64,000 nucleotides of DNA from Micromonospora terminaliae (GTDB lineage Bacteria; Actinomycetota; Actinomycetes; Mycobacteriales; Micromonosporaceae): NCBI RefSeq assembly GCF_009671205.1, contig NZ_CP045309.1:4030001-4094000 (forward strand), read 5' to 3'. Each line of letters begins with the position of its first letter. Position 1 is the first letter of the stretch. A program made the translations under genes and the position numbers. Below the pieces are notes generated by a model, which saw only the letters and a list, made by a program, of their open reading frames with translations, was not told the origin of the DNA and ran no database searches. Of the stretch, positions 1 to 64,000 are shown piece by piece.

Positions 1-139
1 GGTTGAACGAGTGCCCGGTACCCACCGCCCGGACCCGGTCGGCGCCCGCCACCAGCCGGCGCAGCTCGTCGAGGGTCGCGGGCTCGTGCCGCGCGCGGGC
101 CGACCACGTGACGTTGCCCGCCCAGTTGGTGCCGGTCAT
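1..139 (-). CDS. Alditol (xylitol) oxidase, N-terminal fragment
   Basis: The first 46 codons of a minus-strand gene that runs off the left edge. The translation starts MTGTNWAGNVTW and reaches GTGHSFN, which matches the N-terminus of the actinobacterial AldO family of FAD-linked alditol oxidases. In that family the His of GHSFN carries the covalent FAD, and the enzymes oxidise xylitol or sorbitol to the aldose with H2O2 release. The start codon overlaps the upstream gene's stop in an ATGA (136-139), so the two genes are probably translationally coupled. The family call rests only on the N-terminal motif, because the substrate domain lies outside the window. Confidence 0.8.
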   Translation of the reverse strand, partial: MTGTNWAGNVTWSARARHEPATLDELRRLVAGADRVRAVGTGHSFN

Positions 140-858
140 GCGGTGGCCTCCCGGTCGGTGCTGGCTTCCTCGGTGAGGGCGGCGCAGAGCGCGTCCAGCG
201 CCGCCTCCACCTGCGTGGTGGAGTATCCGCGCAGCGCCACGGGCAGCCCGGCGGCCCGGGCCCGCTCGATCTCCGCCCGGGCGGCCCGCCGCTCGGACGG
301 CCCGCCCTGGGCGAGCGCCTCCCGGGCGCGGTTGACCAGCCGGTCGACCTCGCGGACGTCGTAGCCGCGCAGCCCGACGGTGAAGTCGAGGTCCACGCCG
401 GCCGGCCCGGTGCGCGCGTCGGTGAAGCGGTCGCCCGCGTACCGGGCCAGCGCCGCGGTCACCTCGTCGGGGCTCTCCCGCACCTGCGTGAGGTCGAGCA
501 GCTCGACGGCGGGACGGCCGTCGCGCGGGTGCCGGGCGGTCACGGGCAGGCCCGGCGGCAGGCCGGCGCCGGGCACGCCGACCAGCCGACCGGCGTCGTC
601 GAGGGCGAGCGCCGCGAACTGCTCCCAGCGGTACGTCCCGCGCAGGCCCGGCCGGCGCACCTCCAGCCCCTCCGGGCCGAGGACGCAGCGGAACGGACGC
701 AGGGCGCCGACCAGCACCTTGACGCCGATCGCCACGATGCCCAGGGCGACCAGCATCCGCAGCACCGGCCCGTCACCGGCCACGGCGAGCACCATCACCC
801 CGCCCGCCACGCAGACGAGGGCCAGCGGCAGGACCCCTCGGTTGCGGTGCAGCTCCAC
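136..858 (-). CDS. Membrane protein with DivIVA-like C-terminal motifs
   Basis: About 240 aa. Two hydrophobic segments near the N-terminus (roughly residues 8-50) are followed by a PH-like stretch containing RRPGLRGTYRWEQF, then a C-terminal part with two RGY motifs (LRGYDVREVDRLVNRA and ALRGYSTTQVEAALDAL). These resemble the GY..xxVD signature of DivIVA-domain proteins, which act at the cell pole or division site in actinobacteria. I chose the GTG at 858 because GGGGGG lies six bases upstream; an upstream ATG near 897-900 has a poor ribosome site. The stop overlaps the start of the alditol oxidase. The exact function is unknown. Confidence 0.65.
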   Translation of the reverse strand: MELHRNRGVLPLALVCVAGGVMVLAVAGDGPVLRMLVALGIVAIGVKVLVGALRPFRCVLGPEGLEVRRPGLRGTYRWEQFAALALDDAGRLVGVPGAGLPPGLPVTARHPRDGRPAVELLDLTQVRESPDEVTAALARYAGDRFTDARTGPAGVDLDFTVGLRGYDVREVDRLVNRAREALAQGGPSERRAARAEIERARAAGLPVALRGYSTTQVEAALDALCAALTEEASTDREATA

Positions 859-955
859 GTCGTTCCCCCCGTTCCCGTCCCCGGTGTCCGGGTGCATCAT
901 CCGCCAATCGCGCAAGCCGCGGTTGCCCCGCCGCCTCGTAGGGCACCCTGTGGAC

Positions 956-1324
956 ATGAGCAGCTACCGCGACCCGAGCCTCCGCGGCGACGTGTATCCG
1001 TCGGAGGAGGAGATCGACCCGACCGGCGTGGGCCCCGAACCGGTCGGTGGGCCGTACGCCACGGCTCCGGCACCGCCGCCGGCCCCGGAGCCGGAGCCCG
1101 ACCCGATCCCCCACCCGGGGCCGCCGCCCCGCGCCGCCGGGGGACGGTCGATCGTCACCCGGCACCTGGACGGGTCGGTCGAGGTGGTGACCGACCTCGA
1201 CGGCGACGGGGTGGCCGACGTGGTGCAGTTGGATCTGGACGGCGACGGCGTCCCGGACCTCACGTACCTGGACAGCGACCGGGACGGCCAGCTCGACACG
1301 GTGCGGCGCGGGCCCGCCCGCTGA
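956..1324 (+). CDS. Small acidic protein with DxDxDG calcium-loop repeats
   Basis: 122 aa. The N-terminal 60 residues are Pro/Glu-rich and look disordered. The C-terminal half carries DLDGDGVADVV, DLDGDGVPDL and DSDRDGQLD, tandem EF-hand or dockerin-like calcium loops in the order D-x-D-G-D-G-x-x-D. No signal peptide or membrane segment is visible, so it is probably cytosolic. It is divergent from the DivIVA-like gene, with starts 97 bp apart. The family is not recognised beyond the repeats, which predict calcium binding. Confidence 0.65.
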   Translation: MSSYRDPSLRGDVYPSEEEIDPTGVGPEPVGGPYATAPAPPPAPEPEPDPIPHPGPPPRAAGGRSIVTRHLDGSVEVVTDLDGDGVADVVQLDLDGDGVPDLTYLDSDRDGQLDTVRRGPAR

Positions 1325-1360
1325 GCCCCGCCCACGCGCCGCGCGCACCGCGCGCCCGGC

Positions 1361-2290
1361 TCAGACCTGCCGCATGACCTCGGCGGCGACCAGCTCCAGG
1401 TGGTCCAGGTCGGCCAGGTCGAGCACCTGGAGGTAGACCCGCTCGCTGCCGGCCTCCGCGTACCGGCCGAGCTTGTCGACGACCTCGGCGGGCGTGCCGG
1501 CGGCGCCGTTCTCGCGCAGCTCCGCGGGCTCCCGGCCGATGGCCGCGGCGCGCCGGGCCACCTCGGCGTCGTCCCGGCCGCAGCAGAGCACCAGGGCGTT
1601 GGACCAGGTCATGGTGGCGGGGTCGCGCCCGGCCTCGGCGCAGGCGCCCTTCACCCGCTGGAACTGCGCCGCCGTGTCCTCGACCGAGGCGAACGGCAGG
1701 TTGAACTCGTCGGCGTACCGGGCGGCGAGGCGGGGCGTCCGCTTCGGCCCCATGCCGCCCAGCAGGATCGGCGGGCGCGGCTGCTGGACCGGCTTGGGCA
1801 GCGCCGGGGAGTCGCTGACGGGGTAGTACTTGCCGGGGAAGTCGAAGGTCGACCCGGCCGGCGTCGCCCAGAGCCCGGTGATGACCGCGAGCTGCTCCTC
1901 CAGCCGGTCGAACCGCTCGCCGAGCGGCGGGAAGGGGATGCCGTACGCGGTGTGCTCCTCGGCGAACCAGCCGGCGCCGATGCCCAGCTCGACCCGGCCG
2001 CCGCTCATCTGGTCGACCTGGGCGACGGTGATGGCCAGCGGGCCGGGGAGCCGGAAGGTGGCGGCGGTCATCAGGGTGCCGAGCCGGATCACCTTGGTGT
2101 CCCGGGCCAGGCCGGCGAGGGTCGTCCAGGCGTCGGTGGGACCGGGGTCGCCGCTCACCGAGCCCATCTTCAGGTAGTGGTCGGAGCGGAAGAAGGCACC
2201 GAAGCCGGTCTCCTCCGCGCGGCGCGCCACGGCGAGCAACTGGTCGTAGCTGGCACCCTGCTGGGGTTCGGTGAAGATCCGCAGTTCCAT
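1361..2290 (-). CDS. LLM-class F420-dependent oxidoreductase
   Basis: 309 aa luciferase-like monooxygenase of the TIGR03560-like F420 type. It starts MELRIFTEPQQGASYDQLLA and keeps the family's LGTLMTAATFRLPGPLAI and ISIGAGW-like (LGIGAGWFAEEH) stretches and the C-terminal region of the TIM barrel. Members use coenzyme F420, rather than FMN, for hydride transfer; the substrate is not predictable. The gene is divergent from the ArsR gene, with an 87-bp shared control region. The upstream in-frame extension to 2740 is a shadow of the ArsR gene and was discarded. Confidence 0.85.
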   Translation of the reverse strand: MELRIFTEPQQGASYDQLLAVARRAEETGFGAFFRSDHYLKMGSVSGDPGPTDAWTTLAGLARDTKVIRLGTLMTAATFRLPGPLAITVAQVDQMSGGRVELGIGAGWFAEEHTAYGIPFPPLGERFDRLEEQLAVITGLWATPAGSTFDFPGKYYPVSDSPALPKPVQQPRPPILLGGMGPKRTPRLAARYADEFNLPFASVEDTAAQFQRVKGACAEAGRDPATMTWSNALVLCCGRDDAEVARRAAAIGREPAELRENGAAGTPAEVVDKLGRYAEAGSERVYLQVLDLADLDHLELVAAEVMRQV

Positions 2291-2341
2291 GCCCCGAGCA
2301 TAGGAAGCGGCCGGGTTCGCCGCTCCGGCACCCAGTATTCC

Positions 2342-2371
2342 TTGACAGGCATATGAACGTAGCGGCATATT
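2342..2371 (+). promoter_or_regulatory. Promoter of the ArsR gene, apparently leaderless, with direct-repeat operator
   Basis: TTGACA at 2342-2347 and CATATT at 2366-2371 are separated by 18 bases. The GTG start of the ArsR gene lies only six bases after the -10 box, so transcription and translation probably begin together. GGCATAT occurs twice (2348-2354 and 2364-2370) within the promoter and is a candidate autoregulatory site for the ArsR protein. Confidence 0.7.
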
Positions 2372-2377
2372 GGGGAG

Positions 2378-2686
2378 GTGTCCGGGGATGCCTTCACCGT
2401 GCTGGCCGAGCCCACCCGGCGCCGCATCCTCGACCGGCTGCGCCGGTCGGAGAGCAGCGTCGGCGACCTCGTGGACGCGCTCGGCATGAGTCAACCGGCC
2501 GTCTCCAAGCACCTGAAGGTGCTGCGGGAGGCGGGCCTGGTCAGCTGCCGCACCGCCGCCCAGCAGCGGATCTACCGGCTCGACGTCGGCCCGCTGCGCG
2601 CCGTGGACGACTGGCTCGACCCGTACCGGCGGATGTGGTCGGCGCACCTCGACGCCCTGGAACGCCATCTCGACAGTGAGGAGTGA
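2378..2686 (+). CDS. ArsR-family winged-helix regulator
   Basis: 102 aa. It is a classic ArsR winged helix: AEPTRRRILDRLRRSE near the N-terminus and the recognition helix MSQPAVSKHLKVLREAGLV at about residues 37-55. No cysteine metal-binding box (CxC) is present, so it is probably not a metal sensor. It belongs with the group that precedes an SRPBCC/AHSA1 gene. GTG 2378 is the only start in frame, since stops occur just upstream. The following gene starts 2 bp after its stop, forming a two-gene operon. Confidence 0.9.
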   Translation: MSGDAFTVLAEPTRRRILDRLRRSESSVGDLVDALGMSQPAVSKHLKVLREAGLVSCRTAAQQRIYRLDVGPLRAVDDWLDPYRRMWSAHLDALERHLDSEE

Positions 2687-2688
2687 CC

Positions 2689-3216
2689 ATGGACCGCGAC
2701 AGCTTCCGCCCCGGCCCGCTCGCCGACGTCTCCTGGGCACCGGCCGGCGACCGGTGGGACCTGGTCCTCGTCCGGGACCTGCGGCACCCGCCGGAGAAGG
2801 TGTGGGCGGCGCTCACCGAGCCGGACCGCCTCGCCCAGTGGGCGCCGTTCCTCGCCGACCGCGATCTGGGCACGCCCGGCGCGGTCACGCTGAGCACCGT
2901 CGACGGCGAGCGGCGCTGGCCCGACGCGGCCACCGTGCGCCGGGCCGAGCCACCCACCCTGCTCGAGTACACCTGGGGCGACGGGCTGCTGCGCTGGGAG
3001 CTGACCGGGACGGAGAGCGGCACCCGGCTGACCCTGCGGCACCGCTTCGACGACCGGGCGCTGGGCGCCAGCATGGCCGCCGGCTGGCACCTCTGCCTCG
3101 ACGTCGCCGGTCACCTGCTCGACGGCGACCCGGTGGGCCCGATCCGGGGCGCCGAGGCCAAGGAGTTCGGCTGGGACGAGCTGCGCGCCGCGTACGACGA
3201 GCGCCTGACGGACTGA
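2689..3216 (+). CDS. SRPBCC (AHSA1-like) domain protein
   Basis: 175 aa START/Bet v1-like fold. DLVLVRDLRHPPEKVWAALTEPDRLAQW is the usual AHSA1 opening (here about residues 22-49), and the helix at the end contains GWHLCLDVAGHLLDG. These proteins bind hydrophobic ligands; in ArsR-SRPBCC pairs the ligand and effector are generally unknown. The ATG at 2689 is preceded by GAGGAG at 2678-2683, favouring it over the GTG at 2683. It is co-transcribed with the ArsR regulator. Confidence 0.85.
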   Translation: MDRDSFRPGPLADVSWAPAGDRWDLVLVRDLRHPPEKVWAALTEPDRLAQWAPFLADRDLGTPGAVTLSTVDGERRWPDAATVRRAEPPTLLEYTWGDGLLRWELTGTESGTRLTLRHRFDDRALGASMAAGWHLCLDVAGHLLDGDPVGPIRGAEAKEFGWDELRAAYDERLTD

Positions 3217-3219
3217 CCG

Positions 3220-4425
3220 TCAGCGGGCGGCGGCCGGCGTGTCCGGCAGGGTGATCGCGCCCGCCGCCCGGCGGATCGGCTCGGTGACCCGGCGGATCAT
3301 CCGCTCCCGGCCGGGCAGGCGCGGCATGAGCCGCAGCATCGACGTCTGGAACCGGATCCGGGCCGCCGACGACAGCACCATCCCGGCCAGGTTGCGCTCG
3401 GCCAGCCGCTGGTTCGCCTCGACGAACGGGCGCATCCGCCGCTCGTACGCGGCGAACCCGGCCACCGGGTCCCCGCCCGCCTCGGCGAGCGCGGCGGCCA
3501 GCACGTACGCCCCGACCAGCCCGAGGCTGGTCCCCTGCCCCGAGGCCGGGGAGGGGCCGTAGCCCGCGTCACCGACGAGCCCGATCCGGCCGGTCGACCA
3601 GCGGTCCATGCGCACCTGGCTCATGGGCGCGAAGTAGAAGTCCGGCGCGTCGGCGGCCGCGGCGAGCAGTTCGGGCACCCGCCAGCCGGCTCCCTCGAAC
3701 GCCCGGGCCAGCGCGGCCCGCTGGGCGGGCAGGTCCCGGTGGTCGGGCTCCTCGGCGGGCGAGGGGAAGAGGAAGAGCGCCCGCGCGTCGGGCGCCCCGG
3801 CGGTGCGGTAGACCCCGACGCTCCGGCCCGGCGCCGGGTGCATGAGCTCGACCCGCTCCTCGCCGAACTCGGCCGGGACGGCGCAGATGGCGATGTGGTG
3901 CCCGAGCGGGCGCAGGTGCGTGGCGGCCGGGCCGAACGCCAGCCGGCGTACCGTCGAGTGCAGCCCGTCGGCACCGACCACCAGGTCGAAGCGGCGGCGC
4001 CCGCCCCCGGCGAACGTCACGTCCACCCCGTCGGCGGCCGGCTCCAGCGCGGCGATCGAGTCGCCGAAAAGGTATTCCACGTCGCGGGTCGCGTCGACGA
4101 GCAGCCGGGCCAGGTCGCCGCGCAGCACCTCGACGTCGTCGCCCTCCCGGCCGCCGAAGAGCGCGGCGTCCATGGTGGCCAGTTGCGCGCCGGACGCGTC
4201 CACGAAGCGGGCCAGCCGCATGCCGGTGTCGCGCCGGCGCACCTGCTCCAGCAGGCCCATCCGGTCCAGCACGGTCAGCGCCGCGCCGCGGACGTCCACC
4301 TTGTAGCCCCCGTCGCGCAGCGCCGGGGCGCGCTCGACGACGGTCGGCCGGAAGCCCTGGCGGCGCAGCCACCAGGCGAGCGTGGGGCCGGCGACACCGG
4401 CGCCGGAGATCAGCACGTCAGTCAT
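3220..4425 (-). CDS. FAD-dependent aromatic-type monooxygenase
   Basis: 401 aa class A flavoprotein monooxygenase of the PHBH/TetX type. It shows the N-terminal Rossmann motif ISGAGVAGPTLAWWLRRQG, the middle FAD/NADPH motif LVVGADGLHSTVRR (DG motif) at about residue 150, and the second FAD motif GRIGLVGDAGYGPSPASGQG (GD motif) at about residue 280. Such enzymes hydroxylate aromatic substrates or inactivate drugs. It is transcribed divergently from a TetR regulator across a palindromic site, the usual layout for a drug- or aromatic-inducible oxygenase. Its physiological substrate is unknown. Confidence 0.88.
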   Translation of the reverse strand: MTDVLISGAGVAGPTLAWWLRRQGFRPTVVERAPALRDGGYKVDVRGAALTVLDRMGLLEQVRRRDTGMRLARFVDASGAQLATMDAALFGGREGDDVEVLRGDLARLLVDATRDVEYLFGDSIAALEPAADGVDVTFAGGGRRRFDLVVGADGLHSTVRRLAFGPAATHLRPLGHHIAICAVPAEFGEERVELMHPAPGRSVGVYRTAGAPDARALFLFPSPAEEPDHRDLPAQRAALARAFEGAGWRVPELLAAAADAPDFYFAPMSQVRMDRWSTGRIGLVGDAGYGPSPASGQGTSLGLVGAYVLAAALAEAGGDPVAGFAAYERRMRPFVEANQRLAERNLAGMVLSSAARIRFQTSMLRLMPRLPGRERMIRRVTEPIRRAAGAITLPDTPAAAR

Positions 4426-4437
4426 GCCACCGACGGT

Positions 4438-4470
4438 ACAAGCGTGTCAGACGTTTGTGCAAGACACTTG
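4438..4470. promoter_or_regulatory. Candidate TetR operator between divergent genes
   Basis: A 21-bp imperfect palindrome, ACAAGCGTGTC followed by AGACGTTTGT, occupies 4438-4458. A second small palindrome, CAAG-ACA-CTTG, follows at 4460-4470. The sites lie between the FAD monooxygenase start (4425) and the TetR start (4497), where a TetR dimer would block both promoters. A -10-like TTAGGCT lies close to the TetR ATG. Confidence 0.6.
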
Positions 4471-4496
4471 TTCAAGGAATCCGTTAGGCTGCCGGC

Positions 4497-5078
4497 ATGG
4501 GAAATCGGGAGGACCTCCTCGCCGGGGCCCGGCGCTGCCTCATGGAGAAGGGCTACGCGGCCACCACGGCCCGGGACGTGGCCGGCGCGGCCGGCACCAG
4601 CCTGGCCGCCATCGGCTACCACTTCCGCACCACGAAGGCGCTGCTCAACGAGGCGCTCGTGGAGGCCCTGGCCGAATGGGGCGAGGAGCTCCAACGCGCC
4701 CTCGCCGAGGACGCCGGCCCGGACGCCACGCCCGAGCAGCGCTTCGAGGCGGCGTGGGAGCGGATCATCGAGTCGTTCGCCCGGCTACGGCCGCTGTGGG
4801 CCGTGCAGTTCGAGCTGATCGCCCAGCTCGACCGGGCGCCCGAGCTGCGGGAGGCGTTCGCCGGGGCCACCCGCGAGGCCCGGCTCGGGCTGGCCCAGGT
4901 GTTCCACCGGCTCGACCCGGCCCTCGACGAGCCGGACGCGCTCGCGCTCGGCGCCTTCCACCAGGCGCTCATCGGCGGCGTCGCGGCCCAGTGGCTGGTC
5001 GACCCGGCGGCGGCGCCGTCGGCGCGGGACCTGACCCGCGCGCTGCGGGCCCTCGCCGCCGAGTTCCGTCAGGGCTGA
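4497..5078 (+). CDS. TetR/AcrR-family transcriptional repressor
   Basis: 193 aa. The N-terminal helix-turn-helix is clear: GARRCLMEKGYAATTARDVA, then AGTSLAAIGYHFRTTKALLNEAL at residues 30-55. The C-terminal ligand domain is TetR_C-like and helical. It probably represses itself and the divergent FAD monooxygenase through the palindrome in the 71-bp gap. Its last codons (FRQG-stop) lie inside a 29-bp repeat shared with the neighbouring response regulator. Confidence 0.9.
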   Translation: MGNREDLLAGARRCLMEKGYAATTARDVAGAAGTSLAAIGYHFRTTKALLNEALVEALAEWGEELQRALAEDAGPDATPEQRFEAAWERIIESFARLRPLWAVQFELIAQLDRAPELREAFAGATREARLGLAQVFHRLDPALDEPDALALGAFHQALIGGVAAQWLVDPAAAPSARDLTRALRALAAEFRQG

Positions 5079-5131
5079 CCGAGGCCCGCCTCCCGGACCC
5101 CTGTCAGGGCTGACCGAGGCCCGCCTCCCGG
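5068..5131. repeat. 29-bp direct repeat covering two stop codons
   Basis: An identical 29-bp sequence beginning GTCAGGGCTGACCGAGGC occurs at 5068-5096 and 5103-5131. The first copy contains the stop of the TetR gene; the second contains the stop and last eight codons of the response regulator on the opposite strand. A local tandem duplication of the 3' end of one gene is the simplest explanation. Confidence 0.85.
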
Positions 5132-5757
5132 GCCCGGACGATGGCCTGGGCGCGGTCGGCCACCTGGAGCTTGGTCAGCACGTTCGACAGGTGGTTGCGG
5201 ACGGTCTTCGGGCTCAGCGTGAGCCGCCGCGCGATGACCACGTTGCTCAGCCCCTGGGCCACCAGGTCGAGCACCTCGCGCTCCCGCTCGGTCAGCTCCG
5301 GGAAGGGGGCCGCCCCGGCGCCGCGCGCCCCGGACAGGTAGCTCACCGCCCGGCTGGCGATGACCGGGCCGAGCAGCACCTCGCCGTTGGCCACCGCCCG
5401 GACCGCCCGCTCCACCTCGGCCGGGGCGGCGCCCTTGAGCAGGTAGCCCCGGGCCCCGGCGCGCAGCGCCGCGAAGACCCAGTCGTCGTCGTCCAGCATG
5501 GTCACCACCAGCACACCGACCCCCGGGTGCCGGGCCACGATCTCCCGGGTCGCCGCGACCCCGGACCGGCCGCCCAGGTGCAGGTCCATGATGATCACGT
5601 CGGGCCGGTGCTGGTCGGCGACCCGCAGCGCGGCGTCCGCGTCGGCGGCCTCGCCGACCACCTCCAGCCCCGGCGTCGAGGCCAGCAACGCGCTCATGCC
5701 GAGCCGGAACACCGGGTGGTCGTCGACCACGGCGACCCGGATCGTCTCCCCGCTCAC
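5104..5757 (-). CDS. NarL/FixJ-family response regulator
   Basis: 217 aa. Receiver domain at residues 7-120 has the acidic pair DD in VAVVDDHPVFRLGM, the phosphorylated Asp in DVIIMDLHLGGRSG and the conserved Lys in YLLKGA. A LuxR-type helix-turn-helix follows at about 150-210 (LTEREREVLDLVAQGLSN, SPKTVRNHLSNVLTKL). The start is a GTG that overlaps the TGA of the upstream kinase (GTGA), so the pair is translationally coupled. The partner kinase is 5754-7850. Confidence 0.93.
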   Translation of the reverse strand: MSGETIRVAVVDDHPVFRLGMSALLASTPGLEVVGEAADADAALRVADQHRPDVIIMDLHLGGRSGVAATREIVARHPGVGVLVVTMLDDDDWVFAALRAGARGYLLKGAAPAEVERAVRAVANGEVLLGPVIASRAVSYLSGARGAGAAPFPELTEREREVLDLVAQGLSNVVIARRLTLSPKTVRNHLSNVLTKLQVADRAQAIVRAREAGLGQP

Positions 5758-7850
5758 GGCGCCACCGCGAGCGGTTGCCCGGCCGCGCCCGCCGCGGCGT
5801 CCCCGGACAGCCGCGCCACCGGCACCCGGACGCTGACCGTCGTGCCGCCCTCCGGCCCCGGCGCGACCACGCAGACCCCGCCGATACCCTCGGCCCGCTC
5901 CCGCATCGAGCGCATCCCGATCCCGGCCGGCGTGCCCGGCACGATGCCGCTGCCGCCGTCCTCGACCCGGAGGGTCAGCCCCTCGTCGTCCCGGTGCACG
6001 GTCACCCGGCAGTCCGTCGCACCCGCGTGCCGGTGCGCGTTGCGGACCGCCTCGGACACGATGCCGTAGATCGCGGTGGCCACCGGCTCGGGCAGCGGCA
6101 ACGGCTCGGCCGCCACCCGCACGGCCAGGCCGGAACCCGCGTACCGCTGGGCCAGCTCGTGCAGCGCCGGGACGAGGCCGCGCTCGCCCAGCACCGGCGG
6201 GAGCAGCCCGCGGGCCAGGTCCCGGACGTGCTCCACCCGCTGGTCGGTCTCGTCGCGCAACCGGTCCAGCAACCGGCCGGCCGCCTCGGGATCCACGGTG
6301 AGCAGGTTACGGGCCGCCTGCAGGCCCAGCGCCACCCCGGCCAGCGCCGGACCCAGCCCGTCGTGCAGGTCGCGGCGCAGCTTGCGCCGCTCCTCCTCGC
6401 GCGCCTCCGCCAACCGGGAACGGGAGGCCGCCAGCGCCCGGCCGGTGGCGGCCAGGCTCGCGGCCGAGGCGACCACCGGCACCAGGTCCAGCAGCGCCGC
6501 CCGCGTCCGCCCGTCCAGCCGCTCCCCCGCCCGGGCCCAGGCGACCAGCCGGCCGATCTCGGTGCCGCCCCGGCGCAACGGCAGCACGAGCGGCGCGCCG
6601 ACCGGACCGCCGGAGGACCCGTGCGCCGCGTACGGCTCGGGGCCGTCCACCTCGATGGCGCAGGCGCCCAGCCGGAGCAGGTCGGTCACACTGCTCGCCA
6701 CCCCGTCCAGCACGTCCGCCGGGTCGGCCGAGGCGCTGATCCGGCGGCCCACGCCCCGGACCACGCCGAGCGGCTCCACCGCCTCGCCGTGGATGAGCCG
6801 GTCCACGCCGCGCTGCACCCGGGACCGGGCCGGTTGCGTGCCGGCCGCGACCAGCGCGGTGACCAGCACCCCGGGCACGGCCGGCGACGACGGCAGCAGC
6901 CCGTCGAGCAGGCTCACCCCGATCACGTACGCGGCGACCAGCAGGAAGGTGAGCAGGAACCAGACCAGGGTGCGGCGCACGGCGATCTCGATCCCCCACA
7001 GCCGCTGCCGGAGCACCACGGCCAGCACGGCGGCCGGGAAGAACGCCTGCGAGGCGAGCATCGCGGTCGGGGCCAGCCAGTCCGGGACCGCACGGGCCCA
7101 GGCGGCGGGGAACCCGAGCGGGGCGAAGCTCACGGCGAGCAGCAGCGTGCCGACGGCCAGCCAGCCCAGCCCGACCCGCTCCCCCGGCGGCCCGGTACGC
7201 CACCGCCGCAGCACCCCGGCGGCGGCCACCAGCCCGAGCAGCGGCACCACTCGGAACAGCCACGGCTCCCCGGCCACCACGAACTCCGCCCAGCCCGGCG
7301 CGGTGACCGGGAACGGCGCGCCGGAGGGGTGTCCCGGGCGCCCCGGCCAGGTCAGGTGGAACACCGCGATCCCGCCGGTGGCCAGGGCGCCCGCCGCCAC
7401 GGCGGCCCGGGCCGGTACGGGCGCCCGCCCCTCCCGCACCAGCCACGGCACCACCGTGATGAGCGACAGCATCCCGGGCACCCACGCCCAGTCCCGGGCC
7501 GAGGTGAGCAGCACCGGCGCGGGCAGGCCGGGCCGGACGGCCAGCAGGTCCACGTACTGCGCGCTCAGCGCGGACAGCCCACCGCCCAGCCCGGTCGCCG
7601 CGAGCAGCCAGGCCACCGGGTGGCCACGGCGCAGCAGCACCAGCCAGGCGACGATGCCGTAGACCGCGCAGTCGGTGAAGTCGACCAGGAAGTAGAGCTG
7701 GGACAGGCCCCACGGCCGGCGGGCGGCCACCCAGCACACCGCCGTACCGACGAGCAGCAGCGCGCAGCCGGCGGCGACCAGCCGGGCGGCGACCGGGCGG
7801 CGGCGGTCACCGCCGGCGCGGGACGGCACGGGCGTCGGCTCGGCGGGCAT
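5754..7850 (-). CDS. Membrane sensor histidine kinase (HisKA_3)
   Basis: About 698 aa. The N-terminal half (to roughly residue 330) holds eight or more hydrophobic segments. A GAF-like region follows, then HisKA_3 with the phospho-acceptor His in RKLRRDLHDGLGPALAG. A HATPase_c domain at the end has the N box IVSEAVRNAHRHAG, and G boxes VEDGGSGI and GIGMRSMRERA. It is the cognate kinase of the downstream NarL-type regulator. ATG 7850 is preferred for its GGATCAGG ribosome site; a GTG at 7871 is possible. The signal is unknown. Confidence 0.9.
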   Translation of the reverse strand: MPAEPTPVPSRAGGDRRRPVAARLVAAGCALLLVGTAVCWVAARRPWGLSQLYFLVDFTDCAVYGIVAWLVLLRRGHPVAWLLAATGLGGGLSALSAQYVDLLAVRPGLPAPVLLTSARDWAWVPGMLSLITVVPWLVREGRAPVPARAAVAAGALATGGIAVFHLTWPGRPGHPSGAPFPVTAPGWAEFVVAGEPWLFRVVPLLGLVAAAGVLRRWRTGPPGERVGLGWLAVGTLLLAVSFAPLGFPAAWARAVPDWLAPTAMLASQAFFPAAVLAVVLRQRLWGIEIAVRRTLVWFLLTFLLVAAYVIGVSLLDGLLPSSPAVPGVLVTALVAAGTQPARSRVQRGVDRLIHGEAVEPLGVVRGVGRRISASADPADVLDGVASSVTDLLRLGACAIEVDGPEPYAAHGSSGGPVGAPLVLPLRRGGTEIGRLVAWARAGERLDGRTRAALLDLVPVVASAASLAATGRALAASRSRLAEAREEERRKLRRDLHDGLGPALAGVALGLQAARNLLTVDPEAAGRLLDRLRDETDQRVEHVRDLARGLLPPVLGERGLVPALHELAQRYAGSGLAVRVAAEPLPLPEPVATAIYGIVSEAVRNAHRHAGATDCRVTVHRDDEGLTLRVEDGGSGIVPGTPAGIGMRSMRERAEGIGGVCVVAPGPEGGTTVSVRVPVARLSGDAAAGAAGQPLAVAP

Positions 7851-7875
7851 GGCCCTGATCCTGGCAGTCACCGGG

Positions 7876-8562
7876 TCAGTTGCCGAGACCCCGCCGCTCC
7901 AGCGCGAATGTCAAGCCGGCGACAGTCGCCCAGAGCGCCGCCGGGGCCAGCGCCAGGTACTGCAGCGGCACCGCCTGCGTGACCACCACCAGCAGCGTCA
8001 TCACGAGGCTGAACACCGCCAGCCACCGGCTCACCGACCGGCGGCGCAGCCCGGCCACCGCCACCGCGCCGGCGCTCAGCCCGGCACCGGCCCACACCCA
8101 CGGCAAGGTGCTGTAGAGGGCGGCGAGCGCGGCGACGGTGTCGGCGTCGGTCTCGGCCAGGTGCCGCAGGTCCCAGTACAGCTCGGTGGACACCCCGCCG
8201 CCGACGAGCAGCAGCGCCGCGGTGAGCAGCAGGCCGGCCGCCGCCACGTCGGGCAGCAGGCCGCCGGCCGGCTCGCGGGCGGCCAGCCGCCGCCGCAGCC
8301 CGGCCGCGAAGACCGCCAGACAGCCGGCGGCCAGCACGGCCAGGACCTGGAAGACCCAGAGGTACGCCTCGCGGCCGTCCATGGCGGCCACGTAGCGGGC
8401 GTTGTCCGCGAGGAGCGCGGTGTCCACCTCGGTCAGCGCCGGGCTGAACTGGAACAGGGCGATGCCGGTGAGGCCGGCGACGGCTCCGGCGACCGCCCAG
8501 CCCCGGCGGGGGCGGTCGGTGGCGGCCGGCACCGCGGTGCCGTCGAGCAGGGCGCTGGTCAT
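7876..8562 (-). CDS. Multi-pass membrane protein, function unknown
   Basis: 228 aa with about six hydrophobic helices: residues 23-42, 73-92, 112-130, 150-168, 178-196 and 200-218. The start is well supported by GGAGGA seven bases upstream of ATG 8562. The gene ends 25 bp before the histidine kinase start, so it is probably the first gene of that operon. That makes it a candidate accessory protein of the kinase. No family is recognised. Confidence 0.7.
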   Translation of the reverse strand: MTSALLDGTAVPAATDRPRRGWAVAGAVAGLTGIALFQFSPALTEVDTALLADNARYVAAMDGREAYLWVFQVLAVLAAGCLAVFAAGLRRRLAAREPAGGLLPDVAAAGLLLTAALLLVGGGVSTELYWDLRHLAETDADTVAALAALYSTLPWVWAGAGLSAGAVAVAGLRRRSVSRWLAVFSLVMTLLVVVTQAVPLQYLALAPAALWATVAGLTFALERRGLGN

Positions 8563-8622
8563 GGTTCCTCCTTGGGGTACGCGGGCGCGGCGGAGCGCCG
8601 CTCGGTGCAGCGTCACCGTCCC

Positions 8623-8741
8623 GGCGTCCCGGGCACATGGGCCGGGGTGTCCCGACCACCCGGGCGGTTCCGCCGGCGTACCCGGGTCACGCCGGTGTCC
8701 CGGCCGGCCGGTGCCGGTGTCCCTGGCGGCCGGGACACCGG
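8623..8741. promoter_or_regulatory. GTGTCCC motif array and 15-bp inverted repeat between divergent genes
   Basis: GGTGTCCC occurs at 8646-8653, 8694-8701 and 8716-8723, and inverted as GGGACACC at 8732-8739. Perfect 15-bp arms (CCGGTGTCCCGGCCG) at 8692-8706 and 8727-8741 could form a hairpin or a double operator. The array fills the space between the membrane-protein start (8562) and the flavoprotein start (8788), which favours regulator binding over termination. Confidence 0.5.
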
Positions 8742-8787
8742 GCCGCCCACCGTGGAGCGGCCACACCGATGCCGAGGGAGGCCACCG

Positions 8788-9945
8788 ATGGCGCACGACC
8801 TGCTGACCGCCGTACGCGAGCTCACGCCCGAGCTGACGGCGCGGGCCGCCGAGATCGAGCAGGCCCGGGAGCTGCCCGCCGACCTGCTCGACCGGCTCCG
8901 CGCCGCGGGCTGCTTCCGGATGTTCGTGCCGCGCAGCCACGGCGGGTACGAGCTGGACCTGCGCACCGGCATGGCGGTGCTGGAGACCCTGGCCCGGGCC
9001 GATGGTTCGACCGGCTGGACGGTGATGATCGGTGCCGAGACGCCGCACCTGCTGGCCCTGCTGTCGCGGGAGCGGTTCGACAAGCTCTACGCGGCCGGCC
9101 CGGACGTCGTGGTGGCTGGTGGCTTCGCCCCGCAGGGCCGGGCCGAGCTGGCCGACGGCGGCTTCCAGGTCAGCGGGCGCTGGGCGTTCGCCAGCGGATC
9201 CCGGCACGCCGACTGGATCTTCGGCAACTGCCTCGTCACCGCCGACGGGCAGCCGCTGCAGGGCGCGGACGGCGGCCCCCCGGAGACCCGCTCGATGCTG
9301 TTCCCGGCCGAGCGGGTGACGGTGGTGGACACCTGGCATGTGCTGGGCCTGCGCGGCACCGGCAGCCACGACGTGGTGGTCGACTCGGACTTCTGCCCGG
9401 CGGAGGCGAGCTTCGACCTGTTCACCGGCGCGCCGTGCCTGCCCGGGCCCGGGTTCGTGGCGCCCCTGGCGCAGTTCGTCCTGCACCTCGGCGCCGTGGC
9501 GGTCGGCATCGCGCAGGGCGCCCTGGACGACATGACCGCGCTGCTCACCGGCGACCGGCAGCGGCTCTACGCACGGCAGCCCCTCGCCGACTCCCCTTCC
9601 TTCCGGATCCACCTGGGCCGGGCCGACCTGAACGTACGCGCCGCCCGGACCCTCCTCGCCGACCTCGCCGACGAGCTCTGGGCGGCCTGCGCCCGCGACC
9701 CGGAGCGCATCCCGGCCCTGCAACCGACCATCTCCGCGGCGCTGCCCTGGGTCACCGAACAGGCGATCGACGCCGTGGCCACCTGCTACCGGGCGGCCGG
9801 CGGCGGCGCGGCCCGCGACTCGTCCCCGCTCCAGCGCCGGTTCCGGGACATCCACACGTTCGCGCAGCACGCGGCCGCCGCCGAGGGCTGGCTGGGCAAC
9901 AACGGCGCCCAGCTACTGGGCCGGCCGGTGACCCTGGCGTACTGA
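8788..9945 (+). CDS. Acyl-CoA dehydrogenase-like flavin monooxygenase
   Basis: 385 aa of the acyl-CoA dehydrogenase superfamily, HsaA/DszC/HpaB-like branch. It shows an N-terminal helical domain with LRAAGCFRMFVPRSHGGYEL, the middle beta domain with GFAPQGRAELADGGFQVSGRW and RWAFASGSRHADW, and a C-terminal helical domain ending GNNGAQLLGRP. Members of this branch are reduced-flavin-dependent hydroxylases that need a separate flavin reductase, which is not seen next door. The ATG at 8788 has GAGGGAGG upstream. The substrate is unknown. Confidence 0.82.
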   Translation: MAHDLLTAVRELTPELTARAAEIEQARELPADLLDRLRAAGCFRMFVPRSHGGYELDLRTGMAVLETLARADGSTGWTVMIGAETPHLLALLSRERFDKLYAAGPDVVVAGGFAPQGRAELADGGFQVSGRWAFASGSRHADWIFGNCLVTADGQPLQGADGGPPETRSMLFPAERVTVVDTWHVLGLRGTGSHDVVVDSDFCPAEASFDLFTGAPCLPGPGFVAPLAQFVLHLGAVAVGIAQGALDDMTALLTGDRQRLYARQPLADSPSFRIHLGRADLNVRAARTLLADLADELWAACARDPERIPALQPTISAALPWVTEQAIDAVATCYRAAGGGAARDSSPLQRRFRDIHTFAQHAAAAEGWLGNNGAQLLGRPVTLAY

Positions 9946-9990
9946 CATCTGTCGTGGTCTTCGAGGGCGCCCCGGCCCGGCCGCTTCCGG

Positions 9991-10383
9991 TCACCGTGTC
10001 GCCCGGCGCCGGCGTAGCCAGCCGGTGCCGCCACTGACCACCGTCGCGCCGATGGCGGTGCCGATGGCGACCAGCGCCGCCCCCACGGCCCAGAGCCCGG
10101 TGTCGTCCGTGGACGCCGCCCGCGCCGCCCAGGCCGCCGTGAAGGTCACCGTCAGCACCGGCGCCACCAGCCACGGACTCCAGAACCAGCCGCCCACGGC
10201 GGCGATCACGATCAGGGTGAGCACGGCGGCGGCGACCTGCCAGACCGCGTACGGGCCGCTGGTCGCGCCGGTCTCCGGGTCGACGGTGTAGCCCGACTCC
10301 CAGCCCAGCCAGGCCCACCAGGCCCCGACCGTCGCCGCTGCCAGGAGGAGACCGCCGAGCAGGGTATGCGCCGTCTTCGTCAC
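9991..10383 (-). CDS. Small membrane protein, four hydrophobic segments
   Basis: 130 aa starting at GTG 10383 (VTKTAHTLLGGLLL), with AGGATC upstream. Four hydrophobic stretches alternate with short loops, and the C-terminus is Arg-rich (GWLRRRRATR). The gene is convergent with the flavoprotein gene (45-bp gap). No family is recognised. Confidence 0.6.
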   Translation of the reverse strand: MTKTAHTLLGGLLLAAATVGAWWAWLGWESGYTVDPETGATSGPYAVWQVAAAVLTLIVIAAVGGWFWSPWLVAPVLTVTFTAAWAARAASTDDTGLWAVGAALVAIGTAIGATVVSGGTGWLRRRRATR

Positions 10384-10445
10384 GGCCCGATCCTGCCGGG
10401 TCGCGGAGCCGGACGGATGAGCATCCGTACTCGGGTGGTGGTTCG

Positions 10446-11039
10446 CTACGGCGGCACGACCCGCACCCCGGGCCATCGCCTGCCCGGCTCGTGACGCGCG
10501 AGGCGTGCGCGGGACTGCTCGACCGTGACCCGCCGGGGGTTGCGCCGCCACACCCCGTCGAGCAGGTCGTCCAGCCCGACCGGGGCACAGACGTGCAGCG
10601 TCCCGGCGGCATCGAGACGCACCGCCACGGAGGTCGCGGTCTCCGGCCAGGTGGCCACCGCCTCGGCCACGGAACGGAGCGCGCCGACCGGGCCGGTGCC
10701 GAACACGCTCTCGTACCAGGTGTGCACGGCGGCCTGATTGGTCGCCTCCCACGGGACCGCCGGTTCGTGACGGCGCAGCAGGTCGGTCGCCGCGAGGTCA
10801 GCGCTCCGCCCGAGATCGTGGAGATCGAAGAACGCGACGTCGACGTCCCGCACGGCCCGCGGGTCGAAGCCGTCGCCGTACCGCCTGCCCCAGACCAGAT
10901 CCCGGAGGACGCCCGCGCCCACCCAGGCGTCCGGCAGACCCGCGTCCCGCACGACCGTCAGCACCCCGAGAAGCCATGGACACGCCGCGATCAGCTCGGC
11001 CAGCTCGGCCGGCCGGGGCCCGCTCGGCTCGGTGTTCAT
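10446..11039 (-). CDS. Nucleotidyltransferase-family protein (NTP_transf_6 / DUF925 type)
   Basis: 197 aa. The stretch AWVGAGVLRDLVWGRRYG, followed by VRDVDVAFFDL, is the signature of the PF06042-type nucleotidyltransferase-like family, with the D-x-D pair in the position of metal-binding acids. The middle motif EATNQAAVHTWYE is also family-typical. The biochemical role of this family is not established. ATG 11039 has GGGAGGA upstream. It lies 31 bp after a methyltransferase gene on the same strand and may be co-transcribed with it. Confidence 0.78.
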   Translation of the reverse strand: MNTEPSGPRPAELAELIAACPWLLGVLTVVRDAGLPDAWVGAGVLRDLVWGRRYGDGFDPRAVRDVDVAFFDLHDLGRSADLAATDLLRRHEPAVPWEATNQAAVHTWYESVFGTGPVGALRSVAEAVATWPETATSVAVRLDAAGTLHVCAPVGLDDLLDGVWRRNPRRVTVEQSRARLARHEPGRRWPGVRVVPP

Positions 11040-11070
11040 GACATGGTCCTCCCGGGAACGGCCTCGCGGA

Positions 11071-11748
11071 TCACGGACGGGGCCGGCGCCAGATCGCTTC
11101 CCACTGGGTCCACTGCCCCGGCGCGGGTGGTGTCCGCTCGGTGCGATGAGCCCTGATCGGCAGCACCGCCGGCCACCCGTCGAACAGCTGCTGGAGTTCG
11201 TCCCCGCTGAAGAAGTGGATGTCGAGCCCGTTCTTCGCGCCGGCGGTGTAGCTGACGCTGAACCCTCCGTCGGCACCGCGCTCGGTGACCTCGTGAGCCG
11301 GCCACACGTCGGTGCCGGCCGCATTGACGCGGACGCACAGCAGGCCCCCGGGCTCGACTCGCCGCTGCGCGGCACGGATGTGCCGGTGCGCCTGGTCCCG
11401 GTTGCCGTGCTGGAACACCTGGATCCCGATCACGAGCGGCCAGGTCCGGCCGACCGGCAGGGACTCCAGGTCGCCGTGGCGGAGCCGGTCCGCCCGGTCG
11501 GGCCGGCGCCGGGCGAGCTGACGGACCGCCTCGGCGGAGACGTCCAGGCCCATGACGTCCAGGCCGCCGTCGACCAGAGGCAGGAGATTACGGCCGTTGC
11601 CGCAGCCGACGTACAGGCCGGAGTCGATGCCCTCCCGGGCGGCGGCCGCGAGGATGTCGTCGACGAACGCCACGGGCGGCTCGCCGGCGTACCGGCCCCG
11701 CCGGTATTCCTCGTTCCATGCGTCAGAAGCAGTCGGCAGCACACCCAT
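11071..11748 (-). CDS. Class I SAM-dependent methyltransferase
   Basis: 225 aa. The SAM-binding motif I is LYVGCGNGRNLLPL at about residue 45, followed by motif II acidic DVMGLDVSAEAV and a motif around IGIQVFQHGNRDQA. This resembles TehB/UbiE-like small-molecule methyltransferases. The start at ATG 11748 removes a spurious N-terminal extension to 11832. The substrate is not predictable. Confidence 0.8.
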   Translation of the reverse strand: MGVLPTASDAWNEEYRRGRYAGEPPVAFVDDILAAAAREGIDSGLYVGCGNGRNLLPLVDGGLDVMGLDVSAEAVRQLARRRPDRADRLRHGDLESLPVGRTWPLVIGIQVFQHGNRDQAHRHIRAAQRRVEPGGLLCVRVNAAGTDVWPAHEVTERGADGGFSVSYTAGAKNGLDIHFFSGDELQQLFDGWPAVLPIRAHRTERTPPAPGQWTQWEAIWRRPRP

Positions 11749-11788
11749 CACGCCAGGCTGGCAGACGACCGGCGTCTGCGCGACCCGC

Positions 11789-12232
11789 TCACTCCATCGT
11801 CCACTTGATCTGCGGCGGCCGGACCCGGGCACACAGCGGCCCGCCGTCCGCGCCGGTCAACCCGAGCCGGCCGACCAGCACACCGGCGCCGTCGTGTCCC
11901 GTGCGGAGCAGCCCGGTGGGGATGTCACCGAACATCAGCTTGGCCCGCCGGAACATCTCGAACCGGCCGTCCGTCACCGCGCCCCAGCTCAGATAGAGGA
12001 ACCGCGCGCCGGGCCGCCCGTGCACCCACGGCCCGCCGACGTCGAGCAGCCCGTCCACCTCGCGGGTGGTGACCTCGACCTGCCAGGCCGCTTCCCGCGC
12101 GTCCGCAGGGATCCGGTCGACCACCTCGGCCCTGCGCTGCATGCCCACGTGCACGTTGCGCAGCCGCAGCAGGTCGGCCTCGGCGCCGCCGCGCCGCCCC
12201 GGCAGGTCGCTGCCCTCGATCCGGATCAGCAT
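11789..12232 (-). CDS. DUF5990-like protein
   Basis: 147 aa starting MLIRIEGSDLPGR. The motifs RNVHVGMQRRAEVVDRIP and HGRPGARFLYLSWG, plus FEMFRRAKLMFGD, fit what I remember of the DUF5990 family common in actinomycetes. The function is unknown. It sits 40 bp upstream of the methyltransferase on the same strand. Confidence 0.65.
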   Translation of the reverse strand: MLIRIEGSDLPGRRGGAEADLLRLRNVHVGMQRRAEVVDRIPADAREAAWQVEVTTREVDGLLDVGGPWVHGRPGARFLYLSWGAVTDGRFEMFRRAKLMFGDIPTGLLRTGHDGAGVLVGRLGLTGADGGPLCARVRPPQIKWTME

Positions 12233-12287
12233 CCCCCGACTCTAGGGCCGGCACCGACGCTTCCGCCCTCCGTGTGGTGGCCGTCCT

Positions 12288-12581
12288 CTAGCCGGCCCGG
12301 TCCTCGTGCGGGACGGACACGAAGCCGTCACTCCACTCGTCCCGGTCCAGGGTGTGGTGGGCGATGAAGAAGCAGTCGGGCTCGTCGCGGAAGCCCGGCA
12401 ACGTCCGGGCCCGCGCGATGCGGTCCCGCGCTCGCCCCTCCGACGAGTACGCCCCCAGGAGCTTGAGATCGTCGCCGTCCTCCTCGTCCCAGACCAGCTC
12501 GCCGGCCTCGTCGCGATGCGTCGTCGGCCGCCCGTCGCGCCAGCGGGCATGGCGGACGTGCCAGAGCAGGAAGACCTCCAT
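12288..12581 (-). CDS. Small conserved protein, DUF7336-like
   Basis: 97 aa beginning MEVFLLWHVRHA, with DLKLLGAYSSEGRARDRI in the middle and TLDRDEWSDGFVSV at the end. This pattern is shared by small actinobacterial proteins of unknown role that pair with immunity-like genes. The gene is divergent from the small membrane protein at 12635. Confidence 0.6.
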   Translation of the reverse strand: MEVFLLWHVRHARWRDGRPTTHRDEAGELVWDEEDGDDLKLLGAYSSEGRARDRIARARTLPGFRDEPDCFFIAHHTLDRDEWSDGFVSVPHEDRAG

Positions 12582-12634
12582 GCGGCGGACGCTACCGACC
12601 GGCGAGCTGGCACGCGGGCCGTAGCGTCGATGGC

Positions 12635-12844
12635 ATGAGGGCGATGGTGGTGACTCTCGTGGTGTTCGTGGCGCTGCTCATCGCGGTGATCGGCTACGTG
12701 AGCTGGCGAGACCGGAACCGGCGCTCGTCCCTCGAGGACTCGATGGCGGTACGCAACGACAGGGCCGATCAGGCCCGGCACGAGGCGGAGCGTCACTTCG
12801 CGCAGGGTGAGGCGGCGAGACACCGCACTCCGGACGGCACCTGA
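12635..12844 (+). CDS. Small single-pass membrane protein
   Basis: 69 aa: one hydrophobic helix (about residues 4-24) followed by a charged, probably cytoplasmic tail (YVSWRDRNRRSSLED). A -10-like TAGCGT at 12622-12627 ends seven bases before the ATG, suggesting a leaderless message. No family is recognised. Confidence 0.5.
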   Translation: MRAMVVTLVVFVALLIAVIGYVSWRDRNRRSSLEDSMAVRNDRADQARHEAERHFAQGEAARHRTPDGT

Positions 12845-12895
12845 CGGAACCGGTGCGAGCAGGGCCGGCACCCGCCGCTGACGTACGCTGCGCAG

Positions 12896-13376
12896 GTGAC
12901 CACGGGCCGGACGGTCGCCGCCGTCTCCGTCGGAGTGATCGTCGCCGTGCTCGCCGGCTGCGGAGCTGTGGTCATCGGCTGCGCCGGCTTCTGGGTCGTC
13001 TCCGGTCCGGTGAACTACCGCGGCTGCGGCACCGAGCGCCCCGCCGGCATCACGGCGGCCGAGGTCTCGGGCTCCTACGTGACGGAGGACGGCGGGCGGC
13101 TGGAGTTGCGTCCGGGCGGCACCCTCACCGCCAGCGGTCTGGACAACTCCGGCGATGTCGAGTCGCGCCCGTCGTTGTCCGGTCCGGGGACGTGGTCACT
13201 TCAACCCGTCGGACAACAAGTTTGGTGACCTCGACGTGTCCTTAACGTCCCCGCCCGGGTACAGCGGTGGCTACAGCACCCACCTCGACATCTCCGGCAG
13301 CCGCAGCGATCCCTGGCTGTACTGGTACGTCGGAGATCCCGACAGCTGCGTCCTCTACCGATTCAACCGGTTCTGA
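12896..13376 (+). pseudogene. Membrane-anchored secreted protein interrupted by a +1 frameshift
   Basis: The reading frame from GTG 12896 encodes an N-terminal hydrophobic segment with a lipobox-like VLAGC, then a domain up to GPGTW, and hits a stop at 13226-13228. The frame beginning about 13197 continues naturally as HFNPSDNKFGDLDVSL and ends PDSCVLYRFNRF-stop at 13376. Removing one T at about 13196 (gtggtcac) restores a single roughly 160-aa protein. It is therefore either a real disruption or a sequencing error. The family is not recognised. A leaderless-type -10 TACGCT lies at 12884-12889. Confidence 0.7.
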
Positions 13377-13654
13377 CCACTACGCCCGCAGCAGCATCCG
13401 TAGCAACGAAGGCTGCGCGTCGCCGCCACGGTGGCTGACCGGAGGGTGCCTGCTGCGGCGGGCGGGGGGCGGGTCGCGGTGTCCGATATTCAGTCCCGGG
13501 ATCGCTCCGGGGACCTACCCGTGCCCGCCCCCCATTGCCGCGCTGTCCCCCGTGAGGGTGCTCTGACCGGCCAACTGCGGCGCACCGTAACAGCCGGCTG
13601 CGACATCGCGTTTCGGTCCCTCATCGACGGGCAGCGACGCCTTTATCCTATCGC
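13377..13654. other. Intergenic stretch without a convincing gene
   Basis: Between the frameshifted gene and the PadR gene I see no ORF with a credible start or a recognisable product. Short open frames here have no ribosome site and atypical composition. The last 20 bases hold the PadR promoter. Confidence 0.5.
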
Positions 13655-13660
13655 TAGAAT
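13655..13660 (+). promoter_or_regulatory. -10 box of the PadR gene, leaderless
   Basis: TAGAAT is followed after six bases by the GTG start at 13667, the spacing expected for transcription beginning at the start codon. The surrounding CTATCGCTAG is nearly self-complementary and could be a PadR autoregulatory site. No strong -35 box is visible. Confidence 0.5.
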
Positions 13661-13666
13661 GCTGGC

Positions 13667-14200
13667 GTGGAGTTGACCGCGAACGAGCTCACCGTGCTGG
13701 GCCTGGTCATCGAGCGCCCGCAGCACGGCTACGACCTGGAGCAGGTGATCGAGCAGCGCGGCATTCGCCAGTGGACCGACATCGGGTTCTCCTCGATCTA
13801 CTACCTGCTCGCCAAGCTGGAGACGCGCGGCCTGCTCCACGTCCCGCACGCTCCCGCCGCCGCGAAGTCCCGCCGCGTCTTCCACGCCACCGCCAGAGGC
13901 CGCGAGGTTGCGGCGCGCACCACGCTGACCCTGATCGCTGAGGCACGGCCGGTCCCGCACCCGCTGCTGGTCGGCCTGGCCAACCTGCCACTGCTCTCGC
14001 CACGGGAGTACGCGCAGGCGCTGCGCAGCCGGTTGGCGCAGGTCGAAGCCCGCCTCGCAGCGGTCGAGGCAGCGCAGCAGTCACCGGTTCCCCTCCCGCT
14101 GGCGGCGCGTGAGGTGTTCTCGTACTCGCTGAGCCTGCTGCACGCAGAGCGGCAGTGGCTCACCACCCGAGCCGAGGTACTCGATGACGAACAAGATTGA
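13667..14200 (+). CDS. PadR-family transcriptional regulator
   Basis: 177 aa. The N-terminal PadR winged helix includes LTVLGLVIERPQHGYDLEQ and SSIYYLLAKLETRGLL, then a C-terminal helical dimerisation region of the Vir_act_alpha_C type (REVFSYSLSLLHAERQWLTT). It overlaps the next gene by 17 bp. PadR-GyrI-like pairs are common, and the second protein is probably a small-molecule binder working with the regulator. Confidence 0.88.
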   Translation: MELTANELTVLGLVIERPQHGYDLEQVIEQRGIRQWTDIGFSSIYYLLAKLETRGLLHVPHAPAAAKSRRVFHATARGREVAARTTLTLIAEARPVPHPLLVGLANLPLLSPREYAQALRSRLAQVEARLAAVEAAQQSPVPLPLAAREVFSYSLSLLHAERQWLTTRAEVLDDEQD

Positions 14201-14819
14201 CTTCAAGAAGACCTTCGACACCTACCGGGCGGTACGAGGCCGGTTCCGGATCGTCGACGTGCCCGACATGCAGTACCTCATGATCGATGGCCGCGGCGAT
14301 CCCAACACGTCGCCCGCCTTCACCACGGCGGTCGAAGCGCTCTATCCGGTGGCGTACAAGCTGAAGTTCGCCAGCAAGGCGGACCTGGGGCGCGACTACG
14401 TCGTTCCGCCCCTGGAAGGTCTGTGGTGGGCCGAGGACATGGATTCCTTCACGGCGGCGCGGGACAAGTCGCGGTGGAACTGGACCCTGCTGCTCATGGT
14501 CCCGGACTGGACCGACCAGGCCATGTTCACCACCGCCGTCGCCCAGGCCGGGGCGAAGAACCGGTCAGCGGGTCTCGATGACGTCCGCCTGGAGACCCTG
14601 TCCGAGGGGCGGTGCGTGCAGACACTGCACGTCGGCTCCTTCGACGACGAGGCCGGCGTCCTCGCGCAGATGCATCACGAGTTCATCCCCGGACAGGGAC
14701 TCCGGATGGTCGGCCGTCACCACGAGATCTATCTCAGCGACTTCCGCAGGGTCGCCCCCGACAAGCAGCGCACCATTCTCCGGCAGCCCGTCACCACCGC
14801 CGCCGCGGTCGCCGGGTAG
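14184..14819 (+). CDS. GyrI-like small-molecule-binding protein
   Basis: 211 aa. DVPDMQYLMIDGRGDPNTSPAFTTAV and the later VQTLHVGSFDDEAGVLAQM and FIPGQGLRMVGRHHEIYLSD are characteristic of the GyrI-like family (DUF/COG4832 type). These bind hydrophobic ligands through a SHV fold. The gene overlaps the PadR gene, so the two are co-expressed. The ligand is unknown. Confidence 0.85.
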   Translation: MTNKIDFKKTFDTYRAVRGRFRIVDVPDMQYLMIDGRGDPNTSPAFTTAVEALYPVAYKLKFASKADLGRDYVVPPLEGLWWAEDMDSFTAARDKSRWNWTLLLMVPDWTDQAMFTTAVAQAGAKNRSAGLDDVRLETLSEGRCVQTLHVGSFDDEAGVLAQMHHEFIPGQGLRMVGRHHEIYLSDFRRVAPDKQRTILRQPVTTAAAVAG

Positions 14820-14871
14820 TCAGGCGCTGCGTGTGCAACGGGACTGGCAGCCTGGACCTACCATCCTGCGC

Positions 14872-15354
14872 ATGAACGCGTCGCGGGTCCGCCTGCTCAG
14901 CTGCCTCGTCATGCCGCTGCTGGCGGCCTGCGGCACCGACTCCTCCGGCGTGGTGACGGCGGCACCGGTGAGTTACCGCTGCTGCGAGGCGCAGGACATC
15001 GAAAGGCCGTACCAGCCTGGCCAGACCCTGACTGTGCACTGGACGGTCGAGTCCCCGGACGGGCCGGGCGGAGGCCACCCGCAGGTCGAGTTGACCGCGC
15101 GCCTGACGGGTCCGTTCGCCACCGTGAGCGACCTCAAGGCCGCGACAGAAGCCAACCCGAACGCGCCGGGGCCGGTCACCTTCGCGGCTGCACCGGTCCG
15201 GCCATCGGGCCTGCCCGACGAACGTCCCGTCAGTTCCGTCGTGATCGGTCCCGACGCCAGGCCGGGTTACTACAACCTGGTCACCTCCGTGGTCGATGGC
15301 GGCAACACGGCGAGCGGCGGCGGCAGCATCGTCCGGGTGGTGCCCCGGCCCTGA
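14872..15354 (+). CDS. Putative lipoprotein
   Basis: 160 aa with a type II signal peptide: MNASRVRLLSCLVMPLLAAC, the lipobox LLAAC giving Cys20 as the lipidated residue. The mature part is probably a single beta-rich domain (TLTVHWTVESPDGPGG...) and has no named family that I recognise. It is the last gene before the island's left junction. A -10-like TACCAT at 14859-14864 suggests a leaderless message. Confidence 0.7.
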   Translation: MNASRVRLLSCLVMPLLAACGTDSSGVVTAAPVSYRCCEAQDIERPYQPGQTLTVHWTVESPDGPGGGHPQVELTARLTGPFATVSDLKAATEANPNAPGPVTFAAAPVRPSGLPDERPVSSVVIGPDARPGYYNLVTSVVDGGNTASGGGSIVRVVPRP

Positions 15355-15487
15355 GCGTCCTGGCTCGCCTCACACTTCAGGCGAACGGGCTGGACCAGCT
15401 CTGCCCATGCCTCAGACAGGCGCCCAGGGCGTCGGCTCGGATCTCGACGCCGTCCCCCGGCACCATGCCTTGACCAGGATGTTTCCG

Positions 15488-15533
15488 TGGTGGGGCGGGC
15501 GGGGTTCGAACCCGCGACCGAGGGATTATGAGT
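15488..15533 (-). repeat. Left attachment site (displaced tRNA 3' half)
   Basis: 46 bp identical to 23740-23785, running on the minus strand from the anticodon loop to the encoded CCA. The 5' half of the tRNA is absent and the sequence diverges immediately after 15533, so this is not a functional tRNA. It marks where the original tRNA 3' end was displaced by integration. Confidence 0.9.
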
Positions 15534-15737
15534 GGCCCTCGCGACGGAGACTGCGGCCACTAGCTGCAACTACAGCCACAGTCGAGGCGACTCCATAGCA
15601 CTACAACCACTTGAACCGCTCTCGCTTCGCACCACAAGCGGCACCACGCGGTCTATGCCGATCAGTCGATCCCGTGAGAACCTGAACGCCTGATGTGATC
15701 GCACGACTACCTGCGGCTACCCTCGCTGGAGGCGCGC

Positions 15738-16577
15738 ATGGCGCAGATGTCGCTCTTCGGTTCAAGCGAAGCCGGTCCTGGCCCGAAGCCGGCTGACGAC
15801 CGCACCGTTCGGCTACAGCTCCTGATCACGGTGAAAGCTGCACCGAACCCCTCAGAGAAGTACGGCGAGACCGTCTGCGTAGCGGGGCTGCGGACGGACG
15901 TTTTGAGACCGACGTGGGTGCGCCTCTACCCGATCAACTTCCGGCATCTCGATAGCGACGAGGCGTTCAAGAAGTACGACATCATCTCTGTCGATGCCAA
16001 ACCGGCGCGGCAGGATCAGCGGCGCGAGAGCTGGAAGCCGATCATGGACAGGATCCAGAAGGAGCGCCATCTCGACGGTTGGAGGTCGCGACAGCCATTG
16101 CTTGACCCGGCTGTCGAAGACTCGATGTGTCGCCTCAACCGCGACGCTCAGGAGCGCGCTGACGCGCAGTCGCTGGCACTCGTGCGTCCCAAGGAGGTTC
16201 GCGGTCTCAAGGTCACGCCGCACCCTGGCTGGACGGCTGACGAGCAGCGCAAGATCGAAGCTTACGCGAGTCAGCCGGACCTCTTCAGCGGACGTAGTAG
16301 GTCCCCGCTTCAGGCGCCCCGCTTCAAGGCGGCGTACCACTACCGCTGCCACGAACGCGGGTGCAACGGACACAAGCAGCACGTCATTGACTGGGAGCTG
16401 GTAGCGCTACAACGCCGGCTCGTCGGCTACTCGGATGCTGCACTACAGGAAGCGCTTGAGGCCAAGTTCCTGGGAGAGATGTGCGCGGCAAACCGTGAGG
16501 TCGCCTTCTACGTTGGCAACCAGGCCAAGCGCGTTCACGTCTTCAGCGTGCTGGGCGTGTACTGGCCGAAGCGATAG
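15738..16577 (+). CDS. Conserved protein of unknown function, putative zinc binding
   Basis: 279 aa. It begins MAQMSLFGSSE and contains a conserved-looking block VCVAGLRTDVLRPTWVRLYP then INFRHLD and a RRESWKP motif, with a later CHERGCNGHKQH that could bind zinc. GGAGG precedes the ATG by six bases. The product is not recognised. Its 3' end overlaps the convergent DUF488 gene by 35 bp, and similar proteins are, to my memory, often found beside DUF488 genes. A DNA- or RNA-related defence role is only inference from the island context. Confidence 0.7.
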   Translation: MAQMSLFGSSEAGPGPKPADDRTVRLQLLITVKAAPNPSEKYGETVCVAGLRTDVLRPTWVRLYPINFRHLDSDEAFKKYDIISVDAKPARQDQRRESWKPIMDRIQKERHLDGWRSRQPLLDPAVEDSMCRLNRDAQERADAQSLALVRPKEVRGLKVTPHPGWTADEQRKIEAYASQPDLFSGRSRSPLQAPRFKAAYHYRCHERGCNGHKQHVIDWELVALQRRLVGYSDAALQEALEAKFLGEMCAANREVAFYVGNQAKRVHVFSVLGVYWPKR

Positions 16578-17022
16578 GCATTCGGTCTTCGAGTGCGCGC
16601 ATCACGACCTGGCGGTGACACCGGCTCTCATCCGCCTCGAAACAGAGCAGCGCCACCAGCTCGCGTTGCGCCGTCTGGGCGAGCACGTCGAGCGCGGCCA
16701 AAGATTCAGGGTGGTGCAGCCGAGAGGCGTAAACCGCCCGCGCGGATCGCAACTCCTCAGGGTTGCCACCGAACCCAGGGCGGTTTTCCTTTGGGTTACC
16801 AAGCTCCCGCCGGTGCTCGTAAGCGATGCCATGCGCTGCGAGTGCCCCACAGAGGGCCGACTTGCTGAAGCCACGCTTGCGAGAGATCGGAGTCATCCGG
16901 ACATCGACTAGGCGCGCGACGCCCATGTCTGCGAGACCGGTCACGAACTCATCAATGGAGCGGCCCTCGTAGCCGACACCCAGGATACCGGCCCGGTGAC
17001 TCACAGCTAAGGTGACGCTCAT
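16543..17022 (-). CDS. DUF488-family protein
   Basis: 159 aa. The opening ILGVGYEGRSIDEFV, then RLVDVRMTPISRKRGFSK and the C-terminal LLCFEADESRCHRQVV (C-x7-CHR) are the DUF488 signature. The family has a conserved cysteine/histidine cluster but no settled biochemical function. It is convergent with, and overlaps, the upstream plus-strand gene, an arrangement that would couple their expression through antisense transcription. Confidence 0.85.
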   Translation of the reverse strand: MSVTLAVSHRAGILGVGYEGRSIDEFVTGLADMGVARLVDVRMTPISRKRGFSKSALCGALAAHGIAYEHRRELGNPKENRPGFGGNPEELRSARAVYASRLHHPESLAALDVLAQTAQRELVALLCFEADESRCHRQVVMRALEDRMPIASASTRPAR

Positions 17023-17168
17023 CGGGACACCCTTTCATGACTCGCCTGCCAAGACCATCGAGACGGCCAAGAAATGTGCCGCCCTGCACAGCTCCGAACG
17101 GAAACGACCGGGGAAGGCAACCGGAACGATCGGATGGAGCTGGCTGTGAGGTGCGTGCCGCTACAGGG

Positions 17169-17218
17169 CGCTCCGCAGCGTCAATGCAGCCGCATCCAGG
17201 TCGACGGCGGACCACCGA
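17169..17218 (-). pseudogene. Relic of a second tyrosine integrase
   Basis: On the minus strand this 50-bp segment reads RWSAVDLDAAALTLRSA, matching RWSAVDLDAAVLTLRSA in the intact integrase (DNA at about 22870-22919, roughly 84% identical). A stop codon follows at once, and neither flank continues the homology. It is therefore a decayed remnant of an integrase, implying an earlier or composite insertion at this locus. Confidence 0.75.
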
Positions 17219-17228
17219 GTCTGATGGG

Positions 17229-18272
17229 CTAGTGGCTGTAGCGCCGAGCACCCGACTTAGGGAGCCGATACCGGTAGCGCGTCGGCTTCAAGGATGCCTG
17301 AGCTGGCACCCACGACTCCCACACTCGGACCCGACCACCGGACGTCTCAACGGCGCCGTCCGGCAACCGCCGCCAGTCGATGTGGTCTACGACAATGAGA
17401 TGGGTGTCAGTCGCAGAGGCATGCTCAACCTCATTGAACGTGAGCTCCACGGCGTCAGCATCGCCGGACGACCCCTTGACCTCGATGTGAAGCTCACGCT
17501 GCTCAGTCACAGCGAGCACGTCGTAGGACTTCGTGCTGCCCACATCTTTCACGTCGTAGCCGCGGCTGCTGTAGTGCCGCAGTGCCCAGTCGACGGCGTG
17601 GCGTTCGATTGCCAATCGAACCACCTCGTCACGTAGGTATCCCGCACCCCGTCGCTTCCGAGCCGCGACCGCGAGCTCGGATGATGCTGGGCGTTGCCTC
17701 GGGATTCGACCCTGGTCTACCTGAGGCACCTGCTTCAGCTCCGGAACCGCTGAGATGACGGCCGCAGGCAACTTCACCAAGTAGCCCTGCGCCGCTCGCA
17801 CGGGACGCTTGTCAGAGAAGGCGAACGGAAAGTAGAGGCTTCCCGGGTGGCGTATCTCTAGCTGCTCCTTGATCCTCCGAAGCTTGCCTTCGGCCTTTCG
17901 GAAGGCATCCTGAGTAACAGGGCGCGCCAGGGCCGTGTAGCCAGTGAGGGCGTAGCGCCATGAGGGCTCGGGCCCCGCAAGCGGGCGGGTTCGACCGTAG
18001 GTGCCCTGAGACGCCCAAAGGATCTCGTCTTCCTCCGGCCCCTCGGCAGCCGTCGAGTAACCGACGATCCCCGGGGCGCCGAGAAGTGACTTATGCCAGT
18101 GAAGGACTACGTCTCCCGGCTGCACTGCGGTGACCAGAGCGTAAGACCAGTACTCGCGCCCGGCGTCGTCAACTTGTGGGGCATGAAGGTCGGCACCGAG
18201 ATCGGTGCGGTCGGTGATTTCCATCCAGTAGCGCTCGGCCGGATCACTGTGCCACCACTCATTGATCGCCAC
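17229..18272 (-). CDS. EVE-like plus DUF3883 (PD-(D/E)XK) putative restriction nuclease
   Basis: 347 aa. The N-terminal part (about residues 1-170) has an EVE/PUA-like pattern, with QPGDVVLHWHKSLLG and IVGYSTAAEG, a fold known to read modified bases. The C-terminal DUF3883 domain contains RGYDVKDVGSTKSYDVLAV then ELHIEVKGSSG, so Asp251, Glu264 and Lys266 form a plausible PD-(D/E)XK site. In combination this is the layout of candidate modification-dependent (type IV-like) restriction enzymes. Catalysis and base specificity are inferred. Start at ATG 18272. Confidence 0.75.
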   Translation of the reverse strand: MAINEWWHSDPAERYWMEITDRTDLGADLHAPQVDDAGREYWSYALVTAVQPGDVVLHWHKSLLGAPGIVGYSTAAEGPEEDEILWASQGTYGRTRPLAGPEPSWRYALTGYTALARPVTQDAFRKAEGKLRRIKEQLEIRHPGSLYFPFAFSDKRPVRAAQGYLVKLPAAVISAVPELKQVPQVDQGRIPRQRPASSELAVAARKRRGAGYLRDEVVRLAIERHAVDWALRHYSSRGYDVKDVGSTKSYDVLAVTEQRELHIEVKGSSGDADAVELTFNEVEHASATDTHLIVVDHIDWRRLPDGAVETSGGRVRVWESWVPAQASLKPTRYRYRLPKSGARRYSH

Positions 18273-18379
18273 GGGACATGTCTACCGGACCGGCCGCGCA
18301 GACGTCGTCCCCGACCGCGACTGTCCCCGTCATCGCCTAGCAGTGACAGTGGGCGTGCGCTCGGTTTACGGTCGCATAC

Positions 18380-18631
18380 ATGACCGAAGAGACGCTCATC
18401 GCACTGCTCAACTACGACTGGTTGGTCCGCAACCGCGGACTCGACGCCGTAGCGCTGGATTGGGACTCAAACACCCTGGTCCACGGCGACGGCGGGACAA
18501 CGATGGAGACCCTGTGCGACCCCGGCTTCACCCCTGCAACTAGCGGCGACTGGGCGCAGCGGTCGGCAGATGCCGCCCAAGAGTCGACACCCTGGGCGGC
18601 GCCAGGGGGACCGAGCGGTTACAGCGCTTAG
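18380..18631 (+). CDS. Small hypothetical protein
   Basis: 83 aa (MTEETLIALLNYDWLVRNRG...). A promoter-like GTGACA (18343-18348) and TACGGT (18367-18372) are 18 bp apart and end seven bases before the ATG, suggesting a leaderless gene. The C-terminal third is low complexity and may be out of frame with an ancestral sequence. No family is recognised. Confidence 0.45.
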   Translation: MTEETLIALLNYDWLVRNRGLDAVALDWDSNTLVHGDGGTTMETLCDPGFTPATSGDWAQRSADAAQESTPWAAPGGPSGYSA

Positions 18632-18758
18632 GCGAAGGGGCAGGCGCGGCATTTCAACAAGCGCGTGCGACCGCGAGTGCCGTCTAGCCAAAATCTCGGT
18701 GTGCCGGCGCTTGCGGTGGCATAGGCCAATTCGGCTCAGGGGCTCCTAGTGGGCGGAT

Positions 18759-19031
18759 CTACGCGAGCCGGTAGCGGTGGTCGGCGCTCGTTGTAGGAGG
18801 GGCTGAACCATCTCCGTCCAGGGCATGAAGGCCGGATGCCTTGGCGTCCTCGGCGTATCCGACGTCGTGAAGCCACGCTGCGGCTACGAGGGTCCCGCCG
18901 TCCTGAGGCTCGCACAGTCCCGCAGCAGCCTTGGCCTTAGCCGCTACGGACTGAACGCGGGCCCACCGCCGAGGCAGCGCGACAGCGAGGGCATCACGAG
19001 CCAGGCGCTCCGCATCGGTCACTAGGTCCAC
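18759..19031 (-). pseudogene. Truncated HD-domain hydrolase
   Basis: The 90-aa frame begins like a full HD-domain phosphohydrolase (MDLVTDAERLARDALAVALP) and contains VAAAWLHDVGYAEDA, with the catalytic HD pair. It then loses similarity after GLHALDGD and stops. Complete relatives are about twice as long. Residues for metal binding in the second half are missing, so it is probably non-functional debris. Confidence 0.65.
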
Positions 19032-19099
19032 GTGGTCAGGGTACCGACCGCGAGATCGCGGGTCGCTCTACTGCAGGCGCACAACCTATCCTGGCCAAG

Positions 19100-20053
19100 G
19101 TGAGCACACTCTCCTCCGCGCAGCTACTCAAGTCGTCCCAAGAGTGGGGGCGCCGGGCGTTCGTTTCCTACTTGACGAACGACCGCTCAGCTCTGCTCAT
19201 TGACGCCGCAGTGTCACTCGAACATCTTTCCAAGGCATACCTCTATGGCCAACACCCAGCGCTACTGATTGACCTCGGCAAGAAGGACTTCGATTCCCTT
19301 CTACACCTATGCAGTCTATCCAAGCATGCGCGACGACCACGCATGGCCACAATCAGCGGAACGGAAGCCTTTAATAGGGTCCAAATACTGCTACCTAACA
19401 TGAAAACCTCGGCAGCATCGATCAAGACCCTAATCGAAGTGCGGGATGGAACGATACATGCCGGCCAACTTCCGCCGGGCGATATCACCTCAACTTTTGC
19501 TTCCTTCGTCAGAGCGAGCGCCGAGATATGCGAGGCGCTAGGCATAGATCTTGAAGATCATTGGGCTGAGCACAAAGCACTTGCCGACTCATTGGCTTCG
19601 GATTCGATCACCAAAATCGAACAGAGAGTCTCGGAGCTGATAGCCGCGGCTAAGCTCCGCTTCAAGGCCCTGACCGATAGCATTCCCCAGGGCGAACAGG
19701 CAGGAATCTTCGAAGCGATGAGGGCAGCAATTGAAGGCGCTCTGCTTGGCGACGAGGTGGAAGAGTCACCCTGCCCTAGCTGTTCGCAGGCCGCATATTG
19801 CTCCGGCAAGTACGAGGTTGACTATGACGTCGATGTTGACGTTGATGACGGGATCGCTGTCGCCTACCCGGCAAACACCCTGTTGTTCTACCCCGCCATG
19901 TTGACGTGCGGCGTGTGCAAGCTTTTCTTGAAGGACAGGGATGAACTGAAGGCGGCCGGCGTCAACCAGACGTGGGAGATTGACGACCCGGAACTGCTCG
20001 GCGAATACATGGACAGAGACCAAGGCCTGATGCCTTCACCGACCGAGGTGTAA
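19100..20053 (+). CDS. HEPN-like protein with C-terminal zinc ribbon
   Basis: 317 aa, lower in GC than the chromosome. Residues 1-150 are helical, and EVRDGTIHAG carries an R-x4-H motif (Arg115, His120), the catalytic signature of HEPN RNases. A linker follows, then CPSC (225-228) and CGVC (270-273), which can form a zinc ribbon around an acidic insert DYDVDVDVDD. HEPN proteins are common toxins and anti-phage RNases. The family is inferred from the motif rather than overall recognition. Start is GTG 19100 with TATCCT at 19087-19092. Confidence 0.65.
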   Translation: MSTLSSAQLLKSSQEWGRRAFVSYLTNDRSALLIDAAVSLEHLSKAYLYGQHPALLIDLGKKDFDSLLHLCSLSKHARRPRMATISGTEAFNRVQILLPNMKTSAASIKTLIEVRDGTIHAGQLPPGDITSTFASFVRASAEICEALGIDLEDHWAEHKALADSLASDSITKIEQRVSELIAAAKLRFKALTDSIPQGEQAGIFEAMRAAIEGALLGDEVEESPCPSCSQAAYCSGKYEVDYDVDVDVDDGIAVAYPANTLLFYPAMLTCGVCKLFLKDRDELKAAGVNQTWEIDDPELLGEYMDRDQGLMPSPTEV

Positions 20054-20112
20054 TCAGCGAATGCATCGAATCGAACGGCGTCTTGGGCGGGGCCAGGACT
20101 GAATGTACAAGC

Positions 20113-20148
20113 GTGAACAGCAGGTCATTGCAATGACCTGCTGTTCAC
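20113..20148. terminator. 36-bp perfect palindrome, bidirectional terminator candidate
   Basis: The sequence from GTGAACAGCAGGTCATTG to its exact complement is perfectly self-complementary. It lies in the 163-bp gap between the convergent HEPN-like gene and the OLD-like ATPase gene, where it could terminate both. There is no long T tract. Confidence 0.65.
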
Positions 20149-20216
20149 CTTGCGCCAAATGCTGCTCGCCTGGCCAGTTCAGCGCCCGAGCCCTGATGCT
20201 CGAGTGTCAGTGAGCT

Positions 20217-22178
20217 CTAGGAAAGTGTGGAATTCAGGAGACTGAAGAGCCTCTCGAATCGGGCAACCGTGTCGCTCTTGACCTCAGCGAAGAACTCCTC
20301 CCGCCGTTGAGTCAACATATGTGCCGGCAGAGCATGATCGAACTTGCCTCGCGCAATCTCGATGCGGCGAAGGATTGGCTCCTTGGTCTGGGGCAAGTCA
20401 TCGGTCTTGATTCGAGCATCAAAAGCCCAGTTGTAAAGCCTAAGATAGTCTTCAGCTTCGAACAAATCTTCGATGTCCGCGTTGGCCGGAAGATCTTGGC
20501 TTGCCTGAGCGCACGTCACAATTGCGCTTTCTGCGACACCATTGCTGCGGGCCGCCGCTTTCACACGCTCCACCTTGCTGCTCGTCCTAGCCCCATCGAT
20601 GAGCGCAGACACCTTCAGCCGGCGCCCCAGGAGGGCAACGAACGCTGGCATATTGTCGGCTCCCCCAACTGGAATCATGGCAAGGCGTGGATCGAGGCCA
20701 GCCTTGCCCTGAAGTTCGAGGTGCTCAGTAAACCGCTGGAGATAGACGAAGTCACTGCTACCTTCAAGCGCGAGATGATGCCCCGCGCCCAAGAATAGGT
20801 GCTGGCTGATGGAGTAACCGAGTGCCGACTCTACCGGCAGCACAGTTTCCCGATCAGCCGACAAGTCGATCCGGCCGATCTTCACACCCTGGTTGGGATC
20901 CCTGCGGGTCGCACGGTCATGTACCGCTCTGAGCTTCTCGTAGCGACCCGGGTCAACCATGAATTGAGAATGGGTGGTATACAGCGTCTGCTTCGACGCC
21001 CCCAGTTCCTCGAAGACGAACCGCACAAAGTCCTTCTGAGCATCGCCATGCAGGCTCGTGCCCGGCTCGTCGAGCAGGACGATGATGGGCTCCTCTGACG
21101 ATTGGTACTCGCTGAAAGCAGCAAAAAAGGAGAAGAACCATTGGAAGCCTGTCGACCTGGTCGAGAAATTCGTCTCAACGCCGCCGTGCCGACCGTCACG
21201 AATTTCAATTTTCAAAAATCTGTGCGTGGTTTGACCGCCGTTCGGATGGTTCCTAACGGCAACGTTGTCAGTGTCGAACACCACTTCCAGGTCGGGATTC
21301 TGTTTCCAGTATTCAAACACACGACTGCTTAATTCGGCACTCGCGGCCTGAAGCTCCGCCTTTCGACTGTCATAGTCCGCATCCATGAAGTCCGCCGGCT
21401 CCTCGCCGGCATGCGCCAACAGCGCTACAACAGTCCTCTCGGCCTCTGTGAGCTCCTCCTTATCCTCAACCTTCGCAGCGAGTTCCGTGAGATTTGCCTC
21501 ACCCGGCAAGATATTGTATGACGAAAAATAGAAGAACTTGGGCAGCCGGGCAGCCAGAGCATTGGCAGCCTCTTGACCAATCACCGTGATGCCCCGCAGA
21601 TAGTCCAGAGACCCGATCGCCGTGGCGAACGCAGTGAGAGCTTTGGCTCGCAACGGCGATTCTTCTTTAACTTCCTTAGAAAGTTCTTTCGCGCGAGACT
21701 TGATCTTAGAAATCGAAGTGCCTTCGAGGAGTTCGGGAAGATCCTCCTCTGCGACCGAACTCTCGTTGGCTGCCGCGCGTACCAACTTGTCGAGATCGCA
21801 CCTCAACCAAATCACGAGCCCGTTTGCATAGGTGCGGGCAGCGAAGCAAACGGTACCCTCAGGCGGAGCCGCTGGGAGAAGGTCGGAAATCTCGGTGAGA
21901 TCTGCCTCTTCTAGCTCAAACTCTGCGACGATCGGACGAAGCTCACTCAAGTCTTCCTGGCGTCGATCACGCGCTAGCCGCCAGCGCGGATACTCCGTGG
22001 TAACGTCGAACTGGCGCCCGACTCCGTTGGCAGGGTTCAGGCGATGCATCGCCTTCAAGACCGTCGTTTTCCCGGCCTCATTCTTGCCCACGAGCCCGGT
22101 CACGTCGTCTTCGATCTCGATGCGTTGGGCATCAACGATGTTCTTGAACTTCTGCACGGTTACTGCCCGCAGTCTCAA
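20217..22178 (-). CDS. OLD-like ATP-dependent nuclease (AAA ATPase plus TOPRIM)
   Basis: About 653 aa. The N-terminal ABC-type ATPase has Walker A GKNEAGKTT near residue 31, a signature-like STRSTGFQWFF, Walker B IIVLLDEPGTSLHG and the H-loop TTHSQF. The C-terminal TOPRIM-like half has LALEGSSDFVYL (Glu about 472), SALIDGAR and NADIEDLFE. This is the OLD-family architecture used in several phage-defence systems (for example GajA-type nucleases), but no GajB-like helicase partner is adjacent. I prefer a TTG start at 22178 preceded by AGGGGG, giving LRLRAVTVQKFKNI; the open frame extends to a GTG at 22208. Confidence 0.82.
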   Translation of the reverse strand: MRLRAVTVQKFKNIVDAQRIEIEDDVTGLVGKNEAGKTTVLKAMHRLNPANGVGRQFDVTTEYPRWRLARDRRQEDLSELRPIVAEFELEEADLTEISDLLPAAPPEGTVCFAARTYANGLVIWLRCDLDKLVRAAANESSVAEEDLPELLEGTSISKIKSRAKELSKEVKEESPLRAKALTAFATAIGSLDYLRGITVIGQEAANALAARLPKFFYFSSYNILPGEANLTELAAKVEDKEELTEAERTVVALLAHAGEEPADFMDADYDSRKAELQAASAELSSRVFEYWKQNPDLEVVFDTDNVAVRNHPNGGQTTHRFLKIEIRDGRHGGVETNFSTRSTGFQWFFSFFAAFSEYQSSEEPIIVLLDEPGTSLHGDAQKDFVRFVFEELGASKQTLYTTHSQFMVDPGRYEKLRAVHDRATRRDPNQGVKIGRIDLSADRETVLPVESALGYSISQHLFLGAGHHLALEGSSDFVYLQRFTEHLELQGKAGLDPRLAMIPVGGADNMPAFVALLGRRLKVSALIDGARTSSKVERVKAAARSNGVAESAIVTCAQASQDLPANADIEDLFEAEDYLRLYNWAFDARIKTDDLPQTKEPILRRIEIARGKFDHALPAHMLTQRREEFFAEVKSDTVARFERLFSLLNSTLS

Positions 22179-22411
22179 CCTACGCCCCCTCAAGCACATC
22201 CGGATCACGACCGCCTATAGCCCGGCTAAATCCTGAACCTTTGCCCGCTCCTACTGATCTATACGCTGGTCGGGCTGACTGTACGCCGGCAGGAGTCCCA
22301 GCACGACCCCGCGACATCGCTGCTCGCTAACAGAATCCAGCCGATTCGCGCCCTTCCCCGGGCACCATAGCGTTGTGGACCGACAGTCCCTGTCCATCAG
22401 GCTTTCCGACG

Positions 22412-23671
22412 TCAGCGCGGTCGGCTTGGCATGCGGGCCGCAAGGGTAGTTGCAGCCCGTTGGTCCGACTCGGACAGCCAGGCGGCGTACACCCGCAGGG
22501 TGGTTGCGCCTCCCCCGCCGTGGCCGAGTCGGCCAGCAACGGTCCGAACGTCGACACCTGCTGCGATTAGCTCCGTGGCCGAGTGGTGCCGAAGGGCGTG
22601 AAGGTTCGTTGCGATGCCGAGTCGCGCCGCCATCCGGCTAAATCGCTGGGTGGCCGTGTCCGGCGTCAACGGCGTATCGCCGTCAGGATCCGGCGAGAAT
22701 ACGTAGCCGTCACCCCGCAGCGACAACGCGAGGGCCGACGCGCGATCCTCGGAGCGCGCAAGCTGGTCGCGCAGGACCTCTACCGTCTCCGCGTCCAGGG
22801 CCACGCGCCGCTGCTGGTGCGTCTTGGTGTCCTTTTCCCGCAGTTTCCCCGCGTCGTCCACGTAGAGAGCGCTCCGCAACGTCAGCACGGCGGCGTCTAG
22901 GTCGACGGCGGACCACCGCAGAGCGCAAAGCTCACTCCGTCGCGCCCCCGTCGTCATGGCCAGCCACACGAACGCACCCCAGTCAGGCTCCTTCCACGCC
23001 TGAGTGACCAGTAGGGCCGCTTCCGGCGCCGTTGGCGGGTGCGGGTTGGGCTGAGGCATCCCGGGCTTCTCCGCCTGATCGGCCGGGTTGACGGCGATCC
23101 AGCGCCACCGAACGGCGCGGTTCAGCGCGCCGGACAGGATCCAGTGGATCTGCCGGATCGATGCTGGGGCGAGCGGCTTGCACTCGTGCGGCCGGCACTT
23201 GTCGGTGCAGTCATGCGGCCCCGCCTTCCGGTGCTCGATGGCCTTTCGGGCGCCTCCACAGTGATCCCGGCACTTCCGCAGCACGGCGTAGAAGGATTCC
23301 AGCGTCTCAGCGTCCAGCCGGCCCACCGGCAGCTTGCCGAGCAACGGCCGTACGTGCTTGTTCAGCTTCTTGACGTACCCCTGCCGGGTCGACGTCTCCA
23401 CGTCGAGCACTTCAAGCCACCGGTCAAGCAGCTGGTCGACGGTGGCACGGGTGCGCGGGTTGCGCCGGTCGTCCACCTGGGCGAGGAACCGCGTACGCGC
23501 CTTCTCGGCTTCCTTGCGGGCGGTCGGGCCGGCCGGGATGGTCTCGGTCAGGTAGTGGCGCTTCTTCGTGATGGGGTCGATGCCCGCGTAGACCTTCACC
23601 CTGAGTGAGCCGCTCGGCAGTTCCTCGATCTCGCCTCGTTGGCGCTTCGCGCGCCCGTTCGCCGTCGCCAT
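22412..23671 (-). CDS. int: Tyrosine recombinase (phage-type integrase)
   Basis: 419 aa. N-terminal arm- and core-binding domains (to about residue 215) carry a Cys/His insertion (CRDHCGG, DCTDKCRPHEC). The catalytic domain has the first Arg in TTGARRSELCALRW, a Lys in KTHQQRRV, HALRHHSATELIAAG (H-x-x-R) and GHGGGGATTLRVYAAW with the nucleophilic Tyr. It sits 68 bp from the tRNA that bears the attachment site, so it drives integration of the island. Confidence 0.92.
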   Translation of the reverse strand: MATANGRAKRQRGEIEELPSGSLRVKVYAGIDPITKKRHYLTETIPAGPTARKEAEKARTRFLAQVDDRRNPRTRATVDQLLDRWLEVLDVETSTRQGYVKKLNKHVRPLLGKLPVGRLDAETLESFYAVLRKCRDHCGGARKAIEHRKAGPHDCTDKCRPHECKPLAPASIRQIHWILSGALNRAVRWRWIAVNPADQAEKPGMPQPNPHPPTAPEAALLVTQAWKEPDWGAFVWLAMTTGARRSELCALRWSAVDLDAAVLTLRSALYVDDAGKLREKDTKTHQQRRVALDAETVEVLRDQLARSEDRASALALSLRGDGYVFSPDPDGDTPLTPDTATQRFSRMAARLGIATNLHALRHHSATELIAAGVDVRTVAGRLGHGGGGATTLRVYAAWLSESDQRAATTLAARMPSRPR

Positions 23672-23739
23672 GGGGCCGACCGTAGCGCGCTCGCGCCACG
23701 AGTAGCACCACGGGAAGATCCGGGATCTAGCATTTGCGC

Positions 23740-23785
23740 TGGTGGGGCGGGCGGGGTTCGAACCCGCGACCGAGGGATTATGAGT
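23740..23785 (-). repeat. Right attachment site within the tRNA
   Basis: This 46-bp copy is the 3' half of the intact tRNA (anticodon loop through CCA), supplied by the island so that the tRNA gene is restored after insertion. It is identical to 15488-15533. Confidence 0.9.
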
Positions 23786-23816
23786 CCCCTGCTCTAACCC
23801 GCTGAGCTACCGCCCC
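23740..23816 (-). tRNA. tRNA with CAU anticodon (probably elongator tRNA-Met)
   Basis: 77 nt including an encoded CCA. Acceptor arms GGGGCGG and CCGCCCC pair, the D arm is GCTC-GAGC, the anticodon stem encloses CTCATAA and the T arm is GCGGG-TTCGAAC-CCCGC. CAU is the anticodon. The alternative that it is the lysidine-modified tRNA-Ile2 cannot be excluded by eye. It is the integration site of the island. Confidence 0.9.
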
Positions 23817-23969
23817 GCTACCGCGCCGGATCGTAACCCGCTCAACGGATCACCGGCCATCACCCGACGGGCCAGCATCAAGATCCGACCGGCACGATGG
23901 GCAACGCGAGGATAACAGCGCGCAGCGGACCCAACGGCCGCGCAGGCAGAGGCCGGATGGGTGCGGCGC

Positions 23970-25211
23970 TCAGCCGTCGCCCCGCAGCTCCGCGAGCACC
24001 GCACCAGCCGCCCGCCACCCGCTGGCGAGAGCCCCCTGGATGGACGGGCTGTCCCGGTGGTCGCCCGCCACGAAGAGCCCGTCGCCGAGCGTGACCGGCT
24101 TGCGCAGCCGGCCCTGTGGCGGCGGCGCGGCGGGAAGCGCGTCCGGGACCGACACGGTGGCGAGGTGTGTCCAGTCGGCGGTGGGGCGCCCGTAGAGGCG
24201 GTCCAGCTCGCGGCGGATCAGCGGCTCGGGCGGGGCCTGCGGGCCGACCACCGAGGTGGCCACGAGGTGCTTCCCGGCCGGCGCGTAGGTGGGTGCCGCG
24301 TTGCTGAGCACCACCGTGTTGGCGACCAGTTCCCGCCGATCCCCGTCGAGCAGCAGGATCGGCTCGGCCAGCGGCGGGGTGTCGGTGCTGTGGTAGTAGG
24401 TCGTGTAGCTGTGCATGCGTACCCGCTGGAGCCGGGGCAGCAGCGTGGCCGCCGCGGGCGGGTCGGCGGCGACCACGACGGCGCGGCAGGCGATCTCGCC
24501 GGCCGGGGTGCGGACCCGGCCGGGCGCGATCTCGGTGACCGGGGTGTCCAGGTCGATCAGTTCGGCGGGCAGCGGGGCGGCGACGGCCGCGGGCAGCGCG
24601 GCCATCCCGCGGGCGGGCAGCCCGATCCGGCCGCGGGCGAACGCGCGCAGGATGACGGCCAGCACGTGGCTGGAGGTGGCCAGCTCGCGGTCGAGCAGCA
24701 CCCCGGAGAGGAACGGCCGGAGCACTTCCTCGACGAACGCCGGGGAGAGCCCGGCGCGGCGCAGCGCCTCCTCGGCGGTGGTCTCGGGCGCGTTGAGCAG
24801 CCGGCCCACCGGCAGGGTGGCGCAGCCGCCGGCGAGCGCGGCGAAGCGCAGCCGGTCGACCAGCGAGCCGACGCCGGCGGCCAGCGTGCCGGGCGCACCG
24901 GCGGGGTCGCGCAGCGGGTTGACCAGGCGTTCCAGCCGGCCGCCGCGGCGGACCAGCACCCCGGCCGTGAACCAGCCGAGGTCGAGGGCGCGGAGGTCGA
25001 CCAGGCCGCCGAGCCTCGGGTACGCCGTGTTGAGCACCTGGAAGCCCCGGTCCAGCAGGTAGCCGTCGACCTCGTCGGTGGCGACCCGGCCACCGAGCCG
25101 GTCGGCGGCCTCGATCAGCCGCCAGGGCACGCCGGCCCGGTGCAGCCGGCGGGCGGCGGCGAGGCCGGCCAGGCCGCCACCGACGACGACCACGTCGGTG
25201 TCAGCGGGCAT
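23970..25211 (-). CDS. FAD-dependent amine-oxidase/phytoene-desaturase-like oxidoreductase
   Basis: 413 aa. N-terminal dinucleotide motif VVVVGGGLAGLAAARRL, followed by the GG motif DRLGGRVATDEV, puts it in the amine oxidase/phytoene dehydrogenase superfamily. The C-terminal FAD motif GLFVAGDHRDSPSIQGALASG is also present. It overlaps the MMPL transporter gene by 11 bp and is downstream of it, so they form an operon. The substrate is unknown. Confidence 0.85.
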   Translation of the reverse strand: MPADTDVVVVGGGLAGLAAARRLHRAGVPWRLIEAADRLGGRVATDEVDGYLLDRGFQVLNTAYPRLGGLVDLRALDLGWFTAGVLVRRGGRLERLVNPLRDPAGAPGTLAAGVGSLVDRLRFAALAGGCATLPVGRLLNAPETTAEEALRRAGLSPAFVEEVLRPFLSGVLLDRELATSSHVLAVILRAFARGRIGLPARGMAALPAAVAAPLPAELIDLDTPVTEIAPGRVRTPAGEIACRAVVVAADPPAAATLLPRLQRVRMHSYTTYYHSTDTPPLAEPILLLDGDRRELVANTVVLSNAAPTYAPAGKHLVATSVVGPQAPPEPLIRRELDRLYGRPTADWTHLATVSVPDALPAAPPPQGRLRKPVTLGDGLFVAGDHRDSPSIQGALASGWRAAGAVLAELRGDG

Positions 25212-27321
25212 GCTCCACCTCCGCCCCGGCCCGGTCGCCGTTCCGGTTGTTCCGCGACAGCCCGCCGGGCCACCAGATTTTCGGCCCGATGTCGTACGCG
25301 AGCGCGGGCACCAGCAGCGAGCGGACCACGATGGTGTCGAGCAGCACCCCGGCGGCGACGGCCACGCCCAGCTCGACGAGCACCACGAGCGGCAGCACGG
25401 CGAGCGCGGAGAAGGTGGCGGCGAGCACGATGCCGGCGGAGGTGATCACGCCGCCGGTGACGGCCAGGCCGGTGAGGACCCCGGCCCGGGTGCCGCGCCG
25501 CACCGACTCCTCGCGGACCCGGCTCATCAGGAAGATGTTGTAGTCGATGCCGAGCGCCACCAGGAAGACGAACGCGAACAGCGGGAACGACTGGTCGACC
25601 CCGGGGAAGTCGAGGATGTGCCGGAAGATCAGGGCGCAGAGGCCGAGCGTCGCCAGGAACGACAGCACCACGGTGGCGATGAGCAGCACCGGCGCGAGCA
25701 GCGCCCGCAGCAGCACCGCCAGGATGACGGCGATGACCAGCAGCACCACCGGGATGATGACGTTGCGATCCCGGGTGGAGGCGTCGGCGGTGTCCACGTT
25801 GATGGCCGTGAAGCCGCCGACCACGGCGTCCGCGCCGGGCACCCGGTGCACCGCCACGCGCAGCTCGCGGATGGTCCGCTCGGCGCCGTTGCTGTCCGGG
25901 GGGTCGGCGAGGGTGGCCTGCAACTGCACCCGCCCGTCGACCACCTCGGGCGACCCGGTCCCTCCCGGACGGCTGAACGGCCGGACCGAGGACACCCCCG
26001 GCACGCCCTGCGCCACCCGGGCGACCTGCTCGGCGGTGCCCTGGCTCGTGAAGATGGTGGCCGGGCTGCCGGTGCCGGCCGGGTAGTGGCGGGCGATCAC
26101 ATCCTGCCCGGCCACCGAGTCGGTGCTCTTCGTGAACAGGTCGGACTGGCCGAGGGTGGTGGCGCCGAGCTGGGTCACCCCGAGGGCGAGCGCGGCCAGG
26201 ACCACCGCGGTGACGATCCAGACGGTACGGGCGCGGCGCGCCACGAAGCCCGCGATCCGCCCCCAGATGCCGTGCTCGGTGCGCGGGTCGGCCTGGTCGA
26301 ACCGGGGTCGCCGCGGCCAGAACGCCCAGCGTCCGCCGAGGAGCAGCAGGGCGGGGAGGAAGGTCAGCATCACGAGCAGGGTGGCGGCGATGCCGACGGC
26401 GCTCACCGGGCCGAGCGCGCGGTTGGAGTTGAGGCTGGACAGCAACAGGCAGAGCAGGCTCACGATGACGGTGGCGCCGGACGCGATGATCGCCGGGGCG
26501 GCGCCCCGCCAGGCCGCGCGCATGGCGTCCCAGGGCCGCTCGTGCCGGTGCAGTTCCTCCCGGTAGCGGGCGATGAGCAGCAGCGCGTAGTCGGTGCCGG
26601 CGCCGAAGACGAGGACGGTGAGGATGCCCTGGGCCTGGCCGTTGAGCTTGATGACGTCGTTCTTCGCGAGGACGTAGACGAAGAGCGAGGCCAGCGAGTA
26701 CGACATCCCGGCGGCGAGCAGCGGGAAGACCCAGAGCACCGGGCTGCGGTAGACGATCAGCAGGATGACGAGCACCACGACGAGGGTGACCAGCAGCAGC
26801 GGCCCGTCGATGGCGGTGAACACCTCGATCAGGTCGGCGAGGAGGCCGGCGGGGCCGGCCACGTCCACGGTCAGGCCGTCCCGGTCGCTGCCGGTGATCT
26901 CCCGCAGCCGGTCGACCACCGCGCCGATCTGTTCGCCCTCGGCGGCGTCGATCGGGACGACCACCTGCACGGCCTGCCGGTCCTGGCTGACGATCGGCGG
27001 CGGCAGGGGGCCGACGACGCCCGGCAACTCGGCGAAGCGGGCCGCGTCGGCTTGGACCCGCTGCTGGTCGGCGGGGGTGATGCCGGAGGTGCGCTCATAG
27101 ACGACGAGCGCCGGGGTGGTCTCCCGGTCCACGAAGCCGGCGGCGAGGTCCTGCGCACGGGTGGCCTCGGCGTCGGCGGGCAGGAAGGCGGCGTTGTCGT
27201 TGGTGGCGACGTCGCCGAGCTTTCCCGAGTAGGGCCCGGCGAGGCCGCCGACCACCAGCCAGCCCAGCACCACGACGACCGCGATCAGCGTCGCGGTCCA
27301 GCGGCTCCGCCCTCCGGCCAT
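25201..27321 (-). CDS. MMPL/RND-family transporter
   Basis: 706 aa with two repeats of a membrane helix, a large external loop and five clustered helices, as in MmpL-type proton-driven exporters. The internal SAVGIAATLLVMLTFLPALL and GIDYNIFLMSRVREE regions are typical. ATG 27321 has GGGTGGGG upstream; the frame's extension to 27384 is rejected. Such transporters export lipids or hydrophobic metabolites. The coupled FAD oxidoreductase suggests a modified lipid or polyene substrate, an inference only. Confidence 0.87.
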   Translation of the reverse strand: MAGGRSRWTATLIAVVVVLGWLVVGGLAGPYSGKLGDVATNDNAAFLPADAEATRAQDLAAGFVDRETTPALVVYERTSGITPADQQRVQADAARFAELPGVVGPLPPPIVSQDRQAVQVVVPIDAAEGEQIGAVVDRLREITGSDRDGLTVDVAGPAGLLADLIEVFTAIDGPLLLVTLVVVLVILLIVYRSPVLWVFPLLAAGMSYSLASLFVYVLAKNDVIKLNGQAQGILTVLVFGAGTDYALLLIARYREELHRHERPWDAMRAAWRGAAPAIIASGATVIVSLLCLLLSSLNSNRALGPVSAVGIAATLLVMLTFLPALLLLGGRWAFWPRRPRFDQADPRTEHGIWGRIAGFVARRARTVWIVTAVVLAALALGVTQLGATTLGQSDLFTKSTDSVAGQDVIARHYPAGTGSPATIFTSQGTAEQVARVAQGVPGVSSVRPFSRPGGTGSPEVVDGRVQLQATLADPPDSNGAERTIRELRVAVHRVPGADAVVGGFTAINVDTADASTRDRNVIIPVVLLVIAVILAVLLRALLAPVLLIATVVLSFLATLGLCALIFRHILDFPGVDQSFPLFAFVFLVALGIDYNIFLMSRVREESVRRGTRAGVLTGLAVTGGVITSAGIVLAATFSALAVLPLVVLVELGVAVAAGVLLDTIVVRSLLVPALAYDIGPKIWWPGGLSRNNRNGDRAGAEVEHAR

Positions 27322-27432
27322 CGCCCCACCCTCGAAATCGACGCGGAAATCGACGCAGCGCGAGTCTAGGCCGACATCGCCCATCCTGCCGGGCGAACCA
27401 GCACCGCCGGGCGGAAACCTCGCGTACGGAGG

Positions 27433-27496
27433 CGCTGATCATGAGGTTGGCGGCACTGGAAAGGGGCGTTCCGCGCCGCTAACCTCATGATCAGCG
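27433..27496. repeat. Palindromic intergenic repeat, copy 1
   Basis: Arms of 22 bp (27433-27454 and 27475-27496) containing TGATCATGAGGTT are complementary with one mismatch around a 20-bp loop. A related hairpin (TGATCAAGAAGTTTGCG) lies at 55220-55279. The pair looks like a genome-specific palindromic repeat family rather than a simple terminator. Confidence 0.7.
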
Positions 27497-27560
27497 GGGC
27501 GCGAGGGGCGTACGCGGAAACGCCCGCCGGCTGGGCCGGCGGGCGTCGTGTGGAGTGAAG

Positions 27561-27633
27561 CTCCCCCGTTTGGACTCGAACCAAAAACCTGCCGGTTAAC
27601 AGCCGGCTGCTCTGCCAATTGAGCTACGGGGGA
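27561..27633 (-). tRNA. tRNA-Asn (GUU)
   Basis: 73 nt without an encoded CCA. Acceptor TCCCCCG pairs with CGGGGGA. The anticodon stem GCCGG-CTGTTAA-CCGGC presents GTT and the T loop reads TTCGAGT. The gene stands alone upstream of the YtxH-like gene on the other strand. Confidence 0.95.
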
Positions 27634-27908
27634 CCGTAGATCGCGCGGTTGCGGATCTCTCCGCGCCGTGCGACGGGGACAAGAGTACAGGACATCGGGG
27701 GGTGCTGCGCCAGGGGGTTAGGAGGACTTCCCCCGACCGCCGACCGCAACAGAATACCGGACAAATCGCCATCTCGGCACAGGGAGGCATGAGCGGAGAG
27801 CAGGATGGGTAGTTAGCCGCCGACAGAGAACGAAGGCGCGAGAAGGTCGCTCCCCGCCGGGTCCCCCCGGTCGGGATCGGCGGCGCGTCAGGTACGGAAG
27901 GAGCCGCC

Positions 27909-28292
27909 ATGCGCGGAAAGATCATGTTTCTTGGCGGGCTGGCTGCGGGATTCGTCCTGGGCGCCCGTGCCGGCCGGGAGAAGTACGAGGAGCTGGTGGT
28001 CCGGGGCCGCAAGGTGCTCGACCACCCGACCGTCCAGGAGGCGGCGGGCGTCGCGCAGGCTCAGGCGACCCGGCTCTACTCGGAGGGCAAGGACAAGCTG
28101 GGGCAGACCAAGCTCGGCGAGAAGCTGGGCACCGGTAACGGCAACGGCAGCAAGCAGGGGCTGACCGACGCCGACAAGCCGTTCGCCGGCACGCCGGCCG
28201 CCGTCGGCGCCAAGTCCGGCTCGACCGGCACGGGCTCGACCAGCTCGACCAGCTCGTCCACCAAGTCGTCCGGCACGAGCACCAACCTCTGA
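27909..28292 (+). CDS. YtxH-like small protein
   Basis: 127 aa. The N-terminal hydrophobic helix with a glycine-rich FLGGLAAGFVLGARAGREKYEEL is the YtxH pattern, a membrane-tethered helix of unknown role linked to stress. The C-terminal 50 residues are a Ser/Thr/Gly low-complexity tail. GAAGGAG precedes the ATG. A strong hairpin follows the stop. Confidence 0.78.
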   Translation: MRGKIMFLGGLAAGFVLGARAGREKYEELVVRGRKVLDHPTVQEAAGVAQAQATRLYSEGKDKLGQTKLGEKLGTGNGNGSKQGLTDADKPFAGTPAAVGAKSGSTGTGSTSSTSSSTKSSGTSTNL

Positions 28293-28300
28293 CGCCACCC

Positions 28301-28340
28301 GAGAGCGGGCCGGTCGCCGTCAGGCAACCGGCCCGCTCTC
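28301..28340 (+). terminator. Intrinsic-type terminator after the YtxH gene
   Basis: A perfect 14-bp stem (GAGAGCGGGCCGGT at 28301-28314 and its complement at 28327-28340) with a 12-base loop follows the stop by 8 bp. Confidence 0.75.
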
Positions 28341-28365
28341 GTCTGTCCGAAGGAGACCGCCTCCC

Positions 28366-28416
28366 ACTTTCGCTCATCCTGAACAAAAGTCGTGGGGATT
28401 AATCGAAAACTTTTGG
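28366..28416 (+). promoter_or_regulatory. Shared upstream array, copy A (ThuA/sugar dehydrogenase gene)
   Basis: ACTTTCG (28366-28372), 11 bp, CAAAAGT (28384-28390), 17 bp, AACTTTTGG (28408-28416). The same three-part arrangement occurs on the minus strand at 41383-41436 and 50688-50739, upstream of two other sugar-region genes. CAAAAGT and ACTTTTG also form a perfect inverted repeat. A good -10 box is not evident here. Confidence 0.65.
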
Positions 28417-28552
28417 CGTCAACCTCTTCTCTTTGGTCTCGGGCGCAAATATCGTCTCGCGTAGAACCTGGCCAGGCTCTCGTCACCTTCCAGCGACCTC
28501 CTCAGCCTCGTCCCGACGCTGAGGCGGACCCGCCCGACAAGAGCGAGGTTCG

Positions 28553-31500
28553 ATGCGCAGAAGACCGTTCGGCCGCAGGGCCGCCATCCATCTCAGCGTG
28601 CTCTCTCTCGTCGCCGCGACGCTCGTCGCGACGGCGGAGCGGGCCCCGACTCCGGCGCAGGCCGCGCCGGTGCTCACCGCCCCCGCACCCGCCAGCAACG
28701 GCATCCAGTACAAGGTCCTCGTCTTCACCCGGTCGGCCGGCGGCAGCAACGCCGCCACGGCGGCCGGCGTGCAGGCCGTCCAGCAACTCGGCCGGGAGCG
28801 CCGCTTCACCGTCGAGGTCACCAACGACCCGCGCAAGTTCGACGAGCCCCACCTGAAGCAGTTCCGTGCCGTGGTGTTCCTGAACACCGTCGGCGACGTC
28901 CTCGACGACGCCCAGCAGGCCGCCTTCGAGGCGTACTACCGCGACGGCGGCGGCTTCGTGGGCGTCCACTCCGCCATCGAGGCCGAGCCGGACTGGTCGT
29001 TCCTCACCAACGTGCTCGGCACCCGGGCCACCGGCGCGCCGACGGCCGCGAGCCGGGCCACGGTCACCGTCGCCGACCGGGTCCACCCGGCGTCGGAGAC
29101 GTTGCCGCAGCGCTGGTCCACCACCGACCGGTGGTACAACTTCGTGGCCAACGTCCGAGGAGTCTCGCACGTGCTGGCCACGGTGGACGAGAAGACGTAC
29201 GCCGGCGGCAGCATGGGCTTCGACCACCCGGTCACCTGGTGCAAGGACTACCAGGGCGGCCGCTCGTTCTACACCGGACTCGGCGCCACCCCGGCGAGCT
29301 ACGACAGCGCCGACCTGCGGGCCCACCTCGGCGGGGCGATCCAGTGGGCGGCCGGCGTCACCGACGGCGACTGCGGCGCGACCGTGCTCGCCAACTACCA
29401 GATGACGGTGGTCGGGGCGCAGCCCAACGTCAACGAGCCGATCGGCTTCGACGTCCTCCCCGACGGCCGGGTCATCCAGACCGACCGGCGCGGCGGTGTC
29501 CGGCTGCACAACCCGGAGACGAACCAGACCACCGTGCTGGCCCAGATCCCGGTCTACACCAACAGCGAGGACGGGATGTACGGCCCGGCGGTGGACCACG
29601 ACTTCGCCACCAACAAGTGGGTCTACCTCTACTACGCGCCCCCGCTGAACACCCCCGCGGGCAGCGCGCCGACCACCAGCACCGACCCGGCCGCCTGGGA
29701 CCAGTGGAAGGGTTACTTCCAGCTGTCCCGGTTCAAGTTCGTCGACGGGGAGACGCCGTCGCTGGACGTGAGCACCGAGCAGAAGATCCTCCAGGTGCCC
29801 GTGGACCGGGGCGCCTGCTGCCACGTGGCCGGCGACATCACGTTCGACTCGAAGAACAACCTCTGGCTGGTCACCGGGGACGACACCCCGGCCGGCGGCG
29901 GCGGGTCGGGTGGCTTCTCGCCGCACAACGACTCGGTGAGCGCCACCGGCGTCTACCAGGCCCCGTTCGTCGACGCCCGGCGCAGCGCGGCCAACACCAA
30001 CGACCTGCGCGGCAAGATCCTGCGGATCACGGTCGGCGCGGACGGGTCGTACACGGTCCCGGAGGGCAACCTGTTCCCGGCCGGCACCGAGAAGACCCGC
30101 CCGGAGATCTACGCCATGGGCTTCCGGAACCCGTTCCGGATCACCCTGGACAAGAACGACGTCGCCTACATCACGGACTACTCGCCGGACTCATCGGTCG
30201 CCCAGGTGGGCCGCGGTCCCGCCGGCACCGGCCGGATGATGGTGGTGGACAAGCCGGCGAACTACGGCTGGCCGATGTGCGTGCAGCCGAACCTGCCGTA
30301 CATCGAGATGAACTGGACCACCAACCCGATCTCCCCGGTGGCCCCGTTCGACTGCGCGGCGCCGAGGAACACCTCGCGGCACAACACCGGTCTCACCGAC
30401 CTGCCGCGGGTCGAGAGGTCCGAGCTGTGGTACTCGTTCCAGGCCCCGACGCCCTGCCCGGAGTCGTACCTGTCGACTCCGACGCAGACCTGCCCGGTGC
30501 TCTTCCCGGAGCTGGGCACGGGCGGCGTCGGCCCCCACGGAGCGGCGAAGTACGACTTCGACCCGGAGCTGAGGTCGGAGACGAAGTTCCCCGAGTACTA
30601 CGACGGCGCGATCTTCTTCGGTGAGTTCACCCGGGACACCCTCAAGGAGATCCGGCTGGACGACCAGGGCGACATCCTGAAGATCAACAATGTGTTGAAC
30701 TGCGGGCAGGCGCCCACCACGCCGGCGAAGCCGTTCCTCTGCGACAACCCCATGGACATGCGCTGGGGGGCGGACGGCAACTTCTACCTGCTGACGTACG
30801 GAGACGGCTTCTTCAACATCAACCCGGACGCGGCGATGCTCAAGTTCAGCTACGTCAAGGGCCTGCGGGCGCCGACGGCCGTGCTGAACGCGACGCCCAC
30901 CAACGGCCGGGCGCCACTGACCGTCGCCTTCTCCAGTGACGGCTCGGCGGACCCGGACCCGGCGGACTCCATCTCGTTCGCCTGGGACTTCGACGGCAAC
31001 GGCACCACCGACTCGATCGACCCGAACCCGTCGTTCACCTACACCGCCAACGGCGTCTACACCGCCCGGCTCACGGTGACCGACTCCAGCGGCAAGAGCG
31101 CGTCGGCGAACACCACCATCACCGTCGGCAACACGGCGCCGACCGTCACGGTCAACACCCCGCTGGAGGGCGGCTTCTTCAGCTGGGGCGACGACATCCC
31201 GTGGACGGTGACCGTCACCGACCCGGAGGACGGGCCGGTCGACTGCAGCAAGGTCGAGGTGACCTTCGTGCTCGGCCACGACAGCCACGGGCACGGCGAG
31301 GCCAACCAGTTCGGCTGCTCCGGGGTGCTGCCCACGGACGCCGACGACGCCTCGCACGGCGGCTACATCTACGGCGTGGTCAGCGCGTCGTACACCGACG
31401 GGGGCGCCAACGGCCAGCCGGCGCTGACCACGGTGGACCAGCAGATCGTCCAGGCCAAGCGGCAGGAGGTCGAGTTCGCCACCGAGGAGTCCGGCACCAC

Positions 31501-31891
31501 GGTCGGCACCACCAGCGACACCGGGGGCGGGCAGCAACGCGGCAGCCTCGACCCGGGCGACTGGATCGCGGTCAACAACACCGTGAACCTGCGGAACATG
31601 CAGTCGGTGACGCTGCGCACCTCCGGGGGCAGCGCCGCCACCGCCGGGCAGCCCCGGTTCGGCGTCCAGTTCCGGCTGGACTCCCCCACCGGTCCGCTGC
31701 TGGCCACCGCCACGGTCAACGCGACCTCCGGCAACAACGCCTTCGCCAGCACCACCGTGCCGATCACCGACCCGGGCGGGACGCACAAGCTCTACCTGGT
31801 CCTGACCACGGTCCCCGGCGGTCCGGCCGGCGGCTTCGGCAACCTCAACTGGGTCGAGTTCGCCGGCCCGGGCATCGGCGTCACACCGTGA
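28553..31891 (+). CDS. Secreted ThuA - PQQ-type sugar dehydrogenase - PKD - CBM protein
   Basis: 1112 aa with a Sec-type signal (about residues 1-38). In order: ThuA-like glutamine-amidotransferase-fold domain (about 52-270, with FLNTVGDVLDDAQQAAFEAY), a glucose/sorbosone dehydrogenase beta-propeller (about 285-780, with MGFRNPFRITLDK), a PKD domain (about 785-865, with FAWDFDGNGTTDS) and a CBM6-like C-terminus. Such multidomain proteins oxidise or bind sugars outside the cell. PQQ genes are not in the window, so the cofactor is unconfirmed. A 31.9-kb hairpin separates it from the following isomerase. Its promoter carries the shared upstream array. Confidence 0.87.
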   Translation: MRRRPFGRRAAIHLSVLSLVAATLVATAERAPTPAQAAPVLTAPAPASNGIQYKVLVFTRSAGGSNAATAAGVQAVQQLGRERRFTVEVTNDPRKFDEPHLKQFRAVVFLNTVGDVLDDAQQAAFEAYYRDGGGFVGVHSAIEAEPDWSFLTNVLGTRATGAPTAASRATVTVADRVHPASETLPQRWSTTDRWYNFVANVRGVSHVLATVDEKTYAGGSMGFDHPVTWCKDYQGGRSFYTGLGATPASYDSADLRAHLGGAIQWAAGVTDGDCGATVLANYQMTVVGAQPNVNEPIGFDVLPDGRVIQTDRRGGVRLHNPETNQTTVLAQIPVYTNSEDGMYGPAVDHDFATNKWVYLYYAPPLNTPAGSAPTTSTDPAAWDQWKGYFQLSRFKFVDGETPSLDVSTEQKILQVPVDRGACCHVAGDITFDSKNNLWLVTGDDTPAGGGGSGGFSPHNDSVSATGVYQAPFVDARRSAANTNDLRGKILRITVGADGSYTVPEGNLFPAGTEKTRPEIYAMGFRNPFRITLDKNDVAYITDYSPDSSVAQVGRGPAGTGRMMVVDKPANYGWPMCVQPNLPYIEMNWTTNPISPVAPFDCAAPRNTSRHNTGLTDLPRVERSELWYSFQAPTPCPESYLSTPTQTCPVLFPELGTGGVGPHGAAKYDFDPELRSETKFPEYYDGAIFFGEFTRDTLKEIRLDDQGDILKINNVLNCGQAPTTPAKPFLCDNPMDMRWGADGNFYLLTYGDGFFNINPDAAMLKFSYVKGLRAPTAVLNATPTNGRAPLTVAFSSDGSADPDPADSISFAWDFDGNGTTDSIDPNPSFTYTANGVYTARLTVTDSSGKSASANTTITVGNTAPTVTVNTPLEGGFFSWGDDIPWTVTVTDPEDGPVDCSKVEVTFVLGHDSHGHGEANQFGCSGVLPTDADDASHGGYIYGVVSASYTDGGANGQPALTTVDQQIVQAKRQEVEFATEESGTTVGTTSDTGGGQQRGSLDPGDWIAVNNTVNLRNMQSVTLRTSGGSAATAGQPRFGVQFRLDSPTGPLLATATVNATSGNNAFASTTVPITDPGGTHKLYLVLTTVPGGPAGGFGNLNWVEFAGPGIGVTP

Positions 31892-31897
31892 CGCACC

Positions 31898-31927
31898 GGG
31901 TGGGGCCGCCGCCCGGCGGCCCCACCC
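31898..31927 (+). terminator. Strong hairpin after the ThuA/sugar dehydrogenase gene
   Basis: 14-bp complementary arms GGGTGGGGCCGCCG and CGGCGGCCCCACCC start 7 bp after the stop with almost no loop, so the effective stem is shorter. No T tract follows. It may act as a partial terminator, since the isomerase starts 50 bp downstream on the same strand. Confidence 0.55.
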
Positions 31928-31976
31928 CACGCTCCTCCGTCCACACCAACCAGCACCGTCAGAAAGGCAGTGGGAC

Positions 31977-33047
31977 ATGAACGACACATCGCACGGGATG
32001 AGCCGGCGCCGGGTCCTCGGCACCATCGCCGGGGCGGCGGGCGCCGTCGCCGTCGGCGCCGGGCTCGGCCCGTCGGCCGCCTTCGCCGGTAACGGGGTGC
32101 TCGTCCCGACCGGCAAGCGCGGGATCATCCTCTACAGCGTCCGCGACCGGATCAGCGCGGCCCCGGACGCCACCGGCGTGCCGTACGGGTTCGAGCGGGT
32201 GCTCGGCCGCCTCGCCGAGATCGGCTACAAGGAGGTCGAGTTCGCCGGGTACACCCAGCACACCTCGATCCTCGGCCGGCAGATCACCCCGGAGGAGATC
32301 CGCAAGATCCTCGACGACAACGGGCTGCGCGCCAACGGCTCGCACGCCTCCGTCCCGAGCACGGTCAACCCGACCACCATCGCCCAGTTCGAGCAGACCC
32401 TCGACACCGCCGAGATCCTCGGCATGACGCACATCGGCACCGGCAGCGACCCGACCGGCAGCAACTACAAGGCCGACTGGGACGCCGCCGTCGACCGGTG
32501 GAACACCTTCGGTGAGATGGCCGCCGCACGGGGCCTGAAGCTCTACACGCACAACCACGACGCCGCGTACGACTTCCTGCGCGACAGCGGCCCGCTCGAC
32601 GCGCAGGGCCGGCCGACCCGGTCCTCGGGTGTGCGCAAGCTGGAGTACTTCATCGCGCGGACCAACCCGGAGTGGGTCTGGTTCGAGATGGACATCTACT
32701 GGGCGCACGTGGCCCAGCACCGGTTCCGCAGCTACACCGACCCGGACGGGGTGACCCAGACCAGCATCTTCGACCCGCTGGCCGTGGTCGCCGCGCAGAC
32801 CATCCGGTTCCCGCTGTTCCACGCCAAGGACGGCACCTACGACCCGGCCAGCGCGGCCGGCTACTCGATGGTGCCGCTCGGCGAGGGCGACATCGACTAC
32901 GGCACCTTCTTCGCGAACATGGGCGCGAAGGGTTACCACAACCCGATGTGGGAGCAGGACAACGCACCGGGCGGCGCCGCCGACCCGGGCCGGTCGCTGC
33001 GCTACGCGGAGGTCAGCTACCAGCACATGTCGGGTCTGCGGGGCTGA
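31977..33047 (+). CDS. Tat-secreted sugar phosphate isomerase/epimerase-like protein
   Basis: 356 aa. The Tat signal SRRRVLGTIAGAAGAVA at the N-terminus indicates export of a folded protein. The mature part is an AP-endonuclease-2-type TIM barrel (FERVLGRLAEIGYKEVEFAG, then acidic metal ligands and VWFEMDIYWAHVAQ). Together with the ThuA and dehydrogenase neighbours it fits extracellular processing of 3-keto sugars, which is inferred. It is followed by a terminator. Confidence 0.85.
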   Translation: MNDTSHGMSRRRVLGTIAGAAGAVAVGAGLGPSAAFAGNGVLVPTGKRGIILYSVRDRISAAPDATGVPYGFERVLGRLAEIGYKEVEFAGYTQHTSILGRQITPEEIRKILDDNGLRANGSHASVPSTVNPTTIAQFEQTLDTAEILGMTHIGTGSDPTGSNYKADWDAAVDRWNTFGEMAAARGLKLYTHNHDAAYDFLRDSGPLDAQGRPTRSSGVRKLEYFIARTNPEWVWFEMDIYWAHVAQHRFRSYTDPDGVTQTSIFDPLAVVAAQTIRFPLFHAKDGTYDPASAAGYSMVPLGEGDIDYGTFFANMGAKGYHNPMWEQDNAPGGAADPGRSLRYAEVSYQHMSGLRG

Positions 33048-33068
33048 CGGACTCGACACCGGATCACA

Positions 33069-33102
33069 GGGGGGCCGCACCGGGAGACCGGGGCGGCCCC
33101 CC
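33069..33102 (+). terminator. Terminator after the Tat isomerase
   Basis: GGGGGGCCGC (33069-33078) pairs with GCGGCCCCCC (33093-33102). The inner CCGG-GAGA-CCGG extends the stem. It lies 22 bp after the stop. Confidence 0.7.
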
Positions 33103-33156
33103 TCGCGTCACATGGCGGTGACACCGGTGTGGCACATTCGGGGGGAGGTGATCGTG

Positions 33157-34341
33157 ATGACGATGGTCGGACCGGAGACCGCGGACCAGGCGCGCCTGCT
33201 GCGCCTGCTGCGCGACGACGGCCCGCGCTCGCGGGTCGAACTGGCCGACGCCCTGGGCCTGCCCCGGGCCCGGTTCACCGCGGAGGCGGACCGGCTGGCC
33301 GCGCAGGGGCTGGTGGAGACCGCCGGGCCGGCGGCGTCCCGCGGTGGCCGGCGCTCCTCCCTGCTGCGGGTCGGCCGGCAGGTGCGCTTCGGCGCAGTGC
33401 GGGTCGGCGACGGGCGGCTGGCCGTCGCGCTCACCGACGGCGAGCTGACCCTGCTCGCCCGGCACGACGAACCGGTCGACGTGCGGCTCGGCCCGGAGGC
33501 GGTGGTCGGCCGGGCGGTCGAACTGCTCGGCAAGCTGCGGGCCGAGGCCGGGCTGGCCCGGCTGGCCGGCGTCGGGGTGGCGCTCCCCGCGCCCGTCGCG
33601 GTCCGCGAGGGCGCCCCGGTCTCGCCGCCCGCCCTGCCCGGCTGGCACCAGTTCCCGGTACGCGACACGATCGTCGCCGAGCTGGGCTGCCCCGTGCAGG
33701 TCGACAACGACGCCAACGTGATGGCCCTGGGCGAGCGGCACGCCGGCACGGGACGGCCGTTCGACGACTTCCTCTACGTGAAGCTGGGCGGCACCGTGGG
33801 CTGCGGGCTGGTGCTCGGCGGGGCCCTGTACCGGGGCGCGGCCAGCGGCGCCGGGGACATCGGGCACCTCCAGCTCACCGAGGACGGGCCGCTCTGCGGC
33901 TGCGGCAACACCGGCTGCGTCGAGGCGTACTGCGGGGACGCCGCCCTGGTGCGGGAGGCCGTGACGGCCGCGCGGGCCGGGCGCTCGGCGGCGCTCGCCG
34001 ACCGGCTGGCCGCCGAGGGCGCCCTCACGGTGGCCGACGTGGCCGCCGCGGCGACCGCCGGGGACCCGGCCGCGCAGACGCTGGTCCGCGACGCCGCCCG
34101 CCGGCTCGGGCAGGTGCTGGTCGGCCTGGTCAGCTTCGTGAACCCGGCCATCGTGATCATCGGCGGCGCGGCGCCGGGCATCGGGCCGGTCCTGCTCGCC
34201 GAGATCCGGGGCGTCGTCTACCGGCGCTCCACCCCGCTGGCCACCGGCAGCATGCCCATCGTGCTCTCCGACCTCGACGACCGGGCCGGCCTGATCGGCG
34301 CGGCCCGCCTGGTGAGCGACCAGGTCTTCGCCGCCCGCTGA
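33157..34341 (+). CDS. ROK-family transcriptional regulator 1
   Basis: 394 aa. An N-terminal winged helix (ARLLRLLRDDGPRSRVELAD) is followed by a ROK sugar-kinase-like domain with VGVALPAPVA, DNDANVMALGE and the zinc box CGCGNTGCVEAYC. It is a paralogue of the ROK protein at 49423-50601, with the same order of motifs. ATG 33157 lies after GGGGAGG. Its effector is probably a sugar or keto-sugar. It is convergent with the isomerase gene at 34386. Confidence 0.88.
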   Translation: MTMVGPETADQARLLRLLRDDGPRSRVELADALGLPRARFTAEADRLAAQGLVETAGPAASRGGRRSSLLRVGRQVRFGAVRVGDGRLAVALTDGELTLLARHDEPVDVRLGPEAVVGRAVELLGKLRAEAGLARLAGVGVALPAPVAVREGAPVSPPALPGWHQFPVRDTIVAELGCPVQVDNDANVMALGERHAGTGRPFDDFLYVKLGGTVGCGLVLGGALYRGAASGAGDIGHLQLTEDGPLCGCGNTGCVEAYCGDAALVREAVTAARAGRSAALADRLAAEGALTVADVAAAATAGDPAAQTLVRDAARRLGQVLVGLVSFVNPAIVIIGGAAPGIGPVLLAEIRGVVYRRSTPLATGSMPIVLSDLDDRAGLIGAARLVSDQVFAAR

Positions 34342-34381
34342 GGGCCGCCGCCGGGACCGGCCGCACCGGCCCCGGCGGCCC
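34342..34381. terminator. Bidirectional terminator between convergent genes
   Basis: GGGCCGCCG (34342-34350) pairs with CGGCGGCCC (34373-34381). The hairpin occupies nearly the whole 44-bp gap between the ROK gene and the isomerase gene. Confidence 0.7.
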
Positions 34382-34385
34382 GGGC

Positions 34386-35393
34386 TCAATCCCGGCTGCT
34401 GAACGCCGCGTCGAAGGCGGCGGACGGGGCGTCGAAGGCGAGCCGGCGGACGAACTGGAGCGCCTCGGGGGCGCCGACCAGGCGGTCCATCCCGGCGTCC
34501 TCCCACTCGATCGAGATCGGGCCGGTGTAGCCGATCGCGTTCAACGCGCGGAAGCAGTCCTCCCACGGCACGTCACCGTGGCCCGTGGAGACGAAGTCCC
34601 AGCCCCGCCGCAGGTCCGCCCACGGCAGGTGGGAGGAGAGCCGGCCGCGCCGCCCGTCGCCGGTGCGCACCTTCGCGTCCTTGCAGTCGACGTGGTAGAT
34701 CCGGTCGGCGAAGTCGAAGATGAAGTTGACCGGGTCCAGCTCCTGCCAGACGAAGTGCGACGGGTCCCAGTTCAGCCCGAACGCCGGCCGGTTGCCGATC
34801 GCCTCCAGGGCCCGCTTGGTGGTCCAGTAGTCGTAGGCGATCTCGCTGGGGTGCACCTCGTGGGCGAAGCGCACACCCACCTCGTCGAAGACGTCCAGGA
34901 TCGGGTTCCACCGGTCGGCGAAGTCCTGGTAACCACGTTCGATCATGGCTGGCGGGACCGGCGGGAACATCGCCAGGGTGTGCCAGATCGACGAGCCGGT
35001 GAAGCCGACCACGGTCTTCACCCCGAGCTTCGCGGCCGCCCGGGCGGTGTCCTTCATCTCCTCGGCGGCGCGGCGGCGTACGCCCTCCGGCTCGCCGTCG
35101 CCCCAGATCCGGGCGGGAAGGATGTCCTGGTGCCGCTCGTCGATCGGGTGGTCGCAGACCGCCTGCCCCACGAGGTGGTTGGAGATGGCGAAGACCTGGA
35201 GGTTGTGCTTGGCGAGGGTGGCCCGCTTGCGGTCCACGTACGACTCGTCGGCGAGCGCCTTGTCGACCTCGAAGTGGTCGCCCCAGCAGGCGATCTCCAG
35301 GCCGTCGTAGCCCCACTCGGCGGCGAGCCGGCAGACCTCGTCGAACGGAAGATCGGCCCACTGGCCGGTGAAGAGCGTGATGGGTCGCGCCAT
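34386..35393 (-). CDS. Sugar phosphate isomerase/epimerase (AP2 TIM barrel)
   Basis: 335 aa starting [20 protein letters not shown], with ATG 35393 preceded by GAGAAGGA. The barrel contains [18 protein letters not shown], the metal site region [30 protein letters not shown] and [12 protein letters not shown]. This xylose-isomerase-like class acts on sugars, keto-sugars or inosose. With the Gfo/Idh dehydrogenase it suits a 3-keto glycoside catabolic role. It carries no export signal, so it is cytosolic. Confidence 0.87.
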
Positions 35394-35573
35394 TTGTCCT
35401 TCTCCCCTGTCGTGATCGGGGGATTCCGTAGCGGACCGGGGCGAGGGCGACCGGGTGCGGGCGACCCCGGCGGGCACCGGTGGACGCGGTCGCGTCTGGG
35501 GCCGACGGGTTGCGCCTCCCGCCGGGTCACCGGCCACCTCGCGGTCGCCGCCCTCACTCTAGGTCGGCCGGGC
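35394..35573. other. Upstream region of the isomerase gene
   Basis: No gene is seen. This 180-bp GC-rich stretch carries the promoter region of the isomerase. The shared three-part array present at other sugar promoters is not found here. Confidence 0.5.
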
Positions 35574-35657
35574 CCGGCACGGAAGGCCCGCGACCGTCAG
35601 GCCGGCACGGAAGGCCCGGGACCCTCAGGCCGGCACGGAAGGTCCGCGACCGTCAGG
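35574..35657. repeat. Three tandem 28-bp repeats
   Basis: The unit begins CCGGCACGGAAGGCCCGCGA and repeats at 35574, 35602 and 35630 with a few substitutions. The third copy contains the stop codon of the histidine kinase fragment on the minus strand. There are no spacers, so it is not a CRISPR array. Confidence 0.85.
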
Positions 35658-36147
35658 CCGGCTCCGCCTCGTCCTCCGGGGCCGGCAGCTCGGCGCGGAC
35701 CACCCAGCCGCCCTCGGGGCGCGGCCCGGCGTGCAAGGCGCCGCCGGCCGACTCGGCCCGCGCCCGCAGGCCGGCGACCGGGATGGCGGCCCCGTCGCCG
35801 CGTACCTCGACGGTGAGGCCGGCCGGGTCGTAGCGCAGCCGGACCGCGACGGCCGCGTCCGGCGCGTGGCGGCGGGCGTCGGTCAGCGCCTCCTGGATGA
35901 TCCGGTACGCGGCCACGTCGACCGCGGGCGGCAGCGGGCGGGGCTGGCCGCCCACCCGCCAGCGCACCGGACGGCCGGCGAATTCGTCGATGAGCGCGTC
36001 CAGCCGGGTGAGGCTGGGTGCGGGCCCGGTGGCCGGCGACCGGTCGCGGCGCAGGACGGCGCGCAGCATCTCACCGACGCTCGGGCGCGCCCGGGCGACC
36101 CGACGCCACCGCTCCAGGCGTCCCACAAGGTCACCGTACGGCAGCAC
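35653..36147 (-). CDS. Truncated histidine kinase, ATPase domain only
   Basis: 164 aa consisting essentially of a HATPase_c domain of the NarL-partner kinase type: VDVAAYRIIQEALTDARRHA (N box, with Asp where Asn is usual), then VEVRGDGAAIPV. The membrane sensor and phospho-acceptor His region are absent, and no response regulator is adjacent. It is probably a decayed kinase remnant. The stop lies in the third copy of the tandem repeat. The N box substitution would weaken ATP/Mg binding. Confidence 0.65.
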   Translation of the reverse strand: MLPYGDLVGRLERWRRVARARPSVGEMLRAVLRRDRSPATGPAPSLTRLDALIDEFAGRPVRWRVGGQPRPLPPAVDVAAYRIIQEALTDARRHAPDAAVAVRLRYDPAGLTVEVRGDGAAIPVAGLRARAESAGGALHAGPRPEGGWVVRAELPAPEDEAEPA

Positions 36148-36204
36148 CCCGGCGGCGGACCGGGCGGATCCCGCAGGTCGCCCGGCCCGCCGCCGGCTCG
36201 CCGG

Positions 36205-38304
36205 TCAGGGCAGGATCCACCGCTGGTTCGCCGCGCCGGTGCAGGTCCAGAGGTGTACGGGGGTGCCGTCGGCGGAGTTGTTGCCGGACACGTCCAGGCA
36301 CTTGCCGGACTGCGGGTTGCGCAGGGTGCCGTCGGACTGCGCCGACCAGTTCTGCGCCCCGGTGCCGTTGCACGTCCACAGCTGGATCTTCGTGCCGTCC
36401 GCCGAGCCGCCGCCGGAGACGTCCAGGCACTTGCCCAGCGCCCGCACCGTCGCGCCGGGCGTCACCGTCCAGGTCTGCGCGCTGCTGCCGTTGCAGGTCC
36501 AGAGCTGGATCTGCGTGCCGTCCGCGGTCGCGGCGTTGCGCACGTCGAGGCACTTGCCGGCCAGGCCCCGGACCGGGCCGGTCCCGCTGCCGCCGCCCCG
36601 GACCAGGGTGAAGTCGTCGACGTCGAACAGGCCGGAGCCGGTGCCCGCGAAGGTCAGCCACACCGTCTGGCTGCCGGTCGGCACGCCGGCCAGCGTGGTG
36701 CCGACGTCGGCGAAGGTGGTCCAGCCGCCGGTGTTCGGCACCGCCACCTGGCCGAGCACCGGGCCCGTCGGGGAGCCGGTGCGCAGCTGGAGGGTGCCGC
36801 CGGGGCCGCCGGAGACGACCCGGGCCCGCAGCGCGGTCACCCCGGTCAGGTCGAGCCCCTGGTACGCGGCCCAGTCGCCCGGGTCGACGTACCCCAGGGT
36901 CTGCCCCCCGTTGGCGCCCGCCTTGGTGAACGCGCTGACGCCGCTGGCCGAGCTGAACGCCTCGGCCTGCACGGTGGTGTTCCCGGTCGGGGTGCCGCCC
37001 AGTTCCCTGATCCGGATGTTGCGGAACGAGACGTCGTCGCCGGTGCCGTGGTTCTGGACGCCGATGTGGCCGGCGAGCGAGCGGGCCGGGTCGGTGTTGG
37101 TGAAGTCGTTGATCTTCACTCCGTTGAGGAGGACCTGGAGCCGTTCCCCCTCGACCAGCAGCTCGTAGGTGTTCCACTCCCCCGCCGGGTTGAGCGCCGC
37201 GTCCCGGGCCGGCAGGTCGGCGGACTTGAACGTGTAGACCGCGCCGGTCGTGCGGTCGGGACTGTCGGTCGGGTCGATCTGGATCTCGTAGCCGTTGTCG
37301 ACGGCCGACCACGGGTCGCTCGACGGTGGGAAGCCGATGAAGACGCCGGAGTTGTCGTCGCCGGCCAGCCGCCAGTCGAGCTTCAGCGAGTAGTTGGTGA
37401 ACTGCCGGGCGCTGTACCAGTACAGGCCCATCCCGCCGACCGAGGTGAGGGTGGCGTCGGCGTTGGTGAAGCTGCCCGGCCCGGCCTGCGACCAGCCGGT
37501 GGTGGCGCCGTTGTAGAGCGGCGTGTAGCCGATTTCCGGGCGGCAGTCGGCCTTGGCGCGGCCGGCCGCGTACCGGATGCCGCCGAGCAGGTGGGCGCGG
37601 AACGCGGCGTCGGTGTAGGACGCCTGGGTGTGGCCGCCGCCGGTGTAGAAGGACCGGCCGCCCGCGTACGCCTTGCACCAGGCGTGCGGGTGGTCGCCAC
37701 CCATCGACCCGCCGGAGTACGACGACTCGTCGAGGGTGGCCAGCACGTGGGCGGTGGACCGGGCGTTGGTGCGGTAGTTGTACCACTCGTCGGTGCGGTT
37801 CCAGGTCTGTGGCAGGTGGGCGGTGGCGGCGTGCGCCCGGTCCTCCACCTTCACGTTGGCCGGCTGGATGGCCGGGTGGGACGCGAACCAGGCGCCGACC
37901 AGGTTGCCGTAGAACGGCCAGTCGTACTCGGTGTCGGCGGCGGCGTGCACGCCCACGAAGCCCCCGCCCGCCCCGATGTACGCCTCGAACGCGGTCTGCT
38001 GGGTGGCGTTGAGCACGTCGCCGGTGGTGTTGAGGAAGACCACCGCCTCGTAGCGGGCGAGGTTGGCGGCGGTGAACTGGGCGGCGTCCTCGGTGGCCGT
38101 CACGGTGAAGTTGTTGGCCGCGCCGAGGTCGCGGACGGCCTGGATGCCGGCCGGGATGGCGTCGTGCCGGAAGCCGGCGGTCTTCGAGAAGACCAGCACG
38201 TCGTACGGGGCGTCGGCGGCGGCCGCCGGGGTGGCCGGCGTGGTGCAGGCGAGGGTGGCGAGGACGGCGGTGGCCGCGCCGAGGGCGGTGCGGAGGAGTC
38301 TCAT
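36205..38304 (-). CDS. Secreted ThuA - 3-keto-disaccharide hydrolase - CBM6 - ricin-lectin protein
   Basis: 699 aa with a signal peptide (about residues 1-29). ThuA domain about 33-250 (DVLVFSKTAGFRHDAIPAGI), then a DUF1080/3-keto-disaccharide hydrolase domain about 258-435 (FIGFPPSSDPWSAVDNGYEI), a CBM6-like module about 445-565 and a C-terminal ricin-B beta-trefoil about 572-699 with three GKCLDV repeats. DUF1080 enzymes cleave 3-keto glycosides. The start is 16 bp from the stop of the sugar dehydrogenase gene, so they share a transcript. The ricin module is nearly the same as that of its neighbour. Confidence 0.87.
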   Translation of the reverse strand: MRLLRTALGAATAVLATLACTTPATPAAAADAPYDVLVFSKTAGFRHDAIPAGIQAVRDLGAANNFTVTATEDAAQFTAANLARYEAVVFLNTTGDVLNATQQTAFEAYIGAGGGFVGVHAAADTEYDWPFYGNLVGAWFASHPAIQPANVKVEDRAHAATAHLPQTWNRTDEWYNYRTNARSTAHVLATLDESSYSGGSMGGDHPHAWCKAYAGGRSFYTGGGHTQASYTDAAFRAHLLGGIRYAAGRAKADCRPEIGYTPLYNGATTGWSQAGPGSFTNADATLTSVGGMGLYWYSARQFTNYSLKLDWRLAGDDNSGVFIGFPPSSDPWSAVDNGYEIQIDPTDSPDRTTGAVYTFKSADLPARDAALNPAGEWNTYELLVEGERLQVLLNGVKINDFTNTDPARSLAGHIGVQNHGTGDDVSFRNIRIRELGGTPTGNTTVQAEAFSSASGVSAFTKAGANGGQTLGYVDPGDWAAYQGLDLTGVTALRARVVSGGPGGTLQLRTGSPTGPVLGQVAVPNTGGWTTFADVGTTLAGVPTGSQTVWLTFAGTGSGLFDVDDFTLVRGGGSGTGPVRGLAGKCLDVRNAATADGTQIQLWTCNGSSAQTWTVTPGATVRALGKCLDVSGGGSADGTKIQLWTCNGTGAQNWSAQSDGTLRNPQSGKCLDVSGNNSADGTPVHLWTCTGAANQRWILP

Positions 38305-38320
38305 GTCGTCTCCCGGGTCT

Positions 38321-41155
38321 TCACGGCAGGATCCACTTCTGGTTCGCCGCGCCGGTGCAGGTCCAGAGGTGTACGGGGGTGCTGTCGGCGGAGTTGTTGC
38401 CGGACACGTCGAGGCACTTGCCGGACTGGGGGTTGCGCAGCGTGCCGTCGGCCTGGGCGGACCAGTTCTGCGCGCCGGTGCCGTTGCACGTCCAGAGCTG
38501 GATCTTCGTGCCGTCGGCGGTTGCGCCGCCGGACACGTCCAGGCACTTGCCGAGCGCCCGGACCGTCGAGTCCGGCGTCACGGTCCAGGTCTGCGCCGCG
38601 GTGCCGTTGCAGGTGTAGAGCTGGATCTGGGTGCCGTCGGCGGTCGCGGCGTTGCGCACGTCGAGGCACTTGCCGGCCAGCCCGCGTACTGGACCGGTGC
38701 GGGCCGCGGACGTGGTGAGGGTGAACGAGTCCACGTCGTAGAGCGCGCCCGCGCCGCCCGCGAAGGTGAGGTAGAGGGTGGTGGTGCCGGCGGGCGGGTT
38801 GGCGACCGTGCCGGTCACCGTGGTGAACGTGTCCCACGCCCCGGTCACGGGCACGGTGGCCGAGCCGAGGACCGTGCCGGTCGCCGAGCCCGCCCGGACC
38901 TGGAGAGTGCCGCCCGCTCCGGCCGAGGAGACCCGGGCGCTGAAGCCGGTGACGTTGCCCAGCTGGTAGGGCTCGAACGCGATCCAGTCCCCGTTGTGGA
39001 TGTCACCGACCGTCCTGCCACCCTCGGCGGTCGCCTTGTCGAAGGTGTTGATCCCGGCCGAGGTCCTGAAGTGCTCGGCCTGGCGGTGCCGGGGCTGGAG
39101 GGTGTGCTGCGTGTGCGTGGTCAGGCCGCCGGCGTCGGTGTACTCGGCGTCGAAGATCGCGAAGATGTTCGCGGCGTCGTCGTGTTCGCCGTCGACCGGG
39201 ATGCTGATCGACCCGGTGCAGCCGGTGGCCGAGGTGATCTGGTGGCCGTGCTGGTCGTGGCCCAGCACGTAGGTCATCTTCACCCTGGTGCAGTCGATCG
39301 TGCCGTCCTCCGGGTCGGTGACGGTGATCCGGAACGGCACGGTGTCGCCGAAGGAGAACAGCTGCCCGTTGCCGGGACTGTTCACGGTCACCGTGGGCGC
39401 GGTGTTGCCGACGGTGATGACCACGCTGGCGGTGCCCGTGGCGCCCTGCGGGTCCCGCACGGTGAGCGTGGCGGTGTAGCGGCCGCTGGCCGTGTAGGTG
39501 TGCGACGGGTTGGCCGCCGTCGAGGTGCCGCCGTCGCCGAACGCCCACGCGTACGTGAGCGCGCCGCCCTCCGGGTCGGACGAGCCGGCCGAGGAGAAGG
39601 CGACGGCCAGCGGGGCCGCGCCGGAGGTCCGGTCCGCGGCGGCCCGGGCCACCGGGGCGCGGTTGCCGCCGCCCAGGTAGTCGAAGCGGTACAGCGCCGA
39701 GTTGGCGTCACCGTTGAAGTAGCCGGTGCCGTAGTCGAGCACGTAGTAGGCGCCGTCCGGCCCGAACGCGGAGTCCATCACCTGCTTGCCGGTCCACGGA
39801 AAGGCGTCGATGGTGCCGGGCGAGCCGTCGGCGTTGAGGTGGATGGGCTTGATCCAGCCGCGGCCGAACTCGGTGGCGAAGAACTGCCCGTCGAAGGACT
39901 GCGGAAACTTCGTGGTGGACGGGTTGGCGGCGTCGTACCGGTAGACCGGGCCGGCCATCGGCGACTCGGAGCCGCCGCCGAACTCGGGCGGGCTGCCGGC
40001 GTCGCCCGCGTACCGGATCCAGGCCGGCTTCGCGGCCGGCAGGGTGGCCTGGCCGGTGTTGCGGAAGGAGTTGTTCGTGGGGCCGCCCGTGCAGTTGTAC
40101 TTCGCGCCCGCGGTGCCGGTGGCGAAGTCCCACTCGGCGTAGGTCTCGGCCGCCGTGTTGGTGCCGGTGCAGTACGGCCAGCCGTAGTTGCCCGGCCCGG
40201 TGACCCGGTCGAACTCGACCTGCCCGGACGGGCCGCGCGCCGAGCTGGTGCCGGCGTCCGGGCCGTAGTCGCCGACGTAGACGATGCCGGTGGCCCTGTC
40301 GACGCTCATCCGGAACGGATTGCGGAAGCCCATGGCGTAGATCTCGGGGCGGGTCCTCGCGGTGCCGGCCGGGAAGAGGTTGCCCGCGGGGATCGCGTAC
40401 GAGCCGTCGGCGTTCACCCTGATGCGCAGGATCTTGCCGCGCAGGTCGTTGGTGTTGCCGGCGCTGCGCTGCGCGTCGTACGCGGGGTTGCGGTCGCTCC
40501 GCTCGTCCAGGGGCGCGTAGCCGCCGGAGTCGAACGGGTTGGTGTCGTCGCCGGTGGAGAGGTAGAGGTTGCCGGCGGCGTCGAAGTCGATGTCGCCGCC
40601 CACGTGGCAGCACATGCCCCGGTCGGCGGGCACGTCCAGCACGTCGACCCGGCTGGCCTGGTTGAGGGTGAAGTCGGCGTTGAGGGTGAACCGGGAGAGC
40701 CGGTTGACGCCCCGCCAGGCGGAGAAGTCGCTGCCGGTGGCGGGTGCGTCGCCGGCCGGGGTGGACAGCGGGGGCGCGTAGTAGAGAAAGATCTGCCGGT
40801 TGCTCGCGAAGCCGGGGTCGACCCCCACGCCCTGGAGGCCCTCCTCGTCGTGGCTGTAGACGGGCAGGGTGCCGATGACGGTGGTGACGCCGACGGCGTC
40901 GGTGCGCCGCAGCGTGCCGTTGCGGGCGGTGTGCAGGACCGAGCGGTCGGGCAGCACCGCGAGGGACATGGGCTCGCCGGTCTCGGCCACGCCGCGGGCG
41001 AGTTCGACCTGCTGGAAGTCGCTTGCCTGGATGGGGTGAGCGGACGCGGGGACGGGGGTGGCGGTCAGGCCGACCGCGCCGGCGGCCGCCGCGAGCAGCA
41101 GCGCCGATCCGGCGGGGAGCCATCGTCGGGTGGGGGTGTGGTGGGGGCTGGACAT
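38321..41155 (-). CDS. Secreted PQQ-type sugar dehydrogenase - PKD - CBM6 - ricin-lectin protein
   Basis: 944 aa with an N-terminal export signal (about residues 1-39). The beta-propeller domain (about 45-490) has MGFRNPFRMSVDR and GNYGWPYC as in glucose/sorbosone dehydrogenases. PKD about 495-585 (YAWAFGDGGTSTAANPSHTY), CBM6 about 690-810, ricin-B lectin about 815-944. It is the first gene of a two-gene operon with the ThuA-DUF1080 protein, driven by the promoter at 41360-41388. Probable role: extracellular oxidation of glycosides bound through the lectin and CBM modules. Confidence 0.88.
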   Translation of the reverse strand: MSSPHHTPTRRWLPAGSALLLAAAAGAVGLTATPVPASAHPIQASDFQQVELARGVAETGEPMSLAVLPDRSVLHTARNGTLRRTDAVGVTTVIGTLPVYSHDEEGLQGVGVDPGFASNRQIFLYYAPPLSTPAGDAPATGSDFSAWRGVNRLSRFTLNADFTLNQASRVDVLDVPADRGMCCHVGGDIDFDAAGNLYLSTGDDTNPFDSGGYAPLDERSDRNPAYDAQRSAGNTNDLRGKILRIRVNADGSYAIPAGNLFPAGTARTRPEIYAMGFRNPFRMSVDRATGIVYVGDYGPDAGTSSARGPSGQVEFDRVTGPGNYGWPYCTGTNTAAETYAEWDFATGTAGAKYNCTGGPTNNSFRNTGQATLPAAKPAWIRYAGDAGSPPEFGGGSESPMAGPVYRYDAANPSTTKFPQSFDGQFFATEFGRGWIKPIHLNADGSPGTIDAFPWTGKQVMDSAFGPDGAYYVLDYGTGYFNGDANSALYRFDYLGGGNRAPVARAAADRTSGAAPLAVAFSSAGSSDPEGGALTYAWAFGDGGTSTAANPSHTYTASGRYTATLTVRDPQGATGTASVVITVGNTAPTVTVNSPGNGQLFSFGDTVPFRITVTDPEDGTIDCTRVKMTYVLGHDQHGHQITSATGCTGSISIPVDGEHDDAANIFAIFDAEYTDAGGLTTHTQHTLQPRHRQAEHFRTSAGINTFDKATAEGGRTVGDIHNGDWIAFEPYQLGNVTGFSARVSSAGAGGTLQVRAGSATGTVLGSATVPVTGAWDTFTTVTGTVANPPAGTTTLYLTFAGGAGALYDVDSFTLTTSAARTGPVRGLAGKCLDVRNAATADGTQIQLYTCNGTAAQTWTVTPDSTVRALGKCLDVSGGATADGTKIQLWTCNGTGAQNWSAQADGTLRNPQSGKCLDVSGNNSADSTPVHLWTCTGAANQKWILP

Positions 41156-41359
41156 GCCTCTGCTGTCCCTTCCTGACGCGCGCAGCCTGGATCGGGCGCG
41201 CGTCGCGCCGGATGCCGTGCGGGGATGCTGCGCCGGGCCCGCCGGATGAGGCTCGGTGGGCCGTGACCGCCGGTGGTTGCGGCCGGCCGGCGGTCACCTC
41301 GTCGAGGGTGCCGGGTACGGGCGGGTCACCTCGACGAAACAGCTCTGTGCTTGGGCACG

Positions 41360-41436
41360 ACATTAAGACCTTTCGATGGCCATGTCCATAGCTTCCGCTG
41401 GTTCCGGAACGACTTTCGTCGATGAGTGACAAAAGT
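41360..41436 (-). promoter_or_regulatory. Promoter of the sugar dehydrogenase operon with shared array, copy B
   Basis: On the minus strand: ACTTTTG (41430-41436), 11 bp, CGAAAGT (41412-41418), 17 bp, AAGCTATGG, whose TGG begins the -35 TGGACA (41383-41388). A 17-bp spacer then leads to -10 TAATGT (41360-41365). The two upstream elements sit upstream of the -35, a position more usual for an activator. The remainder of the 41156-41441 gap shows no gene. Confidence 0.7.
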
Positions 41437-41441
41437 TGCCG

Positions 41442-42509
41442 TCAGCGGCGCCGATCCACGGCCCGCGCCGCCAGGTCGGCCAGCGCCGCCCGGGCCGGCT
41501 CCGCCAGCGGCAGCCCGTCCAGCGCGGCCAGCGCCGCGTCGGCCCGGGACCGGATCATCCGCTCCACGGCCGACCGCGCCCCGGAGGCCGCCACGATCCC
41601 GCGTACCTCGGCGGCGCCCGCCGGGTCGAGCGCCGGGTCGCCGACCAGCGCCCGCAACCGCGCCGCCGCGGCCGGCCCGGCAGCCTTCCGGGCCAGCGTC
41701 AGCAGCACGGTCGGCTTGCCCTCCCGCAGGTCGTCCAGGTTGGACTTCCCGGTCACCACCGGGTCACCGAAGACGCCGAGCAGGTCGTCTCGGAGCTGGA
41801 AGGCGTCACCGAGCGGGTCACCGAACCCGGCCAGCGCGGCCACGACGCCCGGGTCCGCCCCGGCCAGCGCGGCGCCGACCTGCACCGGCCGGGTCACCGT
41901 GTACCGGGCCGTCTTGAGCCGGACCACGGCGAGGGCGCTCTCCACCGAGCCGTCCCCGGCCGCGGCCGCCACGTCGAGGTACTCCCCCGCGATGACCTCG
42001 GCGCGCATCCGGGCGAGCAGGGCATGGCCCCGGCGCAGCCGCTCGGAGTCCAGCCCGCACCCGTGGAACATCTGCGCCGACCAGGTGGCACAGAGGTCGC
42101 CGCAGAGCAGGGCCGCCTGCCGGCCGTACGCCTCCGGGTCGCCCCGCCAGCCGGCCCGGGCGTGCCGTTCGGCGAAGACCCGGTGCACGGTGGGCCGGCC
42201 GCGCCGCCGGTCGCTGCGGTCCACGATGTCGTCGTGGATCAGCGCGAAGGCGTGGAACAGCTCCAGCGCCGCCGCGGCCGTCACGATCGGGGTGCCGTCA
42301 CGGCCGCCGAAGCCCCGCCAGCCCCAGTAGCAGAACAGCGGCCGCAGCCGCTTGCCGCCGGCCAGGACGAACCGGCGGAGCACGGTGTGCACGGCGCCCG
42401 TGCCGTCGTCCGGCCGACCCGGCCCGCGCTCGTGCAGGAATGCGGCGAGCGCGGCGTCGAAACGGTCCCGCAGCAGGGCCGGGTCGGTCGGCGCGACGGT
42501 CACGGTCAT
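41442..42509 (-). CDS. Polyprenyl diphosphate synthase
   Basis: 355 aa of the trans-isoprenyl synthase family. GGKRLRP at residues 51-57, the first Asp-rich motif DDIVD at 93-97 and the second region FQLRDDLLGVFGD with GKSNLDDLREGKPTVLL are all conserved. These enzymes condense IPP with allylic diphosphates to make C15-C45 chains. GGGAGG precedes the ATG. It lies 106 bp after the eboB-like gene on the same strand, suggesting it makes the prenyl donor for that pathway. Confidence 0.9.
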   Translation of the reverse strand: MTVTVAPTDPALLRDRFDAALAAFLHERGPGRPDDGTGAVHTVLRRFVLAGGKRLRPLFCYWGWRGFGGRDGTPIVTAAAALELFHAFALIHDDIVDRSDRRRGRPTVHRVFAERHARAGWRGDPEAYGRQAALLCGDLCATWSAQMFHGCGLDSERLRRGHALLARMRAEVIAGEYLDVAAAAGDGSVESALAVVRLKTARYTVTRPVQVGAALAGADPGVVAALAGFGDPLGDAFQLRDDLLGVFGDPVVTGKSNLDDLREGKPTVLLTLARKAAGPAAAARLRALVGDPALDPAGAAEVRGIVAASGARSAVERMIRSRADAALAALDGLPLAEPARAALADLAARAVDRRR

Positions 42510-42615
42510 GGCGCCTCCCGGGCCGCCCGTGCCGGGCAGATCCCGAGCCGGTCGGTATCCATGGCTGACAATACCGCGCGTGCCGGTCCCGTCACCTCCA
42601 CCGGACAGCCCCGGT

Positions 42616-43428
42616 TCAGACGCGAGGCCCCGCGAGGTCGGCGAGGTCCAGCCGGCCGGACTGGCCGTAGAACTCGACCGGGTTGCGCCACAGCACCCGG
42701 TCCACGTCGTCCTCGGTGAACCCGGCGAGCAGCATGGCCTCCCCGGTGGCCCGGGTGAGCAGCGGATCCGAGCGGCCCCAGTCGGCCGACGAGTTGACCA
42801 GCATCCGCTCGGTCCCGTACGCCCGCAGCAGCTCGACCATCCGCGGCGGCGTCATCGTCTCGGCGTAGATGGAGAATCCGAGCCAGCAGCCGGTGTCCCG
42901 GACCAGCCGCACGGTGACCTCGTTCAGGTGGTCGACCAGCACCCGCCCGGGGTCGATGCCGGACTCGGCGACCACCGCGAGGGTGCGCTCGACCCCACGC
43001 GCCTTGTCCCGCAGCGGTGTGTGCACGAGGGCGGGCAGGTCGTGTGCCACGGCCAGGGCGAGCTGCCCGGCGAAGGCGGCGTCCTCGGCCGGCGTCATCG
43101 AGTCGTAGCCGATCTCGCCGACCGCCACGACACCGTCCTTGTCGAGGTACCGCGGGAGCACGTCGAGCACCGGGTGGCAGCGCGGGTCGTTGGCCTCCCT
43201 CGGGTTCAGGGCCACGGTGGCGTGGTGCCGGACCCCGAACTGGCCGGCCCGGAACGGCTCCCAGCCGAGCAGCGAGTCGAAGTAGTCCACGAAGGTGTCC
43301 ACGCTGGTCCGCGGCTGGCCCAGCCAGAACGCCGGCTCCACCACGGCACGCACCCCGGCGGCGGCCATCCGCTCGTAGTCGTCGGTGGTCCGGGACGTCA
43401 TGTGGATGTGCGGGTCGAAGATGCGCAT
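42616..43428 (-). CDS. TatD-family hydrolase, EboB-like
   Basis: 270 aa amidohydrolase TIM barrel beginning MRIFDPHIHMTSRTT, with the metal-binding HIH and later GEIGYDS, LPALVHTPL and NSSADWGRSD. The start shares one base with the stop of the preceding EboA-type gene (TGATG), so they are coupled. In ebo clusters (eustigmatophyte/bacterial operon) EboB is the TatD-like member. The substrate is unknown. Confidence 0.82.
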   Translation of the reverse strand: MRIFDPHIHMTSRTTDDYERMAAAGVRAVVEPAFWLGQPRTSVDTFVDYFDSLLGWEPFRAGQFGVRHHATVALNPREANDPRCHPVLDVLPRYLDKDGVVAVGEIGYDSMTPAEDAAFAGQLALAVAHDLPALVHTPLRDKARGVERTLAVVAESGIDPGRVLVDHLNEVTVRLVRDTGCWLGFSIYAETMTPPRMVELLRAYGTERMLVNSSADWGRSDPLLTRATGEAMLLAGFTEDDVDRVLWRNPVEFYGQSGRLDLADLAGPRV

Positions 43429-44027
43429 CAGGCCTCCCGGGCGCCGAGCCGGTCGAGCAGGTCGGCGGCGTCGGCCGGCATGCTCCGGCCGGCCGCGTGC
43501 CGCTCCTCGGCGAGCCCGGCCAGCATGGCGGCCAGCTCGCCGTCGGCCCGGCCGGCCAGGTCGTCGACGACGGCCAGCGGCACGCCGGTGAAGACGCACT
43601 TCAGCACGGCCTGCCGCCAGGCCGGCTGTTCGAGGTGCCGGGCGTAGGGGCCGAGCGCGGCGGCCAGCAGCCGGGTGTCGTCGGTGCGGATCGCGTCGTG
43701 CAGCAGCGGCACGCACTCCGCCCCGATGGGCAGCAGCGGCAGGGCCCGCAGCACGGCCCGCTTCTCGGCGGCGTCGCCGTACCGGTAGAGCGCCTCGGCC
43801 GCCGCGGCGTGGCCGGCGGGCAGGGCGGTGAGCAGCAGCGCCCGGGCGGCCTCGTCGACGGTCCAGCCGGGCGGGTCGGGCAGCGGCCCCCGGCCGCACC
43901 TGCGGGCCGCGCCGGCGAACAGCCGCGGGATCGCCGCGGGATCGGTCGCGACGCGGCGCAGGGCCGCGTCCAGCCACCGCGGATCGGGTACGCCCCGCAG
44001 CGCGGCGCGCAGTCGGTCGGGTGTCAT
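43428..44027 (-). CDS. EboA domain protein
   Basis: 199 aa helical protein with the typical EboA region GWTVDEAARALLLTALPA and VLKCVFTGVPLAVVDDLAGR near the C-terminus. The function of EboA is not known. AGGGGAG precedes the ATG at 44027. The ebo pathway is associated with prenylation and export of precursor compounds in bacteria; eboC-F are not recognised here. Confidence 0.8.
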   Translation of the reverse strand: MTPDRLRAALRGVPDPRWLDAALRRVATDPAAIPRLFAGAARRCGRGPLPDPPGWTVDEAARALLLTALPAGHAAAAEALYRYGDAAEKRAVLRALPLLPIGAECVPLLHDAIRTDDTRLLAAALGPYARHLEQPAWRQAVLKCVFTGVPLAVVDDLAGRADGELAAMLAGLAEERHAAGRSMPADAADLLDRLGAREA

Positions 44028-44087
44028 GGGCGGCTCCCCTCTGAGCCGGGTGGCAGGCGTTCGCCTCGGCGTCGTCGGGCCGGTCGG

Positions 44088-44124
44088 CCGGTGCGGCCGG
44101 GGAATCCCGGTCCGGCCGCACCGG
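44088..44124. terminator. Terminator of the dehydrogenase/ABC operon
   Basis: A perfect 13-bp stem, CCGGTGCGGCCGG (44088-44100) with its complement at 44112-44124 and an 11-base loop. It lies between the Gfo/Idh stop (44283) and the eboA start (44027), so eboA probably has its own promoter. Confidence 0.7.
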
Positions 44125-44282
44125 ACGGCCGTGCTGGTTCGCGCCGGTCGCGGGTTCTCCCGCGGCGGCGCGCTCTCCGGGGCCGGCCTCGTCCCCGCCG
44201 CGGGGCGCAACCGTGGCGGGCCCTCGCCGGTCGGCACCGGAAAGCCCTTCGGGGCGGCGCGCGGGGCGCCGCCGTGGATCGG

Positions 44283-45488
44283 TCAGGCGGCCACTTCGGC
44301 CAGGGCGGGTTCCACCTCCGTCCACGCGGCCCGCTCGGCCGAGCGGGTCACCGCGTCGAGCACGAGCTGGACCTGCAACGCGTCGGCGAACGACGGCGCC
44401 GGGTCCACCCCGGTGGCGACCGCCTCGACGAAGTCGCGCATCTGGTGGGTGAAGGAGTGCTCGTAGCCGATGATGTGGCCGGGCGGCCACCACGCCGACA
44501 GGTACGGGTGCTCCGGCTCGGTCACCAGGATCCGGCTGAAGCCCTGCTCGGCGGCAGGCCGGGTGGCGTCCAGGAACTCCAGTTCGTTGAGGCGTTCCAG
44601 GTCGAACACCACGCTGCCGAGCGAACCGTTGATCTCGACACGCAGGGCGTTCTTGCGGCCGGTGGCGAAGCGGGTCGCCTCGTAGGTGGCGAGCGCGCCG
44701 CCGTCGAGCCGGGCCACGAAGACCGCGGCGTCGTCCACGGTGACCGGGCCGGTCGCCCGGCCGTTGCCGTCGGCCTGCGCGGCGAGACCGCTCGACCCCG
44801 CCGGCAGCGGCCGCTCCTTGACGAACGTCTCGGTGATCGCGCTGACCCCGGTGATGAGCTGCCCGGTCACGTACTGGGTCAGGTCGATGATGTGCGCGCC
44901 GATGTCGCCGAGCGCGCCGGAGCCCGCCCTGTCCTTCTGCAATCGCCAGACCAGCGGGAACTGCGGGTCCACGATCCAGTCCTGGAGGTAGACCGCCCGG
45001 ACGTGCCGGATCTCGCCGAGCCGCCCGTCGGCGACGAGCCGCCGCATCAGGGCGACCGCGGGCACCCGCCGGTAGTTGAAGCCGCACATGGCGCGTACCC
45101 CGGCAGCCTGCGCCCGGGCGGCGGCGGCCGTCATCCGCCGGGCCTCCTCGACGGTGTTGGCCAGCGGCTTCTCGCACAGCACGTGCTTGCCCGCGGCCAG
45201 CGCGGCGAGGGCGATCTCGCAGTGGCTGTCCCCCGGTGTGCAGATGTCGACCACATCGATCTCGTCGGACTCGACGAGCCGCCGCCAGTCCGTGGTGTGG
45301 CCGTCCCAGCCGAGTCGGCCGGCGGCCTCGGCCACCTTCGGCTCGTCCCGGCCGCAGACGAGCGCCATCCGCACCTGCGCCGGCAGGTCGTACACGCGGT
45401 TCACGGTGCGCCACGCCTGGGAGTGCGCGGCGCCCATGAACGCGTAGCCGACCATGCCGACCCGCAGGACATTGTCGTGAGTGGACAA
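44283..45488 (-). CDS. Gfo/Idh/MocA-family sugar dehydrogenase
   Basis: 401 aa. The Rossmann motif [18 protein letters not shown], the catalytic [15 protein letters not shown] (EKP) and the C-terminal dimer sheet with [16 protein letters not shown] are conserved. Members oxidise sugars at C3 or inositols with NAD(P). It lies 20 bp after the substrate-binding protein gene and closes the ABC operon. It is close in style to ThuB-type dehydrogenases that pair with ThuA, which supports a keto-sugar pathway. Confidence 0.9.
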
Positions 45489-45508
45489 GGTGGGTCTCCC
45501 CCCGTGTG

Positions 45509-46552
45509 TCAGAACCCGAGCTTCAGGTAGTTGCTCGCGTTCTCCTTGGTGATCGTCTCGGAGGCGAGCACGATCTCCTTCGGTACCTGGAGTTCGACCA
45601 GGTCGGACATGCCCTTGCCCTGGCCGATGAGGCGGGCCAGGGAGATGGCCGAGGAGGCCATCGACGGGCTGTAGGTGACGGTGGCCTTCAGCACCGTGTT
45701 GTCGGCCGCGATGTCCTCCATGGCCTTCTTCGAGCCGGCGCCGCCGACCATGAAGAACTCCTTGCGGTTGGCCTGGTTGACCGCGGCCAGGACGCCGATG
45801 CCCTGGTCGTCGTCGTGGTTCCAGATCGCGTCGATCTTCGGCAGGGCCTGGAAGAGGCCGGTGGCAGCCTGCTGGCCCGAGTCGGCGGTGAACTCGGCCG
45901 GTCGGCGGTTGGCCACCTTGAGGCCGAGCGAGGCCAGCGTGTCGGCGAAGCCCTTGGAGCGTTCCTGGGTCAGCTCCAGCGAGTCGATGCCGGGGATCTC
46001 GCCGATGACCGGGTTGCTGACGCCCTTGGCCTTGAGTTGCTCGGCGATGTAGGTGGCGGCGGCCACCCCCATGCCGTAGTTGTCACCCTTGATCTGGAGC
46101 CGGTAGGCCCGCGCGTCGGGGAAGGCCCGGTCCAGGTTGACCACCGGGATGCCGGCCTTCATGGCCTCCAGGCCGAACGCGTTGAGCTCCTTGCCGTCGT
46201 GCGGCAGCAGCACGATCACGTCGGGCTTCTGGGAGATCAGCGTGGACAGCGCCGCGCGCTGGGCCGCCGCGTCCGCGCCGGCCTCCACGCTCTTCAGCTC
46301 CACGTCCGAGTACGCGCCGGCCTGCGCCTTGGCATTGTTGGTGATGGCGGCGATCCAGCCGTGGTCGGCGGCCGGGGCGGAGAAGCCGATGGTCACCTTC
46401 TTGCCCGGCTCGTTGTTGGCGCCGGTCGCCGCGGCCTTGGTCTGGGCGGCGGTGGGGGCCTGCTCGTTGCTGGTGCAGCCGGCGAGGAGCACGCCGGCGG
46501 AGAGCGCGGCCCCGCCGAAGAGCAGCCGGCGGCGTGACAGGTCACTTGTCAT
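45509..46552 (-). CDS. Sugar ABC transporter substrate-binding lipoprotein
   Basis: 347 aa. Tat/lipoprotein signal [21 protein letters not shown] with lipobox LAGC, then a Peripla_BP_4 (ribose-binding) domain with [37 protein letters not shown] and MVGGAGSK. It captures the imported sugar at the membrane. AGGAGG precedes the ATG. The gap to the permease holds a hairpin that could raise the abundance of the segment upstream. Confidence 0.9.
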
Positions 46553-46599
46553 GACGGCCTCCTGAAATGAGGTGGTGGGGTGTTTTCGGGTGCGGGGAG

Positions 46600-46630
46600 C
46601 CGGACCACCGTCGCGGGGACGGCGGTCTGG
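46600..46630 (-). terminator. Hairpin in the permease-substrate-binding protein gap
   Basis: CCGGACCACCGTC (46600-46612) and GACGGCGGTCTGG (46618-46630) form an imperfect stem with a five-base loop after the permease stop, in the middle of the operon. It is more likely a transcript-stabilising or attenuating element than a full terminator. Confidence 0.5.
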
Positions 46631-46644
46631 CGGGCGCGGTGGGA

Positions 46645-47754
46645 TCAGGTGGTGGTGGCGCGGTTGCGGGCGAGGAACTGGGAGAGGCTGCGGAACTGCA
46701 CCTGCTGGACCAGGACGGCGGCGACGATGATGCCGCCCTTGACCATGTTCTGGGCCTCCGTGGAGAGGCCGTTGATGGCGAAGAGGTTGGTGATCGTGGA
46801 GAAGATGATCACCCCGAGCAGGGAGCCGATGATGGTGCCCCGCCCGCCGCTGAGCAGCGTGCCGCCGATGATCGCGGCGGCGATCGCGTCCAGCTCGTAA
46901 AGGTTGGCCATCGCCGCCTGGGCGGAGGTGGCCTGCGCGGTCAGCATGATCGCGGCGATGCCGCAGCAGAGGCCGGAGAGCGCGTAGAGCAGCACGGTGT
47001 GCCGGCGGACGTTGATGCCGGCGAGCCGGGCCGCCTCGGGGTTGCCGCCGACGGCCACCGTGCGGCGGCCGAAGGTGGTGCGGTTCAGCAGCACCCAACC
47101 GGCCAGCACCACCGCGGCGAGGATGTAGACCAGCAGCGGGATGCCGAGCACGTTCGTGCTGGCGATGCCGTTGATGAAGGTGTCGTTGGAGACCTGGGTC
47201 TGCTTGTCGGAGATCTCGGCGGCGAGGCCGCGGGCGGCGACCATCATGGCCAGCGTGGCGATGAACGGCACGAGCCGCCCGTACGAGATGAGCAGGCCGT
47301 TGACCACGCCGACGGCCAGCCCGACGGTGAGCGCGCTGAAGATCATGCCGCCGGCGCCGTAGCTCTGGGTGGCGAGCGTGGTGCACCAGACCCCGGCGAG
47401 CGCGACGATCGCGCCGACCGAGAGGTCGATGCCGCCGCCGATGATCACGAAGGTCATGCCGACGGTGACCACACCGACCACCGAGGCCAGCTTCAGGATG
47501 GTGAGCGTGTTGCCCCACACCCAGCTCGCGTCGCCGTAGAGGTCGGGGCGGGTGAGGATGCCGATGACCACCAGCACCACCAGCGTGGCCAGCAGGCCGA
47601 TGTTGCGCTTGGCGCCCTCCCCGCCGTCGCCGCGCCACCAGGAGAGCCGCGCCGACGTGTCGGCCTTCGCGGTCTCGGCCGGGTCGACCGGCGGTGACTG
47701 GGCCGGCAGGCCCGCCGCCCGCTCCGGCGCCGCCGTGGGTGTCGTGTCGCTCAT
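46645..47754 (-). CDS. Sugar ABC transporter permease (RbsC type)
   Basis: 369 aa. A 50-residue charged N-terminus is followed by about ten membrane helices with VGMTFVIIGGGIDLSVGAIVAL and GNPEAARLAGINV, the EAA-like loop of the RbsC family, then GGTLLSGGRGTIIGS. The start overlaps the ATPase stop in ATGA (47751-47754). Confidence 0.92.
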   Translation of the reverse strand: MSDTTPTAAPERAAGLPAQSPPVDPAETAKADTSARLSWWRGDGGEGAKRNIGLLATLVVLVVIGILTRPDLYGDASWVWGNTLTILKLASVVGVVTVGMTFVIIGGGIDLSVGAIVALAGVWCTTLATQSYGAGGMIFSALTVGLAVGVVNGLLISYGRLVPFIATLAMMVAARGLAAEISDKQTQVSNDTFINGIASTNVLGIPLLVYILAAVVLAGWVLLNRTTFGRRTVAVGGNPEAARLAGINVRRHTVLLYALSGLCCGIAAIMLTAQATSAQAAMANLYELDAIAAAIIGGTLLSGGRGTIIGSLLGVIIFSTITNLFAINGLSTEAQNMVKGGIIVAAVLVQQVQFRSLSQFLARNRATTT

Positions 47755-49337
47755 GCTGGCGCGCCTTCCATGAGGGACCCCGCCATGACGAGGTCGAGCA
47801 CGGTGTTCTCGTCTAGTTCGCCGGCCGGGGCCTCGCGGACCACCCGGCCCTCCCGCATCACCAGCACCCGGTCGGCCAGGCCGAGCACCTCGGGCACCTC
47901 GCTGGAGACCAGCAGCACCCCCACGCCCCGCGCCGCGAGTTCCCGGATCACCTGGTAGAGCTCGGCCCGGGCGCCCACGTCCACGCCCCGGGTCGGCTCG
48001 TCGAGCAGCAGCAGCCGGGTGTTCCCGAGCAGCCACCGGCCGACCACCACCTTCTGCTGGTTGCCGCCGGACAGGGTGCGCACCGCCCGGCGGACGTCCC
48101 GGGGGCGCAGGTCCAGCGAGGTGGCGATCCGGTCCGCCGCCGCCCGTTCCCGCCCGGCGTCGGTGAAGCCGAGGCGGGCGTACCGGCCGAAGGTGGCCAG
48201 CGTGACGTTGCGGTAGATCGGTTCGCCGAGCAGCAGCGCCTGGCTCTTGCGCTCCTCGGGGGCCATCCCCATGCCGGCCCGCACGGCCGCGCCGACGCTG
48301 CCCGGGCGCAGGATCCGCCCGCTCATCCGGACCGTGCCGGCCTGCGCCCGGCGGGCCCCGTAGATCGTCTCCAGCAGCTCCGAGCGGCCGGAGCCGACCA
48401 GCCCGGCGATGCCGACGATCTCGCCGGCCCGCACGTCGAGCGAGACGTCGGCGAACTCGCCGTGCCGGGTCAGCCCGTCGACCCGCAGCAGCTCGTCGCC
48501 CGCGGGGTCGTCGGCGGGGCGGTCCGGGAAGACGTACTCGATGGTCCGGCCCGTCATCCGGGCGACCAGGTCGCGGGTCGGCGTCTCGCGGGCCGGCAGG
48601 TTCGCCGCGGTGGTCCGGCCGTCCTTGAGTACGGTGACCCGGTCGCCGATCTCGCGGATCTCCTCGAGGCGGTGGGAGATGTAGATGACCGCGATGCCCT
48701 GCGCGGTGAGCTCCCGGATGATCCGGAACAGGTTGCCCACCTCGTCGTGGGCGAGCACGGCGCTCGGTTCGTCCATGATGATCAGCCGGGCCTCGTGCGA
48801 GAGCGCCCGGGCCATGCTGACGATCTGCTTGCCGGCGGCCGGCAGGTGGCGGACCAGCCGCCCGGGCGGGATCTCCGGGTGGCCGAGCCGGGCCAGGATC
48901 TGCCGCGTCCGCCGGGCCATGTGCCCGCGCCGGACGAAGCCGAGGCGCCGCGGCTCGTGGCCGAGGAAGGCGTTCTCCGCCACCGACAGGTCCTCGACCA
49001 GGTCGAGTTCCTGGTAGATGGTGGCGATCCCGGCCCGCATGGCGGCCTGCGGGTTGGCGAACGTCGCCGGCTCGCCGCGCCACACCACCTCGCCGGAGTC
49101 CGGCCGGTGCACCCCGGCGAGCACCTTGATGAGGGTGGACTTGCCGGCGCCGTTCTGCCCGAGCAGGCAGTGCACCTCGCCGGCCCGCACCTCCAGCTGC
49201 ACGCCGTCCAGCGCGCGTACGCCGGGGAAGGTCTTGACCACGTCGGTGAGGCGCAGGACCACCTCGCCCGCGACGGTGTCGGCGGGCGCCTCGACGAGCG
49301 GTTCGTTCGTCACCTCGGCCTCCTCGCTGTCGTTCAT
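47751..49337 (-). CDS. Sugar ABC transporter ATPase with two nucleotide-binding domains
   Basis: 528 aa, the RbsA/MglA class. Domain 1 has Walker A GQNGAGKST and Walker B LIIMDEPSAVL with a degenerate signature (LPAAGKQ). Domain 2 has a degenerate P-loop GLVGSGRSEL, signature LSGGNQQK and Walker B LLLLDEPTRGVDVG. Degenerate sites on alternating domains are normal for this class. ATG 49337 is preceded by GGGAGG. It follows the ROK gene by 85 bp. Confidence 0.93.
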   Translation of the reverse strand: MNDSEEAEVTNEPLVEAPADTVAGEVVLRLTDVVKTFPGVRALDGVQLEVRAGEVHCLLGQNGAGKSTLIKVLAGVHRPDSGEVVWRGEPATFANPQAAMRAGIATIYQELDLVEDLSVAENAFLGHEPRRLGFVRRGHMARRTRQILARLGHPEIPPGRLVRHLPAAGKQIVSMARALSHEARLIIMDEPSAVLAHDEVGNLFRIIRELTAQGIAVIYISHRLEEIREIGDRVTVLKDGRTTAANLPARETPTRDLVARMTGRTIEYVFPDRPADDPAGDELLRVDGLTRHGEFADVSLDVRAGEIVGIAGLVGSGRSELLETIYGARRAQAGTVRMSGRILRPGSVGAAVRAGMGMAPEERKSQALLLGEPIYRNVTLATFGRYARLGFTDAGRERAAADRIATSLDLRPRDVRRAVRTLSGGNQQKVVVGRWLLGNTRLLLLDEPTRGVDVGARAELYQVIRELAARGVGVLLVSSEVPEVLGLADRVLVMREGRVVREAPAGELDENTVLDLVMAGSLMEGAPA

Positions 49338-49422
49338 GACGCCTCCCGGCTCACTCGTCGCGCTCACAGCGCCTCCGTAGTTCGCGACTGCGGGGCTCGC
49401 AAACCCGGCTCACTCCTCGCGC

Positions 49423-50601
49423 TCACGCTGCTTCGCCGAACGCGAGGTCGCTGGCGAGCACCGCGGCGCCGGCGACGCCGGCGCGGGGACCCAGCTCGGA
49501 GAGGACGACCGGCAGGTTGCCGGTGGCCAGGGGCAGCGAGCGGCGGTAGACCACGCTGCGGATCTCGGCGAGCAGGATGTGGCCGAGCTGCGCGAGCCCG
49601 CCACCGATCACGATCATCGACGGGTTGGTGAAGCTGACCAGGCCGGCCAGCACGCTGCCGACCCGCCGGCCCCCGTCGCGGATGAGCTGGATGCAGGTGA
49701 CGTCCCCCTCGACCGCCCCCTGCGCCACGTCCAGCGCGGTGACCGCGCCCTTCTCGGCGAGCCGCTCGACGAGCGCGGGCGACACCTCGGCGCGGGCCGC
49801 CGCGGTGGCCGCCCGGGCCAGCGCGGCCCCGCTGAACACCGCCTCCAGGCAACCGAGGTTGCCGCACGAGCACATCGGACCGTTCGGCTCGACCTGGATG
49901 TGCCCGATGTCGCCGGCGCACCCGTCGGTGCCCCGGTAGACCTCGCCGTTGAGGTAGATGCCGCAGCCGATGCCGGTGCCGATCTTGATGAACAGGAAGT
50001 CGTCCACCGAGTGGGCGACGCCGCCGTGCCGCTCGCCGATCGCCATGATGTTGACGTCGTTGTCGACCACCGCGGGGCAGCCGTGCTCGCGGGTGAGCAG
50101 CTCCCGCACGGGGAAGCGGTCCCAGCCCGGCATGATGGGCGGCGAGACCGGCACCCCGTCCCGGAAGCTGACCGGGCCCGGCACGCCGATGCCGATGGCG
50201 TCGAGCCGCTCGTACGCGCCGTCCACCCTGGCCTTGTGCAGCAGCTCGTTGACCCGCTGGAGGGTCACCTTCGGGCCGGAGCGGATGTCGGCGGCCTCGG
50301 TGTAGGCGGCCACCGGCTCGAGCCGGCCGTTCACCACCTCGACGTCGATCGAGCTGGCGCCCAGGTCGACCGCGGCGAAGCGCAGGTGCGGGCTCAGCTC
50401 GACCAGGGTGGACCGGCGGCCGCCCCGGGAGGCGGCCAGCCCGGCCTCGGCCACGTAGCCCAGGTTGACCAGGCGCTCCAGCTCGGCGAGCAGGCGCGGC
50501 CGGGGCATCTGGAGGCGGTCGCCGAGCTCCGCCCGGGAGACGGGGCCCTCGTCCCGGAGCGTGCGCAGGAGCTGGACGTGCAGCGGGTCGATCGTCCGCA
50601 C
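49423..50601 (-). CDS. ROK-family transcriptional regulator 2
   Basis: 392 aa: N-terminal winged helix (LRTLRDEGPVSRAELGDRL), ROK domain with GIGVPGPVSF, DNDVNIMAIGERHG and the zinc box CSCGNLGCLEAVF. It is encoded immediately upstream of the sugar ABC operon and probably its local regulator. The GTG at 50601 follows GGAGG by about ten bases. An 18-bp palindrome overlaps its promoter start point, indicating autoregulation. It is a paralogue of the ROK protein at 33157. Confidence 0.9.
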   Translation of the reverse strand: MRTIDPLHVQLLRTLRDEGPVSRAELGDRLQMPRPRLLAELERLVNLGYVAEAGLAASRGGRRSTLVELSPHLRFAAVDLGASSIDVEVVNGRLEPVAAYTEAADIRSGPKVTLQRVNELLHKARVDGAYERLDAIGIGVPGPVSFRDGVPVSPPIMPGWDRFPVRELLTREHGCPAVVDNDVNIMAIGERHGGVAHSVDDFLFIKIGTGIGCGIYLNGEVYRGTDGCAGDIGHIQVEPNGPMCSCGNLGCLEAVFSGAALARAATAAARAEVSPALVERLAEKGAVTALDVAQGAVEGDVTCIQLIRDGGRRVGSVLAGLVSFTNPSMIVIGGGLAQLGHILLAEIRSVVYRRSLPLATGNLPVVLSELGPRAGVAGAAVLASDLAFGEAA

Positions 50602-50648
50602 CGGGACTCACCTCCGCATCGGAGTCGTGCACATCGACGCGCTGGCGA

Positions 50649-50739
50649 TGTGTCGTGTCCGACACAGTAGGAGTCTTCCAGGTCACATGTCCATAGCTTC
50701 GGCACATCTGGCGGAAACTTTTGTCCATCTGAGCAAAAG
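50649..50739 (-). promoter_or_regulatory. Promoter of ROK 2 with palindromic operator and shared array, copy C
   Basis: -35 TGGACA (50688-50693), 18-bp spacer, -10 TACTGT (50664-50669). TGTGTCG-N4-CGACACA (50649-50666) is a perfect inverted repeat across the start point. Upstream lie GCTTTTG (50733-50739), 10 bp, CAAAAGT (50716-50722), 17 bp, AAGCTATGG. CATGTCCATAGCTTC is identical here and at 41381-41395. Confidence 0.72.
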
Positions 50740-50763
50740 CACAGAGTGGATCATGAAAAGCGG

Positions 50764-50798
50764 GCCGCCCCCGCCGCGTCCAGCGCGGCGGGGGCGGC
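50764..50798 (-). terminator. Terminator after the YihY gene
   Basis: A perfect 14-bp GC stem (GCCGCCCCCGCCGC at 50764-50777 with 50785-50798) and a seven-base loop lie 15 bp after the stop. Confidence 0.75.
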
Positions 50799-50813
50799 TC
50801 GGATCGTCGCTGG

Positions 50814-51830
50814 TCAGCGGCGGCTGGCGGCGTTGCGCTTCTTCTTGAGCTTGCGGTCGTCGCGCAGCTCGACGTACGGCTCCTCGTCGGCCGGGTGCCC
50901 GGCCGCGATGGCGCGGCTGCGCTCCAACTCGGCGTCGAACTCCGCGCCCAGCAGGATGGCGATGTTGCTGAGCCAGAGCCAGACCAGGAAGACGATCACA
51001 CCGGCCAGCGCGCCGTAGGTCTTGTTGTACGAGGCGAAATTGCCCACGTAGAGGGCGAACAGGCCGGAGATGACCAGCCAGATGACCACGGCCAGGATCC
51101 CGCCGGGGCTGACCCACCGGAAGCCGCCGTGCCGGGCGTTGGGCGAGGCCCAGTAGAGGATCGCGAACATCAGGCTGACCAGCACCAGCAGCACCGGCCA
51201 CTTGACGATGTTCCACACCGTGACGGCGGTCGAGCCCAGCCCGATGGCGTTGCCCGCCTGCTCGGCGAGGCCACCGGTGAAGACCACGATCACCGCACTG
51301 ATCAGCAGCATCACGCCGATCACGGCGGTCACGCCGAGCCGGATCGGCAGCGTCTTCCAGATCGGCCGCCCCTCCGGCACGTCGTAGATGCTGTTCGAGG
51401 CGCGCATGAAGGCGGCGACGTAGCCCGAGGCCGACCAGAACGCGGCCAGCACACCGATGATCGCCGCGAGGCTGGCCAGCCCGCCGGACGCGCCGGCCTG
51501 GTCGATGGCGCTTTCGATGATCTTCTGGACGCTCTCCTCGGGCACCGCCTGGTCCACGGTGTCCTTGATCCCCTGGGTCGCCCGAGTCCCGAGCAGGCCG
51601 AGCACGGAGACCAGCACCAGCATTCCCGGGAAGATCGACAGCACGCCGTAGTAGGTGAGCGCGGCGGCCCAGTCGGTCAGGCTGTCGTCCTGGAACTCCC
51701 GGACCGTGCGCTTGAGCGTCGCCACCCAGCCCGTGCGGGACAGGTCGGTGGGGCTGTCCGGCCCCTCGTCCGGGCCCACCGGCCCGGTGCGGTCGCGCCC
51801 GTGCCGGGCGGAAGACTCGTCGGCGGCCAT
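50814..51830 (-). CDS. YihY/BrkB-family membrane protein
   Basis: 338 aa. About six helices with the family motifs DWAAALTYYGVLSIFPGMLV, YVAAFMRASNSIYD and YGALAGVIVFLVWLWLSNIAILLGAEFDAEL. Termini are charged and cytosolic. The ATG at 51830 follows GAGGGAGGGG, so the longer frame to 51893 is rejected. The family was once called ribonuclease BN, but is a membrane protein of uncertain, possibly transport, function. Confidence 0.9.
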   Translation of the reverse strand: MAADESSARHGRDRTGPVGPDEGPDSPTDLSRTGWVATLKRTVREFQDDSLTDWAAALTYYGVLSIFPGMLVLVSVLGLLGTRATQGIKDTVDQAVPEESVQKIIESAIDQAGASGGLASLAAIIGVLAAFWSASGYVAAFMRASNSIYDVPEGRPIWKTLPIRLGVTAVIGVMLLISAVIVVFTGGLAEQAGNAIGLGSTAVTVWNIVKWPVLLVLVSLMFAILYWASPNARHGGFRWVSPGGILAVVIWLVISGLFALYVGNFASYNKTYGALAGVIVFLVWLWLSNIAILLGAEFDAELERSRAIAAGHPADEEPYVELRDDRKLKKKRNAASRR

Positions 51831-51893
51831 CGCCCCTCCCTCGTCGTCTGTGTCGTCCCAGGACATGCCCCGAGGGAAGGGCCGGTTAACCAC

Positions 51894-52700
51894 CTACTTG
51901 TACAGCAGCCTGCTCATCCGCCCGGAGGCGAGCGCGAGCATGCCGACGGTCAGCGCCAGCAGGTAGGCCACGTCGAGCAGCCAGGACCAGCCGGACCCGC
52001 CCACGCAGATGCCCCGGATCAGGTGCACCGACCGGTAGAGCGGGGTCACCTCGACCAGCCAGCGCAGCACCGCCGGGTAGGCCTCGGCCGGGACGAAGGT
52101 GCCGGAGAAGAGGAACAGGGTGAACTGGGCCGACCCCATGAGGTCGAAGTCCTGCCAGCTGCGCATCAGCGTGGAGACGGTCATGCCGAGCGCGCCGAAC
52201 GCGAAGCCGACCAGCACCGCGGCCGGGAACGCGGCGAGTGCCCGGCCGGCGGTGGTCAGGTCCATCGCCACCATGATCAGCAGGAACGCGGCCGAGTAGA
52301 GGCTGCCACGGACCATGGCCCAGCCCAGCTCGCCGAGGGCGATTTCGAACGGCTGCACCGGGGTCGCGATGACCCCGTCGTACAGCTTCATGTACTTCAT
52401 CTTCCCGAAGAAGTTGAAGGTGGTCTCCGACAGCGCGCCGCTCATCGCCGACGAGGCCAGCATGGCCGGGGCCACGAACGCCGCGTAGGAGACCACCTGG
52501 CCGCCGGGCAGGGTCAGGTCGCCGACCAGCGCGCCCACCCCGACGCCGATCGAGAAGAGGTAGAGCACCGGCTCCAGGAATCCGGAGATCAGCACCAGCC
52601 AGTAGGCGCTGCGCAGGGCCGTGAAGTTGCGCTCGGCGACCGAGGCCGAGCGGCGGGCGCCCGCGGTGTTGACCAGCCGGGGCAGGACGAGAGCGACCAC
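51894..52700 (-). CDS. ABC-2 type exporter permease A
   Basis: 268 aa with about six helices, typical DrrB/NodJ-like ABC-2 membrane domain: VLYLFSIGVGVGALVGD, FGKMKYMKLYDGVIATPVQP and FSGTFVPAEAYPAVLRWLVEVTPLYRSV. It is 12 bp downstream of a second permease gene. The matching ATPase lies 2.9 kb upstream beyond an inserted module. Confidence 0.88.
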   Translation of the reverse strand: MVALVLPRLVNTAGARRSASVAERNFTALRSAYWLVLISGFLEPVLYLFSIGVGVGALVGDLTLPGGQVVSYAAFVAPAMLASSAMSGALSETTFNFFGKMKYMKLYDGVIATPVQPFEIALGELGWAMVRGSLYSAAFLLIMVAMDLTTAGRALAAFPAAVLVGFAFGALGMTVSTLMRSWQDFDLMGSAQFTLFLFSGTFVPAEAYPAVLRWLVEVTPLYRSVHLIRGICVGGSGWSWLLDVAYLLALTVGMLALASGRMSRLLYK

Positions 52701-52712
52701 GACAACCTTCCC

Positions 52713-53516
52713 CTAGACGACGAGCTGACGCTGGAATACGCGCCGGGCCAGCCACCAGCCGGCGGCTGCCCAGAGCGCGAGGTAGAGCAGGTGGCCGGTG
52801 ACCGACCACTGCGGAGCAACGCCGAGCGTGGCGGCGCGGCACAGGTCGACCGCGTGCCAGAGCGGAGTCGCGTAGGCGATCGCGCGAAGCCCGCCCGGCA
52901 GCGACTCGACCGGGAAGAACACCCCGGCGAAGAGGGTCATCGGGATGATCGCGAAGCGGAACAGCAGCGCCAGGTAGCTGTCGCCCGGCACCGCGGCGGC
53001 GAACGCGAAGGTCGGCGCGGCGGCCGCGAGACCCAGCAGCAGGCTCACCAGCGGGACGGTCACCGCCCAGGGCGAGCGCAGCGCCCCGAACAGCGCCGTC
53101 ACCAGCAGGAACGCCAGCGTGCTGGTGACCACCCGGAACAGTACGAAGGCGAGGTGCCCCGCCAGGATGTCGCCGACCCGCAGCGGCGCCGCGACCTGCG
53201 CGTGGTAGGTGCGGATCCAGCGGAAGTTGCTGAGCACCGGCCAGGTCGACTCGGCGACGGCGACCTGGAAGGCCGTTGAGGCGATGAGGCCCGGCACCAG
53301 CCAGTCGAGGTAGGGCACCCCGCCCACGCCCTGGTCGACGTAGGCGCCGACCCCGACCCCGAAGCCCAGCACGGTGAGCACCGGCAGCAGGAAGGACGAG
53401 AAGACGCCGGCCCGCCAGGTGCGCCGGTAGCCGACCAGGTGGTGCGAGAGCACCGCCAGGGCCGGCACCCGGGGCAGCGCCCGGCCGGACCGTTCCACCA
53501 CGGTCACGTGGACCAC
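52713..53516 (-). CDS. ABC-2 type exporter permease B
   Basis: 267 aa, paralogous to permease A: VLGFGVGVGAYVDQGVGG, WIRTYHAQVAAPLRVGDILAG and FAGVFFPVESLPGGLRAIAYATPLWHAV. The pair would form a heterodimeric channel. They are normally preceded directly by their ATPase; here the nearest candidate is at 56426-57358. Confidence 0.87.
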   Translation of the reverse strand: MVHVTVVERSGRALPRVPALAVLSHHLVGYRRTWRAGVFSSFLLPVLTVLGFGVGVGAYVDQGVGGVPYLDWLVPGLIASTAFQVAVAESTWPVLSNFRWIRTYHAQVAAPLRVGDILAGHLAFVLFRVVTSTLAFLLVTALFGALRSPWAVTVPLVSLLLGLAAAAPTFAFAAAVPGDSYLALLFRFAIIPMTLFAGVFFPVESLPGGLRAIAYATPLWHAVDLCRAATLGVAPQWSVTGHLLYLALWAAAGWWLARRVFQRQLVV

Positions 53517-53602
53517 CCCCGTTCTCCGCCCACGTCGGCCTTCCTACCCCTCGGGTACGACAGGCCGCCGGTCACCCTACGACGGGCGGCGGACGGTGTC
53601 GC

Positions 53603-53692
53603 CGTGGTTTCTGCGAGGTCGGGCAGCTACGGGCGGGCGGCGACCCGCGTGGTTTCCGCGAGGTCGGGCAGCTACGGCCGCCCGGCGACCCG
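53603..53692. repeat. 45-bp tandem duplication at the DUF397 stop
   Basis: Two 45-bp units (53603-53647, 53648-53692) differ at only a few positions and a third copy begins. The second contains the C-terminal codons and TAG of the DUF397 gene; the first copies them downstream. It fits local slippage or duplication. Confidence 0.85.
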
Positions 53693-53863
53693 CGTGAGGA
53701 ACGCGCGCCACGCGGCCGGGCCGAAGGTCAGCACGGGACCGGCAGGGTCCTTGGAGTCGCGCACGGCGACCACGCCGGGCACGTTCCCGGCCACCTCCAC
53801 GCAGGCGCCGCCACTGCCGTTGCTGCGGGTGCTCTTGCGCCACCGGGCGCCGGTCAGATCCAT
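53672..53863 (-). CDS. DUF397 domain protein
   Basis: 63 aa. It begins MDLTGARWRKSTRSNGSGGACVEV and contains VAVRDSKDPAGPVLTF, the classic DUF397 pattern. These small proteins partner WhiJ-type XRE regulators in actinomycetes, where they influence development. The start overlaps the XRE stop by ten bases. Confidence 0.9.
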   Translation of the reverse strand: MDLTGARWRKSTRSNGSGGACVEVAGNVPGVVAVRDSKDPAGPVLTFGPAAWRAFLTRVAGRP

Positions 53864-54657
53864 GTCTCCGCCACTTCCGAGATCAGGTCCAGGGACTGCT
53901 GGTGCGACAGTGCCTCACCCCGGATCGCTTCCCACACCTCGACCATCTGCTGCACGAACTCGGCGCGGTCCACCACCTGGCCATGGCGCTGACCCTCCAG
54001 GTAGACCACGTCCTCCTGGCCGGTCGAGGTGGCGATCACGCAGGGACCGTCGAGCCCAGCGTAGGCCCCGGCGGAGAGCGGCACGACCTGGATTCGGACC
54101 CGCGTCAACGTGCGGCCGAGCTTGACCAGGTGCGCCAGTTGCTCGCGCATCACCTCCGGACCGCCCACCCGGCGGCGCAGCACGTACTCGTCGACGACGG
54201 CGGTGAACAATGGTGGCCGGTCGCGGGTGAGGACGCTCTGCCGGTCGAGCCGCGCCGTCACCTGCTGTTCGATCTCGTTGGGCGCGAACAGGCCGGCCCC
54301 GGCCAGCACGGCACGCGCGTAGCCCTCCGTCTGCAACAGGCCCGGCACGTAGAGCGGCTCGAACCAGCGAAGCGCGGTCGCCTCCTGCTCGATGCCGGCC
54401 CAGTCGCGGAACCACGGCACCACCGTCTCCCGGCTGATCCGCCGCTGGATCCGCTCGAACCGCCCGTCCGTGCCGAACACCGTGTCGCACCGGCGAGCGA
54501 AGTCGAGGCCCGGCCGGCGCTCGCAGGTCTCCACCTTGGCCACGAGGGCGCCCGAGTAGCTCAGGGCCTCGGCCAGCGCGCTCTGCGACAGCCCACTGGT
54601 GGCGCGGGCGAGGCGCAACTCCTCGGCGAAGTGGTCCAGCATGGACGAACGGTCCAC
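53854..54657 (-). CDS. XRE/WhiJ-type regulator (DUF5753)
   Basis: 267 aa. An N-terminal helix-turn-helix (LRLARATSGLSQSALAEAL, YSGALVAKVETCERRP) precedes the DUF5753 domain (FEPLYVPGLLQTEGYARAVL, VVPLSAGAYAGLDGPCVIA). GTG 54657, preceded by GGAGG, is better than the upstream GTG at 54735. The regulator-DUF397 pair is a WhiJ-like unit, divergent from two tiny genes. Confidence 0.87.
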   Translation of the reverse strand: MDRSSMLDHFAEELRLARATSGLSQSALAEALSYSGALVAKVETCERRPGLDFARRCDTVFGTDGRFERIQRRISRETVVPWFRDWAGIEQEATALRWFEPLYVPGLLQTEGYARAVLAGAGLFAPNEIEQQVTARLDRQSVLTRDRPPLFTAVVDEYVLRRRVGGPEVMREQLAHLVKLGRTLTRVRIQVVPLSAGAYAGLDGPCVIATSTGQEDVVYLEGQRHGQVVDRAEFVQQMVEVWEAIRGEALSHQQSLDLISEVAETWI

Positions 54658-54870
54658 GGACAGCCTCCGTACATCCTCGTACCGCTCCGGGCCGGCCGCC
54701 GTACGCCCTGGTCGTCGGCGCGCGGGATCTCCCACCGTAGTCGTCTGATCACCAGACTGTCACGCAGCGGAACCGCTCACGGGCACCGGACGGCGGGCGG
54801 AACCAGGCCGGGGGTGCCCGCGCACGACGAGGTGCGCGGGCACCCCCATCCCACGACGGAGGCCCAGCTC

Positions 54871-54927
54871 ATGCGACTCAGGTTCGGCCGCCCGAAGCCG
54901 CACCGCGGCGAGGAGGACGTGCGCTGA
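54871..54927 (+). CDS. 18-aa small protein
   Basis: An 18-codon frame starting MRLRFGRPKPHRGEED with GGAGG eight bases upstream. Its stop shares one base with the next start (TGATG). It is highly basic and probably a leader or translational coupling peptide for the next gene. Confidence 0.5.
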   Translation: MRLRFGRPKPHRGEEDVR

Positions 54928-55172
54928 TGCCCCGCTACCGCCCGCACGTCGCGGCACGCCCCTCCTGGCGCTGCCGTGCCTGCGGGGCCCCGTGGCCGTG
55001 CTCGCCGGCCCGGCTCGCGCTGCTCGGCGAGTATCGCGAGGACCGGATCGCCCTCCTGGTCCATCTCGGCACGCTCCTCTGCGAGGCGACGGCCGACCTC
55101 GCCGACGCGCACGGGCGGAACACGCCGCAGCGCCTGGCCGACCGCTTCGTCACCTGGGCCCGCGCGCGGTGA
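54927..55172 (+). CDS. Small Cys-containing protein near WhiJ-type genes
   Basis: 81 aa with RCRACGAPWPCSPARLALLGEY, a C-x2-C...C pattern that recurs in small actinobacterial proteins found beside XRE/DUF397 pairs (sometimes mis-named flavin reductase). GAGGAGG lies upstream. It is expressed divergently from the WhiJ-type operon and could be its target. Confidence 0.65.
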   Translation: MPRYRPHVAARPSWRCRACGAPWPCSPARLALLGEYREDRIALLVHLGTLLCEATADLADAHGRNTPQRLADRFVTWARAR

Positions 55173-55219
55173 CACCCGTCGACGGTCGGCCGCCGCGCGA
55201 CACCTCGGCCCGCCAGCGT

Positions 55220-55279
55220 GTTGATCAAGAAGTTTGCGTCGAAATTCTCGTGAAGGGCGACGCAAACCTCTTGATCGAC
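55220..55279. repeat. Palindromic intergenic repeat, copy 2
   Basis: 22-bp arms (55220-55241 and 55258-55279) containing TGATCAAGAAGTTTGCG pair with two mismatches around a 16-bp loop. It resembles the hairpin at 27433-27496 (TGATCATGAGGTT). Confidence 0.7.
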
Positions 55280-55307
55280 GGCGGCGGCGGCGGACGGCGG
55301 CGCCGGG

Positions 55308-55715
55308 TCAGCGGGCGGGAGTGGGGCGGACCGGGAGGAGGTTGCGCTCCGCGAAGACCTTCTTGGCGACGAGGGTGGCGTTGACCGCGCGCGGCACCCC
55401 GCAGTAGACGACCGCCTGCAGCAGCGCCTCGACTATCTCGGACGGCGTCAGTCCGGCGTTGAGCGCGCCGTTGACGTGCACCTCGAGCTGGGATCCGGTG
55501 TCACCAAGGGCGGTGAGGACGCCGAGGCACATCAGCTCCCGGTCGCGGCGCGCCAGCTCGGGCCGGACGTAGAGATCGCCGTAGGACCAGGCGACCGACC
55601 GGTAGCTGAGCTCGGGTGAGACGTCGGCGAGGGCTTCCAGCAGCTTCTGCCCGGCGCCGCTGTCGGCCTCCCGCAGCGCCTCCAGACCTCGCTCGTACTG
55701 TTCGTCTCCGCTCAT
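55308..55715 (-). CDS. Carboxymuconolactone decarboxylase-family protein
   Basis: 135 aa. RRDRELMCLGVLTALGD and LNAGLTPSEIVEALLQAVVYCGVPRAV match the CMD/AhpD family helix bundle. The single Cys lacks a partner CxxC pair, so AhpD-type peroxidase activity is unlikely. Lactone decarboxylation or a related function is possible. Confidence 0.85.
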   Translation of the reverse strand: MSGDEQYERGLEALREADSGAGQKLLEALADVSPELSYRSVAWSYGDLYVRPELARRDRELMCLGVLTALGDTGSQLEVHVNGALNAGLTPSEIVEALLQAVVYCGVPRAVNATLVAKKVFAERNLLPVRPTPAR

Positions 55716-55810
55716 GGTCCTGCCCTACCTCTGCCCAGTCGTCCGGTCGGCTGGCCGCGGTTACCCGTGGTCGGGCCGGACAAACGGCACAGCTTCCGCC
55801 GGCCGGGTGG

Positions 55811-56383
55811 TCAGGCGAGGCGGCGCTCGGCTTCAGCTCCGACGGCCTGGTGGTCGCGGCCGCGCGTGCGGAACAGGGCGAGCACCGCGTAGGCCAGGAG
55901 CAGGGTGCCCGCTCCGGTGCCGACGACCAGCCCGGCCGACACCCCCGAGACGAGATCGACGACCAGGCCGGCGAGGGCGGCCAGCGTGACGGCCACGCCG
56001 AGCGGCACCAGCAGCCGATCGCGCAGCACCGGCGCCAGCGGCACGAAGTGGATGCCGACCACGGCGCAGACCAGCACGGGGATGTAGCCGGTGAGCCCGG
56101 CGGCGGCCAGGATCAGGACGCCGACCAGGCCGACGACGACCTCGGCGGCGACGACGAGCCCGTAGCGCCGGTCGGCGGAACGGTCGCGCTCGCCCGCGGC
56201 CGGCCGCCCGGCCCGGGCCACGAACACGGCGCCGACGGCCGCCGTGAGCAGCGCGACGACGCTGCCCACCACCAGCAGCGACCGCAACGGCGGGTCGGCC
56301 TTCGGGACGCTGAACCAGACGGCCGCGAACACGCCGAGGTAGAGCGCCGTGAGCCCGGCCTGACGCCGCGGCAGAACCGTCAT
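55811..56383 (-). CDS. Multi-pass membrane protein
   Basis: 190 aa with about six hydrophobic stretches (for example LVCAVVGIHFVPLAPVLRDR). No family is recognised. It lies 42 bp downstream of the ABC ATPase and may share its transcript. Confidence 0.7.
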   Translation of the reverse strand: MTVLPRRQAGLTALYLGVFAAVWFSVPKADPPLRSLLVVGSVVALLTAAVGAVFVARAGRPAAGERDRSADRRYGLVVAAEVVVGLVGVLILAAAGLTGYIPVLVCAVVGIHFVPLAPVLRDRLLVPLGVAVTLAALAGLVVDLVSGVSAGLVVGTGAGTLLLAYAVLALFRTRGRDHQAVGAEAERRLA

Positions 56384-56425
56384 TGTCGAACGCCCCCGTC
56401 AACCATCCACCCTGGATTCGCCACC

Positions 56426-57358
56426 TTAGTCGATCAAGGTGCGCCCGGTGAGGTGGAGGAAGACGTCCTCCAGGCTGCTGCGCCGGACCAGCACGCTGGC
56501 CGGGACGAGGCCGCGTGCCGTGACCTCGGCGACCGCGGCGTCGCCGTCGGGCACGTAGAGCAGGATGCGGTCGGGCAGCACCTCGGCCCGCTCCCCCAGG
56601 CCGCCGAGCTTGCCGGCGAACGGCTCCTGCGACTCGGCGGCGAAGCGCAGCTCGACCACCTCGCGGGTGGAGTGCTGCTCGATCAGCGCCCGGGGCGAGC
56701 CCTCGGCGACGATCCGGCCGCCGTCCATCACCACGAGCCGGTCGCAGAGCTGCTCGGCCTCGTCCATGTAGTGGGTGGTGAGCACGAGCGTGACGCCCTG
56801 CTGCTTGAGCCGGAACAGCCGCTCCCAGACGAGGTGCCGGGCCTGCGGGTCGAGCCCCGTGGTGGGCTCGTCGAGCAGCACGATCTCGGGGTTGTTGACC
56901 AGCGCGCGGGCGATGGTCAGCCGCCGCTTCATGCCGCCGGAGAGCGGCTCGACCTTGCTCTCGGCCCGCTCGGTGAGCTGGACGAAGTCGAGCAGCTCGG
57001 CGGCCCGCTCGCGAGCCACCCGGCGCGGGATGCCGAAGTAGCGCGCGTAGGTGGTCAGGTTCTCCCGGACGGTCAGCTCGGGGTCGAGGCTGTCGAGCTG
57101 CGGGCAGACGCCCAGCCGGGCCCGGATCGCCGGGCCGTCGTGGACCGGGTCGAGGCCGAGGATGCGCAGCTCCCCGCCCGAGGGCGGCGAGATGCAGCCG
57201 ATCATGCGCATGGTGGAGGACTTGCCGGCGCCGTTGGGGCCGAGGAAGCCGAAGGCCTCGCCGGGGCGCACCTCGACGTCGATGCCGTCGACGGCGGTGA
57301 AGTCGCCGAACCGCTTCACCAGCCCCCGCGCCTGGATGAGTGGTTGCCTGCTGGTCAC
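56426..57358 (-). CDS. ABC exporter ATPase (DrrA/NodI type)
   Basis: 310 aa. Walker A FGFLGPNGAGKSST, signature LSGGMKRRL, Walker B EIVLLDEPTTGLDP and H-loop LTTHYMDEAEQLCDRL. The C-terminal extension with LEDVFLHLTGR is typical of DrrA-like ATPases that work with ABC-2 permeases. Its natural partners are the two permeases at 51894-53516. Confidence 0.92.
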   Translation of the reverse strand: MTSRQPLIQARGLVKRFGDFTAVDGIDVEVRPGEAFGFLGPNGAGKSSTMRMIGCISPPSGGELRILGLDPVHDGPAIRARLGVCPQLDSLDPELTVRENLTTYARYFGIPRRVARERAAELLDFVQLTERAESKVEPLSGGMKRRLTIARALVNNPEIVLLDEPTTGLDPQARHLVWERLFRLKQQGVTLVLTTHYMDEAEQLCDRLVVMDGGRIVAEGSPRALIEQHSTREVVELRFAAESQEPFAGKLGGLGERAEVLPDRILLYVPDGDAAVAEVTARGLVPASVLVRRSSLEDVFLHLTGRTLID

Positions 57359-57581
57359 CGGCCGACCCTAGCCGCCGGGTCCGACAGGCTCGACCGGTTA
57401 ACGGTGGGCGCGGGCCGACCGGCGCGGGGGTGGGACGCCATTTGCGACTTTCCCGCGACAATTGTGAAGGCCGCTCGGAATCGGCGTGCGGTGAGTGATT
57501 CGACCTTCATTCCGGTCACTCAAAGCAATCATGCCCGGCAATGTTCCCATGATGTAGACGATTCGCGTATCGTCCCCGATC
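57359..57581. other. Divergent control region, no gene seen
   Basis: 223 bp between the ABC ATPase and the TRAP operon. A GAGTGA/TCACTC inverted repeat (about 57492-57520) and ATCATG/CATGAT arms occur near the TRAP promoter, with a -10-like TATCGT at 57568-57573. No coding sequence is supported. Confidence 0.5.
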
Positions 57582-59795
57582 GTGCCGCCCGTTCGCCCCT
57601 CCGACGCCACTCCCCCGCCGTCCCGTCCGCCCACGGCGGAATCTCCGGTGTCCGAAAAGGACACCGCTGCGGTGCCGCTCCCGCGCGACGAGGGCGCGGT
57701 CACCGACCCGGTGTGGGCCGACGACGGGCCCGCGGAGACCCGCCACGACACCCGGGAACTGGCGGCCCGGTTCGAGGACGAGAAACCGGGCCGCGTGCTC
57801 TCCGGACCGGTCGCGCTGCTGTTCACCGGCATCACTCTGGCCGTCGCCCTGCTCGCTCTCTGGCAGGTGTTCTTTCCGCTTCCGCAGGGCAGCAAGTACT
57901 ACCTCATCATTTTCCTCGCCGGCGTACTGCCGATGGTGTTCCTGGCGTACCCCTCGGGTTTGCGGCTGCGTCGCCGGGCGGCCGGCGACGAGCCGGCGGA
58001 GCGGCGCGGTCCCCGCCCGGCCGACTGGCTGCTCGCCGCCGTGGCGCTGCTGGCCTGCCTCTATCCCGTGCTGCCGGTGACGCTCGGTGCGGGCGGTGGC
58101 GGCTACGACGCGTTCCTCGACCGGCAGGGCCTGCTGGTGCCGATGGACGTGGTGTTCGGCACCGTGCTGCTGCTCCTGCTGCTGGAGGCGTGCCGGCGCA
58201 CCACCGGCTGGATCCTCCCGGCCGTCTGCCTGCTGTTCCTCGCCTACGGCTACTACGGCGGGCTGCTGCCGCAGGCCTGGCCGGTGGCCCACGCCGGCCT
58301 CGACTTCGCGCAGCTGGTCGACGCGTTCTACAACTCCGACAGCGGGTTCTACGGCACGCCGCTGGACGTGGCGGCCTCCTACATCGTGCTGTTCACCATC
58401 TACGGCGCGGTGCTGGACCTCTCCGGCGCCGGCCGGTTCTTCGTCGAGCTCTCCGCCGCCGCGTTCCGCCGCTCCCGCACCGCCGCCGGGCGTACGGCGG
58501 TCGCCTCCGGCTTCCTGCTCGGCACGGTCAGCGGCTCCGGCGCCGCCACGACCGTCAGCATCGGGGCGGTGACCTGGCCCATCCTGCGCCGTGCCGGCTA
58601 CCCGGCCGAGCGGGCCGGCGGCATGCTGGCCGCCGCCGGCGTCGGCGCGATCCTGTCCCCGCCCACGCTGGGCGCCGCGGCCTTCATCATCGCCGAGTAC
58701 CTGGGCGTGTCCTACCTGCAGGTGCTCGGCTGGGCCACCGTGCCGACGATCCTCTACTACCTGGGCATCCTGCTCTCCGTCGAGATCGACGCCCGGCGCT
58801 CCGGGGTCCGCCCGGTGGTCATCGACACCGGCTCGGCCGGGCGGCTGCTGCTCCGCTTCGGCTACCACTTCCTCTCGCTGATCGTGATCATCGTGGTGCT
58901 CGCCATGGGGGCCTCGGCGACCCGGGCCGTGGTGATCGCCACCGTGCTGGCCGCCGCGCTGTCCTTCCTGGACCGCCGGCACCGGCTCACCCCGGGCCGC
59001 CTCGTCGCGGCGCTCAGCGGTGGCGTACGCGGGGTGCTCGCGGTGAGCGCGGTCTGCGCGGCAGCCGGCATCATCACGGCCACCACCACGAAGACCGGCC
59101 TCGGCCCGCAGGCCGCCGCGCTGCTGGTCGGCGGGGCGCAGGCGGTCAGCTCGGAGCCCGCCGTGGTGCTGGCCCTCACCGCGCTGCTCGCCGCGGTCGC
59201 GCTCACCCTGCTCGGGCTGGCCGTGCCGGTCACCGCGTCCTTCGTGATCGGCTGGGTGATCATCGGCCCGGCGTTGCTGCACCTCGGCGTCGCCGCTCCC
59301 GCCGCGGCCATGTTCGTCTTCTACTTCGCGGTGCTGTCCGAGGTCTCCCCGCCGACCGCGCTCGCCGCCGTGGCCGCCGCCGCGGTCACCGGCGGCCGGC
59401 TGGTGCCGACCATGTGGCAGACCCTGCGGTACGCGCTGCCCGCGTACCTCATCCCGATCGCCTTCGTGATCACGCCGACCGGCCTCGGCCTGCTCGGCAT
59501 CGGCGGGGCCGGCCGCATCGCGGTGGCCGGCGTCGTCTCGGCGCTCGGTGTCACCGTGCTGGCGGTGGCGGCGGGCGGCTGGCTGCCCGGCGTCGGTCCG
59601 GCCGGCACGCCGGAGCGGATCCTCGGCGCGGTCGCCGGGCTGGTGCTGCTCTGGCTGGAACCCCTGCCCGTCGCGGTCGGCGCGGTGCTCGCCGCGCTGG
59701 CCGTCGCGGGCGTGCTCGTCCGACGTGGCTCCGCCGGTCGCGCCGGCGGCCCGTCGGTCCCTGAACTGGTGGACCACCGGGAGGAGAGAGAGTGA
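57582..59795 (+). CDS. TRAP transporter, fused permease (TAXI type)
   Basis: 737 aa with an N-terminal Pro/charged extension of about 75 residues, a small four-helix DctQ-like part and a DctM-like core with about twelve helices (GTVSGSGAATTVSIGAVTWP, GAILSPPTLGAAAFIIAEYL, VLSEVSPPTALAAVAAAAV). This matches the fused 4TM/12TM TRAP permease that works with TAXI solute-binding proteins. GTG 57582 is supported by TATCGT close upstream. The stop overlaps the next start. Confidence 0.9.
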   Translation: MPPVRPSDATPPPSRPPTAESPVSEKDTAAVPLPRDEGAVTDPVWADDGPAETRHDTRELAARFEDEKPGRVLSGPVALLFTGITLAVALLALWQVFFPLPQGSKYYLIIFLAGVLPMVFLAYPSGLRLRRRAAGDEPAERRGPRPADWLLAAVALLACLYPVLPVTLGAGGGGYDAFLDRQGLLVPMDVVFGTVLLLLLLEACRRTTGWILPAVCLLFLAYGYYGGLLPQAWPVAHAGLDFAQLVDAFYNSDSGFYGTPLDVAASYIVLFTIYGAVLDLSGAGRFFVELSAAAFRRSRTAAGRTAVASGFLLGTVSGSGAATTVSIGAVTWPILRRAGYPAERAGGMLAAAGVGAILSPPTLGAAAFIIAEYLGVSYLQVLGWATVPTILYYLGILLSVEIDARRSGVRPVVIDTGSAGRLLLRFGYHFLSLIVIIVVLAMGASATRAVVIATVLAAALSFLDRRHRLTPGRLVAALSGGVRGVLAVSAVCAAAGIITATTTKTGLGPQAAALLVGGAQAVSSEPAVVLALTALLAAVALTLLGLAVPVTASFVIGWVIIGPALLHLGVAAPAAAMFVFYFAVLSEVSPPTALAAVAAAAVTGGRLVPTMWQTLRYALPAYLIPIAFVITPTGLGLLGIGGAGRIAVAGVVSALGVTVLAVAAGGWLPGVGPAGTPERILGAVAGLVLLWLEPLPVAVGAVLAALAVAGVLVRRGSAGRAGGPSVPELVDHREERE

Positions 59796-60811
59796 GACGG
59801 ATCGACGTGCGGATCGCCGCGGGCTTCGGGGCGCTGGCCCTGGTCGCGGCCGGCGCCGCCGGATGCGGGGGCCGTCAGGACGGCGCGGCCAAGGACGACG
59901 CCGCCCGCGAGATCACCTGCAAGGTCACCAAGGACACCCGGGTCGGCATCGCCACCGGCAACGCCACCGGGGTCTACTACCCGGTCGGCAACGCGCTGGC
60001 CGGCCAGCTGGCCGCGGCGAGCGGGGGCAAGCTCACCGGCACCGCGGCCGAGACCGGCGCCTCGGTGCAGAACGTCGAGCAGCTCGTGGCCGGCCAGTAC
60101 GACGTGGCGTTCTCCCTCTTCGACACGGCCGTCAACGCCGTGCAGGGCAAGGGCAGCTTCAGCTCCCCGCAACCGGTCAAGGCGCTGGCCCGGATCTACG
60201 ACAACTACACCCAGGTCGTCGTCCGGGCCGACTCGGGGATCACCTCGGTGGCCGGCATGAAGGGCAAGAAGATCTCCACCGGGTCACCCAAGTCCGGCAC
60301 CGAGGTCATCGCCAACCGGCTGCTCACCGCCGCCGGGCTGGACCCGGCCAAGGACGTCCAGGCGCAACGGCTCGACCTGACCAAGACCGTCGACGGGATG
60401 AAGGACGGCAGCATCGACGGCTTCTTCTGGTCCGGCGGCGTGCCCACCGGCGGGTTGACCGACCTGTTCACCACGGCCGGCGACAAGGTGCGGTTCCTCG
60501 ACATCAGCCCGCTGCTGCCGAAGATGGCCGAGCTGAACCCGGCGTACCAGGCCGGCACCATCGGCAAGGACGTCTACCGGACCCCCGCCGACGTGCCCAC
60601 CATCGTGGTGCCGAACGTGCTGCTGGTCCGCGACAACCTCGACGCCGACGTGGCCTGCGTGATCACGAAGACGGTCTTCGAGAAGAAGGACACCCTGGCC
60701 CAGGCCAACCCGGCCGCCAAGGGCATCGACCTCACCAACGCCCGCAAGACCGACCCGGTGGGGCTGCACCGCGGGGCGGACCGGGCGCTCACGGAGCTCG
60801 GCGCGCGCTGA
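59792..60811 (+). CDS. TAXI-family TRAP solute-binding lipoprotein 1
   Basis: 339 aa. Signal with lipobox AGAAGC, then VGIATGNATGVYYPVGNALA and TGASVQNVEQLVAGQYDVAFSL, the TAXI signature (T-x-G...Y-x-x-G). It delivers substrate, often glutamate-like or an organic acid, to the permease. The GTG overlaps the permease stop (GTGA). A stable hairpin follows before the kinase gene. Confidence 0.93.
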   Translation: MRRIDVRIAAGFGALALVAAGAAGCGGRQDGAAKDDAAREITCKVTKDTRVGIATGNATGVYYPVGNALAGQLAAASGGKLTGTAAETGASVQNVEQLVAGQYDVAFSLFDTAVNAVQGKGSFSSPQPVKALARIYDNYTQVVVRADSGITSVAGMKGKKISTGSPKSGTEVIANRLLTAAGLDPAKDVQAQRLDLTKTVDGMKDGSIDGFFWSGGVPTGGLTDLFTTAGDKVRFLDISPLLPKMAELNPAYQAGTIGKDVYRTPADVPTIVVPNVLLVRDNLDADVACVITKTVFEKKDTLAQANPAAKGIDLTNARKTDPVGLHRGADRALTELGAR

Positions 60812-60819
60812 TCCGACGA

Positions 60820-60850
60820 GCCGGGCCCGGACACGCCGTCCGGGCCCGGC
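60820..60850 (+). terminator. Hairpin after the TAXI gene
   Basis: Perfect 13-bp stem GCCGGGCCCGGAC / GTCCGGGCCCGGC with a five-base loop at 60820-60832 and 60838-60850. It lies inside the operon and could attenuate read-through into the kinase, keeping the binding protein more abundant. Confidence 0.6.
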
Positions 60851-60878
60851 ACCCCCGACAACGACCCGGGAGACCCCC

Positions 60879-63332
60879 GTGCCGCTGCCCCACCCCGCCC
60901 GCGTACGCCGCCATCACCGGCCCGCGGACCGCACCGGGCGCCTCCGGTCGGTCCGGGTCCAACTGCTCGCGCCGATCCTCGTGGCCACGGCCGGCCTCGT
61001 GGTGCTCGGCGCCGCACAGACCGGCGGCGCGCTGGACGCCTCCGCCGACGCCGACCGGGCCCGCGTGCTCGCCGGCACCGCCACCGCCACCGTGCGGCTG
61101 GTGCACGAGCTGGAACGCGAACTGGGCGAGACGGCGGCGCTGCGCCAGCGCGGTGGCACCGCCGGCCGGCCGCTGGTCGACGCGCAGCGGCGCCGGGTCG
61201 ACGCCGCGGTCAACCGGTACCGCTCGGCCAGCACGGACGCCCGGCGGGCCGCCCCGGACCTGACCCCGGTGCTCGACGACGCGGACGGGCGGCTCGGCCA
61301 GCTCGCCCCGACCCGGGACCTGGCGCTGGGCGGGGACCGGGGCGATCCCGCGTACGCGACGCTCGTCGAGTCGCTGCTCGCCGTGGCCGACGCGCTGCCC
61401 GCCCAGCTCCGCGACGCCGACCTGGCGAACGAGGCCCGCGAGGTGGCCGCGGTCGCCGCCCAGGAGCACCTCTCGGCGCTGGAACGCGACCTGCTGCGCG
61501 GGGTGTTCGTGCGGGGCGCGCTGGTCCGGGGCGAACTGGCCCGGCTCGGCCGGCTCCGGGGCGCCCGCGAGCAGCGCCAGGCCGAGTTCCTCCGGATCGC
61601 CGCCGGGCCGGCCAACGCCGCGTGGTACCGCCTCGTGGACGGCGCCGACGTGGAGACCGCCCGGCGGATGCGCGACGGCGTGCTCGACAGCGACGGCGCG
61701 CCGGAGTCGCTGAAGACCGACGGCGACGCCTGGTACGTGGCGCAGAGCGGCACCATCCGCCGCTACAACCTGCTCGGCCGGGAACTGTCCGACGGGCTGG
61801 ACCGCGACGCCGCCGCGCTGGCCCGTACCGCCCGGCAGCGGGCCCTGCTCACGGCCGGGGCGACCAGCACCGTGGCGCTCGGCTCGCTGGTCACCGCCGT
61901 GCTGCTGGCCGTCCGGACCAGCCGGCGGTTGCGCCGGCTGCGGGTCGCCGCGCTCACCATGGCGAACCGGGAACTGCCGGAGCGGATCACCGCGATCGCC
62001 GCGGGCGAGGGCGCGCCCGCCCCCGGCACGGCCACCCGGCTCACCGACGGGATCCGCCGGGGCCGCGACGAGGTGGCCCAGGTGGCCGAGGCGTTCGACA
62101 CCGTCAACACGGCCGCGCTGCGGCTCGCCGGCGAGCAGGCCGAGCTGCGGCTGGACGTGACCCGGATGGCCGAGGCCCTCGCCCGGCGGATCCGCACGCT
62201 CATCACCCGCCAGCTGCGCCTGCTCGACGAGTTCGAACGGGAGGAGACCGACCCGGACGCGCTGGGACGGCTGTTCGCCCTCGACCACCTCGCCGCCCGG
62301 CTGCGCCGCAACGGGGAGAACCTGCTGGTGCTGGCCGGCGGCGAGCCCGGCCGGGGGCACGAGGGCGCGCTGCTCCTGGACGACGTGGTCCGGGCGGCGG
62401 CCTCCGAGATCGAGGACTATCCGCGGGTCGAGATCGACGTGCCGACCGCCGCCGTGCACGGCGCGGCGGCCGGCAACCTGGTGCACCTGCTGGCCGAGCT
62501 GCTGGAGAACGCCACCGTCTACTCCCCACCGGACGCCCGGGTGCTGGTCGACGGGCGGCGCACGGTGGACGGGCTCACCCTGCGGGTGCACGACCAGGGC
62601 ATCGGCATCAGCGAGACCCGGCTGACCACCATCAACGAGCGGCTCGCCGCGCCGGCCACGCTGTCCAGCGCCGCGGCCGGCAGCATGGGCCTGCACGTGG
62701 TGGCCCACCTGGCCGCCCGGCACGGCATCCGGGTGCAGCTGCACCACACCGCCAGCGGCACGGTCGCCCAGGTGGAGGTGCCCGAGTCGGCGCTCACCCG
62801 GGTCGAGTCGGTGACCCGGCGGCCGGCCGCCGTAGCCCGTCCGACCGTCCGCGCGGCCTGGTTCCGGCCCCGCGCCGCCGGCCCGGCGCCGTCGCGGCCG
62901 GCCGACCTGGTCACCGCGGCGCCCGAGCCGGCCACACTGGAGTTCCGGCCGCCGGCCGCCAGCCAGGAGCCCGCCCCGGCCACGCCGGGATTTCCGCCGC
63001 CCGCCGGCCAGGAGCCCGCCCCGGCCGCCGGCGCACCGGTCGCCGTCCGGGGCGTCGCCGCGGTACGCCCGCCCGGCGCCGCCCTGCTGGCGCCGAGCGC
63101 CGCCCGGATCCGGCCGGCCGGCTCACCGCCGACCACCGGCGCGGGCCTGCCGCGCCGGACCCGGGGCGGTCAGCTTCCCGCGCCGCCGCCCACCACCACC
63201 CCGCCGCCCCGGCCCGCGGACGACCTGCTCGACCCCGAGGTGGTACGCGCCCGCCTGTCCGCCCTCGCCGAGGGGGTGGCCAGCGCGATGCGCCGTGCCC
63301 CGAACACCACACCCACCGGGAGAAACCCATGA
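60879..63332 (+). CDS. NIT-domain sensor histidine kinase, CvnA-like
   Basis: 817 aa. TM1 about 28-47, a NIT-type extracellular sensor about 50-330, TM2 about 335-355, a HAMP/coil region and a HATPase_c domain with ELLENATVYSPPDARV (N box) and VHDQGIGISETRL. A 170-residue Pro/Ala-rich tail follows. This architecture is that of CvnA, the kinase-like member of conservons. GTG 60879 follows GGGAG. The stop overlaps the roadblock gene (ATGA). Confidence 0.9.
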   Translation: MPLPHPARVRRHHRPADRTGRLRSVRVQLLAPILVATAGLVVLGAAQTGGALDASADADRARVLAGTATATVRLVHELERELGETAALRQRGGTAGRPLVDAQRRRVDAAVNRYRSASTDARRAAPDLTPVLDDADGRLGQLAPTRDLALGGDRGDPAYATLVESLLAVADALPAQLRDADLANEAREVAAVAAQEHLSALERDLLRGVFVRGALVRGELARLGRLRGAREQRQAEFLRIAAGPANAAWYRLVDGADVETARRMRDGVLDSDGAPESLKTDGDAWYVAQSGTIRRYNLLGRELSDGLDRDAAALARTARQRALLTAGATSTVALGSLVTAVLLAVRTSRRLRRLRVAALTMANRELPERITAIAAGEGAPAPGTATRLTDGIRRGRDEVAQVAEAFDTVNTAALRLAGEQAELRLDVTRMAEALARRIRTLITRQLRLLDEFEREETDPDALGRLFALDHLAARLRRNGENLLVLAGGEPGRGHEGALLLDDVVRAAASEIEDYPRVEIDVPTAAVHGAAAGNLVHLLAELLENATVYSPPDARVLVDGRRTVDGLTLRVHDQGIGISETRLTTINERLAAPATLSSAAAGSMGLHVVAHLAARHGIRVQLHHTASGTVAQVEVPESALTRVESVTRRPAAVARPTVRAAWFRPRAAGPAPSRPADLVTAAPEPATLEFRPPAASQEPAPATPGFPPPAGQEPAPAAGAPVAVRGVAAVRPPGAALLAPSAARIRPAGSPPTTGAGLPRRTRGGQLPAPPPTTTPPPRPADDLLDPEVVRARLSALAEGVASAMRRAPNTTPTGRNP

Positions 63333-63721
63333 CCACACCCGTGACCGCCGGGCTCGACTGGCTGCTGGCGAACTTCGCCGAGCAGGTGCCGGACGTGTCC
63401 CACGCCCTCGCGGTGTCCGAGGACGGCCTGCGGCTGGCCGCCTCCCCCGACCTCGCGCCCGACCAGGTGGACCAGCTCGCCGCGGTGATCAGCGGGCTGG
63501 CCAGCCTGACCGTGGGCGCGGCCCGGCTGATGTCCGCGGGCCGGGTACGCCAGCAGATCGTCGACATGGACGGCGGGGTGATGCTGGTGATGGCCGTCGG
63601 CGAACGTGCGCTGCTCGGCGTGCTCGCCGCGCCGGGCTGCGACCTGGGCCAGATCGGCTACGAGACGGCGACGCTCGTCCAGCGGGTGGCGGAGGCGCTG
63701 GAACCGGCGGCCCGGCGGTGA
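63329..63721 (+). CDS. Roadblock/LC7-domain protein, CvnB-like
   Basis: 130 aa with the roadblock fold (LDWLLANFAEQVPDVSHALA, VSEDGLRLAAS, VMAVGERALLGVLA). CvnB partners CvnA and a Ras-like GTPase in conservons. Here the following gene is a TAXI lipoprotein instead of the expected cvnC. It is coupled to the next gene through GTGA. Confidence 0.9.
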   Translation: MTTPVTAGLDWLLANFAEQVPDVSHALAVSEDGLRLAASPDLAPDQVDQLAAVISGLASLTVGAARLMSAGRVRQQIVDMDGGVMLVMAVGERALLGVLAAPGCDLGQIGYETATLVQRVAEALEPAARR

Positions 63722-64000
63722 CCGGCCGCCCGCTGCGGCTGGTCGCCGCGCTCCTGCTCGCCGCGCTGGCGGCGGGCTGTGGCGGTGCCGACACGGAGGC
63801 CCGGGCCTGGCACGACGGCCGGATCTTCCTGGCCACCGGCAACACCACCGGCGTCTACTACCAGCTCGGCGGCGGCTACGCCGACCTGATCAGCCGGCAC
63901 CTGCCCGGGTACGAGGCGCGGGCCGAGCCGACCGGCGCGTCGGTGGAGAACATCACCCGGCTGGCCGGGGGCGACATGGAGATCGCCTTCAGCCTGGCCG
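63718..64000 (+). CDS. TAXI-family solute-binding lipoprotein 2, N-terminal fragment
   Basis: Starts at GTG 63718 (overlapping the roadblock stop) and runs past the window. The first 26 codons form a lipoprotein signal ending LAAGC, followed by IFLATGNTTGVYYQLGGGYA and TGASVENITRLAGGDMEIAF, as in TAXI proteins. It is a second sensor or binding protein of the same system, distinct from 59792-60811. Confidence 0.88.
   Translation, partial: MTGRPLRLVAALLLAALAAGCGGADTEARAWHDGRIFLATGNTTGVYYQLGGGYADLISRHLPGYEARAEPTGASVENITRLAGGDMEIAFSLA

Follow-up and report, generated by a model that had tools for sequence, protein, structure and literature searches.

A defence-like gene island at a Micromonospora tRNA-Met gene, probably the remnant of a decayed integrative and conjugative element

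Within the window, the whole 64,000-nucleotide stretch of DNA analysed from the soil bacterium Micromonospora terminaliae, a perfect 46-bp direct repeat (15488–15533 and 23740–23785, both copies identical) encloses an island of 8.3 kb (15488–23785). The right copy forms the 3′ end of an intact tRNA-Met(CAU) gene on the minus strand, in agreement with the initial annotation, which had recognized the repeat as the 3′ half of this tRNA. In the 6.7-Mb genome, a search for a 31-nt core of the repeat at up to one mismatch finds exactly two copies, and the reversed-pattern control finds none, so the repeat is not a product of chance. The GC content of the island is 0.622 against 0.737 outside it, where 196 overlapping windows of equal length go no lower than 0.710; the earlier impression of a GC-poorer interior is thus correct. 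Pfam also confirms the gene identities first proposed from the letters: a tyrosine integrase, an OLD-like ATPase, a NOV_C/DUF3883 protein and a DUF488 protein. The island holds the following features.

15488–15533, no strand: distal att copy (46 bp, 3′ half of tRNA-Met), from repeat comparison
15738–16577, plus: M19B (PDC-M19B), 279 aa, N-terminal OB fold in a structure model; PADLOC E 9.8e-44
16543–17022, minus: DUF488 protein (PDC-M19A), 159 aa; Pfam PF04343 5.7e-30, DUF488-N3a 9.3e-9, PADLOC 6.7e-29
17162–17217, no strand: 56-bp integrase-gene shard, same family as the island integrase; 82% to 22863–22918, 87.5% to the G321 integrase
17229–18272, minus: EVE-NOV_C (DUF3883) protein, 347 aa, with D251 and E264-V-K266; Pfam PF13020 4.8e-8
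18380–18631, plus: 83-aa open reading frame (orf83), no family match in Pfam and PADLOC scans
18735–18816, no strand: 82-bp AICE sequence, 83% identical to the one next to the M19 pair in G016
18759–19031, minus: truncated HD-domain gene of an AICE, codons 1–73 kept, 55% amino acid identity to the G321 HD gene
19100–20053, plus: solitary HEPN-like protein, R115-x4-H120, C-terminal CPxC and CxxC motifs, from motif and homologue alignment
20113–20148, no strand: 36-bp perfect palindrome between the convergent HEPN and OLD genes, from repeat and fold analysis
20217–22208, minus: OLD-like protein, 663 aa, ABC ATPase (AAA_15) with TOPRIM-like C-terminus; Pfam 2.2e-19
22412–23671, minus: tyrosine integrase, 419 aa, catalytic motifs present; Pfam 7.5e-21
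23740–23816, minus: intact tRNA-Met(CAU) with the proximal att copy (23740–23785), from tRNA detection and repeat comparison

The joined site predicted from the two window flanks was aligned to the genomes of relatives (G numbers). It aligns unbroken to G009 (291 bp, 83.8%), G022 (295 bp, 83.7%), G021 (259 bp, 78.8%) and G338 (231 bp, 83.6%), and none of these four has a match to the island interior. These sites, which had been suggested as a check, support the proposed insertion into the tRNA gene together with the att anatomy. Left of the repeat only about 40–65 bp align in these relatives; in three of them (G009, G022 and G021) those bases encode the C-terminal end of another integrase type. 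The sites are therefore free of the island yet carry traces of an older element, and a plain ‘empty site’ reading was rejected for these three of the four. Cargo in place without tRNA interruption or repeats, named at the outset as counter-evidence, was not found for the whole set, but the M19 pair alone does occur elsewhere without the repeats.

Other relatives carry larger elements at the same tRNA. G321 has an AICE-like element (AICE, actinomycete integrative and conjugative element) of 17.7 kb with the same integrase family, and G016 has another, split over two contigs, which makes its gene order a partial reconstruction. The integrases at this tRNA in G321, G016 and G374 are 92–94% identical to that of the window (92% in G374), and the integrase–tRNA segment of the window is 89% identical to G321 over 1,389 bp; its M19 segment, att included, is 90.6% identical to G016 over 1,636 bp. 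By Pfam, the AICE-type genes of G321 are HD, NUDIX, HTH_17, Prim-Pol and DUF3631; HD-Nudix-XRE is a published AICE gene cluster according to the available part of PMC3218068. The transfer genes are weakly recognized: plasmid TraB is the best NCBIfam model for a 615-aa protein of G321 (1.8e-9, under cut-off), a 739-aa protein of G016 matches TraB (1.7e-5) and FtsK_SpoIIIE (6.2e-4), both under cut-offs, and a 603-aa core protein of G321 has no match.

The sister elements hold their cargo in two slots, one beside the integrase and one beside the far att. A KwaB-like protein is found in G321 (Pfam 1.9e-10), cll (4e-25) and PD-Lambda-2_C (1.6e-42) in G002, with 85% identical DNA in G321, and an AriA-like protein in G341 (5.2e-25); cargo proteins of 311 aa (G016), 327, 789 and 259 aa (G002) and 279 and 986 aa (G341) match no defence model. 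G002 and G341 are core-less, and their integrase genes are frameshifted. HD codon 101 is joined near DUF3631 codon 254 in G002, HD pieces extend up to codon 132 in G341, and HD codon 73 is the last in the window, so that the end points differ. G374 keeps only the integrase at this tRNA; no distal att was found and no defence gene is visible by eye nearby, which shows that defence cargo is not universal at this site (five of the six genomes placed there).

In the window, a search with ten proteins of G321/G016-type AICEs yields only the HD fragment within the island, and the intact G321 homologue of this fragment is recognized as Pfam HD. The HD codons end at 18813 and the 82-bp G016 flank runs to 18816, which places a deletion junction at 18813–18816. 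Prim-Pol and DUF3631 of G321 have no match in the window, leaving the island short of the replication gene of a functional AICE. No TraB/FtsK-type transfer gene lies in the island, the sole match being 52 aa (E 0.008) at 60842–60997, far outside. The island does have the tyrosine integrase and att repeats, usually at a tRNA 3′ end, by which AICEs are recognized, and, as expected of an AICE remnant, it combines att repeats and int with AICE-derived sequence and AICE-like relatives at the same site. We conclude, with a probability of roughly 0.8, that the island derives from an AICE by decay, the core having been lost and defence-like cargo kept. In the available part of PMC9513070 a DAICE keeps traB and has lost int or rep; here int is kept and traB has no match, and the island fits the decayed remnants of that paper rather than its DAICEs.

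On this decayed-AICE reading, an integrase inserted the element at the 3′ end of tRNA-Met(CAU), and the incoming DNA restored the tRNA beside int and left the 46-bp copy at the far end, as the anatomy and the island-less relatives show. In this reading the parent resembled the G321 or G016 element, with the order att, far cargo slot, replication/transfer core, AlpA-like gene (likely excisionase), regulator, Nudix, HD, near cargo slot, int and tRNA. Comparison shows that the core was deleted between HD codon 73 and the far-slot flank. In the window, a 1.6-kb piece carrying the EVE-NOV_C gene separates the M19 pair from that flank.

An accretion history, in which two elements entered the same tRNA in turn, the M19 part being older, the part from EVE-NOV_C to int younger and the att between them lost, has several observations on its side. 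The 56-bp integrase shard lies between the two parts, relatives show an older element of another integrase type at this very site, G008 has the M19 pair beside the tRNA with this integrase absent, and accretion of AICEs at tRNA sites is described in the available part of PMC9513070. However, one AICE-like element of G016 has M19 at its far end and, directly after it, the same 82-bp flank as the window at 18735–18816, so a single element explains both ends; furthermore, no third repeat copy was found within 14500–25500. We therefore regard accretion as unlikely.

The open integrase with its catalytic motifs and the identical att copies could also indicate a minimal element, integrase plus cargo, that remains mobile through its own integrase or a helper AICE; the available part of PMC9513070 considers decayed AICEs mobilizable by helpers. 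Against this, the AlpA of G321 has no match in the window and a single weak one in the whole genome (E 2.9e-6 at C1:4977251), and the integrase is frameshifted in both G002 and G341. With no detectable AlpA, replication or transfer gene despite the open integrase, self-excision and movement would not be expected, and continued mobility seems improbable.

Among the cargo of this probable AICE remnant, the M19B and DUF488 genes stand side by side, as in the PADLOC candidate PDC-M19, and are tail-to-tail with a 35-nt 3′ overlap. The initial annotation was right about DUF488, but the ‘unrecognised’ gene next to it matches the candidate family PDC-M19B, so that the pair already bears a candidate name. 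The two genes remain neighbours in Actinobacteria, Proteobacteria and Cyanobacteria; in many lineages they are tail-to-tail and overlap at their ends, and in others they are codirectional; this arrangement and the predicted OB fold of M19B are what we add to the PDC-M19 description. The fold in the model resembles ssDNA-binding proteins, structure comparison having tested well only residues 14–122. DuOB (Pfam PF22557) is matched at best with E 0.0019 by a Sulfolobus member (18.7 bits, under the cut-off of 27) and weakly, with E 0.021, by one of the 50 members of alignment A3. In Sulfolobales plasmids the partner of M19B is a different protein, PD-(D/E)XK-like by eye; DUF488 was considered for this role and rejected, as Pfam and the sequences show no such domain. 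PDB sequence matches for the DUF488 protein are at chance level. DUF488-type enzymes were reportedly predicted to process DNA ends in a 2023 study of the rhodanese-phosphatase superfamily, and the OB-fold protein may hold single strands or DNA ends on which the DUF488 enzyme would act. Our literature search returned no paper on PDC-M19, no mechanism for it and none joining DUF488 with DUF4326, and phage defence is absent from the titles and abstract starts among the DUF488 matches listed.

The EVE-NOV_C protein is recognized as NOV_C by Pfam, as first proposed, but its EVE part is seen through homologues (PF01878 and PF13020 together in 7 of 120 among the matches listed), the window protein itself having no direct Pfam match to EVE. 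It has a weak partial match to PADLOC defence models and chance-level matches to PDB sequences. We predict a type IV restriction-like protein that would read a modified base and cut with a PD-(D/E)XK-like site. The EVE restriction enzymes in the available parts of PMC7641849 and PMC7897488, EVE-HNH among them, join an EVE reader to a nuclease, as we predict here; the nuclease here is NOV_C (DUF3883, PD-(D/E)XK-like) and not HNH.

The OLD-like protein matches PADLOC AriA, Old and GajA models among the best 25 of 94 matches, and residues 362–439 match OLD in PDB entry 6p74 (E 4.4e-6). AriA and AriB, separate or fused, make up PARIS, and the protein matches the AriA model at 2.5e-19 and the AriAB fusion model at 5.8e-8. 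A TOPRIM DxD motif is expected to have a second acidic residue; the window protein and three homologues read D-G-A, which leaves nuclease activity uncertain. GajB helicase has no match in the other 8 of 9 ORFs scanned, and on that scan the GajB–GajA neighbourhood of Gabija is absent. At E ≤ 1e-40, relatives occur in three genomes besides its own (246 genomes). The protein could combine an ATPase sensor with a TOPRIM nuclease, like the class 1 OLD nucleases P2 Old and TsOLD (6P74) in the available part of PMC10568477, to which it is comparable as a single gene with an ABC ATPase and a putative TOPRIM-like C-terminus; it differs in the incomplete DxD motif of its putative nuclease.

The HEPN-like protein is putatively assigned by its RX4H motif (R115/H120), invariant in all 14 homologues found; the HEPN label proposed at first thus stands on the motif but has no Pfam HEPN match. 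According to the available part of PMC3710099, the superfamily is defined by an Rx4-6H motif. The family is found in 4 of 249 genomes in an order-wide search, its own included, has no match in phage records, and its profile matches PDB at chance level; neither this protein nor orf83 matches a PADLOC defence model. A lone HEPN RNase could act in suicide-type defence. It is likened, by description and not by sequence, to Tha, the lone HEPN anti-phage RNase of Staphylococcus aureus prophages (PMC11087260, available part), whose single chain of about 300 aa likewise carries an RX4H motif; in the window protein the site lies in the N-terminal half and a C-terminal zinc motif follows. This lone family appears rare and the M19 pair widespread, and the literature searched gave a tested function for neither.

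The cargo had been described as one compact set, and a new multi-gene defence system working as a unit would accord with that compactness and with products that could all touch nucleic acids. However, the seven named loci of HEPN homologues share no neighbouring gene and include no OLD homologue. Of the first 20 neighbourhoods retrieved around HEPN, M19B or EVE-NOV_C genes, none contains a second window module, and the further M19 loci screened for the full set lack one as well. The four predicted defence modules turn up independently of one another, the island derives from an AICE-like element without its core, and a single system was rejected as highly implausible. A convergent two-gene HEPN–OLD system was likewise rejected on the seven loci and on the few genomes with OLD relatives.

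The earlier view of the cargo as defence-like holds in that window genes match PADLOC and Pfam models, from which a defence function is predicted. The genes could instead serve element maintenance or host housekeeping through addiction, DNA repair or control of transfer: a repair role is conceivable for OB-fold and DUF488 proteins, decay affects many cargo genes of AICEs (PMC9513070, available part), and the G374 neighbours look non-defence by eye. The sister-element slots, however, hold genes matching defence models, and M19B relatives occur on 23 plasmid records and 5 viral contigs in several lineages. We consider a housekeeping role rather doubtful; judging from these matches, the kept cargo most likely acts against incoming DNA.

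The island shares att repeats, AICE ancestry seen through relatives, a lost core and leftover cargo with the decayed remnants in the available part of PMC9513070, which lists restriction-modification and AIPR abortive-infection genes among AICE cargo too. It differs in its open integrase and nearly all defence-like cargo, and its genus in three core losses with different end points at one tRNA. The available part of PMC11706625 places AICE-borne deoxydinucleases near phage-defence systems, likewise candidate immunity genes inside AICEs; they are another gene family, and core-less remnants are not described in that part. P2/P4 hotspots (PMC9122126, available part) are similar as mobile-element slots with exchangeable antiviral modules; our host element is an AICE remnant with two slots, not a phage or satellite. 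Among the matches listed in the literature search on AICEs with defence islands, AICEs are not mentioned.

This Micromonospora tRNA is a testable site at which AICE-like elements, core-less remnants and island-free sites can be compared. Matches to known defence genes (KwaB-like, PD-Lambda-2, AriA-like) share slots with other candidates, lending guilt-by-association support to the rare lone HEPN family and the M19 pair, and the OB fold is a structural lead for the previously unrecognized M19 protein. More speculatively, conjugative AICEs at this tRNA may repeatedly become immobile immune cassettes, losing the core and keeping two defence slots, with the site collecting defence genes. The M19 pair might then be a new immunity that senses DNA ends or single strands, the OB fold recognizing and the partner acting (DUF488 in bacteria, the PD-(D/E)XK-like protein in Sulfolobales plasmids), with the gene overlap providing antisense control; we offer this combined proposal tentatively.

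Between the convergent HEPN and OLD genes, 71 nt around the palindrome fold at −34 kcal/mol (z −5.4), and the palindrome is a probable two-way terminator.

The island is bounded by identical 46-nt att repeats whose starts lie 8,252 bp apart; the one on the right forms the 3′ half of an intact tRNA-Met(CAU), as the initial annotation had proposed. The 31-nt core of the repeat occurs exactly twice in the genome. Pfam and PADLOC confirmed the integrase, an AAA_15 ATPase (the OLD-like protein), NOV_C and DUF488, but the partner gene described as unrecognised is PDC-M19B and DUF488 is its companion PDC-M19A (hereafter, the M19 pair). The named M19B homologues nearest to that of the window are from Micromonospora.

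15488–15533, far att copy of the repeat
15738–16577 (+), PDC-M19B
16543–17022 (−), DUF488/PDC-M19A
17229–18272 (−), EVE-NOV_C protein
19100–20053 (+), HEPN-like protein
20217–22208 (−), OLD-like protein
22412–23671 (−), integrase
23740–23785, att copy within the tRNA
23740–23816 (−), tRNA-Met(CAU)

The lower GC content noticed earlier also held, at 0.622 within the island versus 0.737 outside, where the lowest value among 196 overlapping windows of island length was 0.710. Elsewhere, 6001–8000 has a strong AT skew (0.22–0.46) at about 78% GC.

The island is a decayed actinomycete integrative and conjugative element (AICE) with cargo, a type of element already known. An AICE-like relative in genome G321, 17.7 kb from att to att, encodes KwaB-like (Pfam 1.9e-10), HD, NUDIX, regulator (HTH matches below threshold), HTH_17, Prim-Pol and DUF3631 proteins; the AlpA-like HTH_17 protein is likely the excisionase. 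Its 615-aa protein is nearest to plasmid TraB (NCBIfam 1.8e-9, below cut-off) and matches PDB FtsK chains at 0.0028, and its 603-aa protein matched nothing searched. Genome G016 has counterparts of the HD, NUDIX, regulator and AlpA-like genes at 65–91% identity, together with a 739-aa protein that matches TraB and FtsK weakly. According to PMC3218068, several AICEs carry HD hydrolase, Nudix and XRE genes in a cluster, and the typical AICE gene order is att-tra-rep-int-att.

The window island resembles both relatives, its int–tRNA end matching G321 (89% identity over 1389 bp) and its att–M19 end matching G016 (90.6% over 1636 bp). An 82-bp sequence directly after the M19 pair in G016 has its counterpart at 18735–18816 (83% identity). 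Because the retained codons 1–73 of the HD gene end at 18813 and the G016-type flank reaches 18816, the core of replication and transfer genes was lost between HD codon 73 and that flank, the two overlapping by 4 bases where they meet. The stretch between the M19 pair and this flank (17125–18734) holds EVE-NOV_C, an 83-aa ORF and a 56-bp shard of a same-family integrase gene (17162–17217). The core deletion of G002 extends from HD codon 101 to DUF3631 codon 254, and G341 retains HD pieces up to codon 132; as the end points differ, we read these sequences as recording three independent losses. The island is probably no longer mobile.

An empty tRNA site had been expected in relatives. The island-free site, predicted by joining both window flanks, aligned without a break in G009 (291 bp, 83.8%), G022 (295 bp, 83.7%), G021 (259 bp, 78.8%) and G338 (231 bp, 83.6%), with only about 40–65 bp covered left of the repeat, and the island interior had no match at these loci (E ≤ 1e-3). 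The joined site without the island was thus found, but in G009, G022 and G021 it is not empty: the aligned left stretch is the C-terminal tail (17–35 codons) of a different type of integrase, that of G337, G033 and G023. The same tail is found next to the tRNA, or on the outer side of the far att, at window 15426–15487 and at loci L032, L033, L038, L041 and L163; in the window flank one frame reads GVGSDLDAV, by eye the same tail, with no match reported by tblastn. G341 has 80 codons of it (80%) outside the far att, and G032, with a 226-bp joined-site alignment, has a longer piece plus an extra 27-bp repeat copy. The island therefore inserted next to the remnant of an earlier element. Synteny over greater lengths on the left was found in G033 (1388 bp at 92.6%) and in G021 (505 bp at 76.6%, 1.8 kb from the tRNA).

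tRNA-Met(CAU) is a target common to several elements. The element of G337 has, between att copies 10.6 kb apart, a different integrase and an FtsK_SpoIIIE protein (Pfam 6.1e-12); others occur in G357 (8.9 kb) and G033 (about 4.3 kb). The window integrase family has matches in 29 of 160 genus genomes (E ≤ 1e-80), of which at least six sit at this tRNA. The gene is open, at 92–94% identity, in the window genome (G000), G321, G016 and G374, and frameshifted, with pieces 79–91% identical, in G002 and G341. Both att ends were found in five of the six (in G016 over two contigs); the far att was not found in G374.

Cargo in the slots beside the integrase (int side) and beside the far att
Window: int side, HEPN and OLD-like; far att, M19 pair
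G016: int side, 311-aa and 192-aa proteins, no match (192 aa, Pfam scan only); far att, M19 pair
G321: int side, KwaB-like; far att, same cargo as G002, by DNA 85% identical over 3.5 kb
G002: int side, 327-aa and 789-aa proteins, no match; far att, cll (4e-25), PD-Lambda-2_C/Beta_protein (1.6e-42; Pfam 2e-70) and a protein without match
G341: int side, AriA-like ATPase (PADLOC 5.2e-25) and 279-aa neighbour of no family; far att, 986-aa protein, NB-ARC match below threshold

Each cargo module may have a defence role, and two of the island's modules are worth testing. G374 is a counter-example, its integrase having by eye no defence gene alongside. Restriction-modification or abortive-infection genes are mentioned as AICE cargo in PMC9513070, and PMC11706625 describes AICE genes near defence systems.

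For the HEPN protein, 14 matches including the window's own were found (E ≤ 1e-6 among 5.8 billion proteins, in a search requiring shared 5-residue words), and R115 and H120 (RX4H), C225, C228, C270 and C273 are invariant in all 14. No neighbour is common to the seven named loci (one partial), and Actinomadura sp. OS1-43 carries this rare HEPN-zinc protein as three tandem paralogues (L168 9001–12739); these arrangements fit a sensor-effector acting on its own. Among lone HEPN proteins, Tha of S. aureus prophages offers a precedent that has been tested, according to PMC11087260. A 36-bp perfect palindrome (20113–20148) separates the convergent HEPN and OLD-like genes. In all four sequences compared from an OLD-like subfamily (L209–L211 and the window's) the TOPRIM DxD motif lacks the second acidic residue.

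EVE-NOV_C has at least 295 homologues (E ≤ 1e-6, among 8000 candidates scored); PF01878 (EVE) and PF13020 (NOV_C) occur together in 7 of 120 homologues among the matches listed. Among catalytic motifs, the window protein retains D251 and E264-V-K266. EVE–nuclease combinations are predicted modification-dependent restriction enzymes according to PMC7641849.

The M19 pair may act on single-stranded or broken DNA. In the Sulfolobales plasmids pBEU9E1 (L197 3870–4361) and pSOG2 (L198 3846–4352), the conserved gene after the M19B relative has no Pfam DUF488 match and shows by eye a PD-(D/E)XK-like pattern, which suggests that M19B partners could be exchangeable. A separate M19B clade without DUF488 lies near tRNA-Lys(CTT) in five of six Micromonospora loci scanned (L082, L083, L085, L088 and L090). 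Two Streptomyces plasmids (L188 4858–5550; L190 3206–3892) encode a Cro/C1-type HTH with DUF488 fused behind, and in a Pseudomonas plasmid a protein with a HEPN/Toprim N-terminal domain (L199 4440–5738; Pfam 3e-54) adjoins the M19 pair.
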